Positions 1-64,000 of a stretch of DNA of 64,000 nucleotides are shown piece by piece. A program made the translations under genes and the position numbers. Within the stretch, counting starts at the first letter, position 1, and each line of letters begins with the position of its first letter. The notes beneath the pieces are model-generated. The model ran no database searches and had not been told where the DNA came from. It was given only the letters and a program-made list of their open reading frames with translations. Origin of the DNA: Erythrobacter sp. EC-HK427 (GTDB lineage: Bacteria > Pseudomonadota > Alphaproteobacteria > Sphingomonadales > Sphingomonadaceae); NCBI RefSeq assembly GCF_902498745.1, contig NZ_LR701479.1, forward strand, positions 66,292 through 130,291, read 5' to 3'.

Positions 1-325
1 GAATAGTACGAGCACATGAGCGAAGAAAACGACACACCGCAACGCACCCGCAAGCCGCTTGGCCTGAAGCGGGCGGTTGACGGTGGCGAAGTCAAACAGA
101 CCTTTAGCCACGGCCGCACCAACAAGGTGGCGGCGGCGGAGGCGGCGGGGTCTCGCCCGGTTTCACGAGCTTGCGGCGACGCTTCACCTCGACCGCCACC
201 TTGTTGGTGCGGCCGTGGCTAAAGGTCTGTTTGACTTCGCCACCGTCAACCGCCCGCTTCAGGCCAAGCGGCTTGCGGGTGCGTTGCGGTGTGTCGTTTT
301 CTTCGCTCATGTGCTCGTACTATTC
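1..325. repeat. Fold-back inverted repeat containing two copies of the infB 5' end
   Basis: Bases 1-133 are the exact reverse complement of 193-325 (paired positions sum to 326), separated by a 59-base spacer. Both arms carry the start codon and first 44 or so codons of infB, one on each strand. Only the right arm is followed by the expected neighbour (ylxR), so the left arm is probably not a real second gene. A 133-bp perfect palindrome around a GC-rich, proline-codon-rich stretch at the very edge of the sequence is typical of a chimeric or fold-back read at a contig end. Confidence 0.9.
134..310 (-). CDS. infB: Translation initiation factor IF-2, N-terminal fragment
   Basis: The frame starting at 310 reads MSEENDTPQRTRKPLGLKR and then VKQTFSHGRTNKV, the conserved start of alphaproteobacterial IF-2, and enters a proline-rich linker before the sequence folds back on itself at about 134. 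IF-2 delivers formyl-Met-tRNA to the small ribosomal subunit. Only about 59 codons are present; the GTPase core is missing because the window (probably the contig) ends. It lies 24 bases downstream of the ylxR stop in the usual nusA-ylxR-infB order, so it should be part of that operon. Confidence 0.85.
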
Positions 326-333
326 CTTCAAAA

Positions 334-1062
334 TCAATCAACAACGCCGACGCCGGTCAAAGCTCCGGCGTCTTCGTTAGTCCCGGCCGCTGGTGCGGCA
401 CCCAGAAAGGTCTGCAAACGCCCCAGCGGGACGGCTACCCGCTGCGCCGATTTTCCATCAGCAAGCGCCAGGTGAACGACATTCTCGCGGCCCAATGCCA
501 CAGACAGGGCATCACGGTCTAGTGGAAGAACCTCTCCCCTCAAACCCGAGCCTTCTGCATCAAGGCCAACGCGGAACGCCTGGTCGAGCCGGCGACGGCC
601 ATCCTCGCTGGCATCGCTGGCATGATAAAGCGCGGCGATCTTGCCCATCCGCGCCTCGTCCCTGATCCTGTCGCTGCCCAAAATAATCCGCCCGCTGCGC
701 ATTTCCAACCCGAGCCGCTGAAGAAACGCGGTTTTGAGACCGCTTTCCGCGAGGTCAGCCAGATTGTCCGGAATGGTGAGCTTGCCGGTCTTGAACGCGC
801 GCGCCAAAGCGCCGCGCAGCTTGCCGTTCGCCAGAGCTGCAACCAACGCAGTCTTGTCCACCCCGATCCACGCACCGCGCCCGGGGGCCTTGGCGTTGGG
901 ATCGGGCAGCACATCGCCATCGGGCGAGAGCGCAAGGCGCAGGAATTCATCGCGCAAACCGGTCTGCCCGGTCAGCACGCAGCGCCGCTCGCTCCCCTTG
1001 TCACAAGGGGGAGCGGCTTCGGTTTCAGACGAACCTAATGGGTCATGTTGAGGATTCCGCAT
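334..1062 (-). CDS. ylxR: YlxR-family (DUF448) RNA-binding protein with L7Ae-like C-terminus
   Basis: A 242-residue protein between nusA and infB. The N-terminal part has the YlxR signature: a VLTGQ motif near residue 30, LRLALSPDGDVLPDPNAK, and GRGAWIG near residue 62. The rest (about 110-200) resembles the L7Ae-type ribosomal fold found fused to YlxR in alphaproteobacteria. Proteins of this family bind RNA and are associated with translation or transcription-termination factors; the precise role is not settled. The start at 1062 overlaps the end of nusA by 20 bases, which suggests translational coupling. The last 45 residues are low complexity. Confidence 0.85.
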   Translation of the reverse strand: MRNPQHDPLGSSETEAAPPCDKGSERRCVLTGQTGLRDEFLRLALSPDGDVLPDPNAKAPGRGAWIGVDKTALVAALANGKLRGALARAFKTGKLTIPDNLADLAESGLKTAFLQRLGLEMRSGRIILGSDRIRDEARMGKIAALYHASDASEDGRRRLDQAFRVGLDAEGSGLRGEVLPLDRDALSVALGRENVVHLALADGKSAQRVAVPLGRLQTFLGAAPAAGTNEDAGALTGVGVVD

Positions 1063-2704
1063 CGGCGGCCTCCTCTGCTTGGGACTCGGCAGCGGCCGGT
1101 TCGGCTGCTTCCTCGTCCTCGAACCAGTGCGCGCGGGCCGCCATGATGATCTCGTTGCCCTGCTCTTCGGTCAAACCGAAAGCACCCAGCACACCGCCCT
1201 TGTCCTCGCTGCGCTGCGAACGGCGCTGCGGCGGGCCTTCCTGGCTCTGGCGACGACGCGGCGCTTCGCGGCGCTTGGCGATCAGTTCGTCGGTGGCAAG
1301 ATCGGCCAGATCGTCGAGCGTCTTGATGCCGCCCTTGCCCAGCACGACGAGCATTTCCTCGGTCAGATGCGGGATATCGGCAAGCGCGTCTTCCACACCC
1401 AGTTCGCGGCGGGCGACGCGGTGCGCCTCTTCCTGCCGGTCGAGCGCTTCCTTGGCGCGGCTTTGCAGCTCTTCGGCCAGTTCGTCGTCAAACCCTTCGA
1501 TGCTGGCGAGTTCTTCCAACTCGACATAGGCGACTTCTTCCAGCTCCACGAAGCCTTCTGCCACCAGCAGCTGCGACAGGGTTTCGTCGACGTCGAGCTC
1601 TTCCTCGAACATCTTCGAACGCTCGGCAAATTCCTTGCCGCGCTTTTCCGAGGCTTCTTCCTCGGTCATGATGTCGATCTGGCTGTCGGTCAGCTGGCTG
1701 GCGAGACGCACGTTCTGCCCGCGGCGACCGATGGCGAGCGACAGCTGGTCATCGGGCACAACCACTTCTATGCGGCCTTCTTCCTCGTCCAGCACCACGC
1801 GGCTGACCGTGGCAGGCTGTAGCGCGTTGACGATGAAGGTGGCGGTGTCTTCCGACCACGGAATGATGTCGATCTTCTCGCCCTGCAATTCCTGCACCAC
1901 CGCCTGCACTCGGCTGCCCTTCATGCCGACACAGGCACCGACCGGATCGATGCTGCTGTCATGCGAGATCACGCCGATCTTGGCGCGGCTGCCCGGATCG
2001 CGGGCGGCGGCCTTGATTTCGATAATGCCGTCGTAAATCTCGGGCACTTCCTGCGCGAACAGCTTCTTCATGAAGTCCGGATGCGCGCGGCTGAGGAAAA
2101 TTTGCGGGCCGCGATTGTTGCGTTCCACCTTGCTGATGAGCGCGCGCACCCGCTCGCCCACACGGGCGGCTTCGCGCGGGATCTGCTGGTCGCGGCGGAT
2201 CACGCCCTCGGCACGGCCGAGATTGACGATCACATGGCCGAATTCGACCGACTTGATAACGCCGGTGATGACTTCACCCGCGCGATCCTTGAATTCTTCA
2301 AACTGGCGCTCGCGCTCGGCATCGCGCACCTTCTGGAAGATCACCTGCTTGGCGCTCTGCGCGTCAATGCGGCCCAGATCGTCCATCGCGGGGAGCGGAT
2401 CGACGATAAAATCGCCCATCTTGCTGCCCGGCTCCAGCTTTTCCGCCTGCGCCAGATCGACCTGCTTGAAGTAGTCTTCGACTTCCTCGACCACTTCGAC
2501 GACACGCCACAGGCGCAGATCGCCGGTCATCGGATCGAGCTTGGCGCGGATATCGTTTTCCTGCCCGAAACGGGCGCGTGCGGCCTTCTGGATCGCTTCT
2601 TCCAGAGCTTCGATCACGATGCTCTTGTCGATCATCTTTTCCGATGCAACCGCAGTGGCGATTGCAAGCAGTTCGGCCTTATTGGCTGAGATGGGGCTGG
2701 CCAT
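1043..2704 (-). CDS. nusA: Transcription termination/antitermination protein NusA
   Basis: 553 residues with the full NusA layout: N-terminal RNA-polymerase-binding domain (1-130), S1 domain (about 145-195), two KH domains with [10 protein letters not shown] (266-275) and AIGRRGQN (334-341), and C-terminal helix-hairpin-helix-like repeats with the acidic tail seen in alphaproteobacteria. It binds RNA polymerase and nascent RNA to modulate pausing, termination and antitermination. Its ATG at 2704 overlaps the stop of rimP by one base, and its 3' end overlaps ylxR, so rimP-nusA-ylxR-infB is one operon. Confidence 0.97.
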
Positions 2705-3276
2705 CAGGTATGAGCCTCTTCTTCCTCTGTGTCCGTTTCCGGAGCTTCTTCGATATCTTCGACCCCGCTCATATCGAGCGGGCGGGTGGCAGCGATCAGC
2801 CGGTCGGTCAGAACCAGCTTCGCCGAGTGAATGCTATCCAGCGGGATTGCAACCGTGCCCGCTTTGCTATCCGCGATGGTGACGAGATCGCCTTCGATAC
2901 CCACCAGTTCGCCGCGCAGATTGCGGTGACCGTCCAGCTTTTCAACAAGCGCGATCTTCGCTTCGTGCCCGGCCCAATTGGCAAAATCCTTTGCGCGGGT
3001 TAGCGGGCGATCGATGCCGGGGCTGCTCACTTCCAAGTGATAGGCCCCTTCAACCAGCACTTCGCCCGCTTCCTCGATCGCGTCGATCCGGTCGGAAATG
3101 CGGCGAGAGAGTTCCATGCACTGGTCAACCACAAGCTGCCCGGTTGCCGGGTCTTCCGCCATGATCTGCAACGTGCGCTCTTCGCCGGAGCCGGACATCT
3201 TCACGCGCACGAGATCAAACCCCAAAGCCTCGGCTTCGGGTGCAATCACTTCGGTAAGGCGCGCGATATCGACCAT
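2704..3276 (-). CDS. rimP: Ribosome maturation factor RimP
   Basis: 190 residues, first gene of the rimP-nusA-ylxR-infB operon. The N-terminal RimP domain includes YHLEVSSPGIDRPLTRAKDF (about residues 82-101), the family hallmark, followed by a C-terminal SH3-like barrel and an acidic tail. RimP is needed for late assembly of the 30S subunit. Upstream (3277-3413) lies 137 bases without a gene, which must hold the operon promoter; I do not see a clear -35/-10 pair there. Confidence 0.95.
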   Translation of the reverse strand: MVDIARLTEVIAPEAEALGFDLVRVKMSGSGEERTLQIMAEDPATGQLVVDQCMELSRRISDRIDAIEEAGEVLVEGAYHLEVSSPGIDRPLTRAKDFANWAGHEAKIALVEKLDGHRNLRGELVGIEGDLVTIADSKAGTVAIPLDSIHSAKLVLTDRLIAATRPLDMSGVEDIEEAPETDTEEEEAHT

Positions 3277-3413
3277 CGGTTCTCCTGCAATACGCCATTG
3301 TCATGACAATCGGGTGTCGTGCCGGCCCCTTGCGGCGCCAGCCCCTTCAGTGTCACAACAATGTCGGGATTGAGGCTTAATAAGCGCGCCGCGCGAGGAA
3401 AGCAACAGGCGAG

Positions 3414-4316
3414 TTATTCGCTCGTTACAGTGCCCGGAGGCGCAGCGGCCACATCCTCTTCACCGAGTTCGCGGATTGTGCCGCCATCGACCACCCAGAC
3501 AGTGCGCGAGCGCGGCGTTTCGACGAACATCGGCACGGGCCGCATCATGCTGGCCCAAACGTGCACTTCGCTCGGTTCGGCAGCGCGGGTGAAGGCGACA
3601 GGTGTCAGCACAACCGCCTGTGTATCTGGGGTAATCTCGGGCAGCAGTGCGGTCGGGCAGCCGTCTTCCAGCCGGTGCAGCTGCGTGACTTGCCCTGCCG
3701 CATCAACCGAAAAGCGGTAATGCCCGCCCAGCGGAATGCTGTCCATATCGGTCAGCGGGGTCATGATATAGACCTGCGCCCCGTCACCATCGGGCACAGT
3801 AATCGTATTGGCCTGCGCATTGGCGCACAGGGTGAGCTGCACGCCCGAGAGCGTACCAATCACCGCCTGCCGGGCATCGGCAAGGCGGCTCGCCATGGCA
3901 GACAGCGGCGGTCTAGCATCGGCAGGATGGAAACCGCCCGCAACCACTTCCGACCCGTCAACCGTATAACGTGCCACTTCGACCGGCCCCGCGCCGAAAT
4001 CGCCGAAATAGACCGCATCGAGCGTGCCGCCGCTGTCCGAGGGAACCACGACATAGCCGCGCATATAGGGGCCGAGCGCTTGATCATATTCGGTGAGGAA
4101 AGCATCGGTCGAGTGCCATGCGGCCTGATCATAAGCGAAAATCAGCTGCCCGCGCTCCTGCGCAAAGGCGAGCGATTCGGGCGATGGCGCGCTGTAGGGA
4201 TAGGATGCCGCCGCCTGCGCATCCGCCGTTTGCTGGGCCAGCGCGGGCGCGGAGGCCGTCGCCGCCGCTCCGCACAGCGCCGCCGCACCCAGAATGCGCG
4301 AAACTACTCTATTCAT
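3414..4316 (-). CDS. Secreted protein of unknown function, paralogue of the 21344-22189 protein
   Basis: About 300 residues with a Sec-type signal peptide (hydrophobic LGAAALCGAAATASAPALA, cleavage near AQQ). I do not recognise a named family. The ATG at 4316 is chosen because AGGAG lies 9 bases upstream; a TTG one codon earlier is possible. The mature part holds two cysteines (TLCANA and DGCPTA) that line up with two cysteines in the protein encoded at 21344-22189; shared surrounding patterns (for example SIPLGGHYRFSV against AVPLGKHWRVSF, and PSEVHVWAS against PSPVHIFLS) suggest one family with a conserved disulfide. The gene lies between the rimP operon and pspF with no obvious operon partner. 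Confidence 0.75.
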   Translation of the reverse strand: MNRVVSRILGAAALCGAAATASAPALAQQTADAQAAASYPYSAPSPESLAFAQERGQLIFAYDQAAWHSTDAFLTEYDQALGPYMRGYVVVPSDSGGTLDAVYFGDFGAGPVEVARYTVDGSEVVAGGFHPADARPPLSAMASRLADARQAVIGTLSGVQLTLCANAQANTITVPDGDGAQVYIMTPLTDMDSIPLGGHYRFSVDAAGQVTQLHRLEDGCPTALLPEITPDTQAVVLTPVAFTRAAEPSEVHVWASMMRPVPMFVETPRSRTVWVVDGGTIRELGEEDVAAAPPGTVTSE

Positions 4317-4365
4317 CAAAAGTATCTCCTGTCCGCCCCGCAGGATGGCGCGGGTCTGGCGAATG

Positions 4366-5400
4366 TCAATCGCTGTCCGCCAGCCCGTGCTTTTTGATGC
4401 AATGGCGCAGCTGGTCGTACGTCAGGCCGAGCGCCTTGGCGGTTTGCCGCTGGTTCCAGCGATTTGCGCCCAAAGCGTGTTCGACTATCGCCTTCTCGTG
4501 CGCATCCACCGCCGCGCGCAGATCGTCGATGTCGTCAAAGCGCGGCTGGCTTGGTTGGACATTGCCGACAGGCGCGGAGCCGGAGGCGCGCGGCGCGGTC
4601 GGCGCGGAAGCCATCGGCGCTGGCTTCCACGGGCTGGCGAAGGGATCGAACACCATTTCACCAATCGGCATATCCCAATTGTCCCAGCGATAGACCGCGC
4701 GTTCCACCACGTTGCGCAGTTCGCGCACATTGCCGGGCCAAGGGTGGTCTTCCATCCGGTCAGCAATGTGATCGGCGAAACCCGGCCACCTCTCCCAGCC
4801 CAGCTCTGCCGCCATCCGCCGCCCGAAATAATCCGCCAGCACCTGGATATCGCCCTCGCGCACTCGCAGCGGCGGCAGGGTGATGACTTCGAAACTCAGC
4901 CGGTCGAGCAGATCGGGGCGAAACTCGCCGTGTTCGGCCTTGGCCTGCAAATCCTCATTGGTGGCCGCAACGATACGCACATCCACCCGCGTTGGACGGC
5001 TGGAACCGATGCGGGTGACCTCGCCATATTCCACCGCGCGCAGCAGCCTTTCCTGCGCGCCCATCGACAAAGTGCCCAGTTCGTCGAGAAATAGCGTCCC
5101 CCGGTCGGCTTCTTCAAACCTTCCGACGCGCGCTTTGGTAGCGCCGGTGAAAGCTCCTTGCTCGTGGCCGAACAGTTCGGCCTCTATCAATGTTTCGGGA
5201 AGCGCGGCGCAGTTCATCGTGACCAGCGGCTCTTCCCACCGGTCGGAAAGGCGATGCAGACGTTCGGCGATCAGTTCCTTGCCTGTGCCGCGTTCGCCGA
5301 TCACAAGGACGGGGCGCGCCATCGGCGCTGCACGGCTCGCCCGCTCGACCGCATCGAGGAACGCGCCCGACTGGCCGATAAACTGGCTTTTGATCTCCAT
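4366..5400 (-). CDS. pspF: Phage shock operon transcriptional activator PspF
   Basis: A 344-residue bacterial enhancer-binding protein lacking an N-terminal sensor domain, as PspF does. Visible motifs: Walker A GERGTGKE (35-42), the sigma-54-contacting loop GAFTGA (82-87), Walker B GTLFLDE (101-107), and a Fis-type helix-turn-helix at the C-terminus (RWNQRQTAKALGLTYDQLR). The start MEIKSQF at 5400 matches family N-termini better than the in-frame ATG at 5427. It is divergent from the psp operon it should activate, with both regulated from the shared region 5401-5554. In known systems PspA binds PspF and holds it inactive until envelope stress. Confidence 0.95.
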   Translation of the reverse strand: MEIKSQFIGQSGAFLDAVERASRAAPMARPVLVIGERGTGKELIAERLHRLSDRWEEPLVTMNCAALPETLIEAELFGHEQGAFTGATKARVGRFEEADRGTLFLDELGTLSMGAQERLLRAVEYGEVTRIGSSRPTRVDVRIVAATNEDLQAKAEHGEFRPDLLDRLSFEVITLPPLRVREGDIQVLADYFGRRMAAELGWERWPGFADHIADRMEDHPWPGNVRELRNVVERAVYRWDNWDMPIGEMVFDPFASPWKPAPMASAPTAPRASGSAPVGNVQPSQPRFDDIDDLRAAVDAHEKAIVEHALGANRWNQRQTAKALGLTYDQLRHCIKKHGLADSD

Positions 5401-5403
5401 GCA

Positions 5404-5434
5404 CCAGAATATAGTGAAATTTCCCACATTCTGG
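5404..5434. promoter_or_regulatory. Candidate PspF upstream activating site
   Basis: CCAGAAT (5404-5410) and ATTCTGG (5428-5434) form a 7-bp inverted repeat 24 bases centre to centre, roughly 95-125 bases upstream of the predicted psp transcription start and touching the pspF leader. The position suits an enhancer site that also allows PspF autorepression. The half-site ATTCTG recurs upstream of the second sigma-54 promoter near 25.85 kb. No experimental consensus was used, so this is inference. Confidence 0.5.
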
Positions 5435-5501
5435 CAAGTAAAACCACATCCGGTAACACGGCTTCACAAAAATCTCTCGGAAATCCGCCATTCCACCCGT
5501 T

Positions 5502-5517
5502 TGGCACGCCCCTTGCT
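5502..5517 (+). promoter_or_regulatory. Sigma-54 (-24/-12) promoter of the psp operon
   Basis: TGGCACG-cccc-TTGCT is an essentially perfect match to the RpoN consensus TGGCACG-N4-TTGCW, with the invariant GG and GC exactly 10 bases apart. Transcription should start near 5528, giving a leader of about 27 bases before the ATG at 5555. Together with the divergent pspF this fixes the regulation of the downstream genes. Confidence 0.93.
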
Positions 5518-5554
5518 GTTCACGGGACAGACAGATTTTCAGGAGATACCCACG

Positions 5555-5710
5555 ATGTTCGACCGCAGCTTCTTCACCAGCAAACTCGGCCACGCCGCGC
5601 TGGTCAGCGTCGCCGCGATGATCATGTTCACCGTGTTCACGCAGATGCAGCAGGATATGGGCGCCGCCGATATGCTGATCGCCACGCACGCAGCGGTTGA
5701 ACTTGCATGA
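5555..5710 (+). CDS. 51-residue membrane protein, first gene of the psp operon
   Basis: Begins MFDRSFFTSKLGHAALVSVA and has one predicted membrane segment (about residues 12-30) followed by a short tail. An SD-like AGGAG (5541-5545) lies 9 bases before the ATG and the gene sits 27 bases after the predicted sigma-54 start, so it should be strongly induced with the operon. Its stop overlaps an in-frame ATG (ATGA) of an N-terminal extension of PspA. I do not recognise the family. Its size and its GKIGAALG-like membrane segment resemble the three tiny genes at 25.3-25.8 kb, which also precede a PspC-domain gene; this link is tentative. Confidence 0.8.
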   Translation: MFDRSFFTSKLGHAALVSVAAMIMFTVFTQMQQDMGAADMLIATHAAVELA

Positions 5711-5847
5711 GCGACAACGACCGCAATCCCCTGACCCCGGTGGGCAACCAGCTGAAGCGCGTCGGCTCGCGTCTCGATGCCGAGATCGACCGTCTGCGCT
5801 CCAGCCCGGAGCCGACCCGTTCCGCAAACTTTTCCGGAGGCAACTGG

Positions 5848-6543
5848 ATGGGCATTTTTTCCCGTACCCGTGATATCATCGCCGCGAATTTCAGCGAACT
5901 GCTCGACCAGGCCGATGACCCGGCGAAGATGATCCGCATGATCATCCTCGAAATGGAAGAAACGCTGGTGGAAGTGCGCGCAAGCGCGGCGCGGACGATT
6001 GCCGACCAGAAGGAAATGCAGCGCCATGTCATAAAGCTCGACCGGTTGCAGGCCGACTGGTCGGAAAAGGCGCAGCTGGCGCTGTCGAAGGATCGCGAGG
6101 ATCTGGCGCGCGCCGCTTTGCTCGAAAAACGCAAAGCGACCGACATGATCGACAAGCTGAAGCAGGAAATGGCGGTGCTTGACGATGCGCTGCGCGCTTA
6201 CGAGGCGGATATTGCGAAATTGCAGAACCGCCTGCGCGAAGCCCGCAGCCGCCAGACGCAGATCGCCGCGCGGCTCGAAAGCGCGGAAAACCGCGTCAAG
6301 CTGCGCAGCCTGATGACCAATGAACGCGTGGACGAGGCGCTAACCCGCTTCGAACAGCTCGAACGCCGCGTCGACTATGCAGAAGGCCGCGCCGATGCGC
6401 TGCAGATTTCGAACGGCAGCGGCAACAGCCTCGCCGACGAATTTGCCGCGCTCGAAGGCGGCGACAAGGTCGACGAGGAGCTGGAGGAAATGAAGCGTCT
6501 GCTCGGCAAGAGCGGTGACGCTGGAAAGAACAAAGGGGAATAA
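5848..6543 (+). CDS. pspA: Phage shock protein A
   Basis: 231 residues from MGIFSRTRDIIAANF, the exact family N-terminus, predicted coiled coil throughout (PspA/IM30, ESCRT-III superfamily). PspA binds PspF in unstressed cells and assembles on damaged inner membrane during stress. GGAGG at 5836-5840, 7 bases before the ATG, supports this start. The frame is open upstream to an ATG at 5707 that overlaps the stop of the preceding small gene; that extension adds 47 residues with normal codon use, so a longer form may also be made. pspB follows after 2 bases. Confidence 0.95.
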   Translation: MGIFSRTRDIIAANFSELLDQADDPAKMIRMIILEMEETLVEVRASAARTIADQKEMQRHVIKLDRLQADWSEKAQLALSKDREDLARAALLEKRKATDMIDKLKQEMAVLDDALRAYEADIAKLQNRLREARSRQTQIAARLESAENRVKLRSLMTNERVDEALTRFEQLERRVDYAEGRADALQISNGSGNSLADEFAALEGGDKVDEELEEMKRLLGKSGDAGKNKGE

Positions 6544-6545
6544 CA

Positions 6546-6848
6546 ATGGATTTCGGAGAAGTATTGGCCTTTGCCATGTTCTTCATCGCCTTGCCGTGGA
6601 TCGTTTTGCACTACGTGACCAAGTGGAAAACCGCCGCCACCATCACCACCGATGACGAGGCACTGCTGGAAGATCTCTACAGCCTCGCCAAGCGGCTGGA
6701 CGAGCGGATGGACACCGTCGAGCGCCTTGTCGCCGCAGACAATCCCGCCTTCGATCCCCCGCGCCTGCAAGCCGACCGAGAAGCCGACAACGCCCCCCTG
6801 CGCGAGCTGGAACAGCTGCTCGCCCAGCAGAAAGGAGCCAGCAAGTGA
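6546..6848 (+). CDS. pspB: Phage shock protein B
   Basis: 100 residues: an N-terminal membrane helix (FGEVLAFAMFFIALPWIVLH) and a cytoplasmic coil with the PspB signature LAKRLDERMDTVERLV (about residues 48-63). PspB and PspC form the inner-membrane sensor that relieves PspA inhibition of PspF. It is longer than the E. coli protein (74 residues) because of a Gln/Glu/Arg-rich tail. It overlaps pspC by 4 bases (GTGA). The motif RxxxVExIV is repeated in six further proteins downstream. Confidence 0.93.
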   Translation: MDFGEVLAFAMFFIALPWIVLHYVTKWKTAATITTDDEALLEDLYSLAKRLDERMDTVERLVAADNPAFDPPRLQADREADNAPLRELEQLLAQQKGASK

Positions 6849-7228
6849 ACACCCCCCGCACCACTCTTTATCGGGACAAGCAGAATGCGAAGCTTTTGGG
6901 CGTATGTTCAGGCATCGCGGATTACACCGGGATCAGCATCTTCTGGGTGCGACTGATGTGCATCATATCGTGGCTCACCCCGGTCGCTACTGTTACCATT
7001 CCGGCTTACATCCTAATGGGTTTGCTGCTGAACAAGAAGCCGCCGCATCTTTACGCAGCGGATACGAAAGAGACCGAATACTGGCAGGGCGTTCGCCAGA
7101 ACCCCAAGCGCACCGCCCGCGAAATCCGCGCCCGGATGAAGGATGTGGACCGCCGCCTGGCCGAGGTCGAGAGCTTCTATGTCAATTCGAACCCGCTGCT
7201 GACCCGCGAAATCGAACAGCTGCGCTAA
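6845..7228 (+). CDS. pspC: Phage shock protein C
   Basis: 127 residues. The PspC domain (LYRDKQNAKLLGVCSGIADY, then a membrane segment with GISIFWVRL) occupies residues 7-65, and a C-terminal helix DRRLAEVESFYVNSNP then REIEQLR echoes the coil found in PspB. GTG start overlapping the pspB stop. It should act with PspB as the membrane sensor for PspA/PspF. The PspB-like array begins 29 bases further on. Confidence 0.95.
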   Translation: MNTPRTTLYRDKQNAKLLGVCSGIADYTGISIFWVRLMCIISWLTPVATVTIPAYILMGLLLNKKPPHLYAADTKETEYWQGVRQNPKRTAREIRARMKDVDRRLAEVESFYVNSNPLLTREIEQLR

Positions 7229-7257
7229 GCCAGAAACCTAACTGAGGGGACAAACCC

Positions 7258-7566
7258 ATGGGCGAACTCGCCATCCTTATTCCGATCCTCGGCGTGAGCA
7301 TTCCGATCATAGCGATCTGGACGAGCCACCAGCGAAAGATGGCGGAAATGCGCATTGGCGCGACAGCGGAGGAAACCGCCGAACGCGCAGCGCAATACGC
7401 CAGCAAGGTGCAACAACTGGAAGATCGGGTGCAGGTGCTCGAACGCATCGTGACCGATCGTGGCTATGACATCGCCACCCAGATCGAGGCGCTTCGCGAC
7501 ACCCGCTCGGTCGAGCAGGTAGACAGCGGCGTTCCGATCTCCTTCGGCAAGCAGGAGAACGTCTGA
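7258..7566 (+). CDS. PspB-like small membrane protein, array member 1
   Basis: 102 residues: N-terminal membrane helix (about 3-21, LAILIPILGVSIPIIAIW), a charged segment, and the coil motif DRVQVLERIVTDRGYDIATQ followed by IEALRD (about 56-81). The architecture and the RxxxLExI core match PspB, but the VTDxGY...EIEALRD extension is specific to this array and to the C-terminus of PspC. AGGGG precedes the ATG. The stop overlaps the next start by one base. By context it is a Psp membrane component of unknown specific role. Confidence 0.85.
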   Translation: MGELAILIPILGVSIPIIAIWTSHQRKMAEMRIGATAEETAERAAQYASKVQQLEDRVQVLERIVTDRGYDIATQIEALRDTRSVEQVDSGVPISFGKQENV

Positions 7567-7898
7567 TGGAATTCATCATCTGGATCGTCGGCATCAGCAC
7601 CGTTGGCTGGCTGGTGAACAACTGGATCCGCGCCAAGCACGGCTACTCGCTGGAAGACGAATGGGGCGGCAAGTCCGAAAAGGCAGACAACGCGCTCAAT
7701 GATCGCCTCGCGCAGCAAAATGCGCAGCTCCTCGCCACGATGGAAAAGATGCAGGATCGCATGGTCGTGCTCGAACGCATCGTCACCGACAAGGGCTACC
7801 GCGTGGCCGAGGAAATCGAGGCTTTGCGCGATGTTCCCCCGCCCGCCCGCTCGGATAGCGGCACGCCGCTCAACTTCGGACAGAAGGATACCGTATAA
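7566..7898 (+). CDS. PspB-like small membrane protein, array member 2
   Basis: 110 residues. Membrane helix at about 3-19 (FIIWIVGISTVGWLVNNW), then HGYSLEDEWGGK, then the coil DRMVVLERIVTDKGYRVAEE and IEALRD (about 64-89). It shares an unusual 'GY-[SP]-LE' segment after the membrane helix with array member 3, so these two look like the most recent duplicates. Both junctions with neighbours overlap by a single base, implying translational coupling along the array. The tail (SDSGTPLNFGQKDTV) matches that of member 1 (VDSGVPISFGKQENV). Confidence 0.85.
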   Translation: MEFIIWIVGISTVGWLVNNWIRAKHGYSLEDEWGGKSEKADNALNDRLAQQNAQLLATMEKMQDRMVVLERIVTDKGYRVAEEIEALRDVPPPARSDSGTPLNFGQKDTV

Positions 7899-8233
7899 TG
7901 CAGGCAAGTGATTTTCTCCCCTATCTCGGCTGGATCGTGGCGGGGGCTTTTACCCTTGGCGCGGCGGGTATCCTGACTTCGTTCCAGATCACCCGGATGA
8001 AGATCAAGAACGGCTATCCACTCGAAGGAATGTGGGGCCAGTCTTTGAAGCCGGGCGCAACGCAGGAGAACGCCCACCGGGTGACGCTGCTGACGCAGGA
8101 AAATGCTGAACTGCGTGCCGAACTCGGCTCGATGAAAGACCGGCTCGCCAATGTGGAGCGGATCGTGACCGATAGCGGATACCACCTGACGCACGAGATC
8201 GAGAGCCTGCGCGGCAAGCAGGGGGCGAACTGA
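7898..8233 (+). CDS. PspB-like small membrane protein, array member 3
   Basis: 111 residues. Membrane helix at about 8-27, a basic stop-transfer segment with KIKNGYPLEGMWGQ (compare HGYSLEDEWGG in member 2), and the coil DRLANVERIVTDSGYHLTHE then IESLRG near the C-terminus. It lacks the SDSG tail of members 1 and 2. Overlaps both neighbours by one base. Function inferred only from family architecture and from its place in the sigma-54 psp operon. Confidence 0.84.
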   Translation: MQASDFLPYLGWIVAGAFTLGAAGILTSFQITRMKIKNGYPLEGMWGQSLKPGATQENAHRVTLLTQENAELRAELGSMKDRLANVERIVTDSGYHLTHEIESLRGKQGAN

Positions 8234-8529
8234 TGGAACCGAACCTGATCCTGATTTTCGGCTTCGTGACGGTCGCCCTGCTGGTCGTGATGACCGGCGT
8301 GTATTTCTTCATGAAGGCCGAAGCCACGCACAAGGAACGCAGGCTGGAGCTGCAAGCGCGGATCGAGGAAGCCAAGGCGCAGCAACAACTGACCGCGAAT
8401 GTCAGCATGGAAAACTGGGAAGACCGGCTGCGCGTGGTCGAACGCATTGTCACCGACCCTTCAGCCAATCTGGCGCGCGAGATCGAGGATCTGCACCGGC
8501 TGGAAGCCAAACCGGAGAATGCCCGATGA
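8233..8529 (+). CDS. PspB-like small membrane protein, array member 4
   Basis: 98 residues. Membrane helix at about 5-26 (LILIFGFVTVALLVVMTGVY), a long charged helix, then DRLRVVERIVTDPSANLARE and IEDLHR (about 64-89). The GY pair of members 1-3 is replaced by SA, so it belongs to a second subgroup. It overlaps the next gene by 4 bases (ATGA). Likely a membrane-anchored coiled coil able to pair with PspB, PspC or the other array members. Confidence 0.83.
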   Translation: MEPNLILIFGFVTVALLVVMTGVYFFMKAEATHKERRLELQARIEEAKAQQQLTANVSMENWEDRLRVVERIVTDPSANLAREIEDLHRLEAKPENAR

Positions 8530-8780
8530 GCTTTCCCGCTGCACTCGTCCTGATCGTCCTTATCATCGGCGTGTGTAGCGTGATGATGGAGCGCACGCGC
8601 AACAGGACCTTACAGGGCCGCTCGCTGGAGGAACAAGAGCGCCGCGCGCTCGAAGCCGAACGCGACGATGCCCGGCAGGAACTCGACCAGATCAAGGAGC
8701 GGGTCAAAGTGCTCGAACGCATCGCCACTGATCCCGCGCGCCGCACCGCCGAGGAAATCGAGAAGCTGCGCGACGAATAG
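8526..8780 (+). CDS. PspB-like small membrane protein, array member 5
   Basis: 84 residues, close in size to canonical PspB. Membrane helix at about 3-20 (FPAALVLIVLIIGVCSVM), a Glu/Arg-rich helix, and the coil ERVKVLERIATDPARRTAEE then IEKLRD at the C-terminus. Starts inside the end of member 4 (ATGA). After its stop comes the only sizeable gap in the array, 68 bases holding a 16-bp tandem repeat. Confidence 0.83.
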   Translation: MSFPAALVLIVLIIGVCSVMMERTRNRTLQGRSLEEQERRALEAERDDARQELDQIKERVKVLERIATDPARRTAEEIEKLRDE

Positions 8781-8804
8781 CCGCGCAAAAACCGGGACGC
8801 ACTG

Positions 8805-8836
8805 CAAGACCCGCTTAGGGCAAGACTCGCTTAGGG
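8805..8836 (+). repeat. 16-bp tandem direct repeat inside the psp array
   Basis: CAAGACCCGCTTAGGG (8805-8820) is followed directly by CAAGACTCGCTTAGGG (8821-8836), one mismatch. The second copy ends in the AGGGGAGA that serves as ribosome binding site for the next gene. It may be a slippage duplication of an RBS region or a small regulatory site. Confidence 0.7.
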
Positions 8837-8848
8837 GAGACTGAGACA

Positions 8849-9088
8849 ATGATGGATGCTGACCTGCTGATTGCCGCCACCGCGCTGCTCGCGCTGGCCA
8901 TCATGACCGCCGCTGTCCTCACCGCATGGCAGGGCTGGCTGGCGCTGAAAAACCGCGAGCTGGAAATGCGCCGCCTCCCGCCGGAAATGGAAAACGGCAG
9001 CGCCGAAGGCATGGCGCGCATCGAAATCGCCGACCTCAAGGAACGCATCCGCAAGCTGGAAGCGATTGCCAGCGGCGTCGATATCTAG
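8849..9088 (+). CDS. PspB-like small membrane protein, array member 6
   Basis: 79 residues, last and most divergent member. It has an alanine-rich membrane helix (about 5-26), then a charged helix ending LKERIRKLEAIASGVDI, a shortened form of the coil motif with no EIExLRD extension, which makes it the closest in layout to canonical PspB. It is separated from member 5 by 68 bases, so it may be expressed at a different level. tRNA-Phe on the opposite strand follows 24 bases later. Confidence 0.78.
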   Translation: MMDADLLIAATALLALAIMTAAVLTAWQGWLALKNRELEMRRLPPEMENGSAEGMARIEIADLKERIRKLEAIASGVDI

Positions 9089-9112
9089 CGCCTGTTTCAC
9101 TGCGTTGGGAAG

Positions 9113-9187
9113 TGGTGCCCGGGGGCGGATTCGAACCACCGACACGACGATTTTCAATCGTCTGCTCTACCCCTGAGCTACCCAGGC
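9113..9187 (-). tRNA. tRNA-Phe (GAA)
   Basis: A 75-base cloverleaf on the minus strand: acceptor GCCTGGG pairs with CCCGGGC, anticodon stem GACGA/TCGTC encloses loop TTGAAAA with anticodon GAA, T-arm GGTTCGAATCC, and CCA is encoded. It follows yacG in the direction of transcription, so it may be cotranscribed with the infA-maf-rng-yacG cluster. Confidence 0.96.
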
Positions 9188-9276
9188 ATTCACGGGATGC
9201 GAGCCGCCATCGCGTTGCTCGCCATCAAGGGAAGCGCGCCTATGGCGAAGCCCGCCGCGCTTGGCAAGGGGGTAAT

Positions 9277-9441
9277 CTATTCTTCCCGCGCAATATCTTC
9301 GGGCGGCACCGGATTGCCGGGGACAGCATAGCTATCGCTGAACCACGCGGCCAAGTCCTTGTCGCGGCACCGCTGCGAACAGAAGGGCGTAAACTCCTCG
9401 CTGCGGGGCTTTTTGCAGATGGGGCAGGGCTTGCTGGTCAT
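9277..9441 (-). CDS. yacG: DNA gyrase inhibitor / zinc-binding protein YacG
   Basis: 54 residues from MTSKPCPICKKP, with a zinc site C6-x2-C9...C21-x3-C25 (CPIC and CSQRC) and the family ending in an acidic tail. YacG binds GyrB and blocks DNA binding by gyrase. The ATG at 9441 overlaps the stop of the upstream ribonuclease gene by 4 bases. The frame is open further upstream but runs inside rng and is not coding there. Confidence 0.93.
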   Translation of the reverse strand: MTSKPCPICKKPRSEEFTPFCSQRCRDKDLAAWFSDSYAVPGNPVPPEDIAREE

Positions 9442-10394
9442 AGTGGCACGAGCTGGGCGTGGGGTGCTTCGAGTGCAAGAGCGGGATCGGTCTCTATCCG
9501 CACCTGCTTGCCGGTGCGGCGGGACAGTTCGACCATCCAATCCTCTTTCAGCTTCGCTTTGAGCGCGGGATGCACGCGCAGGAGCAGCGTGGCGCCCTGC
9601 CCACTTGCCTGCTCGGCCACCCGCAACGCATAGCGCGCGCACATTCCGGTGCGCGACAGGGCGAAGCGGTGGAGCAGCGAAGGCCCTTCGAGCCGCGCGA
9701 CGATCTGCACGAAGCCGAAGCCGTTCATGGCGGTGCGCTCATGCGGCCAGTCGTCGAGCGCCGCAGCGAGCGCGTGATCGACCTCGGCGCGCTCGGCCTT
9801 AGTTTGCAGCGTGGGGAAGTCGATCCCGATTGAGCCGCCGATGGCGAACCAGCGCAACGCCTGTGCAATCGCAGGAATGGCGGCCAGCGCCAGCGCCTTG
9901 CCGCGCAAATCGCCGTCGATGTCGATCACCGTCATGGCCGGGGTCACGCTGCACAGGATTTCGCCGCCGGGAAAGGCGATGCTGCCCGCAGAAGCCGCGT
10001 GCCACAACTCTTCCCACAGCCCTGCCGGAAAAGCGTGCACTTCGCGCATTGGCTCGCGCTCGCTCGGCTGCGCATCGGCGGCGGCTATCCGCCCCTGCGC
10101 CCGCTTCAAACGCCCGCGCTCGGCAATGGGCGCGCGGGTCAGTTCGACCAAGATCGTGCTGCCCTCGGTGCAATCGCGCGGCAGTTTGTCGAGCAGCACT
10201 TCGAACCCGGCATCGGCCAGCGCGGTGCCGCGCGATGATCCGGCGCTGCGGGAAACGAGCTTGGCCGGATAAAGCGCGCCCGCCTTTGGCGTTCCGGCAA
10301 GATGGTGTCGGGCCGCGAGAACGCGGTCATTGGCGACCAGCAGCGCACGCTCCTCGCCAATGCCGCGTTCGAGCAGCCACTCAGCCAAGCGCAA
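9438..10394 (-). CDS. rng: Ribonuclease E/G family protein (short alphaproteobacterial form)
   Basis: 318 residues, roughly two thirds the size of E. coli RNase G. The catalytic DNase I-like region keeps the two metal-binding aspartates in VIDIDGDL and SIGIDFPTL; the N-terminal S1 domain appears missing or degenerate. It probably cleaves single-stranded RNA in rRNA or mRNA maturation. It overlaps maf by 14 bases and yacG by 4 in the infA-maf-rng-yacG order common in alphaproteobacteria. Confidence 0.85.
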   Translation of the reverse strand: MRLAEWLLERGIGEERALLVANDRVLAARHHLAGTPKAGALYPAKLVSRSAGSSRGTALADAGFEVLLDKLPRDCTEGSTILVELTRAPIAERGRLKRAQGRIAAADAQPSEREPMREVHAFPAGLWEELWHAASAGSIAFPGGEILCSVTPAMTVIDIDGDLRGKALALAAIPAIAQALRWFAIGGSIGIDFPTLQTKAERAEVDHALAAALDDWPHERTAMNGFGFVQIVARLEGPSLLHRFALSRTGMCARYALRVAEQASGQGATLLLRVHPALKAKLKEDWMVELSRRTGKQVRIETDPALALEAPHAQLVPL

Positions 10395-10962
10395 ACCCCG
10401 CCGCCTTCAGCAGCAGCCTCGTCTCGTAGAGCGGCAGACCGATCACACCCGAATGGCTGCCCTGTATCCACGGGATCAGCGCCTCGGCCATGCCTTGAAT
10501 GGCATATCCGCCCGCTTTGCCGTGCCACTCGCCGCTGGCGATATAGGCGTCGATCTCTTGCACAGAGAGGCGCTTGAATTTCAGCTGGGTTTCGGAAAGC
10601 CGCTCGCGCACCGAACCATCGGGCGCAGCGAGCGCGATAGCAGATAATACGCGGTGCCGCCTGCCCGAGAGCAGCTCCAGGCACTTGCGCGCGGTGGCCT
10701 CGTCCTCGGCCTTGGGCAGGATGCGCCGTCCGCACGCAACCACCGTGTCCCCCGCCAGCACGTAAGAGCCATCGCCCTGCACCGCCGCCGCCTTCTCCCG
10801 CGCCATGCGTTCCGCATAGGCGCGCGGAAGCTCGGCCTTCAAAGGCGTCTCGTCGATATCGGCTGGAGCAATCGCGTCCGGCTCTACCCCCAGCCGCGCG
10901 AGCAATTCGCGCCGACGCGGGCTGGCAGAAGCGAGGATCAGCGTGGGGCCGGGCTTATCCAT
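10381..10962 (-). CDS. maf: Maf-like nucleotide pyrophosphatase
   Basis: 193 residues. Motifs: ILASASPRRRELLARLG (9-25), REKAAAV with the following DG, AGDTVVACGRRILPKAED (about 72-89), and the SGRRHRVLSAI stretch. The family hydrolyses non-canonical nucleoside triphosphates to monophosphates (house cleaning) and influences septation. The TVV...LxK arrangement fits the YhdE dTTP/UTP subgroup. It lies 11 bases after infA. Confidence 0.93.
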   Translation of the reverse strand: MDKPGPTLILASASPRRRELLARLGVEPDAIAPADIDETPLKAELPRAYAERMAREKAAAVQGDGSYVLAGDTVVACGRRILPKAEDEATARKCLELLSGRRHRVLSAIALAAPDGSVRERLSETQLKFKRLSVQEIDAYIASGEWHGKAGGYAIQGMAEALIPWIQGSHSGVIGLPLYETRLLLKAAGFALG

Positions 10963-10973
10963 GCCCGCCGCAC

Positions 10974-11225
10974 TTACCCGGTAAAGCCGGGAGGCCCGCT
11001 GCGGCCCGGCATAAAGCGATAGGTGATGCGCGCCTTGGTGAGATCATACGGCGTCAGCTCGCACAGTACCTCGTCGCCCACCAGCACGCGGATACGGTTC
11101 TTGCGCATACGTCCGGCGGTATGGCCCAGCACTTCGTGGCCGTTTTCGAGCTCTACCCGGAACATCGCGTTGGGCAGCAGCTCCACCACCTTGCCGCGCA
11201 TTTCGAGGAGTTCTTCTTTAGCCAT
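10974..11225 (-). CDS. infA: Translation initiation factor IF-1
   Basis: 83 residues, the usual S1-fold OB protein: [20 protein letters not shown] at the start and [18 protein letters not shown] in the centre. The C-terminal extension ([14 protein letters not shown]) is slightly longer than in E. coli (72 residues). It binds the A site of the 30S subunit during initiation. First gene of the infA-maf-rng-yacG cluster. Confidence 0.96.
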
Positions 11226-11463
11226 TCAGTGTCAAAGTCCTTTGCGGGTCGGTATCAAAAGCGTTGGGGGCGCATAGCCGCGCCATGGAGAAAAGGGAAG
11301 AGCGCCCGTTGATCGCGCGCCGGAGCGCCCCGCCTGTGGCGCAAATGCCGCAATATCATTGCGACATTTTGATACTTTGGAGCCGATTGCCGTTTCGTGC
11401 GTTAGGCGGCAAAGGATGGTCTGCAAAAGCGGGCCGAGGCTCCGTGTTTCTCAAGGAAAAACT

Positions 11464-14349
11464 GTGCGAACCAACACCTATTGCAGCCTTGCGGCTATCG
11501 CGGCTGCGCTGGTTTTTCAACCTCTGGTCTCCGCCACTGCCATCGCGCAGGACCAGGAACCGACAACGCCTGAGGGGCCGGACCCGGCCTTGTCAGAAGA
11601 CGATATGAACACGATCATCGTCAATGGGGCGCGGCTGATCGGACGGGTGGACGCCCCGCAGCCGCCCATTCTGGAGCTGAACGAAGACGATATTGCTGCC
11701 TATGGCGTCGGCTCGATTGCCGAATTGCTGCAACAGCTTGGCCCCGAAATCACCAGCGGCCGGGGGCGCGGTGGCGGCGGAGGGCAGCCGGTTATCCTCG
11801 TCAACGGCATCCGCGTCGGCTCTTTCCGCGAACTGGCCAGCTATCCGCCCGAAGCGATCGAGCGGTTCGAGGTGTTTACCGAGGAGGTCGCCCAGCGCTT
11901 CGGCTATTCCGCCGACCAGCGGGTGGTGAACATCATCCTCAAGGACAATTACCAGAGCTTTGAGGTCGAAGGCGAATACAGCCAGCCCTGGGCCGGCGGG
12001 TTCTCCGAACAGGAGGTGCAGGGAACCTATCTGCGCATCGACGGCACGGCGCGACTGAACTTCAATGCCGAATGGAACAACACAACCCCGCTGACCGAAG
12101 CCGAGCGCGGGGTAGTCCAGACGACCAGCAGCGCGCCGCTGGTGGCAGGTGATCCCGATCCTGCGGCGTTCCGCAGCCTTGTGGGCGAATCCACCGGATA
12201 CGAGCTGACCGCCAACTGGAACAACGCCATCTCCGACACGGGCACGGTGCTCAGCCTCAATGCGACCTATGAGCGCGATGACAGCCTGCGCCTGCAAGGG
12301 CTGGACAGCGTGCTGCTCACCGGCCCCGCTCCGGACAATGAAACCCGTTTCCGCAGCTTCAACGCGATCGATCCGCTGGCCGTAGACCGGCGAACCGACA
12401 GCTATTCCACCGCCGCCACGCTCAACACCAATCTGGGTGACTGGCAGGTGACGGGAACGGTCGATGCGACGCTTGCCGATGCGCGCACACAGACGCAGGC
12501 GCGCATCGACACCACTGCGCTCGTCACCGCAGCGGCGGCAGGGACGCTCGATCTGGAGGCGGATCTGGGGATGTTCCCCGATGCAGGCTTCGATCAGGCC
12601 GACAGCCAGACCTATACGGTCAACGCGCTCGCCACCGCGCGGGGCAACCCGCTGTATATTCCCGGCGGCGATGTGTCGGCCACGCTGGTTGCGGGCTATC
12701 GCGCCAACGGGATCGACAGCACCGACACGCGCAATCCGGGTTTCGATACCGATCTCAGCCGCAGCCGCTACCAGGCGGGGCTCAACCTGGGCATTCCGAT
12801 CACCAGCCGTGACGAGGATTTCGGCGGGGCGCTGGGCGATATTTCGCTCAATCTGAACGGCAATGTTTACGAACAGTCCGACTTCGGCACCTTCACCGAT
12901 TGGTCTGCCGGGATCACGTGGGGCATTTTCGGCGACATTACCCTGTCCGCGACCTATCTGGAGCGCGAGACGTCCCCGTCACTCACCCAGCTCGGCACGC
13001 CGACTATCGAGACGCCCAATGTGCCGGTGTTCGACTTCGCCAATAACGAAACGGTGCTGGCGACCGTCCGCACCGGCGGCAATGCCGATTTGCTGGTGCA
13101 GCGGGAGACCGACTGGAAGTTCGGCATCCAGTGGAGCCTGCCCTTCGTCGATCGCGGCAGTCTGCAAATCGAATATTTCGACAACAGCTCGCGCAATGTC
13201 AGCAGCGGTTTTCCGGTGCTAACGCCGGAGATCGAGGCCGCCTTCCCTGACCGGGTAGAGCGCGATGTGAGCGGAACGCTTACCCTGCTTGACGAACGCT
13301 TTGTCAGCTTCGCGCGGCAGGATGCGCAGCGCATCCGCGTCGGGCTGAATATGGGCGGCCAGTTTGGCGGTGGTGACGGTCAAGGTGGCGGCCAAGGCGG
13401 CCCTCCCGGCGGTGCCCCCGCTGGCGGCCCGCCGCCCGGCGCAGGACAAGGCGGCGCTCCCGGAGCAGGGCAGGGCGCAGGTCGTCCCAATGCCGAGCAA
13501 TTCGCAGCCATGCGCCAGCGCTTCTGCGAGGCCGATCCTGCCGATCTGGTGACCCAGTTCAATGCCGTGCTCGAAGCCCAGCAAAATGGCACCGAGCCCC
13601 CGCTGGACGAGCAGGGCAACCCGATCACCATTCCGCCGCAAATGCTGCAAAGGCTGGTGGGCGAAGATGGCCGCATCAGCGCCGACCGGATTACGATGGC
13701 GCGCCAGTTCATCTGCACCACCGATGGCGCGCAACCCGCAGCCGGAGGTCGTCCGGGTGGCGGACAGCAGGCAGGTGCTGGTGGCGGCAGGCCCGGTGGC
13801 GGCGGTGGCCGTGGCGGCTTTGGCCGGGGCGGTTTCCCCTTCGGCGGCAACAATGACGGCCCGCCTGTTGCCCGCTGGTTCGCCAATCTCAACTACACCT
13901 ACGAAATCGACAACACCGTGCTGATCGCGCCCGGATTGCCGGAGCTCGATCTGCTGGCAGGCGATGCGCTGTCCGGCGGCGGGCAGCCGCGCCACTCGGC
14001 CCAGTGGCGCAGCGGGATTTTTTACGACGGATACGGGATGTTCCTGACCGCCAATTACACCGGAGAATCGGAAATTCGCGGGTCCGGACAGGCGGGCAGC
14101 ACCGATCTTTTCTTCGACGATTTCGCCACGCTGGATATTCGCACCTTCTTCGATCTCGGCCAGCGTGATTCCTGGGTCGAGGCGGTGCCGTTCCTGCGGA
14201 ATGTTCGCGTCGGGTTCGATATCGAGAACATTTTCGACAGCCGCCAGCGCGTGTTGGACAGCAATGGCGATACGCCCCTGCGCTATCAGCCCTTCCTGCT
14301 CGATCCGCGCGGCCGGTCGTTCGAGCTGGAATTCCGTAAGCTGTTCTAG
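11464..14349 (+). CDS. TonB-dependent receptor with glycine-rich insert
   Basis: About 961 residues. I prefer the GTG at 11464 (AAGGAA 6 bases upstream), which puts a signal peptide (CSLAAIAAALVFQPLV...AIAQ) at the N-terminus; an ATG at 11359 adds 35 residues. A plug domain follows (IIVNGARLIGR, QPVILVNGIRVGSF, RVVNIILKDNY) and then a beta barrel ending in EFRKLF, with the terminal Phe of outer-membrane proteins. Residues about 632-800 are an odd insert: two Gly/Pro-rich tracts flank a small domain with one cysteine at each end (RFCEADP, FICTTDG). No substrate-specific neighbour is present, so the ligand is unknown. Confidence 0.88.
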   Translation: MRTNTYCSLAAIAAALVFQPLVSATAIAQDQEPTTPEGPDPALSEDDMNTIIVNGARLIGRVDAPQPPILELNEDDIAAYGVGSIAELLQQLGPEITSGRGRGGGGGQPVILVNGIRVGSFRELASYPPEAIERFEVFTEEVAQRFGYSADQRVVNIILKDNYQSFEVEGEYSQPWAGGFSEQEVQGTYLRIDGTARLNFNAEWNNTTPLTEAERGVVQTTSSAPLVAGDPDPAAFRSLVGESTGYELTANWNNAISDTGTVLSLNATYERDDSLRLQGLDSVLLTGPAPDNETRFRSFNAIDPLAVDRRTDSYSTAATLNTNLGDWQVTGTVDATLADARTQTQARIDTTALVTAAAAGTLDLEADLGMFPDAGFDQADSQTYTVNALATARGNPLYIPGGDVSATLVAGYRANGIDSTDTRNPGFDTDLSRSRYQAGLNLGIPITSRDEDFGGALGDISLNLNGNVYEQSDFGTFTDWSAGITWGIFGDITLSATYLERETSPSLTQLGTPTIETPNVPVFDFANNETVLATVRTGGNADLLVQRETDWKFGIQWSLPFVDRGSLQIEYFDNSSRNVSSGFPVLTPEIEAAFPDRVERDVSGTLTLLDERFVSFARQDAQRIRVGLNMGGQFGGGDGQGGGQGGPPGGAPAGGPPPGAGQGGAPGAGQGAGRPNAEQFAAMRQRFCEADPADLVTQFNAVLEAQQNGTEPPLDEQGNPITIPPQMLQRLVGEDGRISADRITMARQFICTTDGAQPAAGGRPGGGQQAGAGGGRPGGGGGRGGFGRGGFPFGGNNDGPPVARWFANLNYTYEIDNTVLIAPGLPELDLLAGDALSGGGQPRHSAQWRSGIFYDGYGMFLTANYTGESEIRGSGQAGSTDLFFDDFATLDIRTFFDLGQRDSWVEAVPFLRNVRVGFDIENIFDSRQRVLDSNGDTPLRYQPFLLDPRGRSFELEFRKLF

Positions 14350-14615
14350 GCCGTAAACTCATAGATCACACCTCCGAGGCGCCGGAATGACGAACATATC
14401 GGGCGAAAGCGCGCGCCGGGAAGGCTGTCTGCCTTTCCAAGCGTGTTTTCGTTCGAGATGGAAGTCATTCCGGCGTCCCGTAGGGATTTGACCAAAATGG
14501 CCCATCACCGCGTCACAAAGGCTTGAAAGACCGCCGGTATTACTGCGCCTTTGCTCCTCGTGCTGGGCCATTTTGCTTCAAACCTCGGAGGTGGGATCTA
14601 TGAGTTTACGGCCTA
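14347..14615. repeat. 269-bp nested inverted-repeat element
   Basis: Outer arms 14347-14379 and 14583-14615 are 33 bp with one mismatch; inside, 14381-14391 pairs with 14464-14474, and 14493-14504 pairs with 14564-14575, and there is a small hairpin near 14419-14439. No credible coding frame is present. The left arm begins with the TAG stop of the upstream receptor gene. The layout resembles a non-autonomous MITE-like element or a large structured RNA. Confidence 0.75.
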
Positions 14616-14620
14616 GGCTT

Positions 14621-14640
14621 GAGGGGAGCGTGCTCCCCTC
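14621..14640 (+). promoter_or_regulatory. Hairpin just before the sufE start
   Basis: GAGGGGAGC-gt-GCTCCCCTC is a perfect 9-bp inverted repeat ending 2 bases before an ATG of sufE. Its left arm contains the only SD-like purine run in the region, so folding would mask ribosome binding. It could instead be a terminator stem for the upstream gene, but no T-run follows. Confidence 0.45.
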
Positions 14641-14642
14641 CT

Positions 14643-15062
14643 ATGTCCCGCCCCATGCGAACACTCGATGACATTTACGAAGAATACGACTTCCTCGAAG
14701 GCGATGAACGCTATCGCCTGCTCATCGAGTTGGGGCGCGAATTGGAAGAGATGCCCGGCGCGCTGAAGACCGACGCCACGCTGGTGCGCGGGTGTTCGGC
14801 GCAGGTGTGGGTCTATCCCACCGGAGAAGACAAAGCGCTGCACTTCCTTGCCGACAGCAACGCGGCCATAACCAAGGGCATCGTCGCGCTGGTGATCGCC
14901 GCCGTGCAGGACAGGCCCGCTGCGGAAGTCGCCGCGATGGATGTTTCTGCCGCCCTCTCCCGCTTCAACCTCACCGCGCAACTCAGTTCCAACCGCACGC
15001 AAGGTGTGCCCAATATGATCGCATTGGTGCAAGAACACGCCGCGCGCATCGCTGCCGGATAG
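14643..15062 (+). CDS. sufE: Fe-S cluster assembly sulfur acceptor SufE
   Basis: About 139 residues. The active-site cysteine is in TLVRGCSAQVWV, and RTQGVPNMIALVQEHA near the C-terminus is also conserved. SufE takes persulfide sulfur from the cysteine desulfurase SufS and passes it to the SUF scaffold. ATGs at 14643 and 14655 are both possible; the second begins directly at the conserved MRTLDDIYEEYDFL. It is not next to other suf genes here. Confidence 0.92.
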   Translation: MSRPMRTLDDIYEEYDFLEGDERYRLLIELGRELEEMPGALKTDATLVRGCSAQVWVYPTGEDKALHFLADSNAAITKGIVALVIAAVQDRPAAEVAAMDVSAALSRFNLTAQLSSNRTQGVPNMIALVQEHAARIAAG

Positions 15063-15147
15063 GCAAGCGGGCACAAATCTGCGTATCGTGAGTTAGCGTT
15101 TGACAGCGGGGTGGTCCGGGCCTTGCGATTTGGCAACGGGGACACAG

Positions 15148-16377
15148 ATGCGCGAACATGAATTGAGACGGCGGGTTGTATCGGAAATGCACCTGCGCCG
15201 CTGGCCGCCTTTGCAGGTGCCAGGCAAAATCCTGCAATGGGTGCTGGTGGTCGACAAGGAAGAGCGTGACACCGAGATCGACTATCTCGACAAGGTGCTG
15301 CCCGCGCCCACCGACAATCCCAACGCCTCGCACCGCTCAGGGCTCTTCTCCGAAGGCGTACACATTGCGTGGGAACGACATAGCGAAGGCAGCAGCCTGA
15401 CGATCTTTGCTGCCGGCACCGATCCCGATGTCAGCGCGGCGGTGGATTGGGCGCAGTGGCTGCCCGGCCGCATCGTGCGCGCCACCAATCTGACGATGGT
15501 GCGGGACGAGCGTGCGGCCATGCGCCGCCTGCCGAAAATGAGCTTCAAGCCCGAAGAAACCGTCTCCTGCATGATTGGCGGGAAGGCGCGGCTCTGGGCC
15601 GATTTCCGTCTGCAAGGGGACGGGTTCGGGCATCTTCTGATCGCCAGCAACGGCATGGATACGCAGGACTTCACCCGTACCGTGCAGCGCCTGCAAGACC
15701 TTGGCAATTATCGCAACAAGGCACTGCTCGGCCTGCCCGAAGCGCAGGCGAACTGGCCGCGGCTTGATGCCATCGAGGAAGACCTCGCCAAGCTGGCAGA
15801 CCGGCTATGCGCCAATCACGGGCGCGACGATGATCTGATGGAGGAGCTGTCTGCTCTCTCGCTGGAACTCACCACCGTCGCCACGCTCACCGGCTACCGG
15901 ATGAGCGCGACGCGCGCCTACGCGCAGCTGGTGCAGGAACGGCTGGAGGAATTGCAGGTGGAGGCGATCGAGGGCTACGCCTCGCTCAACACCTTCACCA
16001 AGCGCCGCTTCCAGCCCGCCGTGCGGTTCTGCGAAGCACTGGTGGTGCGCGAAGAGCAATTGTCCGAACGCGCCGACCGCTTGGGCAGCCTGCTGCGCGC
16101 GCGGATCGACACGCGGATCGAGAACCAGAATGCAGAACTGATGCGCAGCATGGATCGCTCCAGCCGCCTGCAATTGCGCTTGCAGCAATTGGTGGAAGGC
16201 CTCTCGGTCGTTGCGCTCAGCTATTACCTGCTCGGCCTGGTCAAATGGGGGCTGGAGGGGATTCCCGGCGTCGATGTGAAAACAGTCATCGCTGTGCTGG
16301 TGGTGCCGACCGTGCTCGTGATCTGGGGCGGACTGCGGCTTGCCAAGCGGCAATTGCTCGACGAAGCGCCCGACTAG
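15148..16377 (+). CDS. DUF3422 family membrane protein
   Basis: 409 residues from MREHELRRRVVSEMHLRRWP; GGGGA lies 6-10 bases before this ATG. The bulk is soluble and helical (coiled coil about 230-340), and two hydrophobic segments lie near the C-terminus (VEGLSVVALSYYLLGLVKWG and VIAVLVVPTVLVIWGGLRLA). This is the DUF3422 architecture: a large cytoplasmic domain tethered by a C-terminal hairpin. The biochemical role is not known. Its end overlaps the convergent gene at 16374 by 4 bases. Confidence 0.88.
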   Translation: MREHELRRRVVSEMHLRRWPPLQVPGKILQWVLVVDKEERDTEIDYLDKVLPAPTDNPNASHRSGLFSEGVHIAWERHSEGSSLTIFAAGTDPDVSAAVDWAQWLPGRIVRATNLTMVRDERAAMRRLPKMSFKPEETVSCMIGGKARLWADFRLQGDGFGHLLIASNGMDTQDFTRTVQRLQDLGNYRNKALLGLPEAQANWPRLDAIEEDLAKLADRLCANHGRDDDLMEELSALSLELTTVATLTGYRMSATRAYAQLVQERLEELQVEAIEGYASLNTFTKRRFQPAVRFCEALVVREEQLSERADRLGSLLRARIDTRIENQNAELMRSMDRSSRLQLRLQQLVEGLSVVALSYYLLGLVKWGLEGIPGVDVKTVIAVLVVPTVLVIWGGLRLAKRQLLDEAPD

Positions 16378-16727
16378 AGCGGTTTTCGCGCCATGACGAA
16401 CGTGCCGCCATCGTGCGGCAGTTTCCATGTGCCGGAGATTTCGGTGCCCTCGGCATTGATCATGCCGGAATATTCGACCGCGTTCCTATATTGCTCGCTG
16501 GCGTGCAGATAGGTCTTGGTGAACCGCACCGTTTGGCCTGATAGCGTGCCTTCGATCTCCGCCTTCACGGTGCCGCCATGCGCGACATTATCTTCCATGA
16601 TCAGGCCCGAAATGGCTCCGTCCATCTGGATGATCTTGGCTTTGAACGGAAAGTCCCCGGCATCGGCGGAGGAGGTGTATTGAAAGGCGCCTTCCCACAG
16701 TCCGCGAATGTCGATGGGGTCGGGCAA
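16374..16727 (-). CDS. Small hypothetical protein downstream of crtZ
   Basis: About 117 residues, probably a small beta-barrel: repeating patterns such as GLWEGAFQYTS, ISGLIMEDN, VRFTKTYL and ISGTWKLPHDGGTFVMARK, with no signal peptide. I do not recognise the family. There is no in-frame ATG near the conserved start; TTG at 16727 is my best guess, and a CTG overlapping the crtZ stop is an alternative. The 11-base gap to crtZ suggests cotranscription, but nothing else ties it to carotenoids. Confidence 0.6.
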   Translation of the reverse strand: MPDPIDIRGLWEGAFQYTSSADAGDFPFKAKIIQMDGAISGLIMEDNVAHGGTVKAEIEGTLSGQTVRFTKTYLHASEQYRNAVEYSGMINAEGTEISGTWKLPHDGGTFVMARKPL

Positions 16728-16738
16728 AGGCTGCGCTC

Positions 16739-17257
16739 TCAGCTTCCGGCGCTCTCGCGCACCACGGCAATGCCCGCTTCGCGTTGGCGGCGCAGCTCGG
16801 CCTTGAGCTTGGCGGGATCGCGGGCGAAGAGGAAGCCGAAGCTCACCCCGCCTTCCTTGCCGATGGTGGCGTGATGCAGCTTGTGCGCCTGCACCAGCCG
16901 CTTGGCGTAGCCCTTCTTGGGCACCCATTTGAAATAGCGTTGGTGCACCAGCCCGTCGTGAATCAGCGTATAGATAATGCCATAGCCAAGAATGCCGACG
17001 CCAATCCATGTCGCATTGGGCCAGGCATATTCGCCCATCGCCACCGGCCAGCCCCACATGAAGCACGAAATGCTCATGATCGCGCCAACAACTCCGTATA
17101 AGTCATTCTTTTCGAGGAGATTGTCATGCGGCTCGTGATGGTCGCGGTGCCAGCCCCAGCCCCAACCATGCATGATATATTTGTGGCTCGACCACGCGAC
17201 CATTTCCATGGCCAGAATGGTCACAATGACGATCAGAACGGGGACGAGAATGCTCAT
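16739..17257 (-). CDS. crtZ: Beta-carotene hydroxylase CrtZ
   Basis: 172 residues, membrane-bound di-iron hydroxylase of the fatty acid hydroxylase superfamily. The histidine boxes are clear: HKYIMH (about 25-30), HRDHHEPHD (37-45), HDGLVHQR (about 120-127) and HKLHH (about 145-149). It adds 3-hydroxyl groups to the rings of beta-carotene to make zeaxanthin, the usual yellow xanthophyll of Erythrobacter-type organisms. No other crt gene is in the window. Confidence 0.94.
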   Translation of the reverse strand: MSILVPVLIVIVTILAMEMVAWSSHKYIMHGWGWGWHRDHHEPHDNLLEKNDLYGVVGAIMSISCFMWGWPVAMGEYAWPNATWIGVGILGYGIIYTLIHDGLVHQRYFKWVPKKGYAKRLVQAHKLHHATIGKEGGVSFGFLFARDPAKLKAELRRQREAGIAVVRESAGS

Positions 17258-17301
17258 AGGGTGGTCTATAATCCCGTCACGCCGCGGCGCAAAGGCCGAC
17301 G

Positions 17302-17727
17302 TTAGTCGTCGGTAAACCGCTTCTGCGCCTTGGGCAGGCCGAAATGCGTTTCCGCCACTTCGCGGTCAATCCGTGCAGGGCGCAGCGTTTCGCTATCAAG
17401 GCAGCACCACATGGACTGCACTTCCACGATCACATCCTCGCCGCGCTTGATGACGGTGTTGTAGAAACTGCGCGCACCGGCGATCTTCTCCAGCACGGTT
17501 TCGGCAATCACTTCGTCATTGAGGAAAGCCGGGCGGCGGAAGGTCATTTCGTGCTTCAGCGCGACCCACGCCTTGCTCGCCACTTCCTCTGCCGGAGCCA
17601 GCTTCTGCCAATGTGCCAGCACCACATCCTGCACCCAGTTGAGGTAGCGCGAATTGTTCACGTGCCCCATAAAGTCGATATCTTCGGGAACGATGCGGAT
17701 CGGAATGGAAAATGGCTTGGCTGACAT
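17302..17727 (-). CDS. Acyl-CoA thioesterase (4HBT / YbgC-like)
   Basis: 141 residues, single hot-dog fold. The catalytic stretch EDIDFMGHVNNSRYLNWVQD (about 15-34) matches 4-hydroxybenzoyl-CoA-type thioesterases, and ALKHEMTFRRPAFLNDEV follows on the next strands. It should hydrolyse an acyl-CoA; the substrate cannot be told from sequence. It is divergent from leuC, with 152 bases between them, and 44 bases from crtZ downstream. Confidence 0.85.
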   Translation of the reverse strand: MSAKPFSIPIRIVPEDIDFMGHVNNSRYLNWVQDVVLAHWQKLAPAEEVASKAWVALKHEMTFRRPAFLNDEVIAETVLEKIAGARSFYNTVIKRGEDVIVEVQSMWCCLDSETLRPARIDREVAETHFGLPKAQKRFTDD

Positions 17728-17879
17728 AGGTGTAAACTAGGCGGTAAATCCTAAAATTCCAAGACAGAGCCGCGCGCAAACCGGCGAATTTTTGCGATGC
17801 ATCAAATTCGCAACAATCTTGCGTGAACATCGCCCAAAACTTTCTTGTCAGCGCGCGGCGAGAGGCCTAGCTCGGCCCG

Positions 17880-19313
<1,434 letters not shown>

Positions 19314-19350
19314 TCTTGAAACCAAGGCCAAACAGGCGCATTTCAGCTTT

Positions 19351-19509
19351 ATGACAGACAAGACCAAGAAGGCCGCCATCGCTGCGGCAGGTGCCATCGG
19401 TTCAGCGGCGATTGCTGCGGCGCTGCTCTATGCGAACAAGCGCAGGAAGAAGAACGAGCCAACCCAGCCCGGCCCGATCCCGAGCGGCGAGAAGCCCGAG
19501 ACCGACTGA
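19351..19509 (+). CDS. 52-residue single-pass membrane protein between leuC and leuD
   Basis: [20 protein letters not shown] and on, with one alanine-rich membrane helix (about 8-28), then a basic KRRKKNE stop-transfer segment and a Pro/Glu-rich tail. Its TGA overlaps the leuD ATG by one base (TGATG), so leuD translation is probably coupled to it. Codon use is normal. I do not recognise the family; it may simply ride in the leu operon. Confidence 0.72.
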
Positions 19510-20114
19510 TGGAAAAGCTGCGCGCTGTGGAAGGCCGGGCGATTCCGTTCGGCCGCAAGAATGTCGATACCGACCTCATCATCCCCGCGCGCTGGCTGAA
19601 GACGATCAGCCGCGAGGGTCTGGGAGCAGGCGCGTTCGAAGCGGTGCGTGCGGATGATCCAGCGAACGTGTTCGACAATCCCGAATATACAGGCGCTCCG
19701 ATCCTGATTGCGGGCGACAATTTCGGCTGCGGATCCAGCCGCGAACACGCCGCCTGGGCGTTGCTCGACATGGGCGTGCGCGCGGTGATCGCGCCGAGTT
19801 TCTCGGACATTTTTGCAGGCAACGCCTTTAAGAACGGCATCCTGACCGTCGCATTGCCGCAAGAGGCGGTGGACCGCCTGCTCGAAGTCGCCACAACCGA
19901 TCCGATCAGCATCGATCTGGAAGCGCAGACCGTCACCACGCCGTTCCAGGATCGCTTCACTTTCGAAATCGATTCGTTCCGCAAGCATTGCCTGCTCGAA
20001 GGGCTCGACGAAGTCGGCCTGACACTGGCGCGCGGCGATGCGATCAGCGCCTACGAAGCGACACAGGCAAAGCACCGCCCGTGGCTGGCGCGCGGAACAG
20101 GTGTTGCGGGCTAG
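19509..20114 (+). CDS. leuD: 3-isopropylmalate dehydratase small subunit
   Basis: 201 residues. It carries the swivel-domain motifs [18 protein letters not shown] (about 14-31) and [21 protein letters not shown], and [16 protein letters not shown]. It completes the LeuCD isomerase. The start overlaps the stop of the small upstream gene by one base. Confidence 0.97.
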
Positions 20115-20137
20115 GCCTGCACCCCCTATTCCGATTG

Positions 20138-20213
20138 CCCTGAGCTTGTCGAAGGGCTGTCCTTCTTTTCGACGCAAGTTAAGAAGAAAGAACAGTCCTT
20201 CGACAAGCTCAGG
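20138..20213. repeat. Interspersed inverted repeat (CCTGAGCTTGTCGAAGG type)
   Basis: CCTGAGCTTGTCGAAGG and its complement CCTTCGACAAGCTCAGG (20197-20213) flank a loop with a second internal pairing (ctgtccttctt with aagaaagaacag). A second complete copy lies at 21231-21311 and a variant half at 55627-55643. It lies between leuD and the next gene and may act as a terminator; no T-run is obvious. Confidence 0.85.
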
Positions 20214-20244
20214 ACATCCGGATTTCTAGAGGAAACGCTTTACC

Positions 20245-20568
20245 ATGACCGATTTCAAAGACCGCGAACGCGCCGAAGAAGCCAAATATGCGATGGACGA
20301 AGAAACCGCGTTCAAAATCGCCGCGCGCCGGAACCGGCTGCTGGGTGAATGGGCCGCTGCTCTGATGAGCCTGACGCCCGAAGAAACCGAAGCCTACAAG
20401 AAGGCCGTCGTGCAGGCCGATTTCGAGGAAGCGGGCGATGAAGATGTCATCCGCAAGGTGCTGGGTGATCTGACACAGGCGGGCACCGAGATTGACGAAG
20501 CCACTGTGCGCGCCAAGCTCGAAGAAATGATGATCGAGGCCAAGCGCCAGTTTATGGCGCAAGGCTAA
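20245..20568 (+). CDS. F1-ATPase inhibitor zeta subunit (DUF1476)
   Basis: 107 residues: MTDFKDRERAEEAKYAMDEE at the start, then KIAARRNRLLGEWAA and ADFEEAGDEDVIRKVLGDL, the DUF1476 signature. In Paracoccus the zeta protein inhibits ATP hydrolysis by F1F0-ATP synthase through its N-terminal helix. GAGGAAA lies before the ATG. It is 4 bases from bolA, so zeta-bolA-grxD forms an operon, a common alphaproteobacterial arrangement. Confidence 0.92.
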   Translation: MTDFKDRERAEEAKYAMDEETAFKIAARRNRLLGEWAAALMSLTPEETEAYKKAVVQADFEEAGDEDVIRKVLGDLTQAGTEIDEATVRAKLEEMMIEAKRQFMAQG

Positions 20569-20572
20569 GTCC

Positions 20573-20806
20573 ATGCCCATGCCCGCAGCCGATATCGCGG
20601 CGCTGATCAAGGCCGCCCTTCCCGACGCGACGATCGAGATGGAAGCGCTCGCCAATGATAACGACCACTGGCTCGCCCGCGTGACCTCGGCCGAGTTCGC
20701 GGGCAAGAGCCGGGTGCAGCAGCACAAGATGGTGTTTGCCGCATTGGGAGAGCGCATGGGCGGGGAACTGCACGCCTTGCAACTCCACACCAGCGTTCCC
20801 AACTGA
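20573..20806 (+). CDS. BolA family protein
   Basis: 77 residues. BolA fold with HWLARVTSAEFAGKSRVQQHK (about 31-51) and a conserved histidine in the RVQQHKMVF helix. BolA proteins form [2Fe-2S]-bridged complexes with monothiol glutaredoxins, and the next gene encodes exactly such a glutaredoxin. ATGs at 20573 and 20579 are both usable. Confidence 0.93.
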   Translation: MPMPAADIAALIKAALPDATIEMEALANDNDHWLARVTSAEFAGKSRVQQHKMVFAALGERMGGELHALQLHTSVPN

Positions 20807-20837
20807 TCTGCAACAGTTAACCAACCGGGTGGGACCA

Positions 20838-21182
20838 GTGACCGATTTGAACACCGAAACCAAAGATCGCCTGACGGGAATCGTCAACAGCGCCGATGTC
20901 GTGCTTTTCATGAAAGGCACCCCGCTTTTCCCGCAATGCGGCTTCTCCAACCGCGCCGTGGCGATCCTCGACCATTGCAATGTCGCCTTCGAAAGCGTCG
21001 ACGTGTTGCAGGACATGGAAGTACGGCAGGGCATCAAGGCCTTCTCCGACTGGCCGACCATTCCGCAACTCTATGTCAAAGGCGAATTCGTCGGCGGCAG
21101 CGACATTATGATGGAAATGTTCGAAGCGGGCGAATTGCAGGCACTGCTGGACGAAAAGCAGGTTGCCAAGGCTGAGGGTTGA
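20838..21182 (+). CDS. grxD: Monothiol glutaredoxin Grx4
   Basis: 114 residues. CGFS active site in KGTPLFPQCGFSNRA (about 34-48), then SDWPTIPQLYVKGEFVGGSD for glutathione binding. It carries and transfers [2Fe-2S] clusters with BolA. I chose GTG at 20838 (GGGTGGGA upstream), since no in-frame ATG lies near the conserved start and earlier codons read through the end of bolA. Confidence 0.93.
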   Translation: MTDLNTETKDRLTGIVNSADVVLFMKGTPLFPQCGFSNRAVAILDHCNVAFESVDVLQDMEVRQGIKAFSDWPTIPQLYVKGEFVGGSDIMMEMFEAGELQALLDEKQVAKAEG

Positions 21183-21230
21183 GATCTCTGCTCAGGTTTG
21201 AGCAAGGTCTACCCTCATAATCCCCGCTCA

Positions 21231-21311
21231 CCCTGAGCTTGTCGAAGGGTCGTCCTTTCTTTTGACCGGGCGCGAGTTCAAAGTGAAAAGCGGTCCTTCG
21301 ACAAGCTCAGG
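21231..21311. repeat. Interspersed inverted repeat, second copy
   Basis: CCTGAGCTTGTCGAAGG (21232-21248) pairs with CCTTCGACAAGCTCAGG (21295-21311); flanking cgctc/gagcg extends the stem after a short bulge. The loop sequence differs from the copy at 20138-20213 although both begin GTCCTTTCTTTT-like, so the two derive from one element type. Confidence 0.85.
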
Positions 21312-21343
21312 ACGAGCGGATCGGGCACGCTGACGGGATTTTC

Positions 21344-22189
21344 ATGCGCACCCTTTACATCACAGCTGCCCTGGCATTTGCCGCCCCCACCACCCTCGCG
21401 GCGCAGGACTTTTCCGCCCAAGAAGCCGCGCAGCGCACCGCTGACGAGATGCTCGCAGTGCAGCAAGCGACCGCGATTGCGCAACGGCAGTTTTCCGGCA
21501 TGGTTTCCGGCAATATCGGCTCCAGCTATCAGGGCGCGATTGCGTTGCCCGGCGCGCAGGATGGCGAATGGCTTGCGATCATTGTGGGCCGACGCGGCGA
21601 CGGGCCGGATGCCGAATATGTCGCGCTGGCCGAATACGAGATTATTGGCGGCGCGCTGGTGTCCGAAGTGATCCACTTATCAGGCGATGCTCCGCTCTTG
21701 GACGGCGTCGTGTCCGCCATGGCGCAGGCACGCAGTTTTGCCCCGCGCGCGGTGTTGGCAACGGGCGCGGCATTGTGCGTGGACGAGGGATCGAACGGAT
21801 CGGTCAACCTATCCACCATCGTCCTGCCCCCGCGCGAGGATGCGAGCTTCGATGCCTATGTCCTCAACGGCCCGATCGAGGAGGGCGCGGTACCATTGGG
21901 CAAGCATTGGCGTGTGTCGTTCGACGAATTCGGCATCAGCGGCGATCCGGAACTGCTCACCGATACCTGCGAAGTGGTGACGTGGACGGACACAACGCCC
22001 GGTCTCGAATTCCTGATCCATATCACCGAACATTCGGGCACCGCGCCCTCGCCTGTGCACATCTTCCTCTCGACCCTCGTGCCGATGGAACTGGGCGTGG
22101 TGACAGGCGAGGTGCTTTGGCCGATAGAAGACGGAACGCTGGGCGCGCCAACCGGATTGCCGGAGGCGGCGCGCGATCTGCCGGAGTAG
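21344..22189 (+). CDS. Secreted protein of unknown function, paralogue of the 3414-4316 protein
   Basis: 281 residues with a signal peptide (MRTLYITAALAFAAPTTLAA, cleavage before QDF). No recognised domain. It shares with the protein encoded at 3414-4316 the same overall order: a GGALVSEV/GSEVVAGG region, two cysteines (ALCVDE, DTCEVV), a central AVPLGKHWRVSFDEFG, and PSPVHIFLS near the C-terminus. Identity is low but the spacing matches. It is 8 bases upstream of the SRAP gene, so they may be cotranscribed. Confidence 0.78.
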   Translation: MRTLYITAALAFAAPTTLAAQDFSAQEAAQRTADEMLAVQQATAIAQRQFSGMVSGNIGSSYQGAIALPGAQDGEWLAIIVGRRGDGPDAEYVALAEYEIIGGALVSEVIHLSGDAPLLDGVVSAMAQARSFAPRAVLATGAALCVDEGSNGSVNLSTIVLPPREDASFDAYVLNGPIEEGAVPLGKHWRVSFDEFGISGDPELLTDTCEVVTWTDTTPGLEFLIHITEHSGTAPSPVHIFLSTLVPMELGVVTGEVLWPIEDGTLGAPTGLPEAARDLPE

Positions 22190-22197
22190 GAAACGCC

Positions 22198-22815
22198 ATG
22201 TGCAACCTCTACAAAATGTCCAAATCGGCGGACGAGGTTGCGCGGTTTTTCTCCGACATCGCACAGGATATGCGCGTTTCACCCGGCGGGAATGCGCCGG
22301 AAATGATCTATCCCGGCTATCCCGGCATGGTGCTGGCCGAAAACACGGTGCAGCCCATGGTGTGGGGCTTCCCGCTCCAGCGCAAGGGCGCGAAGGGGCA
22401 GCCGCTAAAGCCCAAGCCGGTCAACAATGCCCGCACCGACAAGCTCGGCAGCAGTTTCTGGAAGCCGAGCTTCGAAGCGCGCCGTTGCCTGATCCCCGTC
22501 AGCGCCTTTGCCGAGGCCGAAGGGCCGACGGGCGGCAAAACCCGCACCTGGTTTTCTCCTGCAGAAGCGGAGCTGTTCGCCATCGCCGGCTTCTGGCGCG
22601 AGACGGCAGAATGGGGCCGCGGCTACACGATGCTGATGACACAGGCGAATGCGACGGTTCGCGGCGTGCACGACCGGATGCCTGTGATCCTCGCACCCGA
22701 CAACTGGCAGACGTACCTCACCGGTGAGCCGCGCGACGCCTATGCCTTATGCGTGCCCTATGCAGGCACGATGCGGAAAGATGCCACGGACGAACCTTGG
22801 GCGGGCAGGCGCTGA
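22198..22815 (+). CDS. SOS response-associated peptidase (SRAP / YedK / HMCES)
   Basis: 205 residues starting MCNLYKMSKSADEVARFF; Cys2 becomes the N-terminal residue after Met removal and crosslinks to abasic sites in single-stranded DNA. Other active-site motifs: VNNARTDKL (about 77-85), AFAEAEGP with its glutamate, and GVHDRMPVIL with the histidine. It protects replication-stalling abasic sites. The start is fixed by the need for Cys2. No LexA box is obvious upstream, and it follows the secreted protein gene by 8 bases. Confidence 0.93.
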   Translation: MCNLYKMSKSADEVARFFSDIAQDMRVSPGGNAPEMIYPGYPGMVLAENTVQPMVWGFPLQRKGAKGQPLKPKPVNNARTDKLGSSFWKPSFEARRCLIPVSAFAEAEGPTGGKTRTWFSPAEAELFAIAGFWRETAEWGRGYTMLMTQANATVRGVHDRMPVILAPDNWQTYLTGEPRDAYALCVPYAGTMRKDATDEPWAGRR

Positions 22816-23082
22816 TTTCGTTGTAAGGGAGAAGTCGGGGAGGCGGGACCGGGAGACAGGCTTGAGAGCCCTGGCAGTCCCGCCTCTATCGAAGACTTGG
22901 GTATCGCAACTGATATTGCACACAGCGTGCCAGTTTGCGCGAAGCCCGGTTTCCTGCGGGAGACGATGGTTGGCGAGAGGTTAACGGGGTATCGCGGTGT
23001 AAAAAACATCGACACGCCGGAAAAGGTTGCACCGCACGAAGTTCCCTGCATGATAGCGCTATCATGAATCGGGAGAGATAGA

Positions 23083-24156
23083 GTGAGACCCATCAAGCCA
23101 GTACTATCTGTTGCGACCTGCGCACTTCTTGCTGCCTGCGCAACCGCCCCCATGCAGGACGGCGATCCGCGCTATATCGCCCAACCGTTGACCGATGAGA
23201 TCTATACGGCTGACCCTTCGGCGCGCGTTTGGGATGATGGCCGCATCTACATTTATGCCAGTCACGACGAGGAAGTGCCGCAAGAGCTTTATGGTACAGC
23301 CGATGCCTTTGACATGCGCGACTATCAGGTGCTGTCTATGGATCGGCCCGGTGGGCCTGTTACCGTTCATTCACCCGCTCTCGATGTCGCGCAAGTGCCG
23401 TGGGCAGAGCGCCAGATGTGGGCACCCGATGCCGCCTTTCGCAATGGTACCTATTACCTGTATTTCCCCGCAAAGGATGCAGAGGGCATTTTCCGCATCG
23501 GCGTGGCGACTTCGCAATCGCCCACGGGCCCGTTCACCCCGCAAGCAGAACCCATTGCCGGCAGCTATTCGATCGATCCCGGCATTTTGCGCGACCGTGA
23601 CGGAGAACATTACATGTATCTGGGCGGCATCTGGGGCGGCCAGCTACAACGTTGGCAGGACGGCACCTACGATGCTGACGGGGCCGAGAATGACCCGACA
23701 CCGCCCGGCGACCCGGCAATTGCCCCGATGGTCGCGCGGATGGCGCCCGACATGCTGCAATTCGCAGAGCCTTTGCGCCCGGTCCGGATTCTCGACGAGA
23801 ATGGTGACCCGCTGGTTGCCGGCGACCTTGATCGTCGCTTCTTTGAAGGCGCGTGGGTATTCCGGCGCGGTGACACCTACTATCTTACGTACTCGACTGG
23901 TGAGACGCACTATCTCGTCTACGCAACAGGCGATTCGCCATACGGTCCGTTCACCTATCGTGGCCGCATTCTCGAACCGGTAGAGGGGTGGACGACCCAT
24001 CACTCGATCACAGAGATCGACGGTCAGTGGTGGCTGTTCTACCACGATACCCAGCTATCGGGGCTGACCCATTTGCGAAATGTAAAGATGACGCCGCTCA
24101 CCTTCCGGGAGGATGGGAGCATTGAGACGATCAATCCGATGACGGACGTCGAATAG
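23083..24156 (+). CDS. Glycoside hydrolase family 43 lipoprotein
   Basis: 357 residues with a lipoprotein signal (LSVATCALLAACA, lipobox LAAC). Five-bladed propeller of GH43/62: catalytic base in IYTADPSARVWDDGRIYIYA, the pKa-modulating Asp in SYSIDPGILRD, and the acid Glu in FFEGAWVFRR. Such enzymes cut arabinose- or xylose-containing side chains. GTG start preceded by GGGAGAG. Codon use is less GC-biased than its neighbours, and no other glycan gene is nearby, so it may be a late arrival. It ends at a clear terminator. Confidence 0.88.
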   Translation: MRPIKPVLSVATCALLAACATAPMQDGDPRYIAQPLTDEIYTADPSARVWDDGRIYIYASHDEEVPQELYGTADAFDMRDYQVLSMDRPGGPVTVHSPALDVAQVPWAERQMWAPDAAFRNGTYYLYFPAKDAEGIFRIGVATSQSPTGPFTPQAEPIAGSYSIDPGILRDRDGEHYMYLGGIWGGQLQRWQDGTYDADGAENDPTPPGDPAIAPMVARMAPDMLQFAEPLRPVRILDENGDPLVAGDLDRRFFEGAWVFRRGDTYYLTYSTGETHYLVYATGDSPYGPFTYRGRILEPVEGWTTHHSITEIDGQWWLFYHDTQLSGLTHLRNVKMTPLTFREDGSIETINPMTDVE

Positions 24157-24192
24157 CGGCTGCAAGATTACTTTTGGCTATCAACATCGGGA

Positions 24193-24215
24193 GGCAGGCC
24201 AAAAGCCTGCCTTTT
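24193..24215 (+). terminator. Rho-independent terminator after the GH43 gene
   Basis: GGCAGGC (24193-24199) pairs with GCCTGCC (24205-24211) around a CAAAA loop and is followed by TTTTCCC, 37 bases after the stop codon. Confidence 0.88.
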
Positions 24216-24221
24216 CCCGTT

Positions 24222-24298
24222 TGGCGCGCCCGGCAGGACTCGAACCTGCTGCCTCAAGATTAGAAGTCTCGCGCTCTATCCAGATGAGCTACGGGCGC
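24222..24298 (-). tRNA. tRNA-Arg (TCT)
   Basis: A 77-base cloverleaf on the minus strand: acceptor GCGCCCG with CGGGCGC, anticodon loop CTTCTAA with anticodon TCT (reads AGA), T-arm GGTTCGAGTCC, encoded CCA. It stands alone between convergent and divergent genes. Confidence 0.95.
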
Positions 24299-24357
24299 GC
24301 GCTGCCTGCCCGAATAGCGATGTTTGCGGCCCACGCAAATGGGGATACACAGGCGCG

Positions 24358-25116
24358 ATGAGCGAGCATCCCCAACAAACCGTCAGGCAACTCGAAGGCG
24401 ACGCGCTGCGCAGCGCCTCCTTCCGCTATTTCCCCTATGTGATGGCGGCCTTCGTTGCGATCCTGCTGCTCAGCAATATCATCGGCGCGGCCAAGCCGAG
24501 CTATGTCACGCTGCCGGGTGGCACGCAGTGGGCGTTTGGTGCGGGCGTATTGTTCTTCCCGATCAGCTACATCATCGGCGATGTGCTGACCGAGGTGTAT
24601 GGCTACGCCAATGCCCGCCGCGTGATCTGGACGGGGTTTGTTGCGCTCATCTTCATGGCGTTCATGGCGTGGGTCGTCGTCGCGCTGCCGCCGGCCGAGG
24701 GCTGGCCGGGGCAGGAGGCTTACGAATTCGTCTTCGGCAACAGCTGGCGCATCGTGCTCGCCAGCATCGTCGCCTTCTGGGCGGGGGAATTTGCCAATTC
24801 CATCGTCATGGCGAAGATGAAGATCTGGACGAAGGGGAAGATGCTGTGGAGCCGCACAATCGGTTCAACCTTTGTCGGCCAGGGCATTGACAGCCTGATT
24901 TTCTATCCGCTGGCCTTTTACGGGCTGGCCGGGTGGCCCATCGAACAATTGTGGCAGGTCGTGCTGTCGCAGTGGCTCATCAAGACGGGGTGGGAAGCGC
25001 TCCTCACCCCGGTGACCTATCAGGTGGTCGGTTTCCTCAAGCGCCGCGAGGGCGTGGAGGTGTTCGATACCGACACCGATTTCTCGCCCTTCGGCGGCAG
25101 CGGCGCTGGCCGTTGA
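24358..25116 (+). CDS. yhhQ: Queuosine precursor transporter (YhhQ family)
   Basis: 252 residues, about six membrane helices. Family motifs: SNIIGAAK (about 39-46), FFPISYIIGDVLTEVYGYA (62-80), FWAGEFANSIVMAKMK (about 141-156) and GQGIDSLIFYPLAF. YhhQ/QPTR proteins import preQ0/preQ1 for queuosine in tRNA. queF, the enzyme reducing preQ0 to preQ1, is at 58525-58989, so both salvage and synthesis appear present. Confidence 0.92.
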   Translation: MSEHPQQTVRQLEGDALRSASFRYFPYVMAAFVAILLLSNIIGAAKPSYVTLPGGTQWAFGAGVLFFPISYIIGDVLTEVYGYANARRVIWTGFVALIFMAFMAWVVVALPPAEGWPGQEAYEFVFGNSWRIVLASIVAFWAGEFANSIVMAKMKIWTKGKMLWSRTIGSTFVGQGIDSLIFYPLAFYGLAGWPIEQLWQVVLSQWLIKTGWEALLTPVTYQVVGFLKRREGVEVFDTDTDFSPFGGSGAGR

Positions 25117-25126
25117 GCGCGCGCGC

Positions 25127-25336
25127 TCAGTTGGCCAGCAACCAGATCAGCAAGTAGATCAGGATGAAGCTGCCTACACCGGCAACCGCACCGATGGCGA
25201 AGACGATGCGCACGATCAGCGGATCGACATTGAAGTAGTTGGCGAGCCCGCCGCACACGCCGGCGATTTTCGCATTCCCCTTGTCGAGGCGGAAGCCGGC
25301 CGGGCGGTTGCCGTTCGAATTCTGGATATTGCTCAC
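25127..25336 (-). CDS. PspC-domain protein in a second Psp-type locus
   Basis: 69 residues: a short Asn-rich N-terminus, the PspC motif FRLDKGNAKIAGVCGGLANY (about 15-34), NVDPLIVRIVFA, and a membrane segment to the C-terminus. It lacks the C-terminal coil of PspC in the main operon, so it is a minimal PspC domain. GTG start overlapping the stop of the upstream 40-codon gene (ATGTGA), which shows coupling. It should be driven by the sigma-54-type promoter at 25817-25832. Confidence 0.9.
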   Translation of the reverse strand: MSNIQNSNGNRPAGFRLDKGNAKIAGVCGGLANYFNVDPLIVRIVFAIGAVAGVGSFILIYLLIWLLAN

Positions 25337-25455
25337 ATCAGCACCTGTGAAATCGTGGTTGCAGTCGGATTAGCGAAGCTGCTGACGAAAAGCGTCGCAG
25401 TCAAGGCCAGCGCGCCAAAGATGGCGGCGATGCGGCTGGAAACGGTCTGGGTCAT
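25333..25455 (-). CDS. Tiny membrane protein A, 40 residues (array of three)
   Basis: Starts MTQTVSSRIAAIFGALALTA, with one membrane helix (about 8-26) ending in the array signature ATLFVSSFANP (20-30) and a short polar tail. AAGGA lies upstream of the ATG. It overlaps the PspC-domain gene. The same signature occurs at the same distance from the start in the next two genes upstream, so the three are tandem duplicates. No known family recognised. Confidence 0.82.
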   Translation of the reverse strand: MTQTVSSRIAAIFGALALTATLFVSSFANPTATTISQVLM

Positions 25456-25482
25456 TGTATTGCGTCCTTCGTGTTGGTCAGG

Positions 25483-25593
25483 TCAGACGAGCGTGCCGGG
25501 GGTGGCGAAGCTGCTGACAAAGAGCGTTGCGGTCATGGCGAAAGCGCCGACGATGGCAAAAACGCGGGCGGTGAAGTCATTGGTGTTGGTCAT
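25483..25593 (-). CDS. Tiny membrane protein B, 36 residues (array of three)
   Basis: Starts MTNTNDFTARVFAIVGAFAM and continues to the signature TATLFVSSFATP (21-32); ends four residues later. AGGAG is 7 bases before the ATG. This is the shortest of the three copies, with almost nothing after the membrane helix, so the helix itself or its N-terminal polar patch must carry the function. Confidence 0.82.
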   Translation of the reverse strand: MTNTNDFTARVFAIVGAFAMTATLFVSSFATPGTLV

Positions 25594-25631
25594 GGTAAAA
25601 TCTCCTGTTGGATGGGGTTGTTGGTGTGAAG

Positions 25632-25760
25632 TTAGGCAATCAGCGTCAGGACGCCGGGCGAAGCGGGGTTGGCAAAGCTGCTGATGAACAGCGTGGCAGA
25701 GATAACAACCGCGCCAAGTGCGGCACCGATTTTGCCGAGAATGTCGTTCGAGTTGCTCAT
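25632..25760 (-). CDS. Tiny membrane protein C, 42 residues (array of three)
   Basis: First gene after the sigma-54-type promoter. Starts MSNSNDILGKIGAALGAVVI, then the signature SATLFISSFANP (21-32) and a hydrophobic tail. AGGAA precedes the ATG. N-terminus MSNSND closely resembles MTNTND of copy B and MSNIQNSN of the PspC-domain protein. Its GKIGAALG segment is similar to SKLGHAAL in the 51-residue gene that leads the main psp operon. Confidence 0.83.
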   Translation of the reverse strand: MSNSNDILGKIGAALGAVVISATLFISSFANPASPGVLTLIA

Positions 25761-25816
25761 GGTCTATTTCCTATTCTGAGAGACTGTTGGTCTGTTGCGT
25801 CCCATGCCGCCTACTT

Positions 25817-25832
25817 TGCAGAGGGTGTGCCA
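25817..25832 (-). promoter_or_regulatory. Sigma-54-type promoter upstream of the tiny-protein/PspC locus
   Basis: On the minus strand TGGCACA-ccct-CTGCA matches the RpoN consensus TGGCACG-N4-TTGCW with two substitutions and keeps GG and GC exactly 10 bases apart. Predicted start near 25806, about 46 bases before the ATG at 25760. A second such promoter near Psp genes suggests PspF control of both loci. Confidence 0.8.
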
Positions 25833-25846
25833 AACTGAAAAAATCC

Positions 25847-25892
25847 CAGAATTCTGCCATTCTCGTTCATCGATCAGACAGTTTACATTCTG
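25847..25892. promoter_or_regulatory. Candidate activator sites for the second sigma-54 promoter
   Basis: CAGAATTCTG (25847-25856) is a perfect palindrome and ATTCTG recurs at 25887-25892, about 45 and 85 bases upstream of the predicted start. The half-site CCAGAAT/ATTCTGG is the same as at 5404-5434 near pspF. A separate inverted repeat AATCCCAA-caa-TTGGGATT lies at 25916-25934, closer to recF. Confidence 0.45.
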
Positions 25893-25986
25893 TTACTCCC
25901 CATTCATCGGGAATTAATCCCAACAATTGGGATTGCGCTTTCCGGTGGCACGCAGCCACGCGCTGCAATAGGGGTGGCGCAGACCT

Positions 25987-27075
25987 ATGGCGCTCGACCG
26001 CATCACCCTTTCCCGCTTCCGCAACCATGCCGAAACCCGGCTGGAAGGCGCGCGGGCGATCAATTTGCTGGTGGGGGAAAACGGCGCGGGGAAGACCAAT
26101 GTGCTGGAAGCGCTCTCGCTCTTTGCGCCGGGTCGCGGAATGCGGCGGGCCGCGCTGGCAGATATGGCGGGCCTTGGCGGTGACGGGGCATTTGCCGTCA
26201 GTTGCCAGCTCGATACCGGCGATGGCGGGGAGCCGGTGCGGCTCGGCACCGGAATCCAGACCGCGCGCCCCGGAAGGCGGATCGTGCAGGTCAATGGCGC
26301 GGAAGCGAGCGCGGTCAGCCTGGGCGAATGGCTTGGCCTTGGCTGGCTGACCCCGGCGATGGACCGTCTGTTTATGGACAGCGCGGGCACGCGGCGGCGC
26401 TATCTTGACCGGCTGGCGGTGGCGCTGGAGCCGGGCCATGCCCGCTATGCCAGCCGCTACGAAGCCGCTTTGCGCGAACGCAACAAGCTGCTCTCCGCCG
26501 ATTATGCCCCCGATCCGGCATGGCTGGATTCGGTCGAAGCGCAACTCGCCACCGAAGGCGCAGGGCTGGCGCAGGGCCGCGCGCGGCTGGTGCAGGCGCT
26601 GACGAAGGAATTGCAGGCGCTGCCGCCCGAACCCTTCGCGCGCCCTGCCCTCACCTATGTTCCCGGCGGCGCGCTGGAGGCGGCGGAACTGCGCCAGCAA
26701 TTTGCCGACAACCGCCCGCGCGAACGCGCCGCGCAGCGCACACTCACCGGCCCGCACCGCGATGAATTGCAGGTGGTGATGGATGCCAAAGCCATGCCCG
26801 CTGGCGAATGTTCTACGGGTGAGCAAAAGGCGATGCTGATCGCCATCACGCTCGCCCATGCGGCGCTGGCTGCGCGCGGGCGGCCCAGCCTGCTGCTGAT
26901 GGACGAAGTGGCCGCGCATCTCGATCCCGTAAGGCGCGAGGCGCTGTTCGAGCGGCTGCGCCATTGCGGTGCACAGGTCTGGCTGACCGGCACCGAAGCC
27001 GCGCCGTTCGAGGGGATATTGGAGGAAGCCGCCGTCTGGCGCGTGGCGGGCGGTCAGGTGGAGCGACTGTCGTGA
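25987..27075 (+). CDS. recF: DNA replication and repair protein RecF
   Basis: 362 residues, SMC-like ABC ATPase. Walker A NLLVGENGAGKTNVLEALS (about 28-46), the LRDERN-like RYEAALRERNKLL segment, signature STGEQKAMLIAI (about 278-289) and Walker B LLLMDEVAAHLD (about 302-313). RecF loads RecA at gaps with RecO and RecR. The stop overlaps the GTG start of the lasso-cyclase-like gene, so a core repair gene is the immediate upstream neighbour of the RiPP cluster. Confidence 0.96.
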   Translation: MALDRITLSRFRNHAETRLEGARAINLLVGENGAGKTNVLEALSLFAPGRGMRRAALADMAGLGGDGAFAVSCQLDTGDGGEPVRLGTGIQTARPGRRIVQVNGAEASAVSLGEWLGLGWLTPAMDRLFMDSAGTRRRYLDRLAVALEPGHARYASRYEAALRERNKLLSADYAPDPAWLDSVEAQLATEGAGLAQGRARLVQALTKELQALPPEPFARPALTYVPGGALEAAELRQQFADNRPRERAAQRTLTGPHRDELQVVMDAKAMPAGECSTGEQKAMLIAITLAHAALAARGRPSLLLMDEVAAHLDPVRREALFERLRHCGAQVWLTGTEAAPFEGILEEAAVWRVAGGQVERLS

Positions 27076-28967
27076 GCATGATCTACGGCGTGATGGCGCG
27101 CGGTTCGCAAGGCGTGCCGCCCGACTGGATCGCCGCCATGGCCGACCGCGCGGCGCGCTGGCCGGCCGACTATTGCGACAGCGACACAGCGCCCACCGCG
27201 CATATCGCCATCCGCGAACGCTCGGCCTATGCGGGCGCACCGCGGCAGGGCTTTGCCCGCAATACGGCACACGTGCTACTGTTCGACGGGCGGCTGGATA
27301 ACCGTGCGGAACTGGCGGGCGCATTGGGTGCAGGCGAAGCAAGCGATGCCGAATTCGCGCTCGCGGCGCTGGAGCGATGGGGTGAGCCGTTTGCGCAGCA
27401 TCTGATGGGCGACTTTGCTATCGCCGCGTGCGATGCCGCTGGGCAGCGGATGATGCTTGCCCGCGATGCGATGGGTATTCGTCCGCTCTTCCTCGCGGAA
27501 ACGGCGGATTTCCTCGCCTTCGCCAGCAATATGGACGTGCTGCTCGCGCTGCCATGGGTCGACCGGACACCCGACACCTTCTGGCTGGTCGATTACCTTG
27601 AAAAGCTGAAGAGTGACGAACCCAGCACTTTCTATCGCGGGATACATATCGTGTCGCCCGCGCATACGGCCACGATCACGCCGAACACGAGCAGCCGGAC
27701 GCGCCACTGGTCGCCCCCGCCGGTCGATGCGATGCTCGACATTACTCTTGGGGAAGCGGTGGCGGAGTATAGCCGCTTGTTTGACCAAGCGGTGGCCTGC
27801 CGCTTGCCCGCAAATGGCCCGGCGGCCTGCGAACTGAGCGGCGGGCTCGATTCGACCGCTATCGCCGCAACCGCCGCGCCCATGCTGGCGGGGCGCGGCA
27901 AGTGCCTGCTCACGCTGTCCCACGTGGTTGATCCTGCGGCGCCAATGTTGCGCCATGTTGTCGACGAGCGGGAGGAGATCACCGCGCTGCTCGGAGAGAT
28001 GCCGCCGGTAGAGCATCACTGGCTCGACACACCGCCGCCCTCGCACCTTGCGCAGCTCGCGGAGACGGTTGCGCGGCATGGCGGGCCGCAGCGCCGCGAT
28101 TTTGCCGCCGCGCAGCCGCGCGTGGCTGCAATCATGCGTGCCAATGATTGCCGCGTGCTGTTTTCCGGCCATGGCGGCGATCAATGCGCGACATCGAACG
28201 GGGCAGGCCTCGCGCAGAGCCTCGCCGAAGCAGGGGTGTGGGACGGATTGCGGCCAATCGTCGATTCCCGCAGCTTCTGGCTCTGGCGTTTCGGTTGGGG
28301 CCGCGCTGTGCTGCGCCGCCGCGCCTTGGGCAGGCTGCGCGAGTGGGCGCGGCAAGCGCCGCGCTTCATCTCGCCGGACGTCATCTCCGATGCTGACCTG
28401 CTGGCGCGCCGCCTCGCCTTTCCGCTGCGCCCGGCATGGGGCACGATCGCCGAGCGCGAGCGCGCCGTCATCACCAGCCCGCATATTGCCGAACGCACAC
28501 AGGATTGCGCCGTGGGCAGCGGGCCGGACGGGTTTTCTCATGTCTATCCAATGCTCGACCAGCGGCTGGTCGAATTTTGCCTGCGTGTGCCCGATCATCT
28601 GAAGCGCACGTCTGCGCAAAGGCGCGTGCTGATCCGCGCTGCAATGGCGGGCCGCCTGCCCGACGGCATCCGCCTGCGCGACAACAAATCGGGCGCGATC
28701 CTGCCGGTGGCGATGAGCAGCTTTTATGCCGACATTCCTGCTTTCCGCGCCCTCTTCGCCCGGCATCGGAACAATCCGCAGATCACCGGTTTAGTCGATT
28801 TGCAACGTATCGATTCGGCGCTCGAAACCTATGCTGCCAAGGGTGCGTTCGAAGGCGGGCCGAAGGAGCAGCAAATCCGCCGGGCGGCGCAGCTCTGTTT
28901 GCTGGCGGAACAGCAAGTATCGTGGGGGAAAACGGCCACATTACCCGCCCCAAGCCAAGAAACTTAG
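27072..28967 (+). CDS. Asparagine synthetase-like lasso peptide cyclase (C protein)
   Basis: 631 residues. The synthetase domain has the ATP-pyrophosphatase loop ELSGGLDSTAIA (SGGLDST at about 254-260). The N-terminal part keeps the glutaminase-like fold (LLFDGRLDNRAEL, GDFAIAACD) but begins MIYG, without the catalytic Cys2, as in McjC/LarC-type cyclases that activate an Asp or Glu side chain for macrolactam formation. The candidate precursor gene follows 79 bases later, then kinase and PqqD genes. I chose the GTG at 27072 (GTGA overlap with recF); ATG at 27078 is equally possible. A plain amide-forming synthetase acting on another substrate is the alternative. Confidence 0.85.
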   Translation: MSMIYGVMARGSQGVPPDWIAAMADRAARWPADYCDSDTAPTAHIAIRERSAYAGAPRQGFARNTAHVLLFDGRLDNRAELAGALGAGEASDAEFALAALERWGEPFAQHLMGDFAIAACDAAGQRMMLARDAMGIRPLFLAETADFLAFASNMDVLLALPWVDRTPDTFWLVDYLEKLKSDEPSTFYRGIHIVSPAHTATITPNTSSRTRHWSPPPVDAMLDITLGEAVAEYSRLFDQAVACRLPANGPAACELSGGLDSTAIAATAAPMLAGRGKCLLTLSHVVDPAAPMLRHVVDEREEITALLGEMPPVEHHWLDTPPPSHLAQLAETVARHGGPQRRDFAAAQPRVAAIMRANDCRVLFSGHGGDQCATSNGAGLAQSLAEAGVWDGLRPIVDSRSFWLWRFGWGRAVLRRRALGRLREWARQAPRFISPDVISDADLLARRLAFPLRPAWGTIAERERAVITSPHIAERTQDCAVGSGPDGFSHVYPMLDQRLVEFCLRVPDHLKRTSAQRRVLIRAAMAGRLPDGIRLRDNKSGAILPVAMSSFYADIPAFRALFARHRNNPQITGLVDLQRIDSALETYAAKGAFEGGPKEQQIRRAAQLCLLAEQQVSWGKTATLPAPSQET

Positions 28968-29046
28968 GCGGACCGCTATCGCCGCATTGACACAGATGTA
29001 ACAAACTGGCAGCGAGCCAGTCACATTCGATTGGGGGATAGCCAAT

Positions 29047-29181
29047 ATGACCAAGCAGACCAAAACCGAAGCGAAGCGCGTGTGGGAAGCCCCCACTTTG
29101 ACCGTGGTGGCCATGACCAGCGATGTGCTGGGTTCTATCGCCATGAGCACGGACGAAGATTTCACCGGCGTTCCCTCGTAA
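29047..29181 (+). CDS. Candidate lasso-type RiPP precursor peptide, 44 residues
   Basis: Starts MTKQTKTEAKRVWEAPTLTV. W13-E-A-P16-T-L18 fits the YxxPxL leader motif that B1/PqqD-type proteins bind, with Trp for Tyr. A likely core starts at G29 (GSIAMSTDEDFTGVPS), where D36 or E37 would close an 8- or 9-residue ring; the tail ends in serine, the residue phosphorylated in paeninodin-type peptides. The residue at -2 is Val, not the usual Thr, so the cut site is uncertain. There is no Tyr, Cys, His or Asn. GGGGGAT precedes the ATG and a strong hairpin follows the stop. Confidence 0.78.
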   Translation: MTKQTKTEAKRVWEAPTLTVVAMTSDVLGSIAMSTDEDFTGVPS

Positions 29182-29230
29182 GGCAGATTTTGGCCATGCG
29201 GAGCGGCACGCCCCGCCCTGCCCAGCATAG

Positions 29231-29256
29231 AACGGCTCCGGAAAACCGGGGCCGTT
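29231..29256 (+). terminator. Hairpin between precursor and kinase genes
   Basis: An 11-bp stem (29231-29241 with 29246-29256, one G-T pair) with an AAAA loop, followed by a short TTTGCATTT run. It probably is an attenuating terminator or 3' stabilising stem that makes the precursor message more abundant than the downstream enzyme messages, a common RiPP arrangement. Confidence 0.65.
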
Positions 29257-29286
29257 TGCATTTGGCCACGACATACTAAGGCGAAA

Positions 29287-30222
29287 ATGCCGCATTATCG
29301 CGTTCATGGCATGACGGTTGCGAGCGATTTGCCGCTGCCTCCTTTGTTGGCCGAAAGTGATTTGACTGAGCACGCTGCGGCTGATGTGCAGATCATCGCG
29401 GGCGACGTGCCGGAGCATCTGCCGACTGCCGAAATCACCCGCGAACACTATCAAGCCGCCCCCGCCGCCGTGCTGATGCGCGCGCCGGATGTGGGGCAGA
29501 TGCATATCACCGGCGGCAACCGCATTACCTACCGACTGGATGCAGGCGAGCGCGCAACCGATTTCGCCGCGCATCTCCTCGGCAGCGGTTGCGCGATCAT
29601 CCACCAGCAGCGCGGCAATGTGGTGCTGCACGGGGCGAGCCTGTGCCGCGACGGGCTGGCGTTTCTGGTGTGCGGCGTATCGGGCGTGGGCAAGTCCACA
29701 CTCGCGGCGCATGTGCTGGAAGCGGGCGGGCAGACACTGGGCGACGATGTCTGCCATATTGGCGATGCGCCGGGTTTCCTTGCCCATCCCGGCCCGCCTT
29801 CGACCAAGCTGGCGAGCGATGCGCTGCAAACGCTGGCCAGCTACCGAGGTCTCCCGCAGCACGGCCTCTGCCCCAGCGGCAAGACGATCCTCAGCACGGC
29901 AGACCGTTTCACCGCCACTCCGCACCCGCTTGGCGGGATCATCATGCTCGACTGGGCATTTGAGCACGAAGCCGTCACCGCAACGCGGCTTGCGCCCGGC
30001 GAAGCGATTGCGGCCCTGCGCGAAAACACCTTCCGCAAACGCTGCATCACCAGCGATATTGCGCAGACGCTGTTTTCCAAATGGAGCGCACTTGCGCAAA
30101 GCGTGCCGATCTGGCGGATTACCCGCCCCGAAGGGCGTGACACACAGGCGGAAATCGTCGAGATTGCCAGCGGTTTGCTCGCACAGATGCAACGCCAACC
30201 GGCTTTGGGGGGAATGAAGTGA
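29287..30222 (+). CDS. HPr kinase-like protein of the RiPP cluster
   Basis: 311 residues. The central domain has VLHGASLCRDGLAFLVCG leading into Walker A GVSGVGKST (130-138) and LGDDVCHI downstream, as in HprK/P-type kinases. Similar proteins (for example PadeK of paeninodin) phosphorylate the C-terminal serine of the lasso precursor, and the candidate precursor here does end in Ser. The HPr-phosphorylase function is unlikely since no PTS gene is near. Its end overlaps the PqqD-like gene by 4 bases. Confidence 0.85.
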   Translation: MPHYRVHGMTVASDLPLPPLLAESDLTEHAAADVQIIAGDVPEHLPTAEITREHYQAAPAAVLMRAPDVGQMHITGGNRITYRLDAGERATDFAAHLLGSGCAIIHQQRGNVVLHGASLCRDGLAFLVCGVSGVGKSTLAAHVLEAGGQTLGDDVCHIGDAPGFLAHPGPPSTKLASDALQTLASYRGLPQHGLCPSGKTILSTADRFTATPHPLGGIIMLDWAFEHEAVTATRLAPGEAIAALRENTFRKRCITSDIAQTLFSKWSALAQSVPIWRITRPEGRDTQAEIVEIASGLLAQMQRQPALGGMK

Positions 30223-30506
30223 CACAGGCCAAGGAAATGCAGCAGATCTTTGCACCGGCAGACGATGTGCTGATGTCGGATGCGGGCGAGCTGAAAGTGC
30301 TGATGTCGATGCAGCAGGGGCATTTCGTGGAATTGAACGCCACCGGCAGGGCGATCTGGGAGCGGCTCGACGGCATGGCCACGCTCGCCGCCATCGCTGC
30401 GGACTTGCAGGACGTTTACGACATTCCGCCAGAGCAGTGCGAGGCCGAAGTGTTAGAATTTGTCGGCAATCTGCGCGAGCATCGCCTCGTCGAACCCCGC
30501 GACTGA
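30219..30506 (+). CDS. PqqD-family / lasso B1-type leader recognition protein
   Basis: 95 residues, PqqD fold (RiPP recognition element): DVLMSDAGELKVLMSMQQGH, the conserved ELNATGRAIWERLDG (about 35-49), then LAAIAADLQDVYDIPPEQCE and a helix ending FVGNLREHRLVE. It should bind the leader WxxPxL motif and present the precursor to the modifying enzymes. It overlaps the kinase gene (GTGA) and is followed 12 bases later by the oxygenase. Confidence 0.9.
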   Translation: MTQAKEMQQIFAPADDVLMSDAGELKVLMSMQQGHFVELNATGRAIWERLDGMATLAAIAADLQDVYDIPPEQCEAEVLEFVGNLREHRLVEPRD

Positions 30507-30518
30507 TCGCTGTTCCCT

Positions 30519-31403
30519 GTGCACGAATCCGCGCGCATCCAGTATGATATGCTCGCCCGGATCGGTGATGCGGGGATCAACGCTGCGCTAATCGCCCAGC
30601 TCGATGCCAAGCTGGCGGACACCGCGCCCAACACCGACCAGCGCCAGATGCGCGCCAATTTGCTGCGGCGGAGCGGGGATATTGACGCGACGCGGGATGC
30701 CTATCGCACGCTGGTGCCCGGCGCGATGGAAGCCCATCCGCAGCTCACCATTCCGCCGGGGCTGACCAGCAAGGACGGGCAGAGGATTGCTCCGCTGATC
30801 GTGATCGACGATCTGCTGCCCGCCGCCGCGATGGAGGCACTCTATCGCCACGCCTGCGATATTGCCGACCGTTTCCGCCATGCCCGCCTTTCCTCCGGCG
30901 AAAACCTGTATGATCCGGACAAGCGCGAAACGCTGCTGACGTGGGAATTCGAAGTGCTGCGCCAGCACTTCCTCGATTACGTGGCGGATAATCTGTACGG
31001 CTTTCAGGACGCACTGGAACTGCCGCGCTTCACCGTCGAACGCTCTGAAATCAAGCTGACCAACCATCTGGAAGGCGGCTTCTTCAATACCCACCGCGAT
31101 AATCACGGCAGCGGGCGCGAGGCGGGGCGGGCCCTCACCTGGCTCTACTATTTCAGCGCCACCCCGCCGCGCTTTGCAGGCGGCGAGCTGTTCATTCTCG
31201 ATTCCGATCCGGCCAATGCCGGATGTTCGGACAGCTTCTTCACCAAGGTCGAACCCCGAGCCAACCGCTTCGTCGCCTTCCCCAGCTGGTTCTACCACGC
31301 GGTCGGCCCCACCCATGTGCCGGGCAACGCCTTTGCCGACGGGCGCTTTGCTGTGAGCGGCCATCTGCACAAGCCCGCCGACACGCTGGACTGGCCGTGG
31401 TGA
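30519..31403 (+). CDS. 2-oxoglutarate/Fe(II)-dependent oxygenase (prolyl hydroxylase-like)
   Basis: 294 residues. A helical N-terminal part (1-90) precedes the jelly-roll domain with metal ligands H192 and D194 (FFNTHRDNHGSG) and H260 (FPSWFYHAVGP); R276 (DGRFAVSGH) is a plausible 2OG-binding residue. It resembles P4H-type hydroxylases. In this cluster it may hydroxylate the peptide, creating or altering an acceptor for the next enzyme. GTG start at 30519. It overlaps the sulfotransferase gene by 4 bases. Confidence 0.85.
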   Translation: MHESARIQYDMLARIGDAGINAALIAQLDAKLADTAPNTDQRQMRANLLRRSGDIDATRDAYRTLVPGAMEAHPQLTIPPGLTSKDGQRIAPLIVIDDLLPAAAMEALYRHACDIADRFRHARLSSGENLYDPDKRETLLTWEFEVLRQHFLDYVADNLYGFQDALELPRFTVERSEIKLTNHLEGGFFNTHRDNHGSGREAGRALTWLYYFSATPPRFAGGELFILDSDPANAGCSDSFFTKVEPRANRFVAFPSWFYHAVGPTHVPGNAFADGRFAVSGHLHKPADTLDWPW

Positions 31404-32344
31404 GCGCGCCAGGCCATCTGCCGATGCGCTTGCAGGCGGCGGGCGCGCATCTGCTGGTGCGGATGGTCGAGCCTGAAGCGCTGGACTGGAGCGCGCCCTT
31501 CTTCCGCGATGCCGTGCCAGCGGATGCAGCGGCACAGTCGATGCAGCCCTATGCGGCGTGGAAGGCGGCGCAAAACCCGCCCGATCCCGATTACAGCGAC
31601 GTGGCGATCATCGCCCATGTCGCGCGCTGTGGCTCCACCCTGCTTGCCCGCAATATCGCCGCGAACGACCGCACGGTGGTGCTGAGCGAGCCGCCCTTCT
31701 TTGCCGCGCTGCATGGCAGGCTTGGCCAGCTCGCCAGCGAGCGCGAGGCGCTCGACGCCGCGCTCGCCATCCTTGCATCGTGGCGTGGCTGGGCGAAGGC
31801 GCGGGGCAAACGTCTGGTGCTCAAATTGTCGAGCCAATTGGGGCCGTTCCTCCCGCTGCTCCATCGGCAGATGCCGGGCGCTCGGTTCGTGCTGCTGCAC
31901 CGCGACCCGCTGCCTGTGCTCGAATCGCTCGCCCGCAAGCGCACTTCCCGTCTGCGTGCCGAGGCTGAAGGGGAAGGCGCAGGGATTTTGCCGGAGCTGG
32001 AGGGGCTGGACGCGGATCGCTATCTGCTCGCCGCCGCGAGCAGCTATTTGCGCGCCATCACCGCGATGGGCGTATTGGCCGACAAGGCGCCGTGTATCGC
32101 CTATGCCGATCTGGCCGCGCGCTATCCGGAGATCTGCCGCGCCTTGGGCCTTGATCCCGCCGACGCGCCGCCGTGGAACGGTGCGATCAATGCCAAGGCA
32201 CGCGGTCAGGCACGCCACACGCCCTACACCCCGGTTCCCACTGCGGAGCTAGACGCCTTCGCGGCTGCCCACCCCGCCTTGCTCGCCCGCTTGCAGGGCG
32301 ACTATCACCGCTTGTGCGCCAAGCACCCCATGCCAGCCCTTTAG
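31400..32344 (+). CDS. Sulfotransferase family protein
   Basis: 314 residues from the GTG at 31400 (GTGA overlap). PAPS-binding elements: 5'-phosphosulfate loop HVARCGSTLLAR (about 73-84) and 3'-phosphate element GARFVLLHRDPLPVLES (about 162-178). It should move sulfate from PAPS to a hydroxyl or amine. Since the candidate precursor has no tyrosine, a Ser/Thr or a hydroxyl added by the oxygenase would be the acceptor, unless the true substrate lies elsewhere. It is 10 bases upstream of the permease-repeat gene. Confidence 0.82.
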   Translation: MSAPGHLPMRLQAAGAHLLVRMVEPEALDWSAPFFRDAVPADAAAQSMQPYAAWKAAQNPPDPDYSDVAIIAHVARCGSTLLARNIAANDRTVVLSEPPFFAALHGRLGQLASEREALDAALAILASWRGWAKARGKRLVLKLSSQLGPFLPLLHRQMPGARFVLLHRDPLPVLESLARKRTSRLRAEAEGEGAGILPELEGLDADRYLLAAASSYLRAITAMGVLADKAPCIAYADLAARYPEICRALGLDPADAPPWNGAINAKARGQARHTPYTPVPTAELDAFAAAHPALLARLQGDYHRLCAKHPMPAL

Positions 32345-32354
32345 GACGCCCACA

Positions 32355-35300
32355 GTGAACCAGGCCACGCTCCCCACCATGACCCTGCCCGAAGGCAAGG
32401 CCCGCGATTACCGGCTGCCGCTGGTGATCCTGCTGGCCGCAATGCTGGCGATCTATTTCTGGACAAGCAGCCGCTATCCGGGGCTGAGCGAGAAGGCGAT
32501 GATGGGGGGCGATACGCCCTTGTCGGGCCTGTCCTTTGATATTGCCATCGAAGTGGTGCCGGGGGCGAGCTTCCTTTCGGTGCTCTGGGCGAACACGATC
32601 AACTGGATCGTCACCAATATCAAAGGCATGACCTTCGGCGTGCTGTTCGGTTCGATGGCGCTGACGCTGCTGTCGCTGATCCAGCGCCGCTCGTTCAAAA
32701 ACGGCTTCGCCAATTCGGCGCTGGGCGCGGTGATCGGTGCGCCGCTGGGCGTCTGCGTCAATTGCGCGGTGCCGATTGCCATGGGCCTGCACGCCGGACG
32801 GTTGCGGCTGGAGACAACGCTCTCCGCCATGCTGGCTAGCCCGACATTGAATGTGATCGTCGTCACCATGAGCTTCGCCCTGCTGCCGGTGCAGGTTGCG
32901 GCGGTAAAGCTGCTCGCCGCGCTCACCATGGTGCTGGTGGGCGTGCCGCTGCTCTGCCGCTTCATCCTTAAGGAGGAGACCGAAGCGACCCGCAATGCCA
33001 GCGCCGCAAGCGCAGTCGGGCAGAAGCTGACCGGTCTCTCGGGCTGGCTGATGCGCCACCTCGCCCCGCGCGAATACGAGGCGGGCGAATATGGCGTGGT
33101 CGACACGCTGATCTGGTTCGTGCGGCATTATGCGCGCAATTTCTTCTTCATCTTCATCGTCACCGTGCCGATGATGTTCCTCGCCGCGCTGCTCGGCGCG
33201 CTATTTGTCGAGGTGTTCAGCCCCAACGCCTTTGTCGGCGTCTTGCCCCAGTCGAGCCTGTTGGCGATTTTCGGCGGGATGCTGATCGTCGCGCTGTTCC
33301 TGAGCTTCGCGCCCGCGCCCATCGCGCTCGACGTGATCCTCACCGCCGTGCTGCTGAGCATCGGCATGAGCGATTCTTACGGCGCGGCGGCAGTGGTCGC
33401 GCTGGGATCGTTCAGTGTTTATGCCTTCATCGTCATCTGGAAGGCGATTTCGCTGCGCACGGCCGTCTCGCTGTGGCTGATGGTTGTGTGCGCGGCTGTC
33501 TGCGCGGGGATTTTGGCGCAATTCCTCGGCGGCCCCGCGCGCGAATACCGGTTGGAAAGTTATCGCCAGCTGATGGCCGCGAGCGAGCCGATCGCCTGGC
33601 CCGCAGCACCGGACACCGAAACCGCCGTGTCGCTCGCCGATTTGCGCGAGCGGTTCGATGCGCAGGCCGTGCCGGTGGAAACGCTGGATTTCGCGCAGGA
33701 AGGCGAGCGGATCGCCGGTCTTGCGCTACTCCCCGTCACGCCGGTAGCGGCGGCAGAGGACGGCACCGCCTTCACCCGCATTGTCGGCCGCGATCTGGGG
33801 ATCGGCATTACCGAGCCGCTGCATTCCATGGCGCGTTCCTTCTTCCACCAGTTCGAAGGCGGCGTGGCGGCGGGCGACATCCACGGCGATGGCTGGACGG
33901 ATGTGGTGCTGCGCAAAAGTTTCCTCGATAGCGGCCTCGCCATCTACGCCAATGTCGACGGCGAATTTGTGCGCCAGCAGGCCGATCTCGGCCCGGTGGA
34001 CGATGCGCTGGCGCACGTGGTCGCGTTGGTCGATCTGAACGGCGACGCCGCGCCCGACCTGTTCGTTTCCACCCAGAGCGCGGGCAATTACGTCTTCTGG
34101 AACACGGATGGAGGGTTCGATGCCGCCGCCATGGTCAAATTGCCGGGCGATGACCGTTCGATCACGCAATCCGCGGCCTTCGCCGATTTCAACCGCGACG
34201 GGGTGCTAGACATCGCATTGGGCAATGCGGGGCTGGGCATCTCCTCGCCCGGTTTTGCGGGGCATTATGTGGAGAGCCAGCAGAACATCCTGCTGTTCGG
34301 GCGCGGCGAAGGGGCGTTCGAGGCACAGCCCTTCGGCGAATATCCCGGCCAGACGCTGTCGCTGCTCGCCAGCGATTTTGACCGCAACGGCACCATTGAT
34401 CTCGTCGCTGGAGACGACGTCGCCAATACCGATGAATTCCTGATGTTCGCCGCCGACGGCAGCAGCACCATACCGACGGGCGCGGGCGTGCCCTTCCCGT
34501 TCCGGATGTTCACCTCGATGAGCTACGACGAAGGCGACATCAATAACGACCTCATCCCTGACTATTACGGCGGGCAGATAGCCAGCGCCGACCGCGCGGG
34601 CACGACGCAGGAACGCATCACCAATCTCACCACCATTTGCGCGCAGGTGGGGGACGATATGCGCTGGGACGCGGCGGAGCGCGAAGCCTGCCTCGCCCGG
34701 CTCAACGCCATCACGCAGCTCAAGGGCGGCTATCAGGCCGGCCTGCAATCGGGCTGCGAACGGATGCGTGATCCGGGCCTGCGCAGCCAATGCGCGGCCC
34801 GCGCGCTGACGCAATATTACTTCCAGAACCGCACCGACGCGCCCGACACCGCGATGCACGCGCGCTGCCTGCGCGAAATGGCGGGCAATCCGCGGTTCGA
34901 GGCGATGTGTGCCTCGCTGCTCCTCGAAATGGAGGAAAAGCCCGGTTGGGACGCGCTGGAGGAACTGCTCGGCCCGACCTACACCAATCGCAACCTGCTG
35001 TTTGTCGGCCGCGCCGCTGGCGGCTTTGACGAAACCGCCGCACCGCAGGGCGTGCATATGCCCGGCTGGACGTGGGACGCGCGCTTTACCGATCTCGATC
35101 AGGACGGCTGGCAGGACCTGCTCGTCATGAGCGGTTACTGGGCGCGCACGCCGGAGGATGACCGCAACAGCTTCTACCGCAATGTCGAAGGCCGGTTCGA
35201 GGATGCAGGCGCCGCCTTCGGGCTCGACGATCCGATCCCGTCATTGAGCGCGGCACGGCTCGATTTCGACCGCGACGGCGATGTCGATCTGATCCGCTCG

Positions 35301-35639
35301 CTCTCCGGCCCCAATGTCATCGCCCACCGCAATGATCGCCCGGCGGGGCGCGGGCTGTGGGTGTATTTGCGCCAGAGCGGCGGCAATTCGGCAGCGATTG
35401 GCGCGCGGGTGACGATCTGCACCGGCGGGGTGGCGCGGGTGAGCGTCGGTTCATGCCAGGTGCGCCCGATCAAGGCGAGCGGCGGCTACCAGTCCTTCGA
35501 TCCGGTCGCCGCGCATTTCGGCCTTGGCAGCGCGGGCGAAGTGTCGCTGATCGTGGTGACATGGCCCGATGGCAGCGAAAGCCTGATCCGTCCGCGCTCC
35601 TTGCGCGGGGGTGAGGTTGTGGTGACACGAGGGCGTTAA
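32355..35639 (+). CDS. Permease fused to FG-GAP/VCBS and ASPIC repeats
   Basis: 1094 residues. The first 400 residues hold about ten membrane helices of the ArsP/DUF318 permease type with C134-x2-C137 (LGVCVNCAVPIAMGL). The rest is probably periplasmic: FG-GAP-type calcium-loop motifs (DIHGDGWTD, DLNGDAAPD, DFNRDGVLD, DFDRNGTID, DLDQDGWQD, DFDRDGDVD), a helical cysteine-bearing insert at about 770-860 (TICAQV, ACLARL, GCERM, QCAARA, RCLREM), then an ASPIC/UnbV ending. GTG start. The last gene of the RiPP operon, it may export, bind or confer immunity to the product. I know of no characterised protein with this fusion. Confidence 0.85.
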   Translation: MNQATLPTMTLPEGKARDYRLPLVILLAAMLAIYFWTSSRYPGLSEKAMMGGDTPLSGLSFDIAIEVVPGASFLSVLWANTINWIVTNIKGMTFGVLFGSMALTLLSLIQRRSFKNGFANSALGAVIGAPLGVCVNCAVPIAMGLHAGRLRLETTLSAMLASPTLNVIVVTMSFALLPVQVAAVKLLAALTMVLVGVPLLCRFILKEETEATRNASAASAVGQKLTGLSGWLMRHLAPREYEAGEYGVVDTLIWFVRHYARNFFFIFIVTVPMMFLAALLGALFVEVFSPNAFVGVLPQSSLLAIFGGMLIVALFLSFAPAPIALDVILTAVLLSIGMSDSYGAAAVVALGSFSVYAFIVIWKAISLRTAVSLWLMVVCAAVCAGILAQFLGGPAREYRLESYRQLMAASEPIAWPAAPDTETAVSLADLRERFDAQAVPVETLDFAQEGERIAGLALLPVTPVAAAEDGTAFTRIVGRDLGIGITEPLHSMARSFFHQFEGGVAAGDIHGDGWTDVVLRKSFLDSGLAIYANVDGEFVRQQADLGPVDDALAHVVALVDLNGDAAPDLFVSTQSAGNYVFWNTDGGFDAAAMVKLPGDDRSITQSAAFADFNRDGVLDIALGNAGLGISSPGFAGHYVESQQNILLFGRGEGAFEAQPFGEYPGQTLSLLASDFDRNGTIDLVAGDDVANTDEFLMFAADGSSTIPTGAGVPFPFRMFTSMSYDEGDINNDLIPDYYGGQIASADRAGTTQERITNLTTICAQVGDDMRWDAAEREACLARLNAITQLKGGYQAGLQSGCERMRDPGLRSQCAARALTQYYFQNRTDAPDTAMHARCLREMAGNPRFEAMCASLLLEMEEKPGWDALEELLGPTYTNRNLLFVGRAAGGFDETAAPQGVHMPGWTWDARFTDLDQDGWQDLLVMSGYWARTPEDDRNSFYRNVEGRFEDAGAAFGLDDPIPSLSAARLDFDRDGDVDLIRSLSGPNVIAHRNDRPAGRGLWVYLRQSGGNSAAIGARVTICTGGVARVSVGSCQVRPIKASGGYQSFDPVAAHFGLGSAGEVSLIVVTWPDGSESLIRPRSLRGGEVVVTRGR

Positions 35640-35651
35640 ATCACGCCCGCT

Positions 35652-36353
35652 CTACTCCCCCTCCTCCGGCAGCGCGCCGATCACTGTATCGACCGTCGCT
35701 GCGACCATCGCGTCGACACCCTCGGCGGTCGGGTGGATGCGGTCGGGCAACAGCAGGTCGGGATTGGCCGCGAGGGGTTCCATAAAGAACGGCACCAAAG
35801 TCGCGCCATATTGCTCGGCGAGTGCGGGATAGAGCCCGTCAAACGCGGCCTGGTATTCCGGCCCCAGATTGGGCGGCGCGCGCATTCCCATCAGCACGAC
35901 GGGAATGTCCCGCTCGGCAAAGGTCTGCAACATGGCCTCCAGATTGGCGCGGGTCTGTTCGGGGGATAGCTGGCGCAGCAGATCATTCCCGCCCAGCTCC
36001 AGAATGGCGAGATCGGGCACTTCGCCCAGATTATCAAGCACATAGGCCAGCCGCTGCGCCCCCGCCTGCGTCGTATCGCCCGAAACGCCTGCATCAATGA
36101 CCCGCGCATTGATGCCGCGCGCGCGCATCACCGCTTCCAGCTTTTCGGGATAGCCTTGGTTCTCCTCCAGCTCATACCCCGCCATCAGACTGTCGCCAAA
36201 GCCGAGGATCACCCGCTCCGGCCCCATCACCGGCAGCACGTCTTCGATGGGCGCATCGACTTCGGCCCGAACGTCATTTGGCGCTTGGCTGACAGGCGCT
36301 TCGGCACCGCAAGCGGCCAGCGCCAACGCGGGAATGATCGACGAAAAGCGCAT
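35652..36353 (-). CDS. tesA: Arylesterase / GDSL lysophospholipase-like lipoprotein
   Basis: About 233 residues from MRFSSIIPALALAACGAEAP (lipobox LAAC); an ATG at 36395 is in frame but less likely. SGNH hydrolase blocks: ILGFGDSLMAGYEL (catalytic Ser), GVSGDTTQAGAQRL, LELGGNDLLRQL, and DRIHPTAEGVDAM with Asp and His. A periplasmic esterase or thioesterase. It is divergent from an ABC transporter pair, the same neighbourhood as tesA-ybbA-ybbP in E. coli. Confidence 0.9.
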   Translation of the reverse strand: MRFSSIIPALALAACGAEAPVSQAPNDVRAEVDAPIEDVLPVMGPERVILGFGDSLMAGYELEENQGYPEKLEAVMRARGINARVIDAGVSGDTTQAGAQRLAYVLDNLGEVPDLAILELGGNDLLRQLSPEQTRANLEAMLQTFAERDIPVVLMGMRAPPNLGPEYQAAFDGLYPALAEQYGATLVPFFMEPLAANPDLLLPDRIHPTAEGVDAMVAATVDTVIGALPEEGE

Positions 36354-36416
36354 GACGCTCTTCCACGGGATTAGGGATGGGTTGTTCATAGCCACTAGCT
36401 ATGCCATCGGGCGCTG

Positions 36417-37115
36417 GTGACAAGCCCCCTCAGCACCTCCCCCGTCATTTCCGCACGCGACCTGCGCCTTACCCTGGGCGAAGGCGAAGCGGCTGTTGAA
36501 ATCCTGCGCGGTATCGATCTCGATGTCGCCCCCGGCGAAACGCTGGCTTTGCTCGGCCCTTCGGGCAGCGGCAAAAGCTCGCTGATGTCGGTGCTGTCCG
36601 GATTGGAGCAAGCCACATCGGGCCAGCTTACGGTCGCGGGCAAGGACTTCACCACTTTGAGCGAGGACGAACTCGCCCTCGCCCGCCGTGGCCGGATCGG
36701 GATTGTGCTGCAAGCCTTCCACCTGCTGCCGACGATGAACGCGCTGGAAAATGTCGCCACACCGATGGAACTCGCGGGCGATGATGCGGCGTGGGAGAAG
36801 GCGGAGGCGGAACTGACTGCGGTGGGCCTCGGCCATCGCCTCACACATTACCCGGCGCAGCTTTCGGGCGGCGAGCAGCAGCGCGTCGCCATCGCCCGCG
36901 CCATCGCCGCGCGCCCGCCGCTGATCTTCGCCGACGAGCCGACCGGCAATCTCGACACCGCCACCGGCACCAGCGTGGAAGACGTGCTGTTCGAACGCCG
37001 CGCGGAAACCGGTGCGACTTTGGTGGTGATTACCCACGATCCGAAGCTCGCCGAACGGTGCAGCCGCGTGGTGACTTTGGCCGACGGACTGATTGCGAGC
37101 GATACAAGTGCGTGA
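36417..37115 (+). CDS. ABC transporter ATP-binding protein (YbbA/LolD-like)
   Basis: 232 residues. Walker A LLGPSGSGKSSLMSVLSGLE (about 48-67), Q-loop VLQAFHLLPTMNALENV, signature LSGGEQQRVAIARA (about 149-162), Walker B LIFADEPTGNLD. It pairs with the permease at 37260. MacB/LolD-type transporters act on lipoproteins or envelope components; the substrate of the YbbAP type is unknown. GTG start at 36417, 63 bases from the divergent esterase. Confidence 0.93.
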   Translation: MTSPLSTSPVISARDLRLTLGEGEAAVEILRGIDLDVAPGETLALLGPSGSGKSSLMSVLSGLEQATSGQLTVAGKDFTTLSEDELALARRGRIGIVLQAFHLLPTMNALENVATPMELAGDDAAWEKAEAELTAVGLGHRLTHYPAQLSGGEQQRVAIARAIAARPPLIFADEPTGNLDTATGTSVEDVLFERRAETGATLVVITHDPKLAERCSRVVTLADGLIASDTSA

Positions 37116-37128
37116 TGCGTGCCCTTTC

Positions 37129-37254
37129 CCCCTCCCGCTGACGGGAGGGGCAGCGAGACTTGGCAGCTTGCTGCCTAGTCGCAGCGGGGTGGGCATCCGC
37201 GCGCGCGCATTTGCAAACAAGCCCTCCCCCGGCCCCTCCCGCAAGCGGGAGGGG
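37129..37254. repeat. Two CCCCTCCCG hairpins between the ABC genes
   Basis: Hairpin 1: CCCCTCCCG (37129-37137) with CGGGAGGGG (37142-37150). Hairpin 2: CCCCTCCCGC (37233-37242) with GCGGGAGGGG (37245-37254). They are about 100 bp apart in a 144-base gap. The right arm of hairpin 2 adjoins the GGGAGAGG ribosome binding site of the permease gene and could limit its translation. Confidence 0.8.
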
Positions 37255-37259
37255 AGAGG

Positions 37260-39770
37260 ATGACCTGGGCCCGCGCCTGGACGATTGCGCGCCGCGACCT
37301 CTCCAGCGGGTTTCGCGGGCTTCGGCTGCTGCTCGTGTGCCTGTTCCTCGGCGTCGGCGCGCTGGCGGCGATTGGTTCGCTGACCTCGGCGATCCAGAGC
37401 GAGCTCGACGGGCAAGGCCAGGCACTGCTGGGCGGCGATTTCGAAGTCGAATTGTGGCAGCGCCCACTCACCGAAGACGAAAGCGCGCTGCTGGCCCAAT
37501 ATGGCGAGCTGTCACCGGGTTACCGGATGCAGGCCATGGCCAGCACCGAGGATGCGGCCGTGCCCATAGAGCTGAAGGCGGTCGCCGGGAATTACCCGAT
37601 GTACGGCACGCTGCTGCTCGAAGGCGAGGGCGCGGCGCAGGCTCCGCAAGGCAACGATGCCTACCTGTCCCCCGGCGCGGCCGAGCGGCTCGATGTGGCA
37701 TTGGGCGACACGATCACCATCGGCACCGAGCAAGTGACGGTGAGCGGCATTATCGCCGAAGAGCCCGACCGCCTCAGCGAAGGGTTTGCACTCGGCCAAG
37801 CGATTCTTGTCGCACGTGACTTGCCCGAGCGGGCGGGCCTCACCGCACCCGGCGCGCTGTACCAAACCAAAACCCGCGTCCGCTTTGACGGCGCGCATGA
37901 TCCCGATGCGATCGAGGAAGAACTGCGCACGACCTTCCCCGATGTCTCTTTCGATGTCAGCACTGCCGGGCGCGCTTCGCCGGGGGCCGACCGGTTCGTC
38001 AGCCGCATGGGTGAATTTCTGACGCTGGTGGGGCTGGCCGCGCTGGTGATCGCGGGGATCGGCATTGGCGGCGGGGTCAATTCCTATCTCGAAGCGCGGC
38101 GCAATTCGATTGCGACGCTGAAAATCCTCGGTGCGACCTCGCGCGACATTTCCCGCATCTACGCGCTCGAAGTCGGTGCGGCGGCACTGGCGGGTTCGAT
38201 GGCCGGATTGCTCGTCGGCGTGCTGGTGACGCCTTTGCTGGCGACCGCGCTCGGCTCGCTGCTGCCTGTCTCGACCACTTTCGTTGTCGATCCGTGGGCG
38301 CTCCTCCGCGCACTGCTGTTCGGACTATTGGTGGCGCTCGTTTTTGCCGCACCGCCGCTGGCGCGCGCCAAGTCCTTCCCCGCCATGGCGCTGATGCGCG
38401 CGCGAGTGTCCCCGCTCGCCCGCCAATGGAGGGACGCCGCGATCCCGGTGGGCATCGGCCTCACCGGCATCATCGTGCTGGCCGTGGCCTTCTCCCCCAC
38501 CCCTTTGCTCTCCGCAGGTTTTCTGGCGGGAGCGGCGGCGATCCTCGGCTTTCTTGCGCTGCTCGGCTGGGGCATTCGCAAGGCGGCTGCCAAGGCCCCG
38601 CGTCCGTCCAACCCCATCGCCCGCGCCGCCATCGCCAATATGCACCGCCCCGGCGCGGCGACCGGCTCGCTGGTAACGGCTTTGGGCTTCGGGCTTGCCG
38701 CCTTCGTGCTGCTCGCCGCTTTGCAGACCAGCCTTGGCAACAATATCCAGCGCAGCGTGCCCGACCTCGCGCCCGATTATTTCGTGCTCGATATTCCCAA
38801 GACGGAGCTGGGGAATTTCAACGCAGTGGTCGAAGAAACAGTGCCCGGCGCGCAGATCGACGCGGTGCCGACGATGCGCGGGACGATCATTTCCTTCGGG
38901 CCGGAGGATGACCAGCAGATCGTCGCCGATATCGAGGAACTGCCCGATGGTGCATGGGGCCTGCGCGGTGAGCGCGGGTTGACCTATGCTGCCGCCCTGC
39001 CCGACGGCAATGTAATTACCGAGGGCGAATGGTGGCCCCCGCTCTATCGCGGCGAAAATCTCGTGTCGGTCGATGTCGATCTAGCCGAGGCGGCGGGGCT
39101 GGAGATTGGCGACATGATCACCGTCTCGATCCTCGGCGTGGAGCGCACCGCGCGGATTGCCAGCTTCCGCCGGATTGACTGGGAAAGCCTCGGCTTCAAC
39201 AATGTCTGGGTGTTTTCGCCCAACACGCTGGAGGACACGCCGCACAATCTGGCCGCGACGATTTCCCTGCCGGAGAATGCCGAAACCGGCGGACTGCTGC
39301 GCAATCTGGTGCGCGCTTTCCCAAGCTCAAGCGTGATCGAAGTTGGCCCGCTGCTGACCGAGGCGCGCGCGGTGCTCGATCAGGTATCGCTGGCAATCCT
39401 TGCGGCGGCTTCGGTGGCGGTGCTGGCGGGCATTGCTGTGCTGCTGGGCGCGATTGCGGCAGCGCGGGCGGCGCGGATTTACGACACGGTGATCCTGCGC
39501 GTGCTGGGCGCGAGCCGTCGCCAGCTCCTCGCGCTGCAATTCGCCGAGTTTGGCTTGCTGGCCGCAATACTGGCGGGCGTGGCCTTGGCGCTGGGATCGG
39601 GCGTCGCTTGGCTTATCATCACGCAATTGTTCGAATTCGACTGGCTGCCCGATTGGGGCCAGATTTTTGCCGTGCTCGGCGGCGGACTGGTGCTGGTGCT
39701 GGGCTTTGCGCTGGGCGCATCGCTGCCGCTGCTTCGGGCGCGTCCGGCGCAGACGCTGCGGTCTCTGTAG
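37260..39770 (+). CDS. ABC transporter permease (YbbP/FtsX-like)
   Basis: 836 residues with the MacB/FtsX double layout: an N-terminal membrane helix (about 20-40), a periplasmic domain, a cluster of three to four helices (about 255-365) containing GGGVNSYLEARRNSIATLKI, a linker, a second periplasmic domain (about 500-690), and a final trio of helices. Such proteins couple ATP hydrolysis to periplasmic movements rather than to transport through the bilayer. It ends at a strong terminator. Confidence 0.92.
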   Translation: MTWARAWTIARRDLSSGFRGLRLLLVCLFLGVGALAAIGSLTSAIQSELDGQGQALLGGDFEVELWQRPLTEDESALLAQYGELSPGYRMQAMASTEDAAVPIELKAVAGNYPMYGTLLLEGEGAAQAPQGNDAYLSPGAAERLDVALGDTITIGTEQVTVSGIIAEEPDRLSEGFALGQAILVARDLPERAGLTAPGALYQTKTRVRFDGAHDPDAIEEELRTTFPDVSFDVSTAGRASPGADRFVSRMGEFLTLVGLAALVIAGIGIGGGVNSYLEARRNSIATLKILGATSRDISRIYALEVGAAALAGSMAGLLVGVLVTPLLATALGSLLPVSTTFVVDPWALLRALLFGLLVALVFAAPPLARAKSFPAMALMRARVSPLARQWRDAAIPVGIGLTGIIVLAVAFSPTPLLSAGFLAGAAAILGFLALLGWGIRKAAAKAPRPSNPIARAAIANMHRPGAATGSLVTALGFGLAAFVLLAALQTSLGNNIQRSVPDLAPDYFVLDIPKTELGNFNAVVEETVPGAQIDAVPTMRGTIISFGPEDDQQIVADIEELPDGAWGLRGERGLTYAAALPDGNVITEGEWWPPLYRGENLVSVDVDLAEAAGLEIGDMITVSILGVERTARIASFRRIDWESLGFNNVWVFSPNTLEDTPHNLAATISLPENAETGGLLRNLVRAFPSSSVIEVGPLLTEARAVLDQVSLAILAAASVAVLAGIAVLLGAIAAARAARIYDTVILRVLGASRRQLLALQFAEFGLLAAILAGVALALGSGVAWLIITQLFEFDWLPDWGQIFAVLGGGLVLVLGFALGASLPLLRARPAQTLRSL

Positions 39771-39783
39771 AGCGGATACGAAT

Positions 39784-39820
39784 AGCCCGCCGGTGAGCAT
39801 CCTCACCGGCGGGCTTTCGC
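39784..39820. terminator. Bidirectional terminator after the ABC permease
   Basis: A perfect 14-bp stem (39784-39797 with 39802-39815, loop CATC) followed by TTCGCTTTT on the plus strand. It separates the permease from the convergent gene ending at 39836. Confidence 0.93.
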
Positions 39821-39835
39821 TTTTCCAACGGATGT

Positions 39836-40702
39836 TTACTCGAACGTGGCGCTAACGCTTGCTGTGGGCGAGAGGCCCGCGTGCAGAGCGGATACGAAGC
39901 TCGACATGATCATGGCGCTCACCGCCGAGATCAGACCGAAAACCAGGACAGCAAAGATCACGCCGCCAGACAGCGCGGCGATGCTGTCAGTACCACCCGC
40001 ACCGGCCATTGTCGCTGCCAGACCGCCGCCAAGAACCGCGCCAACAATCATTGCCAGCACAATCAAAAGCACGGCAAAAACCAGCACCGCGAGGAAAATC
40101 CGCAAGGCATTGCCGCTGGTTAGCGCCCACGAGCGGGTGATCGCGTTGATCGGATTGCGTTCGCCTTCCACCGCGATGATCGGCATCGTCAGGATCAGGC
40201 GGCAGACGAGCCACAGGACCACCAGCATGGCCGCGATTGCGCCCAGCGTTGAGCCGAAGTCACCGGCCACCGACATGATGGCGACGAGGATCCCCAGCGC
40301 GACAGCGATGATGATATAGCCGACAATGAACAGCAGCACGAGGCCGAGCACGGTCAAAATGCTTCTGATGCCGGCCTTGAAGGACGAAGCGATATCGGGT
40401 GACAGCAAAGGCGAAGCGTGATGCGCCAGCGATATTTGTGACGCGAAGGCGAGCACAATAAGCGCGAAATAGCTCACAATCAGAAGGAGGATGGCACCGA
40501 CGCCCAGAGCCAGAGGGTCTGGCTGCGCACCCATCCCGTCTAGCCCGGCCATAAAGACTGTCGAGCCGATGGCGCCAAACAGCACGAACATCAGCACGAT
40601 CTGGATGACGAAATAGATCGCCCAAACGCCCAGCAATCCGGCAAAACGTTGTTTTACCATGCCAAAAGCGTTCGATATGACTTGCCCGATATTGAGTTCC
40701 AT
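39836..40702 (-). CDS. Polytopic membrane protein (GPDPase membrane domain-like)
   Basis: 288 residues with about six membrane helices, Gly/Ala/Ile rich, and a central conserved segment MPIIAVEGERNPINAITRSWALTSGN (about 175-199), which resembles the glycerophosphoryl diester phosphodiesterase membrane-domain family (no catalytic domain attached). Function is unknown; such proteins often occur alone. No operon partner is visible. Confidence 0.78.
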   Translation of the reverse strand: MELNIGQVISNAFGMVKQRFAGLLGVWAIYFVIQIVLMFVLFGAIGSTVFMAGLDGMGAQPDPLALGVGAILLLIVSYFALIVLAFASQISLAHHASPLLSPDIASSFKAGIRSILTVLGLVLLFIVGYIIIAVALGILVAIMSVAGDFGSTLGAIAAMLVVLWLVCRLILTMPIIAVEGERNPINAITRSWALTSGNALRIFLAVLVFAVLLIVLAMIVGAVLGGGLAATMAGAGGTDSIAALSGGVIFAVLVFGLISAVSAMIMSSFVSALHAGLSPTASVSATFE

Positions 40703-40813
40703 GATTGAGCCCCTTCCCCTGAGAACACTGCTGCGCAGAGCATCACAGTTTTACACCCGACGCAAGGGCGATTTCAGGCTTGGGCGCTCAAGGCGCGCGC
40801 CAGGGGAGACACG

Positions 40814-40838
40814 AAAAAGGGGGCCTGAAAGCCCCCTT
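40814..40838 (-). terminator. Rho-independent terminator of the TonB-dependent receptor gene
   Basis: On the minus strand AAGGGGGC/GCCCCCTT (8-bp stem, 6-base loop) is followed by TTTTTCG, 27 bases beyond the receptor stop at 40865. Confidence 0.88.
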
Positions 40839-40864
40839 CCCCAATTCCGTTGCGGAAGCCGCGC

Positions 40865-43582
40865 TTACCAGTTGAAGCGCAGCGTTGCGCCGTAGGTGCG
40901 CGGATCGTTCGGGTAACCCGAAACGCTGAGCGGCTGGGCCGGGCTGTCGAACACCGTGCCGAGGTCGCGGTGGTCGAGCAGGTTGCGGCCCCACAGTTGC
41001 AGTGCAACGCCGCTATTGTGCTCATAGGTAAGCGAGGCGGTCAGATTGCTCTGGCGCGCGGTGAACGGCAGGCCGGCATCGATGGCAGGCTGGCCGTTGG
41101 CAATGGTGCCATCGGGTGCGCGCACGGCAAAGGCAGGAAGGCCTTCGACCAGCTGATACTCGGTCGACCAGAGGTAGTTGACGCGGGGGATCAGGCGGCC
41201 ATTGGGCAGCTCGCCTTCATACTGCGCGCCAACGATGACGGTATATTCCGCGATGCCCGAAGGACGGGTGCCCGAAATATCGCCCTGTGCCGACTGGATG
41301 AAGCTGTCAAAGGTCGGATCAAGATAGGTGACCGCAGCGTTGAGCGTCAGGCCGTCCGCCGGGAACCACTGCGTTTCCAGTTCGACACCGAAGGTCGACT
41401 GGCTGCCCGCATTGGCCAGCACGAAGCCCGAGCCGGTGAAGATGTTGGTCTGGAACCCTTCGATTTCCTGATCGAACACGGTCAGGTTGATCGAGGCGAA
41501 GTCGTAATTCGCCTTGATGCCCGCTTCCATCACGGTCGATTCTTCGGGGCCGGCAAAGCGCGAACCATAGGTCTGGTTCGGCTGGGCAAGGCCCGCATTG
41601 ATGATCGCGGTGCGATCCGCCAGCGACGGACGCGCGTCACGCGACAGGTTGATCGAGCTGGCCTTGAAACCGGTGGCGTAGCTCAGGTAAATGTTCACAT
41701 CGGGCGTCACGTCATAGGCGAGACGCGCGGTGTAGCTGAAATTGCTGTCATTGGTCGTGCCGTCCTCCACCGAGTTGGGAACGTTGAGGAAGGGCGGCAG
41801 GAACTGCAAGGCACGCAGCGGGTTCAGCGGGTTTGCCAGCGGGTTGTTGACATTGGCGGCCGCAAACTGCCCTGCCTGCACCTGGATCTGCTGGAAGGCG
41901 GCGAAGTTGGCCGCGCTCGAGCCGGCGAAGGCAGCGACTTCGGCAGCCGTCGCGCCGCGACCCAGGCCAAGCACGGTGCCCACGGCCTGCGACACGAAGC
42001 CCTGGCCCAGCACCTGCCCACGGAACGGAGCGAGCTGCGGCGCATTGAAGTTGATCGACGAGAACACGTCGGTCGACACCGCGTTCTGGGTGAATTCCTT
42101 GCTGTCATCGGTGTAGTTGCCGCCCAGCGTCAGCACCAGACCATCGACGATTTCAAAGTCGACCTGGCCGAACAGCGAGTAGGCTTCCGAATCCAGCGTG
42201 TAGTTTTCGGTGAAACCCTGGCCTTGGTTGAAGAAGGTGCCGACAAAGTTCTGGCCGAAGGATGCGCTGAATACCTGCTCCAGCGGAACCGCGGTCGGGA
42301 ACAGCGGCGACGGGGTCAGCACGAAAGCACCGCTCGACAGATTGCCGACGAGCAGGTTCGCATAGTTGCGGAAGTCCGCACCATACAGCAGCTGCTGATC
42401 GGAGGTGACGTCTTCATTGATGTAGAACGCACCCAGCAGCACATCGACACGGTCGGCAATCGAACCGGTGATGCGGAATTCCTGCGTGAAAGTGTCGATT
42501 TCCAGATCCTGCGAGTTCGGGAAGATCAGATCGGCGCTGGAGAAGTCCGAATCCTGGAAGGTCAGCGATTCGGTGGTGCGGCTGGCGGTGATCGAAGTCA
42601 GCGTCCAGTCACCGACTTCATAATCGATCTGCGCCGAAACGCCGTGATTGACGATATCGTTGGTGGAATCGAAATTGTTGAAGACGATGTCAGCGAACGG
42701 ATCGTTCGGATCGGTCACCTGGCCGCCGACACCCAGAATGGCAGCGGTTGACGGGCCGCTCTGCGCGTTGACTGCGGCGCAGCAGATTTCGTCGATGCTG
42801 TCATAATCGGCAATCAGGCGCACGCGCAGATTGGTGCCGTTATCGACCAGCAACTGGCCCCGCGCGAACCAGCGGTCGCGGTTGTTGGAGAAGCTGCCAG
42901 TGTTCCGGTCTTCGAAGAAGCCCTGACGGCTATTGATGCCGCCAGCGATGCTGACTGCAACCATGTCCGACAGCGGGCCGGTGGCGTAGGCGCGCGCAAC
43001 AACCTGATCGTAATTGCCATAGGTGAATTCGGCATTGCCGCCGAAATCGAACTGCGGTTCCTCGGTGACGACCGAGATAACACCCGCCGATGCGTTCTTG
43101 CCGAACAGCGTCGACTGCGGGCCGCGCAGCACTTCGACGCGCTGCACAGCGGGAAGATCGCTGATCGAGGAGGCGGTGCGGCTGCGGAACACGCCGTCGA
43201 TGAACACACCGACCGAGGGTTCGATGCCGACATTGTTCGCGCCATTGCCGAAACCGCGGATGAAGAAGCCGGTATTGGCCGAGGACTGGCGCTGGCCGAC
43301 CGAGAGCGAGGGGACAACAGTCTGCAGATCGCGGATGTCGCGGATCACGTCACGCTCAAGCGTTTCGGCACTTGTCACCGAAACGGCGACGGGGATTTCC
43401 TGCAGCGTCTGTTCGCGCTTGGTCGCCGTCACAACGATGGTGTTGCCGGTGGGTGCGGCCTCTTCTTCGCCGGGATCGGTATCCTGCGCGTAAGCGGCGC
43501 CCGGAACAATCAGTGCAGCAGCGGCAACGCCGCAAAGGAAATTGCGCGAAAAACCGGCCTCACCGGCACGAAACTTGGTCAT
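40865..43582 (-). CDS. TonB-dependent receptor
   Basis: About 905 residues from MTKFRAGEAGFSRNF (GGAGAAA 6 bases upstream; an ATG four codons earlier is possible). Signal peptide with VPGAAYA/QDT cleavage, a TonB-box-like NTIVVTATKREQTLQEIP, plug domain (GFFIRGFGNGANNVG, RVEVLRGPQSTLFGKNASAG) and a barrel ending in TLRFNW. This is the common CirA-like receptor type of sphingomonads, used for siderophores, vitamins or glycans. It stands alone, so the ligand is unknown. Confidence 0.95.
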   Translation of the reverse strand: MTKFRAGEAGFSRNFLCGVAAAALIVPGAAYAQDTDPGEEEAAPTGNTIVVTATKREQTLQEIPVAVSVTSAETLERDVIRDIRDLQTVVPSLSVGQRQSSANTGFFIRGFGNGANNVGIEPSVGVFIDGVFRSRTASSISDLPAVQRVEVLRGPQSTLFGKNASAGVISVVTEEPQFDFGGNAEFTYGNYDQVVARAYATGPLSDMVAVSIAGGINSRQGFFEDRNTGSFSNNRDRWFARGQLLVDNGTNLRVRLIADYDSIDEICCAAVNAQSGPSTAAILGVGGQVTDPNDPFADIVFNNFDSTNDIVNHGVSAQIDYEVGDWTLTSITASRTTESLTFQDSDFSSADLIFPNSQDLEIDTFTQEFRITGSIADRVDVLLGAFYINEDVTSDQQLLYGADFRNYANLLVGNLSSGAFVLTPSPLFPTAVPLEQVFSASFGQNFVGTFFNQGQGFTENYTLDSEAYSLFGQVDFEIVDGLVLTLGGNYTDDSKEFTQNAVSTDVFSSINFNAPQLAPFRGQVLGQGFVSQAVGTVLGLGRGATAAEVAAFAGSSAANFAAFQQIQVQAGQFAAANVNNPLANPLNPLRALQFLPPFLNVPNSVEDGTTNDSNFSYTARLAYDVTPDVNIYLSYATGFKASSINLSRDARPSLADRTAIINAGLAQPNQTYGSRFAGPEESTVMEAGIKANYDFASINLTVFDQEIEGFQTNIFTGSGFVLANAGSQSTFGVELETQWFPADGLTLNAAVTYLDPTFDSFIQSAQGDISGTRPSGIAEYTVIVGAQYEGELPNGRLIPRVNYLWSTEYQLVEGLPAFAVRAPDGTIANGQPAIDAGLPFTARQSNLTASLTYEHNSGVALQLWGRNLLDHRDLGTVFDSPAQPLSVSGYPNDPRTYGATLRFNW

Positions 43583-43926
43583 TGATTTCTCCATCTCTCC
43601 CGCGGGACATGGAAACCGTTGCCGTGTCGCAACGTTTCTCCCATCCCCCTCAGCGACCTAAGGGTCAGGCCATCTCTATTACGCAGCCTGTAACCGGCGC
43701 ACAATTGACAGATTCGCAGGCCTTTCACAATGTTCAACGTACTGTAACATTAGCGCAACAGAGAAAGGTCTGACGTATAGGGAAGGTTCTTGCGGCGAAA
43801 TCGTGGTACACCGCGCATCTTGCGGCTTGCGGCGTTAGCGTCTAGGGGCGCTCCCGTTCGCAGGTGCAACATATCGCGCCTCGCTGTTTTGACGCCTGCC
43901 AAGGCCCCTGTTCAGGAATTTGCACA
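43583..43926. other. 344-base divergent intergenic region between the receptor and typA
   Basis: No coding frame that I would support. It must hold promoters for both flanking genes. TTGACA occurs at 43705-43710 on the plus strand, but the hexamer 17 bases on is a poor -10, so I do not call a promoter. No clear operator, riboswitch or repeat is seen. Confidence 0.6.
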
Positions 43927-45765
43927 ATGTCCGCGCCCCTTCGTAACGTGGCGATCATCGCCCACGTTGACCACGGCAAAACCACGCTGGTCGATCAGCT
44001 CTTCCGCCAGTCCGGCACGTTCCGTGATAACCAGCGTGTGGAAGAGCGTGCGATGGACTCCAACGAACTGGAGCAGGAACGCGGGATCACTATTCTCGCC
44101 AAGCCCACCAGCGTTGAATGGGCCCCTCCGGGCGGCACACATACCTACCGTATCAATATCGTCGATACGCCGGGCCACGCCGATTTCGGCGCCGAGGTTG
44201 AGCGTATCCTGAGCATGGTTGACGGCGTCATCCTGCTGGTGGACGCTGCCGAAGGGCCGATGCCGCAGACCAAATTCGTCACCGGCAAGGCGCTGGGCCT
44301 CGGCCTCAAGCCGATTGTCGTCGTCAACAAGATCGATCGCCACGATGCCCGCGCCACCGAAGTGCTGGACGAAGTGTTCGATCTGTTCGTCAATCTCGAT
44401 GCGAATGACGAACAGCTCGATTTCCCCGTGCTCTACGCCTCGGGCCGCAGCGGCTATGCCAGCGACAATCCCGAAGCACGCGACGGCGATCTGCTGCCGC
44501 TGTTCAACATGATCGTCAGCCACGTGCCCGCGCCCGATCTGGACGAGGAAGGCGATTTCGCCATGCTCGCCACCCTGCTGGACCGTGACGCCTTCCTTGG
44601 CCGTATCCTGACCGGCCGGATCGAAAGCGGGCGGCTGGAAGTCGGGATGCCGATCAAGGCGCTGGACGTGTTCGGCAAGCAGGTCGAAGTCGGCCGCGCG
44701 ACCAAGGTTTTCGCCTATAACGGGCTCGATCGTGAGCCAGTGCTGCACGCCAAGGCGGGCGATATCGTCGCCATCGCCGGTCTCACCGATGCAACCGTGT
44801 CCAACACGCTGTGCCACCCGAATGTCACCGCGCCGATCCACGCGCAGCCGATTGATCCGCCCACGCTCAGCATGACCTTCTCGGTCAATGACAGCCCCTA
44901 TGCCGGCCGCGAAGGCGACAAGGTGCAGAGCCGCGTGATCCGCGACCGGCTGGAGCGCGAGGCCGAGGGCAATGTTGCCATCCGCATCACCGAAAGCGCC
45001 GGCAAGGACGCCTTCGAAGTCGCAGGCCGCGGCGAATTGCAGCTGGGCGTGCTCATCGAAACCATGCGCCGCGAAGGGTTCGAGCTGTCGATCAGCCGTC
45101 CGCGCGTGCTCTACCGCGAAGAAAATGGCGAGCGGCTGGAGCCGTATGAAACCGTCGTCGTCGATGTCGATGACGAATTCAGCGGCACCGTTGTCGAGAA
45201 GATGGCGCAGCGCAAGGCCGAGATGACCGAAATGCGCCCCAGCGGCGGCGGCAAGACGCGCCTGACCTTCATCGCCCCCTCGCGCGGCCTGATCGGCTAT
45301 CACGGCGAATTCCTCTCCGACACGCGCGGCACCGGCATCATGAACCGTCTGTTCGACAGCTACGGCCCGCACAAGGGCAAGATCGCCGGACGCCAGAACG
45401 GCGTGCTCATCTCGATGGAACAGGGCGAAGCGCAGGCCTATGCGCTGAACACCATCGAGGAGCGCGGCGTGCTGTTCGTCAGCCCCGGCGAGAAGCTGTA
45501 TCAGGGCATGATTATCGGCGAGAACGCGAAGCCCGAGGATCTTGAGGTGAACCCGCTCAAGAGCAAGCAGCTCACCAACTTCCGCGCCAGCGGCAAGGAC
45601 GAAGGCATCCGCCTCACCCCGCCGCGCAAGATGACGCTGGAACAGGCGATTGCCTATATCGGCGATGACGAGATCGTGGAGGTAACCCCGCAATCGATCC
45701 GCCTGCGCAAACTCCACCTCGACCCGCACGAGCGCAAACGGGCAAAGCGCGCCGCGGGGGATTGA
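43927..45765 (+). CDS. typA: Translational GTPase TypA/BipA
   Basis: 612 residues from [20 protein letters not shown] (G1 [16 protein letters not shown] switch [11 protein letters not shown]3; NKID G4). Domain order GTPase, beta barrel, EF-G-like domains III and V, and the BipA C-terminal domain with [19 protein letters not shown]. It helps 50S assembly and growth under stress such as cold. The start is taken at the conserved MSAPLRN, not at upstream in-frame codons. Confidence 0.97.
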
Positions 45766-45779
45766 GTTTCAGGGAAGCG

Positions 45780-46607
45780 CTAATCCCACCAGAAGAACCA
45801 CCAGTCGTCTGCCATTAGGCCAGCAGCCAGTGCGCTGAGGTTTTGCACACCCTGATCCACGATGTCGGCGCAGTAGGCGTATTGCTCGCGTGCAAGGCCC
45901 AGCGCCTCATCCCGGGTCTGCGGGCGTGTCGCAGCGCGGACATTTACCATATCGCTGCTTATGCCAACCAACTCGGCGCCATAGCGCTCGTGCCAGGAAC
46001 GCAGCATGGCGACATGATGCTCCGGGGGCGGGCATTCGTTCCATCCTCCATACCGAAGATAAGCAGGCGCTTCCCAGCCCTGCGAAGTCGGCAAGAGGGC
46101 GATGTGGACGCGCTCGTGAGGCTGGCCTGACAGCAAGTCCAGATGGACGGTCAATCCGGGCGATTGCGGCGCGGAGGCAGGCCAATCCCCCAACTCGGGG
46201 ACCCATTCTTCCGCGAATTCTTCGCCAAGCAATGCTGCATAAAGTTCAGACTGCTGGCGGCGATAGTCATGAATGGACGATGGGCCGGACAGTACGCTGG
46301 CAGCTTCGAGCGTCACTGCGGGATCAAAAGGGCCATCCAAGGCCAGACCCTCCGCAAGCCTCGCGAGGGCGTCATCGTCACCCACAATGACGGGATAGCC
46401 ATCATCGCCAGCGCGAAGCACTTCCCATTGTGCAAGTGCCGCCTCGCCCCGAACGGTCACAAGCGGATAAGGAAAATCGACCATTATGGAGTTCCCGGAT
46501 TTGACCACTGAAAATGCTGGCGGTGCGACTCGAACGGCCACAGGAGGCAGAAGCGCCGCTCCGGAATATCCGGCCAGCGTTGCAAGGGCATCTCGTCGCG
46601 TAATCAT
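45780..46607 (-). CDS. DUF4253 family protein with export signal
   Basis: About 275 residues from MITRRDALATLAGYSGAALL (twin-arginine-like start; an ATG 15 codons upstream is possible). The C-terminal half carries the DUF4253 pattern: CPPPEHHVAMLRSWHERYGAELVG, then RPQTRDEALGLAREQYAYC and a tryptophan-rich ending WWFFWWD. DUF4253 proteins have no known activity and occur near immunity-type genes in some bacteria; nothing here suggests a toxin partner. Confidence 0.82.
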   Translation of the reverse strand: MITRRDALATLAGYSGAALLPPVAVRVAPPAFSVVKSGNSIMVDFPYPLVTVRGEAALAQWEVLRAGDDGYPVIVGDDDALARLAEGLALDGPFDPAVTLEAASVLSGPSSIHDYRRQQSELYAALLGEEFAEEWVPELGDWPASAPQSPGLTVHLDLLSGQPHERVHIALLPTSQGWEAPAYLRYGGWNECPPPEHHVAMLRSWHERYGAELVGISSDMVNVRAATRPQTRDEALGLAREQYAYCADIVDQGVQNLSALAAGLMADDWWFFWWD

Positions 46608-46660
46608 CCTCGCATTATTCACCACAGCTCTGCGAAAACGCAAGTCTTCCAAGCCATATC

Positions 46661-46694
46661 AAAAGGCCCGGCCGTCTTGCGGCGGCCGGGCCTT
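46661..46694 (-). terminator. Terminator of the ccdA operon
   Basis: AAGGCCCGGCCG (46663-46674) pairs with CGGCCGGGCCTT (46683-46694), a perfect 12-bp stem with an 8-base loop. On the minus strand it is followed by TTTTGA, downstream of ccdA. Confidence 0.82.
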
Positions 46695-46781
46695 GCCTTC
46701 GGGGCGACCCGAAGGCTCCGTGTTCCTGAGCGACTGTGGGGGGAAGCGAAGCTCAGGAACGGGGGTTCAACTTGTGCGCCC

Positions 46782-47501
46782 TCAAAAGCGTGTGGTGAAC
46801 TCCACCAGCCCCTGTGGCAGCAGGTCGAGCGCCTTGGCCTCGATCATCCGGTCAAATCCTGTCACCACCAGCAGTCCCGCCAGCAGCACCGCGCCGCCGA
46901 GCAGCGGCTTGGCGTAGCGGGCAATGCTCTGCATCGCCTTGCTGCGCTGGCCTAGCGCCTTCCTTGAGCCATAGGCGAAGACGAGGATCGAGGTCGCCAC
47001 GCCCAGCCCGAAGACGAGGAAGATGCCGAAGGCCGACAGCAGGTTCTCGCCCTGCGCTGCCGCGGCAATCGCGATGCCCAGCGTCGGCCCGACGCACGGT
47101 GCCCAGACAAGGCCGAGCAGCCCGCCGACCACGAACTGGCCGATAGCGCCCTCCCCGCTCGTGCGGCCCAGCATCCGCTGGCCGGCACCCGTCAACGGAG
47201 CCGCCGCTGCGCTCAGGGCCATTTGTGCGCGCGGCACCAGCAGCACCGCGCCCGCCACCATCAGCAATCCGCCCGCGGTGTAGCGCAGCAGCTGCTCGTC
47301 CAGCCCGACCTGGAAGCCGAAGGCGATCACCAGCAGGCCGAAGGTGGAGAAGCTCAGCACCAGCCCGCCCGCCAGCGCCGCCGGGCCCCAGCGGCTCTTG
47401 CCCATGGCGGTGGCGATGATGATCGGCACCAGCGGCAAAACGCAGGGGTTGAGGATCGTCACCAGACCGGCGACGAAAGCGAGGGCGAGGCTGCCGAGCA
47501 T
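46782..47501 (-). CDS. ccdA: CcdA-type thiol:disulfide transmembrane protein
   Basis: 239 residues, six membrane helices. The two redox cysteines are in TILNPCVLPLVPI (C19 region) and LVWAPCVGPTLGI. CcdA passes electrons from cytoplasmic thioredoxin to the periplasm for cytochrome c maturation and similar tasks. The periplasmic thioredoxin gene lies 25 bases upstream in the same direction, a natural redox partner. Confidence 0.92.
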   Translation of the reverse strand: MLGSLALAFVAGLVTILNPCVLPLVPIIIATAMGKSRWGPAALAGGLVLSFSTFGLLVIAFGFQVGLDEQLLRYTAGGLLMVAGAVLLVPRAQMALSAAAAPLTGAGQRMLGRTSGEGAIGQFVVGGLLGLVWAPCVGPTLGIAIAAAAQGENLLSAFGIFLVFGLGVATSILVFAYGSRKALGQRSKAMQSIARYAKPLLGGAVLLAGLLVVTGFDRMIEAKALDLLPQGLVEFTTRF

Positions 47502-47526
47502 GGGTTGGGGCTCCCGTCAGCGCCGA

Positions 47527-47922
47527 CTAGATCGCGCCCAGCACAAAGCTGCGCAGCCGGTCACGGTTGGTTTCCGCTACCGAGCGCCCGGTTTCGTTGC
47601 GCCCCTGGAACACCAGAATGGTCGACTGGCGCGGGATGTTGTGCGCGCGGCGGAAGGCGGCATTGCTGTCGAAATCGACACGGATGAACAGCGCATTGGC
47701 GAGGTCAGGATGGCTGCGCAGTTCGCGCAGGATCGGCTCCTGCGCGCGGCAGGTGGGGCACCATGGCGCGTGGACATCGACGACAATCGTGCGCCCTTCG
47801 CGCTGCGCCGCTTCAAACGTGCTCTGCGAATACTCGACCAGCCGCGCCTGCGCGCTCGCCGCCATAGGCAGCGCGACAAACAACGCCGCAATGGCGAGGA
47901 AAAGGGCTTTGAACTTGGACAT
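47527..47922 (-). CDS. Periplasmic thioredoxin-like protein
   Basis: 131 residues with a signal peptide (FKALFLAIAALFVALPMAASA) and a thioredoxin fold: VDVHAPWCPTCRAQEPILREL (WCPTC active site at about 53-57) and IPRQSTILVFQG with the cis-proline neighbourhood. It probably receives electrons from CcdA. The gene is divergent from bchE, and an FNR box lies midway between their starts. Confidence 0.92.
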   Translation of the reverse strand: MSKFKALFLAIAALFVALPMAASAQARLVEYSQSTFEAAQREGRTIVVDVHAPWCPTCRAQEPILRELRSHPDLANALFIRVDFDSNAAFRRAHNIPRQSTILVFQGRNETGRSVAETNRDRLRSFVLGAI

Positions 47923-47999
47923 TTCCGGCTCTCCTGCATGGGTAAGACACAGGAGGGTTCGCCGGGAGTTGGCGGGGGGTTACATCGCCAACACGCGAT

Positions 48000-48013
48000 T
48001 TGATCCCGATCAA
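48000..48013. promoter_or_regulatory. FNR/FixK-type box between the thioredoxin gene and bchE
   Basis: TTGATCCCGATCAA is a perfect FNR consensus (TTGAT-N4-ATCAA). It lies about 77 bases from both start codons (thioredoxin 47922, bchE 48090). An FnrL-type regulator would activate bchE at low oxygen, which suits the oxygen-independent BchE cyclase, and might also act on the ccdA/thioredoxin side. Confidence 0.88.
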
Positions 48014-48089
48014 TGCGCGCGGCGCTCAACAGACGCACCAAGGTTGCACAACGCGGTGGGTCCAGCCGCCGGACAAGAGAGGTGGCCTT

Positions 48090-49721
48090 ATGAAAATCCT
48101 GTTTGTGCACCCCAATTACCGCTCCGGCGGGGCGGAGATCGCCGGAACCTGGCCGCCCGCCTGGGTCGCCTATCTCAGCGGGCCGCTGCGCAAGGCGGGG
48201 TTTGACGACATTACCTTCATCGACGCGATGACGGAAAATGTCTCCGAAGAAGAACTGCAGCGCCGCATCAATGAATTGCAGCCCGATGTGGTGGGCACCA
48301 CGGCGATCACACCCAGCATCTATGCCGCCGAGCGGGTGCTGGAAATCGCCGCCATGGTCGCGCCCGATGTGGTGCGCGTGCTGGGCGGTGTCCACGCGAC
48401 TTTCATGTACCAGCAAGTGCTGACCGAAGCGCCGCATATCGATGTCATCGTACGCGGCGAAGGCGAGGAGATTGCGGTCAATCTGTTCACCGCGATCAAG
48501 GAAGGCCGCTGGCCGCAAGACCGCGAGCGGATCAAGGGCCTCGCCTTCCGCGATGGCGACCAGATCGTCGCCACGGCTGCGGCGGACACGATCAAGGATA
48601 TGGCCTCCATCACGCCCGATTGGGACATTCTGGAGTGGAGCCGCTACATCTACCTGCCGCTCAATACGCGGGTCGCTATTCCCAACCTGGCGCGCGGTTG
48701 CCCGTTCACCTGCTCCTTCTGCTCGCAATGGAAATTCTGGCGCGATTACCGCGTGCGCGATCCGAAGGATGTGGTCGATGAAATCGAGGAGCTGCACCAC
48801 AAGCACGGCGTCGGCTTCTTCATCCTCGCGGACGAGGAACCGAGCATCAACCGCAAGAAATTCATCGAGTTTTGCCAGGAGCTGATCGATCGCGGCCTGC
48901 CCGACAAGGTGAAATGGGGGATCAACACCCGTGTCACCGATATCTACCGCGACCGCGAGCTGCTGCCTTTCTACCGCAAGGCGGGGCTTGTCCATGTCAG
49001 CCTTGGCACCGAAGCTGCGGCGCAGATGAAACTTGACCGTTTCAACAAAGAAACCAAGGTCGAGGAGAACAAGGAAGCGATCCGGTTGCTGCGCGAAGCG
49101 GACATTTTCGTGGAGGCGCAATTCATCGTCGGGCTCGACAATGAAACGCCCGAGACGCTGGAAGAAACCTACCAGATGGCATGGGACTGGCAGCCGGACC
49201 TCGCCAATTGGGCGATGTATACGCCGTGGCCCTTCACTCCGCTGTTCGAGGAGATCAAGGATCAGGTCGAAATCCACGATTTCAGCAAATACAATTTCGT
49301 CACCCCGATCATGAAACCCGCCGCAATGGAGCGCGGGGAACTGCTCGACGGGGTGATGAAGAATTACCGCCGTTTCTACATGAAGAAGGCGCTGTTCCAT
49401 TATCCGTGGCGCGGCACGGGCTTCCGGCGGCGCTATCTTCTCGGCTGCCTCTACGCCTTCCTGCGCGCAGGCTTCAAGCGCTCCTTCTACGATCTAGGCA
49501 AAGCAGGCTATTGGGGGCCGCAAACGAAGAAGCAGCTGGATTGGCACTTCGATGAAAGCCGCGCGGTTGCCGCCGATGCGGCCACCGATTGGCAGAGCAA
49601 TGCCGACAAGGCCGCGCAAGCCAAGGCCCGCCGCGAAGCCGTGCACAAGCAGATGAAAGACCGCGCGGAGACGCGCAAGCGCGACCGGCTCGATGTGGGC
49701 GCCGCTATGGCGGAAGACTGA
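48090..49721 (+). CDS. bchE: Anaerobic Mg-protoporphyrin IX monomethyl ester cyclase BchE
   Basis: 543 residues from [29 protein letters not shown] precedes the ATG. The N-terminal B12-binding-type domain (about 1-165) is followed by a radical SAM domain with C204-x3-C208-x2-C211 ([19 protein letters not shown]). BchE forms the isocyclic ring of bacteriochlorophyll without oxygen, using cobalamin and SAM. It is followed after one base by bchJ. No other photosynthesis gene lies in the window, so this pair is separate from any main photosynthesis cluster. Confidence 0.94.
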
Positions 49722-49722
49722 C

Positions 49723-50325
49723 ATGCGCGCGGTGCGCCAGCCGCAGGGCGAAGCGCCCGCTCTGATCGGGCCGAATGCCGTGCTGCAAATGGCCGCAGCG
49801 ATGGAGCGGCAATTGGGCGCGGAAAGCAGCGCTATCATTCTGGCCACCGCCGGGATTTGCGCTCTCCCCAGCGGGCAATCCATGATCCCCGAACGCGATG
49901 CCCTGCAATTGCACCGGGCGCTGTCCGCGCTGTCACCACGCCATGCGCTAACTGTCGCGCGCGAGGCGGGAAGCCGCACTGCCGATTATATCATTGCGCA
50001 CCGCATCCCCCTGCTCGCCCGCAACCTTCTGCGCTTGCTGCCCGCCCGCTTTGCCGGGCCGCTGCTGATGGCCGCGATCCGGCGACATGCATGGACATTT
50101 GTGGGCGCGGGGGCCTTTACCGTTGAGGATGCGTGGTCGTTCAGCATTGACCGAGCTGGCTTGAACGAAGGAGCGGTGCCGCGCACGGCCTATGTTTGGT
50201 ACGGTGCCGTCTTCTCGCGGCTCTATCAGCAACTGGTGCGAGCAGATTGCGTATGTCGAGAATTGCCCGGCGCTGCGCCGGGTTTGTCCCGCCATGTCTA
50301 CCGCATCGCACCCTTTGCCGCCTGA
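49723..50325 (+). CDS. bchJ: BchJ, bacteriochlorophyll biosynthesis (V4R domain) protein
   Basis: 200 residues. The V4R/BchJ region includes GPNAVLQMAAAMERQLGAES, HALTVAREAGSRTADYI and AFTVEDAWSFSIDRAGL, ending with a VWYGAVFSRLYQQLV-type segment and a small cysteine-containing tail. BchJ was first named a 4-vinyl reductase; later work points to a carrier or accessory role for divinyl intermediates. It directly follows bchE and should share its FNR-dependent control. Confidence 0.9.
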   Translation: MRAVRQPQGEAPALIGPNAVLQMAAAMERQLGAESSAIILATAGICALPSGQSMIPERDALQLHRALSALSPRHALTVAREAGSRTADYIIAHRIPLLARNLLRLLPARFAGPLLMAAIRRHAWTFVGAGAFTVEDAWSFSIDRAGLNEGAVPRTAYVWYGAVFSRLYQQLVRADCVCRELPGAAPGLSRHVYRIAPFAA

Positions 50326-50378
50326 TCCGCCACGCCCTCCCCCTTCCCCTCTATGGCGTGCTCGCCTAAGGGGCGCGG

Positions 50379-51530
50379 ATGGAAATGTCCGATCTTCGCA
50401 TCGCGCTGTTCAGCGGGAACTACAATTACGTCCGCGACGGGGCGAACAAGGCGCAGAACCGGCTGGTGGAAACGCTGCTGGCGCATGGCGTGGATGTGCG
50501 GGTCTATGCGCCCACAGTGGAGCAGCCCGCCTTTCCGCCGACGGGACCGCTGGTTTCGGTGCCCTCCTTCGCCATTCCGGGGCGCGGCGAATACCGCATT
50601 CCGTGGAGCCTTTCGGGCGAGGCGCTGCGCGATCTGGAGGCGTTTGATCCGCACGTCGTCCACATCTCCAGCCCCGACCGCGCCTCGCGGCAGGCGGCGA
50701 AATGGGCGAAGGCGCGTGGCAAGCCATTGGTCTGCACCATCCATACGCGGTTCGAAACCTATCCGGAGTTTTACGGGATGGGCTTCCTGCAAGGCGCGGT
50801 GGAGGCGTGGCTGCGGCCGCTCTATGCGCAATGCGATCTGCTACTGGTGCCCAGCCCCACGATGGTTCCGGTGCTGAAAGCGCAGCGGATGAACGAGGCG
50901 GTGGCGATCTGGTCGCGCGGGGTCGAAAAGACCGTTTTTCATCCAAGCGCGCGCGATCTGGACTGGCGGCGCGGGATCGGCTTGGCGGACGAACCGCCGG
51001 TCATCGGCTTCCTCGGGCGGCTGGTGCTGGAAAAAGGTCTGGGCATTTTCGCCGAGGCGCTCACCGAATTGCGCGCGCGTGGCGTGCCGCATCAGGTGAT
51101 GGTGATAGGCGATGGCCCGGCGCGCGACTGGTTTGCCGAGCGGACGCCCGATGCCGTGTTCACCGGCTTTCAGGGCGGCGCTGATCTGGGCCGCGCGGTC
51201 GCCAGCATGGATGTGCTGTTCAACCCCAGCACGACCGAGACTTTCGGCAATGTGACGCTGGAGGCGATGGCTTGCGGCGTGCCGGTGGTCGCCGCGCAGG
51301 CGACGGGCAGCAGCGGCTTGCTGGAAGACGGGCGCACCGGCCGGCTGATGCCGCCGGGCAATCCGAAGGGCTTTGCCGACGCGCTGGAGGCCTATTGCCG
51401 CGATCCCGCCCTCGCCGCAGCGCATGGCAAGGCCGCCGCGCGCGAAGCGGAGCCTTACGATTGGGAAGCGATCAACCTAGCGGTTGCCGACCAGTATCTC
51501 CGCCTGCTGGCAGAGCGCGGTTCAGCGTAG
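50379..51530 (+). CDS. Glycosyltransferase family 4 protein
   Basis: 383 residues, GT-B fold. The donor-site region is clear: VIGFLGRLVLEKGLGIFAEAL (about 208-228), IGDGPARDWF, and NPSTTETFGNVTLEAMACGVP (EX7E motif) near 285-305. It resembles mannosyl- or glucosyltransferases (MgtA-like) that build glycolipids. ATGs at 50379 and 50385 are both possible. It lies 53 bases after bchJ; a role in glycolipid membranes of phototrophic cells is conceivable but unproven. It overlaps the convergent next gene by 9 bases. Confidence 0.88.
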   Translation: MEMSDLRIALFSGNYNYVRDGANKAQNRLVETLLAHGVDVRVYAPTVEQPAFPPTGPLVSVPSFAIPGRGEYRIPWSLSGEALRDLEAFDPHVVHISSPDRASRQAAKWAKARGKPLVCTIHTRFETYPEFYGMGFLQGAVEAWLRPLYAQCDLLLVPSPTMVPVLKAQRMNEAVAIWSRGVEKTVFHPSARDLDWRRGIGLADEPPVIGFLGRLVLEKGLGIFAEALTELRARGVPHQVMVIGDGPARDWFAERTPDAVFTGFQGGADLGRAVASMDVLFNPSTTETFGNVTLEAMACGVPVVAAQATGSSGLLEDGRTGRLMPPGNPKGFADALEAYCRDPALAAAHGKAAAREAEPYDWEAINLAVADQYLRLLAERGSA

Positions 51531-51980
51531 CACGCCTCTGGCCGCCATCGCGCGGGCATACAGCGTCAGGAACAGCATGACGGCGAACACCACCGCGGTC
51601 ACCACATAGACCATCGAAGGATCCTCCATTCCGGGGATCGGATTGGCCATCCCGTAGGCATTGGACACCACGAAGGCGGTGATCGAGGCGGCGAAAACGG
51701 GAAAGGCGAAGCGGTTACGCAAAAGCAGCAGCAATGCGCCCGCAAATCCGCCCCAAACGCCAATCGCCCAGATCGCGTCCAACCAGACAGGAAACGCGTC
51801 GAAATAGGCGAGCGCCGCATCGGCATCCACCCCGGCAGGGGCCATCGCCGCTTCGACATGGGCGCGGTCCGCCGATTGCGTCATGAAGTAATCATAGCAG
51901 CCGAACGATGTGAACAGCACGGCGACACCGGCCACTGCCCACAAATGCCACGGCGTATGCGGTGTATCAGCTTCCAACAT
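51522..51980 (-). CDS. Four-helix membrane protein of unknown function
   Basis: 152 residues with four membrane helices (about 12-30, 68-86, 92-110, 122-142). A periplasmic loop follows helix 1 (TQSADRAHVEAAMAPAG). I do not recognise the family with certainty; small proteins of this type are widespread in sphingomonads. Convergent with the glycosyltransferase gene, overlapping it by 9 bases. It is downstream of the PadR-type regulator, behind a terminator. Confidence 0.75.
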   Translation of the reverse strand: MLEADTPHTPWHLWAVAGVAVLFTSFGCYDYFMTQSADRAHVEAAMAPAGVDADAALAYFDAFPVWLDAIWAIGVWGGFAGALLLLLRNRFAFPVFAASITAFVVSNAYGMANPIPGMEDPSMVYVVTAVVFAVMLFLTLYARAMAARGVLR

Positions 51981-52013
51981 AAAACCCCTCCCCGAGCTTC
52001 GCCGGAGAGGGGT
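51981..52013 (-). terminator. Terminator downstream of the PadR-type gene
   Basis: ACCCCTC (51984-51990) pairs with GAGGGGT (52007-52013), with further pairing inside; on the minus strand it is followed by TTTTATG. It lies 38 bases beyond the regulator stop and just ahead of the next start. Confidence 0.75.
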
Positions 52014-52051
52014 ATCATGTGTTGCCGGAAAGGCAAATCCGGTAAACGAAG

Positions 52052-52936
52052 TTACATCCGCTCGATCTTGCGGGCGAGCGCGTCAATCAGGTCAATGATC
52101 TGGTCCTGGTCGATTTCTTTCAGCCCGCCTTTGGAGGCTTTGTTCGTCAGCACCGTTGCCAGATTGCCCAGCGAGCGAAACAGATCGGCCGAGGCTTTGG
52201 GCTTGGCCCGCTGCGCCCGGCGGCCGAGGCGTTCCCACAAGAGCGCGACTTCATCGGCGCGGTCTTCCAATTCGGCAATCCCGGCGTCGGTCGCCTTGTA
52301 GAGCTTGCGCGCATCGTCCGATTCCTCGACCGCGATCACGCCTTCGTCATTGAGCATTTGCAGCGTCGGATAGACGATGCCGGGCGACGGCGAATAGGCG
52401 CCTTCGGTCATCTCTTCCAAGGCCTTGATCAGCTCGTATCCGTGGCGTGCCTCCTCGGCCAGCATGGCGAGCAGAACGAGCCGCAGTTCGCCCGAACCGA
52501 ACATACGGCGGCGCTTTTGCGGCGGGCCGCCAAACGCCTCGTCGACAGCGCGGCGGCGCGGGGAACTACCACGGCGCTGGCCGAAAATGCCGCCGGGGCC
52601 GAAAAAGCCCTGCGCGCCAAACGGGCCTTGCGCGCCGAACGGGCCACCCGGGCCGAACGGGCCATCGCGGCCAAACGGGCCGTCTGCACCGAACAGATCG
52701 TCGAATTTCACCTTGGCGCGGCGGCTGCGGGGGGAGAAGGCGTCATCCTCGATCTCGATTTCCACTTCGACATCGAAGTCCTCACCCTCCGGAAAATCCG
52801 CCTCTGCATCGTCCACCGCTTCCATATCTTCCGGCTCGATCACTTCCTCGGTCGGCGCGGCGGGCTTGCGCGGCTTTGCCGGTTTGCTGGGCTTACGCGG
52901 CCTTGCGCCGCGGTCATTGCTTTTGGCCATTGCCAT
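52052..52936 (-). CDS. PadR family regulator with acidic and collagen-like extension
   Basis: 294 residues, long for PadR (usually 110-190). The winged helix is at about 147-230: RLVLLAMLAEEARHGYELIKAL, SPGIVYPTLQMLNDEGVIAV. The first 145 residues are unusual: a Lys/Pro-rich start, an acidic tract (about 30-65), and a run of GPFG-type repeats (GPFGRDGPFGPGGPFGAQ and on, about 86-120). It likely represses its own gene: a perfect palindrome lies 22 bases upstream of the ATG. ATGs at 52936 and 52930 are both possible. Confidence 0.88.
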   Translation of the reverse strand: MAMAKSNDRGARPRKPSKPAKPRKPAAPTEEVIEPEDMEAVDDAEADFPEGEDFDVEVEIEIEDDAFSPRSRRAKVKFDDLFGADGPFGRDGPFGPGGPFGAQGPFGAQGFFGPGGIFGQRRGSSPRRRAVDEAFGGPPQKRRRMFGSGELRLVLLAMLAEEARHGYELIKALEEMTEGAYSPSPGIVYPTLQMLNDEGVIAVEESDDARKLYKATDAGIAELEDRADEVALLWERLGRRAQRAKPKASADLFRSLGNLATVLTNKASKGGLKEIDQDQIIDLIDALARKIERM

Positions 52937-52958
52937 ATCTCCATAGGTGTCCCACGGT

Positions 52959-52972
52959 TAAGATATATCTTA
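52959..52972. promoter_or_regulatory. Palindromic operator upstream of the PadR-type gene
   Basis: TAAGATATATCTTA is a perfect 14-bp palindrome in an otherwise GC-rich region, flanked by ATAGGT (52943-52948) and ACCTAT (52974-52979). AT-rich palindromes of this kind (ATAT core) are typical PadR-type operators, and it lies where the minus-strand promoter must be. Confidence 0.75.
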
Positions 52973-53052
52973 GACCTATCATAACAAGGGGCCGGTGAAA
53001 ATTTTCGCGCGCCGCTACCCGCTCCCCCGGCCTTCGCCTAAGTCTTGCACCG

Positions 53053-54372
53053 ATGGCCGACCTTTTTGCCGATGATCCGCAGCAAGACCGCTCGCCGGGC
53101 GAGCCGCCTGCCGACGCCCCCTTGGCCGACCGGCTGCGCCCGCGCGCGCTGGATGAGGTGATCGGGCAAGAGCATCTCACCGGCCCCGAGGGCGCAATCG
53201 GGCGGATGGTCGCGGCGGCCAAGCTTTCCAGCATGATCCTGTGGGGGCCGCCCGGCACCGGCAAGACGAGCATTGCCCGCCTGCTCGCCGATGCGGTGGG
53301 GATGCGCTACGAAGCGGTGAGCGCGGTCTTTTCCGGTGTGGCAGACCTGAAAAAAGCCTTCGCCGCTGCCGAGACCGCGCAGAAGATGGGTCAACGCACG
53401 CTCCTGTTCGTGGACGAAATCCACCGCTTCAACCGCGCGCAGCAGGATGGCTTCCTGCCCTTTGTGGAGCGCGGCGCGGTGACGCTGGTGGGCGCGACAA
53501 CCGAGAACCCCAGCTTCGAGTTGAACGCCGCTTTGCTCAGCCGTGCGCAAGTGCTGGTGCTGCAACGGCTCGATGCGGCGGCTTTGGGCAAATTGCTGGA
53601 GCGGGCGGAGGAGCTGCAAGGCCCGCTTCCGCTCACGCCCGAAGCGCGCGAGGCGCTGATCGCAACCGCCGATGGCGACGGGCGCTTCCTGCTCAACCAG
53701 GCCGAAACGCTCTACAACGCGCAGATCGATGCGCCGCTCGACCCCGCCGACCTTGGCCAGTTCCTGCAACGCCGCGTCGCGGTCTATGACAAGGATCGCG
53801 AAGGCCATTACAACCTCATCTCTGCCCTACACAAGGCGGTGCGCGGATCAGACCCGCAGGCGGCGCTGTATTACCTCGCGCGGATGCTGGTGGCGGGGGA
53901 AGAGCCGCTGTTCCTCGCGCGGCGGCTGGTGCGCATGGCGGTGGAGGATATCGGCATGGCCGATCCCGCCGCGCTGACCCAGTGCATGGCGGCAAAGGAT
54001 GCGTATCAATTCCTCGGCAGTCCGGAGGGCGAGCTGGCGCTGGTGCAGGCCTGCATCTACCTCGCCACCGCGCCCAAATCGAATGCCGTGTATATGGCGC
54101 AAAAGGCCGCCTATCGCAGCGCGAAGGAAACGGGCAGCCTGATGCCGCCGATGAACATCGTCAATCCGGCAACGGGGATGATGAAGAAGCTCGGCTACGG
54201 CGCAGGCTACACTTACGATCACGATACCGAAGAGGGATTTTCGGGCGACGATTACTGGCCGGAGGAGATGGAGCAGCAGGAGTTCTACAAGCCGGTCGAA
54301 CGCGGATTCGAGCGGAAGGTGCGCGAACGGCTGGATTACTTGGCGCGGCTGCGCGAGGAGCGGCGTGGTTAG
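53053..54372 (+). CDS. rarA: Replication-associated recombination protein RarA (MgsA)
   Basis: 439 residues, AAA+ clamp-loader-like ATPase. Walker A WGPPGTGKTSIARLLAD (about 61-77), Walker B LLFVDEIHRFNRAQQDGFLP, sensor TTENPSFELNAALLSRA, and the C-terminal tetramerisation domain (SDPQAALYYLARMLVAGE, GYGAGYTYDHD). It acts at stalled replication forks with SSB. It overlaps the next gene by 8 bases, so the two are cotranscribed. Confidence 0.96.
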   Translation: MADLFADDPQQDRSPGEPPADAPLADRLRPRALDEVIGQEHLTGPEGAIGRMVAAAKLSSMILWGPPGTGKTSIARLLADAVGMRYEAVSAVFSGVADLKKAFAAAETAQKMGQRTLLFVDEIHRFNRAQQDGFLPFVERGAVTLVGATTENPSFELNAALLSRAQVLVLQRLDAAALGKLLERAEELQGPLPLTPEAREALIATADGDGRFLLNQAETLYNAQIDAPLDPADLGQFLQRRVAVYDKDREGHYNLISALHKAVRGSDPQAALYYLARMLVAGEEPLFLARRLVRMAVEDIGMADPAALTQCMAAKDAYQFLGSPEGELALVQACIYLATAPKSNAVYMAQKAAYRSAKETGSLMPPMNIVNPATGMMKKLGYGAGYTYDHDTEEGFSGDDYWPEEMEQQEFYKPVERGFERKVRERLDYLARLREERRG

Positions 54373-55234
54373 GGATTTCGAGCATTTCATCGCCGTCGAT
54401 TGGTCTGGCGCGCAGGGGGAGTGGCACCGGGCGATCACCATGGCGGTTGCGCACCGCGATGGCGGGCCGCCTGTGCTGGTCGAACGCCGCAAGGGCTGGT
54501 CGCGCGAGGAAGTGCTGGCGGTGCTGCGCGATGAAATGCCGGACAATGCGCTGGTCGGGCTCGATCTGGGGATTGCCCTGCCCTTTGCCGATCACGGCGC
54601 GTTCTTCCCCGGCTGGGAACGCTCGCCCGCCGATGCGAAGGCGCTCTGGGCGCTGATCGACAGCATTTGCGAAGGCGACCCGCATCTTTCCGCCTCCAGC
54701 TTTGTCGATCACCCGCAAGCAAGCGCCTATTTCCGGCGCCATGGCGGGCGCGAGGGTGCGCGGTTTGGAGGCGGCAGAGGCCGCTTCCGCGTTGCCGAAA
54801 GCGCGCAGGCGCTGATGGGGTGCAAGCCCTACTCCAACTTCAACCTCGTCGGTGCGGCGCAGGTCGGCAAATCGAGCCTGACCGGAATGCGCGTCTTGCA
54901 CCGGCTGGAAGGCAAAGTCCCCGTCTGGCCCATAGATCCGCTGCCGCTTGACGGCCCTGTGATCGTGGAGATTTACACCGCGCTGGCAGCGATGGCGGCG
55001 GGCCGCAGTGCTTCGCGCAGCAAAATACGCAGCTGGGAAGAGCTTGACGCAGGGCTGGCTCATCTCGGCAGCCCCCCGCTGGGGCGCAGCGGCGGGGTGG
55101 ACGATCATGCGACCGATGCGCTGGTTTCGGCAGCCTGGCTGCGCAAGGTGGCAGGCGATGTGGCACTATGGTCGCCTGCCGGTCTCACCCCGCTGATTGC
55201 CCGCACAGAGGGCTGGACGTTTGGCGCCGCTTAA
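54365..55234 (+). CDS. Predicted RNase H-like nuclease-fold protein (DUF429-like), partner of rarA
   Basis: 289 residues. The acidic residues of an RNase H-like fold seem present: FIAVDWSGAQGEWH (about 8-21), VGLDLGIALPFADHG (about 64-78), EIYTALAAMA and DDHATDALVSAAWLR near the C-terminus, the pattern of DUF429 predicted nucleases. I cannot confirm catalytic activity. Overlap with rarA suggests a link with replication-fork repair, by association only. GTG/ATG start ambiguity is small; the first codon of the frame is GTG at 54365. Confidence 0.68.
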   Translation: MVRDFEHFIAVDWSGAQGEWHRAITMAVAHRDGGPPVLVERRKGWSREEVLAVLRDEMPDNALVGLDLGIALPFADHGAFFPGWERSPADAKALWALIDSICEGDPHLSASSFVDHPQASAYFRRHGGREGARFGGGRGRFRVAESAQALMGCKPYSNFNLVGAAQVGKSSLTGMRVLHRLEGKVPVWPIDPLPLDGPVIVEIYTALAAMAAGRSASRSKIRSWEELDAGLAHLGSPPLGRSGGVDDHATDALVSAAWLRKVAGDVALWSPAGLTPLIARTEGWTFGAA

Positions 55235-55258
55235 GGCAAAGGCGCGCCCTGTTGTCGT

Positions 55259-55337
55259 CCTACCGCTTCGCTGCTTGAGGACAGAATGTGTCGACCAAGC
55301 GGGCAAACAACACGCCCTCAAGCAGCGAAGCGGTAGG
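55259..55337. repeat. 22-bp perfect inverted repeat before tRNA-Thr
   Basis: 55259-55280 and 55316-55337 are exact reverse complements (CCTACCGCTTCGCTGCTTG...), with a 35-base loop. It lies between the rarA-linked gene and tRNA-Thr and could terminate the upstream operon, but no T-run follows. The arm sequence is not found elsewhere in the window. Confidence 0.85.
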
Positions 55338-55348
55338 GCAAACAGAAT

Positions 55349-55424
55349 GCCGGTTTAGCTCAGTTGGTAGAGCAGTTGATTTGTAATCATCAGGCCAGGG
55401 GTTCGAATCCTCTAACCGGCACCA
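55349..55424 (+). tRNA. tRNA-Thr (TGT)
   Basis: A 76-base cloverleaf: acceptor GCCGGTT with AACCGGC, anticodon loop TTTGTAA with anticodon TGT, T-arm GGTTCGAATCC, encoded CCA. The 252 bases that follow (55425-55676) contain no supported gene, only a GC-rich stretch and one variant half of the interspersed repeat at 55627-55643. Confidence 0.95.
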
Positions 55425-55626
55425 TCATTTTGAAATCGCGCATCTGCGGGTCGCGCCTTGCGCTCGGGCGCTGACGCGCGCAGTTGTATCCTTAACAACG
55501 CACCCGCGCGATTTTCCTCGATGCTGTTCGCTTCGCCGGGACTGCGTTCCGGCTGCGCGGCATCTTCGGGACGGCCGCGTGGCCTCGGGCGCGTCGCGCT
55601 GCTCTCCCTCGATAAGTCCCGCTCGT

Positions 55627-55643
55627 CCTGAGCCTGTCGAAGG
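55627..55643 (+). repeat. Single variant half of the interspersed repeat
   Basis: CCTGAGCCTGTCGAAGG differs by one base from the arms at 20138 and 21231 and has no facing complement within 100 bases, so it is a solitary half. Confidence 0.75.
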
Positions 55644-55676
55644 ACGCTGGCATTGCGCTTGCGTCAGCCAGTAGGC

Positions 55677-57080
55677 TCAGGAGAGCACCAGCCCCGCTTT
55701 TGCCAATTGTGCAATTGCATCGTCTGCGCTCACCTGATCGTCGAACTCGCTCTTGCCCCAGTCAGCGGCCAGTTGTTCGCGGCTGCGGGTGCCGTCCATC
55801 AACGACAGGAAATGCCGCGGGCCGGGCGGCATCGTTACCACGCGCATATCGAGCGAGAACAGGATCGGCGCGCCCAGCGCCACCTGTGCACGGACGAGCG
55901 CGCTCGCTTCGGGAGCGTCGCCGGGTGCAGTGGTTCCGGGGAATGGCGCCGCATGAAGCTGCACCAGTCCGTTCTGGTATAGCTCCAATACCCCCGCCTG
56001 CTTTTCCGCATCCCCGGCAAAACGCGCCAATGGCAGGCGTTCGGGCCATGCCGCCGCCATTTCGCCGAGGAAATCGGCCATCGCCGCATCGTCGATCTCG
56101 AACGGCCCTTCCTCATGGACGAATTCGGTTGCGCTTTTCCGCTCCAGCTTGGCGCTGGCGAGCAGGTGGCCGAATGCCGCCGGATCCACCACTCGGCAAG
56201 GCGCGCGGCCTTCGCGCACGAACAGGCTCTGGTGGAAAAACGTCACCGCTTCATAATCGCTCGCCTGCGCGGCACGCACAACTTCGGCGTCGTCCAAAGC
56301 TTCGCCCGGCAGCCCGTCGGTCACCATTTTGGGCAGCGCATCGTTGAGGAAGGCCAGCCCGTGCGACCCCGCCGCCGAAGCCATCTGCACCAGCGATTGC
56401 GGGGCGTAGCATTCGCCCAGTTCGTCATGAAACAGCGAGCCGTCATTCTTCAACGCCATCGGCTCTGCCACTGCGCGAAGGGCCTGCTGGGTCAGCCGCT
56501 CGCCCTCGCGCTGGGTGGAGTAGGCCTGCAACACCGCGTGCGCCTTGGCCATGCGCGCATCGCCCTCCAGCCCGTCCAGCGCGTGAAGCAGCATATCGCG
56601 CACCGCCATCCGCAGATACCCGCCCGGCTGCGCGTTATAGCTAACAAAGGCGATCCCCTCGGGCGCAAGCACCCGCGCAACCAGCCGCCACATCGCCGCG
56701 CGCACCGATTCGGGCACCCAGGCATAGAGGCCGTGCGCGATAATATAGTCGTATTGCCCCTCGGCCCCGTCGGCCCAATCGAGCAAATCCCCCAATACGA
56801 TATCGACATTGGTCAAGCCTGCCGCCGCGACCACGCGCCGTCCGCGCTCGACTGCGGCAGTGGACAGATCGAAGCTGGTGAAATGCGCCTGCGGCAACCC
56901 AGCCGCCATCGCAGCCAGATTGATCCCGTCCCCGCCTGCGATTTCGAGCACGCGGCACGTTTGCGGGTCGGGCGCAGCGAGCCCGTGCAGCGCGGCCAGC
57001 GCGGCCAGATGGCTCGGATGGGTGGTGGGATAGCTCGATGCAGGATATTCGACCGCGTCGTAACTCGTAGCCTCGCCCAT
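55677..57080 (-). CDS. SAM-dependent methyltransferase with regulatory domain
   Basis: 467 residues. Residues about 35-160 form a class I methyltransferase (CRVLEIAGGDGINLAAMAAG motif I, DIVLGDLLDW, YDYIIAHGLYAWVP). The middle and C-terminal parts (NAQPGGYLRMAVRDMLLHA onward, including FHDELGECYAPQSL) match the methyltransferase regulatory domain (PF10119 type). The substrate of such proteins is unknown; some are linked to surface-polysaccharide or protein methylation. No operon partner except possibly ugd, 65 bases upstream on the same strand. Confidence 0.87.
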   Translation of the reverse strand: MGEATSYDAVEYPASSYPTTHPSHLAALAALHGLAAPDPQTCRVLEIAGGDGINLAAMAAGLPQAHFTSFDLSTAAVERGRRVVAAAGLTNVDIVLGDLLDWADGAEGQYDYIIAHGLYAWVPESVRAAMWRLVARVLAPEGIAFVSYNAQPGGYLRMAVRDMLLHALDGLEGDARMAKAHAVLQAYSTQREGERLTQQALRAVAEPMALKNDGSLFHDELGECYAPQSLVQMASAAGSHGLAFLNDALPKMVTDGLPGEALDDAEVVRAAQASDYEAVTFFHQSLFVREGRAPCRVVDPAAFGHLLASAKLERKSATEFVHEEGPFEIDDAAMADFLGEMAAAWPERLPLARFAGDAEKQAGVLELYQNGLVQLHAAPFPGTTAPGDAPEASALVRAQVALGAPILFSLDMRVVTMPPGPRHFLSLMDGTRSREQLAADWGKSEFDDQVSADDAIAQLAKAGLVLS

Positions 57081-57144
57081 CGCTTTCCCCTGCTCAAGCC
57101 GACGGCGAAGCTAGCCGATCAAATGCCCGGTGTCTTGCCCCTAA

Positions 57145-58449
57145 TCAGCGCCCCACTGCGACGTAGGTGAAGCCATGCGCTTCGACATCGCTGCGGCTGT
57201 AGAGATTGCGCAGATCGACCAGCAGCGGCGTTTTGAGGAGGGCCTTCATCTTTTCCAGATCGAGCGCGCGGAAGGTGTCCCACTCGGTCACGATCACTGC
57301 TGCATCCGCGCCGTCCAGCGCCTCGTAAGGGCCATCGCAATAGGTGACCTTGTCGAGCACCTTCTTCGCCTGCTCCATGCCCTCGGGATCGTGCGCCTTC
57401 ACCGTGATGCCCGCATCCTGCAAGGCCTGCACCACGCTGATAGCGGGGCTATCACGCATATCGTCGGTATTGGCTTTGAAGGTCAGGCCCAGCACCGCCA
57501 CGGTCTTGCCGTGCAACTCACCGCCGCCCATCGCGTTGATGACCTTGCGGCCCATGCTGCGCTTGCGGGTATCGTTGCTCGCCACCACGCTTTCGACAAT
57601 CCGCAACGGCGCTTCGTAATCCTGCCCGGTCTTGATGAGCGCGAGCGTATCCTTGGGGAAGCACGATCCGCCATAGCCGGGGCCGGGCATCAGGAAGCGG
57701 TTGCCGATGCGGGTATCAAGACCGATACCCTTCGCCACATCGCGCACATCCGCGCCGACTTTCTCGCACAAATCGGCAATTTCGTTGATGAAACCGATCT
57801 TGGTCGCCAGAAAAGCGTTGGCGGCATATTTGGTCAGCTCCGCCCCGCGCCGGCTCATCGTTACCAGCGGGGATTCGTTGCGGGTGAGCGGGCGGTAGAT
57901 TTCGCGCAAGACCCGCTCGGCGTGTTCATCATTGACGCCGATGACCACGCGGTCGGGCCGCTTGAAATCGTCGATCGCCGCGCCTTCACGCAGGAATTCG
58001 GGGTTGCTGGCGACGGAGAATTCGAGCTCGGGCGCGGTTTCGCGGATGATCCGCTCCACCTCGTCACCCGTGCCCACGGGGACGGTCGACTTGTCGACCA
58101 CCACCACGCCTGCGGGCAACATCGGTGCCATCTCCTTGGCCGCGGCGTAAACATAGGAGAGGTCGGCATGGCCATCGCCGCGCCGCGAGGGCGTGCCCAC
58201 TGCGATAAATACCGCATCCGCACCCGGTAGCGCTTCAGCCAGATCGAGCGTGAAGGACAGGCGGCCAGTGGCAAAATTGCGCGCCACCAGTTCGTCCAGC
58301 CCGGGCTCGAAAATCGGAATTTCGCCGTTGAGCAGCGCATCGATCTTCGACTGGTCTTTGTCGACGCAGACGACATTGTGCCCGAAATCGGCAAAGCAGG
58401 CGCCGGAAACGAGGCCCACATAGCCGGTGCCGATCATTACGATGCGCAT
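57145..58449 (-). CDS. ugd: UDP-glucose 6-dehydrogenase
   Basis: 434 residues. N-terminal Rossmann domain IGTGYVGLVSGACFADFGHN (6-25), catalytic cysteine in GPGYGGSCFPKDTLALIKT (about 252-270), and a C-terminal UDP-binding domain. It oxidises UDP-glucose to UDP-glucuronate for capsular or exopolysaccharides and glycolipids. In sphingomonads this product also feeds glucuronosyl sphingolipids. It is not within a larger polysaccharide cluster. Confidence 0.96.
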   Translation of the reverse strand: MRIVMIGTGYVGLVSGACFADFGHNVVCVDKDQSKIDALLNGEIPIFEPGLDELVARNFATGRLSFTLDLAEALPGADAVFIAVGTPSRRGDGHADLSYVYAAAKEMAPMLPAGVVVVDKSTVPVGTGDEVERIIRETAPELEFSVASNPEFLREGAAIDDFKRPDRVVIGVNDEHAERVLREIYRPLTRNESPLVTMSRRGAELTKYAANAFLATKIGFINEIADLCEKVGADVRDVAKGIGLDTRIGNRFLMPGPGYGGSCFPKDTLALIKTGQDYEAPLRIVESVVASNDTRKRSMGRKVINAMGGGELHGKTVAVLGLTFKANTDDMRDSPAISVVQALQDAGITVKAHDPEGMEQAKKVLDKVTYCDGPYEALDGADAAVIVTEWDTFRALDLEKMKALLKTPLLVDLRNLYSRSDVEAHGFTYVAVGR

Positions 58450-58524
58450 AGAAAATCCGTCCTAGCGTGAAAGGTCAGGGGAGCGCCCTACTCCACAGGG
58501 CGTTAACAAGACAAGTGCGGCGGC

Positions 58525-58989
58525 TCAACCGCGCCCACGATAGGGGGCCACGCCCTGATCGGGCAGCCACAAGCCTTCGGGCGGCGCGCCGCTTTGCCAG
58601 AACACGTCAATCGGAATGCCGCCGCGCGGATACCAATATCCGCCAATGCGCAGCCAGCGGGGCTGCATCTCGCTGAAGAGGCGTTGGCCGATGCCAACGG
58701 TCACATCCTCGTGAAAGCCGTTGTGGTTGCGGAAGGAACCGAGAAATAGCTTCAGGCTCTTGCTCTCCACAATCGTTGCGCCGGGCGCATAATCGATCAC
58801 CAGATGCGCGAAATCGGGCGCGCCGGTGACGGGGCAGAGCGAGGTGAATTCGGGCACCGCAAAGCGCACTAGATACAGCTCTCCGCCGCGCGGATTGGGC
58901 ACGTAATCGAGCACCGCCTCCTCTGGCGAGGCGGGGAGCGGAGTCTGCTGGCCGAGAAATTGCGGCTGGCTGTTGGTCGTATCGGTCAT
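58525..58989 (-). CDS. queF: NADPH-dependent preQ0 reductase QueF
   Basis: 154 residues, the short unimodular (YkvM) form. Catalytic cysteine in [20 protein letters not shown] (Cys at about 51), the QueF motif [15 protein letters not shown], and the conserved FHEDV. It reduces 7-cyano-7-deazaguanine to preQ1 for queuosine. No preQ1 riboswitch is evident in the 78 bases upstream. Fits with the yhhQ-type transporter at 24358. Confidence 0.95.
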
Positions 58990-59067
58990 GGGCCCTGCCT
59001 TTGCCGCGAGAGAGGCCGCGATACAAGCGGGCTTTATCGCCGTGCCATCGCTGCCTATGCTGCCTGC

Positions 59068-59625
59068 ATGAGCGACAATAGCATCGCGCCCGATGATGGC
59101 ATCACCCGGAGTACGCTGGATCTGGCGTTCGAACCGCTGCGGCTGTCAATCGGCCCGGGCAATGCACGGATGAACTGGCGGCTGACGCTCACCAATGCGG
59201 GCGAGGCGCATATTGTCGGCCTGCGGGTGTGGAGCGATCTGGTCAGCACCCGCACCGCCGCGCCGGACAGGGAGGACTTGTCCGGCCCCGATACGATGCA
59301 GGCTCGCCTGCACCAGATCAGGATGCTGGCACCGGGAGAGGAGGCGGCGCTTTCGGGCGAATGGCAATTGCCGCGCGACAAGTTTGTGCCGTTTCTGGGC
59401 CTCACGCAAAAAATCCTGCCGCTCGTGCGCTTGCGCATGGTCGGCGCGGGGATTTTGCCGACAAGGCAGGCCTATCTGGTCGGCAAGCGAGCGGTGCAGG
59501 ACGATGCCATGCCCGAAGCTCTCGCTTGCGACGGAGCGTTGCAAGTCCATTCCAGCCTGGTCGCAGCGCCCGTCGGACGCCGGAAGAACCGCGCCGCCAT
59601 TGCCAGCGAGAGTGACGCCGCCTAG
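59068..59625 (+). CDS. Hypothetical protein, beta-sandwich-like
   Basis: 185 residues from [20 protein letters not shown]. The pattern [35 protein letters not shown] (about 25-60) reads as beta strands like those of CARDB or Ig-type domains, followed by [26 protein letters not shown] and a basic tail. No signal peptide or membrane segment. I do not recognise the family. It lies 11 bases upstream of sseA and may be its operon partner. Confidence 0.75.
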
Positions 59626-59636
59626 TCCGGTAAGCT

Positions 59637-60479
59637 ATGGATATTCTCGCTTCGACCCAATGGCTGGCAGACCGTCTGGACAACCGCGATTTCGTGATCC
59701 TCGATGCGTCGGCGCATTTGCCAGATGCGGGACGCGATGCGGCTGCGGAGTTTGCGCAAGCCCACATTCCGGGTGCGCGCTTCCTCGATCTCAAAGGCCT
59801 GTACGATCCCGATAGTCCGGTACCCGCGGCCATTCCGACACGCGCGCAAGTCGAAGCACGGCTGGGCGCGTTGGGCGTCTCAAATGGCAGCGCGATTGTG
59901 CTGTATGACAATTCGGCCCTACGCTCTGCCGCGCGGGCGTGGTTTATCCTGCGCCGCTACGGCATCGGCCCGCTCCACGTGCTCGATGGCGGAATGCAGA
60001 AATGGCAGGCAGAGGGATATCCGGTCGAGAGCGGCGAAGTGACCGCCGAACCAGCCCGTTTCACCACCAGCGGCGGGACGGGAGAAGTGCGGTTCAAGGC
60101 AGATATGCTCGCCAATATCGACAGCCGTTCCGAGCAGGTGGTCGATGCGCGCGGCGCAGCGCGGTTTCGCGGCGAGGAGGGCGATTTCCGCCCCGGTGTT
60201 GCTGCTGGCCACATTCCCGGCGCGCGCAATCTGCCTTTCGGCGACGTGCTGAACGCGGACAGCACGTTCAAGGATGCGGAGGGCATTCGCGCCGCCTTTA
60301 CGGGCGCAGGCATCGATCTCGACGCGCCTGTGACTGCCACTTGCGGCAGCGGCATCACCGCCTCTGTTCTGCTGCTGGCGCTGCATCTCACCGGCAAGGA
60401 CGGCGCGCTGTATGATGGCAGCTGGAGCGAATGGGGCGCAGACCCCTCGCTACCGGTGGCAACAGGAGACGCGGATTGA
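59637..60479 (+). CDS. sseA: 3-mercaptopyruvate / thiosulfate sulfurtransferase
   Basis: 280 residues, two rhodanese domains. The catalytic loop in the second domain is ATCGSGITASVLLLAL (CGSGITA, typical of mercaptopyruvate sulfurtransferase) at about 226-241. The inactive first domain has AHIPGARFLDLKGLYDPDSP. It moves sulfur from mercaptopyruvate or thiosulfate to thiols or cyanide. Its TGA overlaps the TTG start of metC, so sulfur-amino-acid genes are coupled. Confidence 0.93.
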   Translation: MDILASTQWLADRLDNRDFVILDASAHLPDAGRDAAAEFAQAHIPGARFLDLKGLYDPDSPVPAAIPTRAQVEARLGALGVSNGSAIVLYDNSALRSAARAWFILRRYGIGPLHVLDGGMQKWQAEGYPVESGEVTAEPARFTTSGGTGEVRFKADMLANIDSRSEQVVDARGAARFRGEEGDFRPGVAAGHIPGARNLPFGDVLNADSTFKDAEGIRAAFTGAGIDLDAPVTATCGSGITASVLLLALHLTGKDGALYDGSWSEWGADPSLPVATGDAD

Positions 60480-61687
60480 GCGAGGACACGCACAAACCTG
60501 CCACAAGGCTGGTCGAAGTCGGGCGGCGCAAGCAATGGACACGCGTTGAAGGCCAGCCGGGCGGCGTGGTCAATCCGCCGGTCTGGCGCAGCAGCACGCA
60601 TTTGTATGACAGCACCGCCGATCTGGCGCAGGGCCGCCCCAACGCAGACGGGCATTTCTATTACGGAAGGCGCGGCGGGCCGACGCAATGGGCGCTGGCA
60701 GAGGCGCTGACCGCGCTCGAACCGGGCGCGGATGGCACCGAACTGTTTCCCAGCGGCGTCGCGGCGATCAGCTGCACGCTGATGGCGCTGCTGCGCCCCG
60801 GCGACGAATTGCTGTTCGCCGACAATGCCTACGAGCCCACCCGCACGGCGGCCTTGGGCCTGCTCAAACGCTTCGACATTTCAGCGCGCGCCTTCGATCC
60901 GCTCGATGTGGATGGTTTCGCCCAAGCCATCGGCCCTGCCACCAAACTCGTGATGCTGGAAAACCCCGGCAGTCTGACGATGGAAGTGTGCGATATTCCC
61001 GCCCTCACCGCGATTGCGCGCGAGAAGGGCGTGCTGTCGGTAATCGACAACACCTGGGCCTCGCCGCTGGGATTTCCGGCGCTGGAGCGGGGCTGCGATG
61101 TTTCGGTGATGAGCCTCACCAAACACGTGGGCGGGCATTCCGACCTAATGATGGGCAGCGCCTCGGCCAAGCAACCGCTTATCGAGCGCATCCGCAACCA
61201 CGCGCAGTTTCTGGGGCAAGTCGTCTCGCCCGACGATGCCGCGCTGGCCCTGCGCGGCCTCAGGACAATGGGCGTGCGGCTTGAGCAATCGACGAAAAGT
61301 GCACTTGCAGTGGCCGACTGGCTGCAAAGCCGCTCTGAAGTCGCCTCCGTCCTCTGCCCCATGCTGCCCGGCGCGCCGGGCTATGACATCTGGCAGCGCG
61401 ATTTCTCCGGCGGCTGCGGGCTGTTCAGCTTCACCTTGCGCGATGCCGATGTGAGGGCGCGCGCCCGTTTCCTCGATAGTTTGGAACTCTTCGGCATCGG
61501 ATTTAGTTGGGGTGGGTATGAAAGTCTGGCGATCCCGGTCGATCCTGCCCGGGTGCGCGATTTCAATGCTTGGCCGAGTGACGCCGACGCCGGAAGCGGC
61601 CTTGGTGTGCGGCTGAGCATCGGGCTGGAAGACCCCGGCGATCTGATCCGCGACCTGACCCGCGCCTTCGCCGCCATGGAGACGTAA
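60476..61687 (+). CDS. metC: Cystathionine beta-lyase
   Basis: 403 residues, PLP enzyme of the Cys/Met metabolism family. The PLP lysine is in VMSLTKHVGGHSDLMMGS (Lys at about 208), and YYGRRGGPTQWALAEAL and NPGSLTMEVCDIPAL are MetC-type. It splits cystathionine to homocysteine, pyruvate and ammonia. The start is TTG at 60476 (AGGAG 9 bases upstream, TTGA overlap with sseA); there is no in-frame ATG near the conserved N-terminus. Confidence 0.94.
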   Translation: MSEDTHKPATRLVEVGRRKQWTRVEGQPGGVVNPPVWRSSTHLYDSTADLAQGRPNADGHFYYGRRGGPTQWALAEALTALEPGADGTELFPSGVAAISCTLMALLRPGDELLFADNAYEPTRTAALGLLKRFDISARAFDPLDVDGFAQAIGPATKLVMLENPGSLTMEVCDIPALTAIAREKGVLSVIDNTWASPLGFPALERGCDVSVMSLTKHVGGHSDLMMGSASAKQPLIERIRNHAQFLGQVVSPDDAALALRGLRTMGVRLEQSTKSALAVADWLQSRSEVASVLCPMLPGAPGYDIWQRDFSGGCGLFSFTLRDADVRARARFLDSLELFGIGFSWGGYESLAIPVDPARVRDFNAWPSDADAGSGLGVRLSIGLEDPGDLIRDLTRAFAAMET

Positions 61688-61688
61688 T

Positions 61689-62807
61689 GTGACTGCACCC
61701 ACCGCCGCCCCCGCTACCGAGCCAGCCGCCGAACTAACCGAAGCGACGCCCGATAGCGGGACTGAGACGACAGCGGCAGAACCAGCCGCCGCTCCGGTTG
61801 AGGCGAGTCCCGAACCAGCCAGTGCGGCAGAGGAAGCTGTCTCCGGCGCGGACGCTATCGCGGACTCGGTGTCCGACAGTTCGGCGACGCTGGGGGGTAT
61901 GATCGAGCAGCTCGACGCTTGGGGCTTTACCGTCGCCGATACGCGCTTTTCGGTGTGGACACTGCTGGTTGTCATCCTGGTGGTGGTCGGCGTGTTCCTG
62001 TTTGCGCGCATCAGCACGCGGCTCGCCAAATCGGGACTGAAACGCGCCACCAGGCTCGACGTGTCGCAGCGGCTCTTGGCGGAGAAGATCCTCACAGTCG
62101 CGCTGTGGGCTGTCGCCATCCTGATCGGGATCGACATTCTCGGCATCGACTTGACGGCGCTCGCGGTCTTTTCTGGCGCGTTCGGCCTTGCCATCGGCTT
62201 CGGCCTGCAAAAGACCTTCGGCAATTTGATCGCGGGGATCATCCTCCTGATGGACAAGTCGATCAAGCCGGGGGACGTGATCGCGATTGCCGATCAGGCG
62301 GGCAATGAAACCTTCGGACAAATCCGCAAAATCGGCATCCGCGCCGTCTCCATCACCACGCGGGATGAACGCGAATATCTGATTCCCAACGAAAACCTGA
62401 TGGTCAATCAAGTGGAGAACTGGTCCTATTCCAGCCGCAAGGTGCGGATGCAGGTGCATGTCGGCATCGGTTATGGCTGCGATCAGAAGCTGGCGCAGAC
62501 ACTGATGCTGGAAGCGGCGGCGAGCTGCAAACGGGTCCTCGAAACCCCCAAGCCGACCGTGTGGATGGCCGAATATGGCGACAACAGCGTCAATTACACC
62601 ATCCATTGCTGGATCGAAGACCCGGAAATGGGCGTCGGCAATGTCCGTTCCGAAGTGCTCAACCGGTTGTGGGATCTTTTCCAGGAAAACGGCATCGAAA
62701 TCCCCTACCCGCAGCGCGACCTCAATCTGCGCGACAATGCACAGTTCCAGCAATTGGTGGCAGCGATTTCGCAGCGGGTGGAAGCCAAGCGCGAGCCGGG
62801 CGAGTAA
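61689..62807 (+). CDS. Small-conductance mechanosensitive channel (MscS family)
   Basis: 372 residues. An alanine/glutamate-rich tail (1-65) precedes three membrane helices; the pore helix and following beta domain read AFGLAIGFGLQKTFGNLIAGI and ILLMDKSIKPGDVI (about 170-200), then FGQIRKIGIRAVSITTRDEREYLIPNENLMVNQVENWS, all MscS hallmarks. It opens on hypo-osmotic shock. GTG start at 61689, one base after the metC stop; the long low-complexity N-terminus makes this start less certain than the body. Confidence 0.92.
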   Translation: MTAPTAAPATEPAAELTEATPDSGTETTAAEPAAAPVEASPEPASAAEEAVSGADAIADSVSDSSATLGGMIEQLDAWGFTVADTRFSVWTLLVVILVVVGVFLFARISTRLAKSGLKRATRLDVSQRLLAEKILTVALWAVAILIGIDILGIDLTALAVFSGAFGLAIGFGLQKTFGNLIAGIILLMDKSIKPGDVIAIADQAGNETFGQIRKIGIRAVSITTRDEREYLIPNENLMVNQVENWSYSSRKVRMQVHVGIGYGCDQKLAQTLMLEAAASCKRVLETPKPTVWMAEYGDNSVNYTIHCWIEDPEMGVGNVRSEVLNRLWDLFQENGIEIPYPQRDLNLRDNAQFQQLVAAISQRVEAKREPGE

Positions 62808-62876
62808 AGTTCACCTTCGCCCCCGGCAAAGCATTCTCGTTGGCGCTGGCGGCGCGATGCGGCCATCTGGGCCGCC

Positions 62877-63632
62877 ATGCAAAAAGGCACAATATACCTC
62901 GTTGGCGCAGGGCCGGGCGATCCCGACCTGCTGACCCTGCGCGCGGCGCGGCTGATAGAACGCGCCGGATTGATCGTGCATGACGGGCTGGTCGATCCCG
63001 CCATCCTCGCCCTCGCCCGCCCCGATGCGGAGCTGGTCTCGGTCGCCAAGCAACGCGCGCGGCATACTCTGCCGCAGGAGGAGATCAACGGGCTGCTGGT
63101 GCGCGAAGCACTCAAAGGCCGCGATGTCGTTCGCCTCAAAGGCGGCGATCCGTTCATTTTCGGGCGCGGCGGGGAAGAGATGGAAGACGCGCAAGCCGCC
63201 GGTGTGCGGGTGGAGATCGTCCCCGGCATTTCCTCCGCCAATGGTGCCGCGGCTGCTGCGGGCATCCCCCTCACCCACCGCGATAGCGCGAGCATCGTCA
63301 GCTTCGTCGCCGGCCAATGCAAGGGCCTGTCCGAACAGGACTGGTCGGGCCTCGCAGGCGTCGGCCGCACGCTGGTGATCTATATGGGCGTCAAAACCGC
63401 TGGGCAGATCGCCGAAAAGCTGATGGCCGACGGCCTTGCGCCCGATATGCCGCTGGCGGTGATCGAGAACGCCTGCCGCCCCGAAATGCGCGTGCTGCGC
63501 GGGCCATTGGCGGCCTTGCCCGATCTGGTGGAAGCCGAGCAGGTGCAAAGCCCTGCGCTGATCGTGATCGGCGATGTGACGGCGCGCGCCAATGCCGCCG
63601 TCGCGGCTGTCGCTTCGGAGTATGCCTTGTGA
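62877..63632 (+). CDS. cobA: Uroporphyrinogen-III C-methyltransferase
   Basis: 251 residues. Motifs: LVGAGPGDPDLLTLRAARLI (8-27), VRLKGGDPFIFGRGGEEME (about 84-102), GISSANGAAAAAGIPLTHRD. It makes precorrin-2 from uroporphyrinogen III, the start of the siroheme and cobalamin branches. The next genes (DUF2849 and a sulfite reductase) point to siroheme for sulfite reduction. It overlaps the DUF2849 gene by 4 bases (GTGA). Confidence 0.95.
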   Translation: MQKGTIYLVGAGPGDPDLLTLRAARLIERAGLIVHDGLVDPAILALARPDAELVSVAKQRARHTLPQEEINGLLVREALKGRDVVRLKGGDPFIFGRGGEEMEDAQAAGVRVEIVPGISSANGAAAAAGIPLTHRDSASIVSFVAGQCKGLSEQDWSGLAGVGRTLVIYMGVKTAGQIAEKLMADGLAPDMPLAVIENACRPEMRVLRGPLAALPDLVEAEQVQSPALIVIGDVTARANAAVAAVASEYAL

Positions 63633-63925
63633 AAATCCTCACCGGAAATGATCTCAAAACCGGCGCGGTCGTGTGGTGGAACGGCCAGGGCTGGTCGCTC
63701 CATATCGCCGATGCCGTTGATGCAGGCGAGCACGCCGCCGATATCCTCGCCGCCGAGGAGAGCGCGCGCCGTGTCAACGCTTCCTACGCCATCGATGCGG
63801 AGTTGACCGATGACGGCCCGCGCCCCGCGCACATCAAGGATCGGGTGCGCGCCCTTGGCCCGACGGTGCGGCCCGATCTTGGCTACAAAGCCGCCGCCGA
63901 GCGCGGCTGGGACTGGGTGATCTGA
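63629..63925 (+). CDS. DUF2849 family protein of the sulfite reductase operon
   Basis: 98 residues from the GTG at 63629. MKILTGNDLKTGAVVWWNGQ at the start and DRVRALGPTVRPDLGY near the end are the family pattern. DUF2849 proteins are found almost always between cobA and cysI in alphaproteobacteria; the role is not known. Its stop overlaps the cysI start (TGATG-type, one base). Confidence 0.9.
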   Translation: MKILTGNDLKTGAVVWWNGQGWSLHIADAVDAGEHAADILAAEESARRVNASYAIDAELTDDGPRPAHIKDRVRALGPTVRPDLGYKAAAERGWDWVI

Positions 63926-64000
63926 TGTATATTTATGACCAATATGACCAGGCGATGGTCGATGCCCGTGTCGCGGAGTTCCGCGATCAGGCGCGCCGTC
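63925..64000 (+). CDS. cysI: Nitrite/sulfite reductase hemoprotein, N-terminal fragment
   Basis: Starts MYIYDQYDQAMVDARVAEFR and runs off the window after 25 codons. This N-terminus and the cobA-DUF2849 context fit the siroheme-containing sulfite reductase (CysI) of alphaproteobacterial sulfur assimilation. The catalytic domain is not visible, so a nitrite reductase of the same family cannot be excluded. Confidence 0.8.
   Translation, partial: MYIYDQYDQAMVDARVAEFRDQARR

Follow-up and report, generated by a model that had tools for sequence, protein, structure and literature searches.

The window, a stretch of 64,000 nucleotides of Erythrobacter sp. EC-HK427 (contig NZ_LR701479.1), contains a lasso-type RiPP cluster, and the conserved gene set within it probably makes a lasso peptide bearing hydroxyl, sulfate, and phosphate groups. 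A sequence-only reading of this DNA had proposed a kinase-type lasso pathway with added hydroxylase and sulfotransferase genes; the recurrence of the cluster, the conservation of its precursor, the clade formed by its cyclases, and the fold of its sulfotransferase all agree with that proposal. Our argument starts from gene content, conservation, motifs, folds, linkage, and co-occurrence, which were observed directly.

The gene set and its recurrence

Seven genes on the plus strand, which the sequence-only reading had placed at 27072-35639, were found there in the order C, A, K, B1, O, ST, and P (Table 1). K/B1 and O/ST overlap by 4 bases, short gaps separate B1/O (12 bp) and ST/P (10 bp), and wider gaps lie at C/A (79 bp) and A/K (105 bp); C shares 4 bases with a RecF-family gene. 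The hairpin in the A/K gap is absent from the predicted terminator list, an Rfam scan of 25800-35800 gave no match, and a sigma-70 promoter scan found 0 promoters versus 1.5 expected, a result that is uninformative for the host organism. Matches to Asn_synthase, GATase_7, PqqD, 2OG-FeII_Oxy_3, ArsP_1, FG-GAP_3, and UnbV_ASPIC exceeded the curated Pfam cut-offs, and C, B1, and K scored under the curated lasso or HprK cut-offs of the NCBIfam and Pfam profiles.

Table 1. Features of the cluster, in window positions
Feature	Position	Strand	Remarks
C, asparagine-synthetase-like macrolactam cyclase without Cys2	27072..28967	+	PF00733, PF13537; 631 aa
A, precursor peptide	29047..29181	+	44 aa; leader ...WEAPTLTVVAMTSDVL, proposed core GSIAMSTDEDFTGVPS
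GC-rich hairpin, 12 pairs, in A/K gap, possible attenuator	29230..29257	+	fold z -2.55
K, HprK-like kinase	29287..30222	+	311 aa; H, GxSGxGKS, DD residues; weak HprK profile matches
B1, PqqD-fold leader-binding protein (RRE)	30219..30506	+	95 aa; PF05402 73.5 bits
O, 2OG-Fe(II) oxygenase with N-terminal extension	30519..31403	+	294 aa; PF13640
ST, PAPS-type sulfotransferase	31400..32344	+	314 aa; predicted fold, motifs
P, ArsP-type permease fused to FG-GAP/UnbV beta-propeller	32355..35639	+	1094 aa; Pfam, propeller fold

The genes C, A, K, B1, O, and ST also occur together in six other clusters, of which five lie in surroundings unlike those of the window; O and ST are neighbors in all seven. 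The peptide gene, whose conservation with the set had been put forward as a test, is present in 7/7 clusters with O and ST. The earlier reading had also held that the set would be a chance neighborhood if the oxygenase, sulfotransferase, and permease occurred mostly apart from the lasso genes. Across 396 genomes, oxygenases that align over most of the O profile adjoin C/K/B1 at four of four places and were found nowhere else. P adjoins C/K/B1 at 8 of the 11 loci (and genomes) of its family. A chance neighborhood was rejected, since six other genomes carry the set along with its peptide. Shorter relatives make up 14 of the 18 matches of the O profile, and in the six of their neighborhoods that were inspected (L152-L157) the profiles found no lasso genes.

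These distributions also bear on the idea that O, ST, and P act on a non-peptide target, for example a surface glycan, and are linked to the lasso genes in some other way. Sulfotransferases and permeases have many substrates, and distant P homologs mostly have no lasso genes in their vicinity (61 of 80 GTDB loci), but in all seven genomes O and ST sit inside the cluster, and the four oxygenases that match most of the O profile were found nowhere else; we consider a non-peptide target highly unlikely. In sister clusters, sulfotransferases stand beside hydroxylases of another family, PF05118, in six neighborhoods, as seen with genes chosen by eye before scanning, and no hydroxylase was identified in the ST-bearing sister clusters L031 and L043.

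Precursor and modifying enzymes

The leader of A has a motif of the YxxPxL type, which in lasso precursors stands about 16-17 residues ahead of the core; here it is WEAPTL, with W in place of Y, 16 residues ahead of Gly29. The spacing from W to the core is identical in the Thr(-2) relatives L035, L039, and L041. Position -2 in A is Val, not Thr, and among the eight precursors of the O/ST clusters it is Val in five, Ile in two, and Thr in one. With the predicted cut site, the core of A begins with a small residue, Gly1, and has Asp8 and Glu9 within positions 7-9, from which its ring size is predicted; in the remaining O/ST cores the first residue is Gly, Ser, or Ala, and Asp or Glu again stands at 7-9. 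Ring closure on Asp10 was rejected because this residue lies outside those positions. The WxxP leader, a DE(D/G)(F/W) core motif, and the C-terminal Ser are kept in 8/8 precursors of the seven clusters, L059 having two precursors.

A profile search for the precursor matched 23 of 396 genomes at E <= 0.01. Five places were strong (E < 1e-12), and these score by construction, as four had gone into the profile itself and the remaining one is a near-copy; there was no strong place beyond them in the 396 genomes. The 18 weaker matches have E values of 1.6e-4 or worse, and in 13 cases the match falls within an open frame of at least 896 aa. Precursor candidates were found in 16 of 19 GTDB loci with C/K/B1, and none in L065, L073, and L120, by scanning with a pattern that had been built to find such ORFs.

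C had been described from the sequence as an asparagine-synthetase homolog without Cys2, and this is correct: Ser follows the start residue, and GATase_7 and Asn_synthase domains are present. Among NCBIfam models it matches the lasso cyclase NF033535 best, under cut-off (217 of 525 bits), and the PqqD match of B1 exceeds the Pfam cut-off, with the lasso PqqD family NF033536 under cut-off (60.5 of 80). The seven cyclases of the O/ST clusters form one clade with support 100/100, in a tree that left out duplicate-locus rows (L057, L058, L063, L066, L069, L071, L074, and L118) and in which the L060 row has an upstream extension. Every HprK model is under cut-off for K, and a PDB sequence search reached HPr kinases only at E 0.12. 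The H, G..GxGKS, and DD residues are found in the window kinase and eight others among 10 aligned, the kinase of L016 deviating with GKT and ED, and they match the motif residues listed for BsfK in PMC10368454. By analogy, the C-terminal Ser is the expected target of K; this assignment is uncertain because the related kinases BsfK (PMC10368454) and LppK (PMC13381572) act on Ser3.

In O, the iron triad HxD...H and an Arg (H192, D194, H260, and R276) are invariant in seven sequences, and the PDB comparison gave prolyl 4-hydroxylase 6t8m (E 3e-5). L060 encodes an additional PF13640 oxygenase, and the O step in that cluster may therefore be different. For ST, the Sulfotransfer_3 match is narrowly under cut-off (22.4 of 27), and its identity was taken from the fold because a PDB sequence search gave chance matches only. 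The AlphaFold2 model (pLDDT 86.5) has a sulfotransferase fold and aligns with 4gox at Z 14.0; RCGSTL, R168, and S176, invariant in 10 sequences, presumably correspond to the 5'-PSB loop and the 3'-PB Arg/Ser. The nearest solved folds, at Z 13-14, are the sulfotransferase domains of CurM and olefin synthase and the tyrosylprotein sulfotransferases (Foldseek E 2e-6, TM ~0.4, identity at most 21%). The core in the window has no Tyr, and Tyr is absent from all eight O/ST cores; Tyr sulfation was rejected because the whole window precursor lacks Tyr.

The core of A has Ser2, Ser6, Thr7, Thr12, and Ser16, and each of the eight has at least one Ser or Thr besides the C-terminal Ser; no Ser or Thr other than the C-terminal one stands at a position common to all eight. 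The hydroxyl that ST sulfates is therefore probably made by O. The cluster could instead be an ordinary kinase-type lasso cluster in which ST sulfates a core Ser or Thr directly and O acts independently on another residue. The additional Ser and Thr residues and the presence of ST in L031 and L043, where no hydroxylase was identified, would suit this, but the lack of a shared position and the adjacency of O to ST in all seven clusters speak against it, and we find it doubtful. That O makes the hydroxyl for ST, in a pathway that is spread over unlinked loci, has its own permease-propeller, and yields a lasso peptide with hydroxyl, sulfate, and phosphate groups, is a combination that we put forward tentatively.

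CurM and olefin-synthase sulfotransferases sulfate a beta-hydroxy acid, which then undergoes decarboxylative elimination. As these are the nearest folds to ST, a vinylglycine end product is conceivable: the sulfate would be a leaving group, and the invariant Glu, once beta-hydroxylated and sulfated, could become vinylglycine (the unphosphorylated lasso form would have [M+H]+ 1549.684). We regard this outcome as extremely unlikely.

Unlinked genes, the permease-propeller, and a proposed pathway

The sequence-only reading took the cyclase, B1 protein, and kinase to be the paeninodin-type lasso set; these genes are indeed present, but the whole set is not, for a profile search of the locus found neither the B2 leader protease nor the D exporter in the cluster. 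An orphan N-B2-D operon lies at an unlinked place in the genome, which has two B2 proteins, both over the NF033537 cut-off. In L059, B2 is within the cluster neighborhood, and the B2 of the N-B2-D operon (P0011) groups with it with support 82/82. All 12 P-bearing genomes searched have B2, as do G014 and G103, same-genus genomes without P; the four B2-negative genomes were taken from the top of a list. A search for D at 1e-70 gave no match in G037 and G089, yet with the D profile an exporter is seen next to N in both. The genome of the window also harbors another lasso cluster, L016, likewise lacking B2, so the orphan B2 proteins could serve that cluster instead. Our results suggest that in lasso systems the genes for B2 and the exporter can lie apart from the others, in which case mining confined to a single locus would treat such clusters as incomplete.

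The absence of B2 from the cluster would also fit a precursor that is phosphorylated, hydroxylated, and sulfated yet uncut by B2, an LPP-like linear peptide, with C idle or in another role. PMC13381572 describes Bacillota RiPP clusters without C or B2, which have an HprK kinase, an RRE, an NTP transferase, and an MsbA-like exporter. Against this, C is kept in all seven clusters, B2 is near the cluster in L059 and present at another place in each of the P-bearing genomes searched, and the core geometry is compatible with a lasso, and we judge a linear product improbable.

P is a recurrent partner of C/K/B1. It combines a CRTAC1-like FG-GAP/UnbV propeller (Z 29.2 against CRTAC1) with an ArsP permease in one protein, in a model with pLDDT 70 overall and a poor membrane part; our literature search found no paper joining FG-GAP, UnbV, and a permease. 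N is present in 11/11 P-family genomes as compared to 18/159 overall (hypergeometric 1.1e-12, relatedness ignored), near P in seven of the 11 and unlinked in four. At the 61 GTDB loci of P without C, K, or B1, precursor-like ORFs are not enriched (1 near, in 171 kb, and 7 far, in 799 kb), which speaks against a role of P as a lasso partner everywhere. The single near ORF is in L107, a Flavobacteriales MAG, on a 6.2 kb contig that also has an ABC exporter.

In the pathway that we propose, with its order of steps presumed, B1 would bind the WxxPxL leader of the 44-residue precursor and deliver this substrate to the tailoring enzymes. K would phosphorylate the C-terminal Ser, O would hydroxylate a conserved residue in the DEDF stretch, and ST would move sulfate from PAPS, most likely onto the new hydroxyl. 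B2 would then cleave after ...SDVL, and C would join Gly1 to Asp8 or Glu9 around the tail to give the lasso peptide. The unlinked N-B2-D operon would supply B2 and the ABC exporter D in trans, and N may further modify the phosphate. P, with a probably extracytoplasmic beta-propeller, may serve this pathway specifically, in export, recognition, or self-protection. We consider the full pathway, a lasso peptide carrying all three modifications with B2 and D in trans and P as its dedicated partner, to be somewhat favored.

Comparison with known lasso systems

If right, this would be the first described lasso pathway joining hydroxylation and sulfation in the literature searched, which included few subscription papers. 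It would also suggest a rule for a set of sphingomonad clusters, that the hydroxylase provides the acceptor for the sulfotransferase, and P would become an additional partner in lasso biology. Elements of the set have been reported separately. In the review PMC8498205, sulfotransferase genes are noted in Firmicutes lasso clusters, and the canucin hydroxylase CanE is a lasso-cluster 2OG-Fe enzyme that modifies the linear precursor; CanE targets a C-terminal Asp, whereas the C-terminal residue of A is Ser. A Pontixanthobacter table in PMC10040529 has lasso B2, a nucleotidyltransferase, sulfotransferases, and an Asp beta-hydroxylase under near-consecutive numbers.

Lasso precursors with Ile/Val(-2) and kinases, including some from Sphingomonadales, are already published, and an Ile(-2) leader is processed in the bsf system of Bradymonas sediminis (PMC10368454). 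The bsf cluster shares Ile/Val at -2, the kinase, and B1 with ours and contains N, but BsfA ends in Asp and BsfK targets Ser3; an FG-GAP protein borders bsf, and the authors presume that it is not involved (PMC10368454). The paeninodin-type kinase is reported to phosphorylate the C-terminal Ser of the linear precursor, and a proteobacterial case, SyanK of Sphingobium yanoikuyae, to do so repeatedly (PMC8498205). With these systems, the cluster in the window shares C, an A with C-terminal Ser, an HprK-like K, and B1, while it differs in having B2 and D outside the cluster, Val(-2), and the added O, ST, and P.

Gene content and conservation of the cluster

The window holds a real, conserved kinase-type lasso cluster that also carries a hydroxylase and a sulfotransferase. 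All seven genes are present as the sequence-only reading had described them, including a cyclase without Cys2, and P is a recurrent permease-propeller partner of the cluster. The top NCBIfam matches of C and B1 were lasso-specific models, with 217 bits against a curated cut-off of 525 for C and 60.5 against 80 for B1. The H, GxSGxGKS, and DD residues of K are also those reported for the kinase BsfK (PMC10368454). In O, residues H192, D194, H260, and R276 are kept in seven aligned sequences, and the protein matched a prolyl 4-hydroxylase structure (E 3e-5). Because the Pfam match of ST fell below the cut-off, its fold was tested with an AlphaFold2 model built from ten homologues (pLDDT 86.5). 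The top solved match was the sulfotransferase 4gox (Z 14.0, rmsd 4.2, 209 aligned), and further sulfotransferase matches were 4gbm (Z 13.7) and human TPST1 (Z 13.1); Foldseek gave E 2e-6, with a TM of only about 0.4. The RCGSTL loop, R168, and S176 of ST are invariant across ten sequences. The flanking genes encode a RecF-family protein and a GDSL lipase, and a hairpin in the A/K gap (z -2.55) could raise the level of A over that of K.

Features of the window cluster and of related loci
Feature	Location	Strand	Remarks
Seven-gene cluster	window 27072-35639	+	
C, cyclase		+	Ser instead of Cys after start
A, precursor		+	44 aa
K, HprK-like kinase		+	H, GxSGxGKS, DD present
B1, PqqD-type		+	
O, 2OG oxygenase		+	
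ST, sulfotransferase		+	Pfam sulfotransferase score under cut-off
P, permease-propeller		+	1094 aa; ArsP-type permease, FG-GAP repeats, UnbV/ASPIC end (Pfam)
Three tiny similar ORFs, 36-42 aa	window 25333-25455, 25483-25593, 25632-25760	-	Common stretch ATLF(V/I)SSFA(N/T)P; similar pair, same place, in L060
Second PF13640 oxygenase gene	L060 6074-6796	-	Within O/ST cluster, between C and K
Vanadium-haloperoxidase-like (VCPO/PAP2) protein	L059 13216-14703		Between P and B2
P homologue with three precursor-like ORFs before it	L032 (G089) 7358-11813		ORFs end in Ser
P locus, Verrucomicrobiia MAG	L099 9986-20414		K, C, B1, and RCGST-type sulfotransferase within 3 kb of P
Second lasso cluster	L016 7213-11394 (own genome, C2 about 902 kb)		C (P0014), ORF with Thr at -2, methyltransferase (PrmA-like), K, B1, N-like gene

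The ST search returned matches in 7 of 159 family genomes, and two of them, G037 (L014) and G016 (L015), carry the same gene set with a recognisable peptide; L017, L020, and L021, examined among the other ST matches, are of a different cluster type. A GTDB scan with P (best 80 of 230 relatives taken) and an order-level search with O added L059 (Aurantiacibacter zhengii), L060 (an Erythrobacter MAG), L062 (an uncultured Erythrobacter), and L151 (genome G419). C, K, B1, O, and ST occur with a precursor in all seven clusters, the window's included, and this conservation of the peptide gene in relatives bears out the earlier view of the genes as one set. P adjoins six of the seven and lies on another contig in G037 (L030), while gene order varies (C-N-K-B1-O-A-ST-P in L015; P, A / K-B1-O-ST-C in L151). 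Of six window genes flanking the cluster, five were matched in L060, and none turned up in the stretches read for the other five relatives. In a cyclase tree of 32 rows, the seven O/ST cyclases form one clade (support 100/100). The oxygenase search gave 18 matches in 16 of 396 order genomes; the four that cover most of the model (the window's own genome, G037, G419, and G089) all adjoin C/K/B1. The G089 oxygenase (L039) is a divergent member (24% identity), and its cluster has other sulfotransferases.

The permease-propeller protein P

P homologues are found in 11 of 159 family genomes, with C/K/B1 adjoining in 8; none of C, K, and B1 lies near the P of G089. Among the best 80 of 230 GTDB relatives, several of which are loci already examined, C, K, or B1 lay within the flanks at 19 loci and at none of the remaining 61; thus, P is a wider family with one lasso-associated branch. 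Most of the 19 are sphingomonads, and non-sphingomonad cases include one Rhodobacteraceae MAG (L067, L127). Bacteroidota loci carry C, exporter D, and nucleotidyltransferase N (L087) or C only (L120). At L099, where a precursor-like ORF also ends in Ser, the association extends to another phylum.

The propeller of P matches CRTAC1 (Z 29.2, rmsd 2.8, 442 aligned), and the C-terminal part of P, roughly 700 residues long, is acidic (98 D/E vs 56 K/R), with six Cys invariant across ten homologues. Such features would fit an extracytoplasmic location of this domain. P may serve in export, in recognition, or in self-protection.

Leader protease and exporter elsewhere in the genome

The window cluster encodes neither the leader protease B2 nor an ABC exporter and is apparently split from both. 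The genome encodes two lasso B2 proteins above the NF033537 cut-off (60.8 and 66.5 vs 33 bits). One of them, P0011, sits at ~3.01 Mb of contig C2 in an N-B2-D operon with a nucleotidyltransferase (NTP_transf_5) and an ABC exporter. The operon and the cluster are 2.9 Mb apart as the contig is read; were the 3,123,037-bp contig circular, the distance would shrink to about 200 kb. In a tree, P0011 joins the B2 encoded close to the L059 cluster (support 82/82). Each of the 12 P-bearing genomes searched has a B2, which is unlinked from the O/ST cluster in G000 (the window's own genome), G016, G037, and G419, at about 67 kb in the last. With P0012 as query, D matches lay by B2 in G000, G023, and G419, and the G016 match, which contains one stop, was on a third contig; at a threshold of 1e-70 there was no match in G037 or G089, where a D profile all the same placed an exporter beside N (L044, L042). 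N occurs in 18 of 159 family genomes, including all 11 with P; it lies close to P in seven of these, and the two are unlinked in G000, G037, G089, and G023. On this distribution, the pathway seems to be divided over separate loci and not defective, with the caveats that the second lasso cluster of the genome (L016) is likewise without B2 and that two same-genus genomes without P carry B2 too. The stretch read for L016 holds no B2, and its ORF, MKQPMAKKARYERPVLTVFGSVRNLTGGSGGMLNGDSTSMDML, has Thr at -2.

Predicted product and known systems

The eight O/ST precursors, two of them from L059, share WxxPx(L/M/V), DE(D/G)(F/W), and a C-terminal Ser; the proposed core always starts 16 residues after W, with Asp/Glu at core positions 7-9. 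Since this spacing is the same in the Thr(-2) relatives L035, L039, and L041, the cut in the window precursor was predicted after ...SDVL, with Val at -2. Residue -2 varies among the eight (five V, two I, one T), and Ile/Val(-2) precursors with kinases have been published, Sphingomonadales included (PMC10368454). The predicted product is G1-S-I-A-M-S-T-D8-E9-D-F-T-G-V-P-S16, its ring predicted to close on Asp8 or Glu9.

We propose that O would make a hydroxyl on a residue of DE(D/G)(F/W) and that ST would sulfate it. This coupling, the weakest step, is suggested by the lack of Tyr in all eight cores, by the lack of a common Ser/Thr position, and by six sister neighbourhoods (L017, L020, L021, L038, L039, L041) in which a sulfotransferase, called from a profile match in L021, lies near a PF05118 hydroxylase, PF05118 being a Pfam family other than that of O. 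ST may instead sulfate a core Ser/Thr directly, as each core has at least one besides its last residue, although none of these sits at a position common to all eight. That the product would be both hydroxylated and sulfated is a good prediction. Precursors of sister clusters (L035-L038, L064, L070) have FYxxS or a similar ending, which offers a candidate sulfo-Tyr site close to the C-terminus; the O/ST cores, by contrast, have no Tyr.

In the literature searched on sulfated lasso peptides and RiPPs and on lasso beta-hydroxylases, which includes few subscription journals, we found no described pathway of this kind, in agreement with the sequence-only reading. Sulfotransferase genes are noted in Firmicutes lasso clusters (PMC8498205), and a Pontixanthobacter table lists, under the near-consecutive numbers 1738-1748, a lasso B2, nucleotidyltransferase, sulfotransferases, and Asp beta-hydroxylase together with PqqD, Asn synthase, and glycosyltransferase (PMC10040529). 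An FG-GAP protein beside bsf was presumed uninvolved (PMC10368454). K would phosphorylate the C-terminal Ser, after the precedent of paeninodin/SyanK, where the kinase acts on that residue (PMC8498205), whereas BsfK (PMC10368454) and LppK (PMC13381572) act on Ser3.
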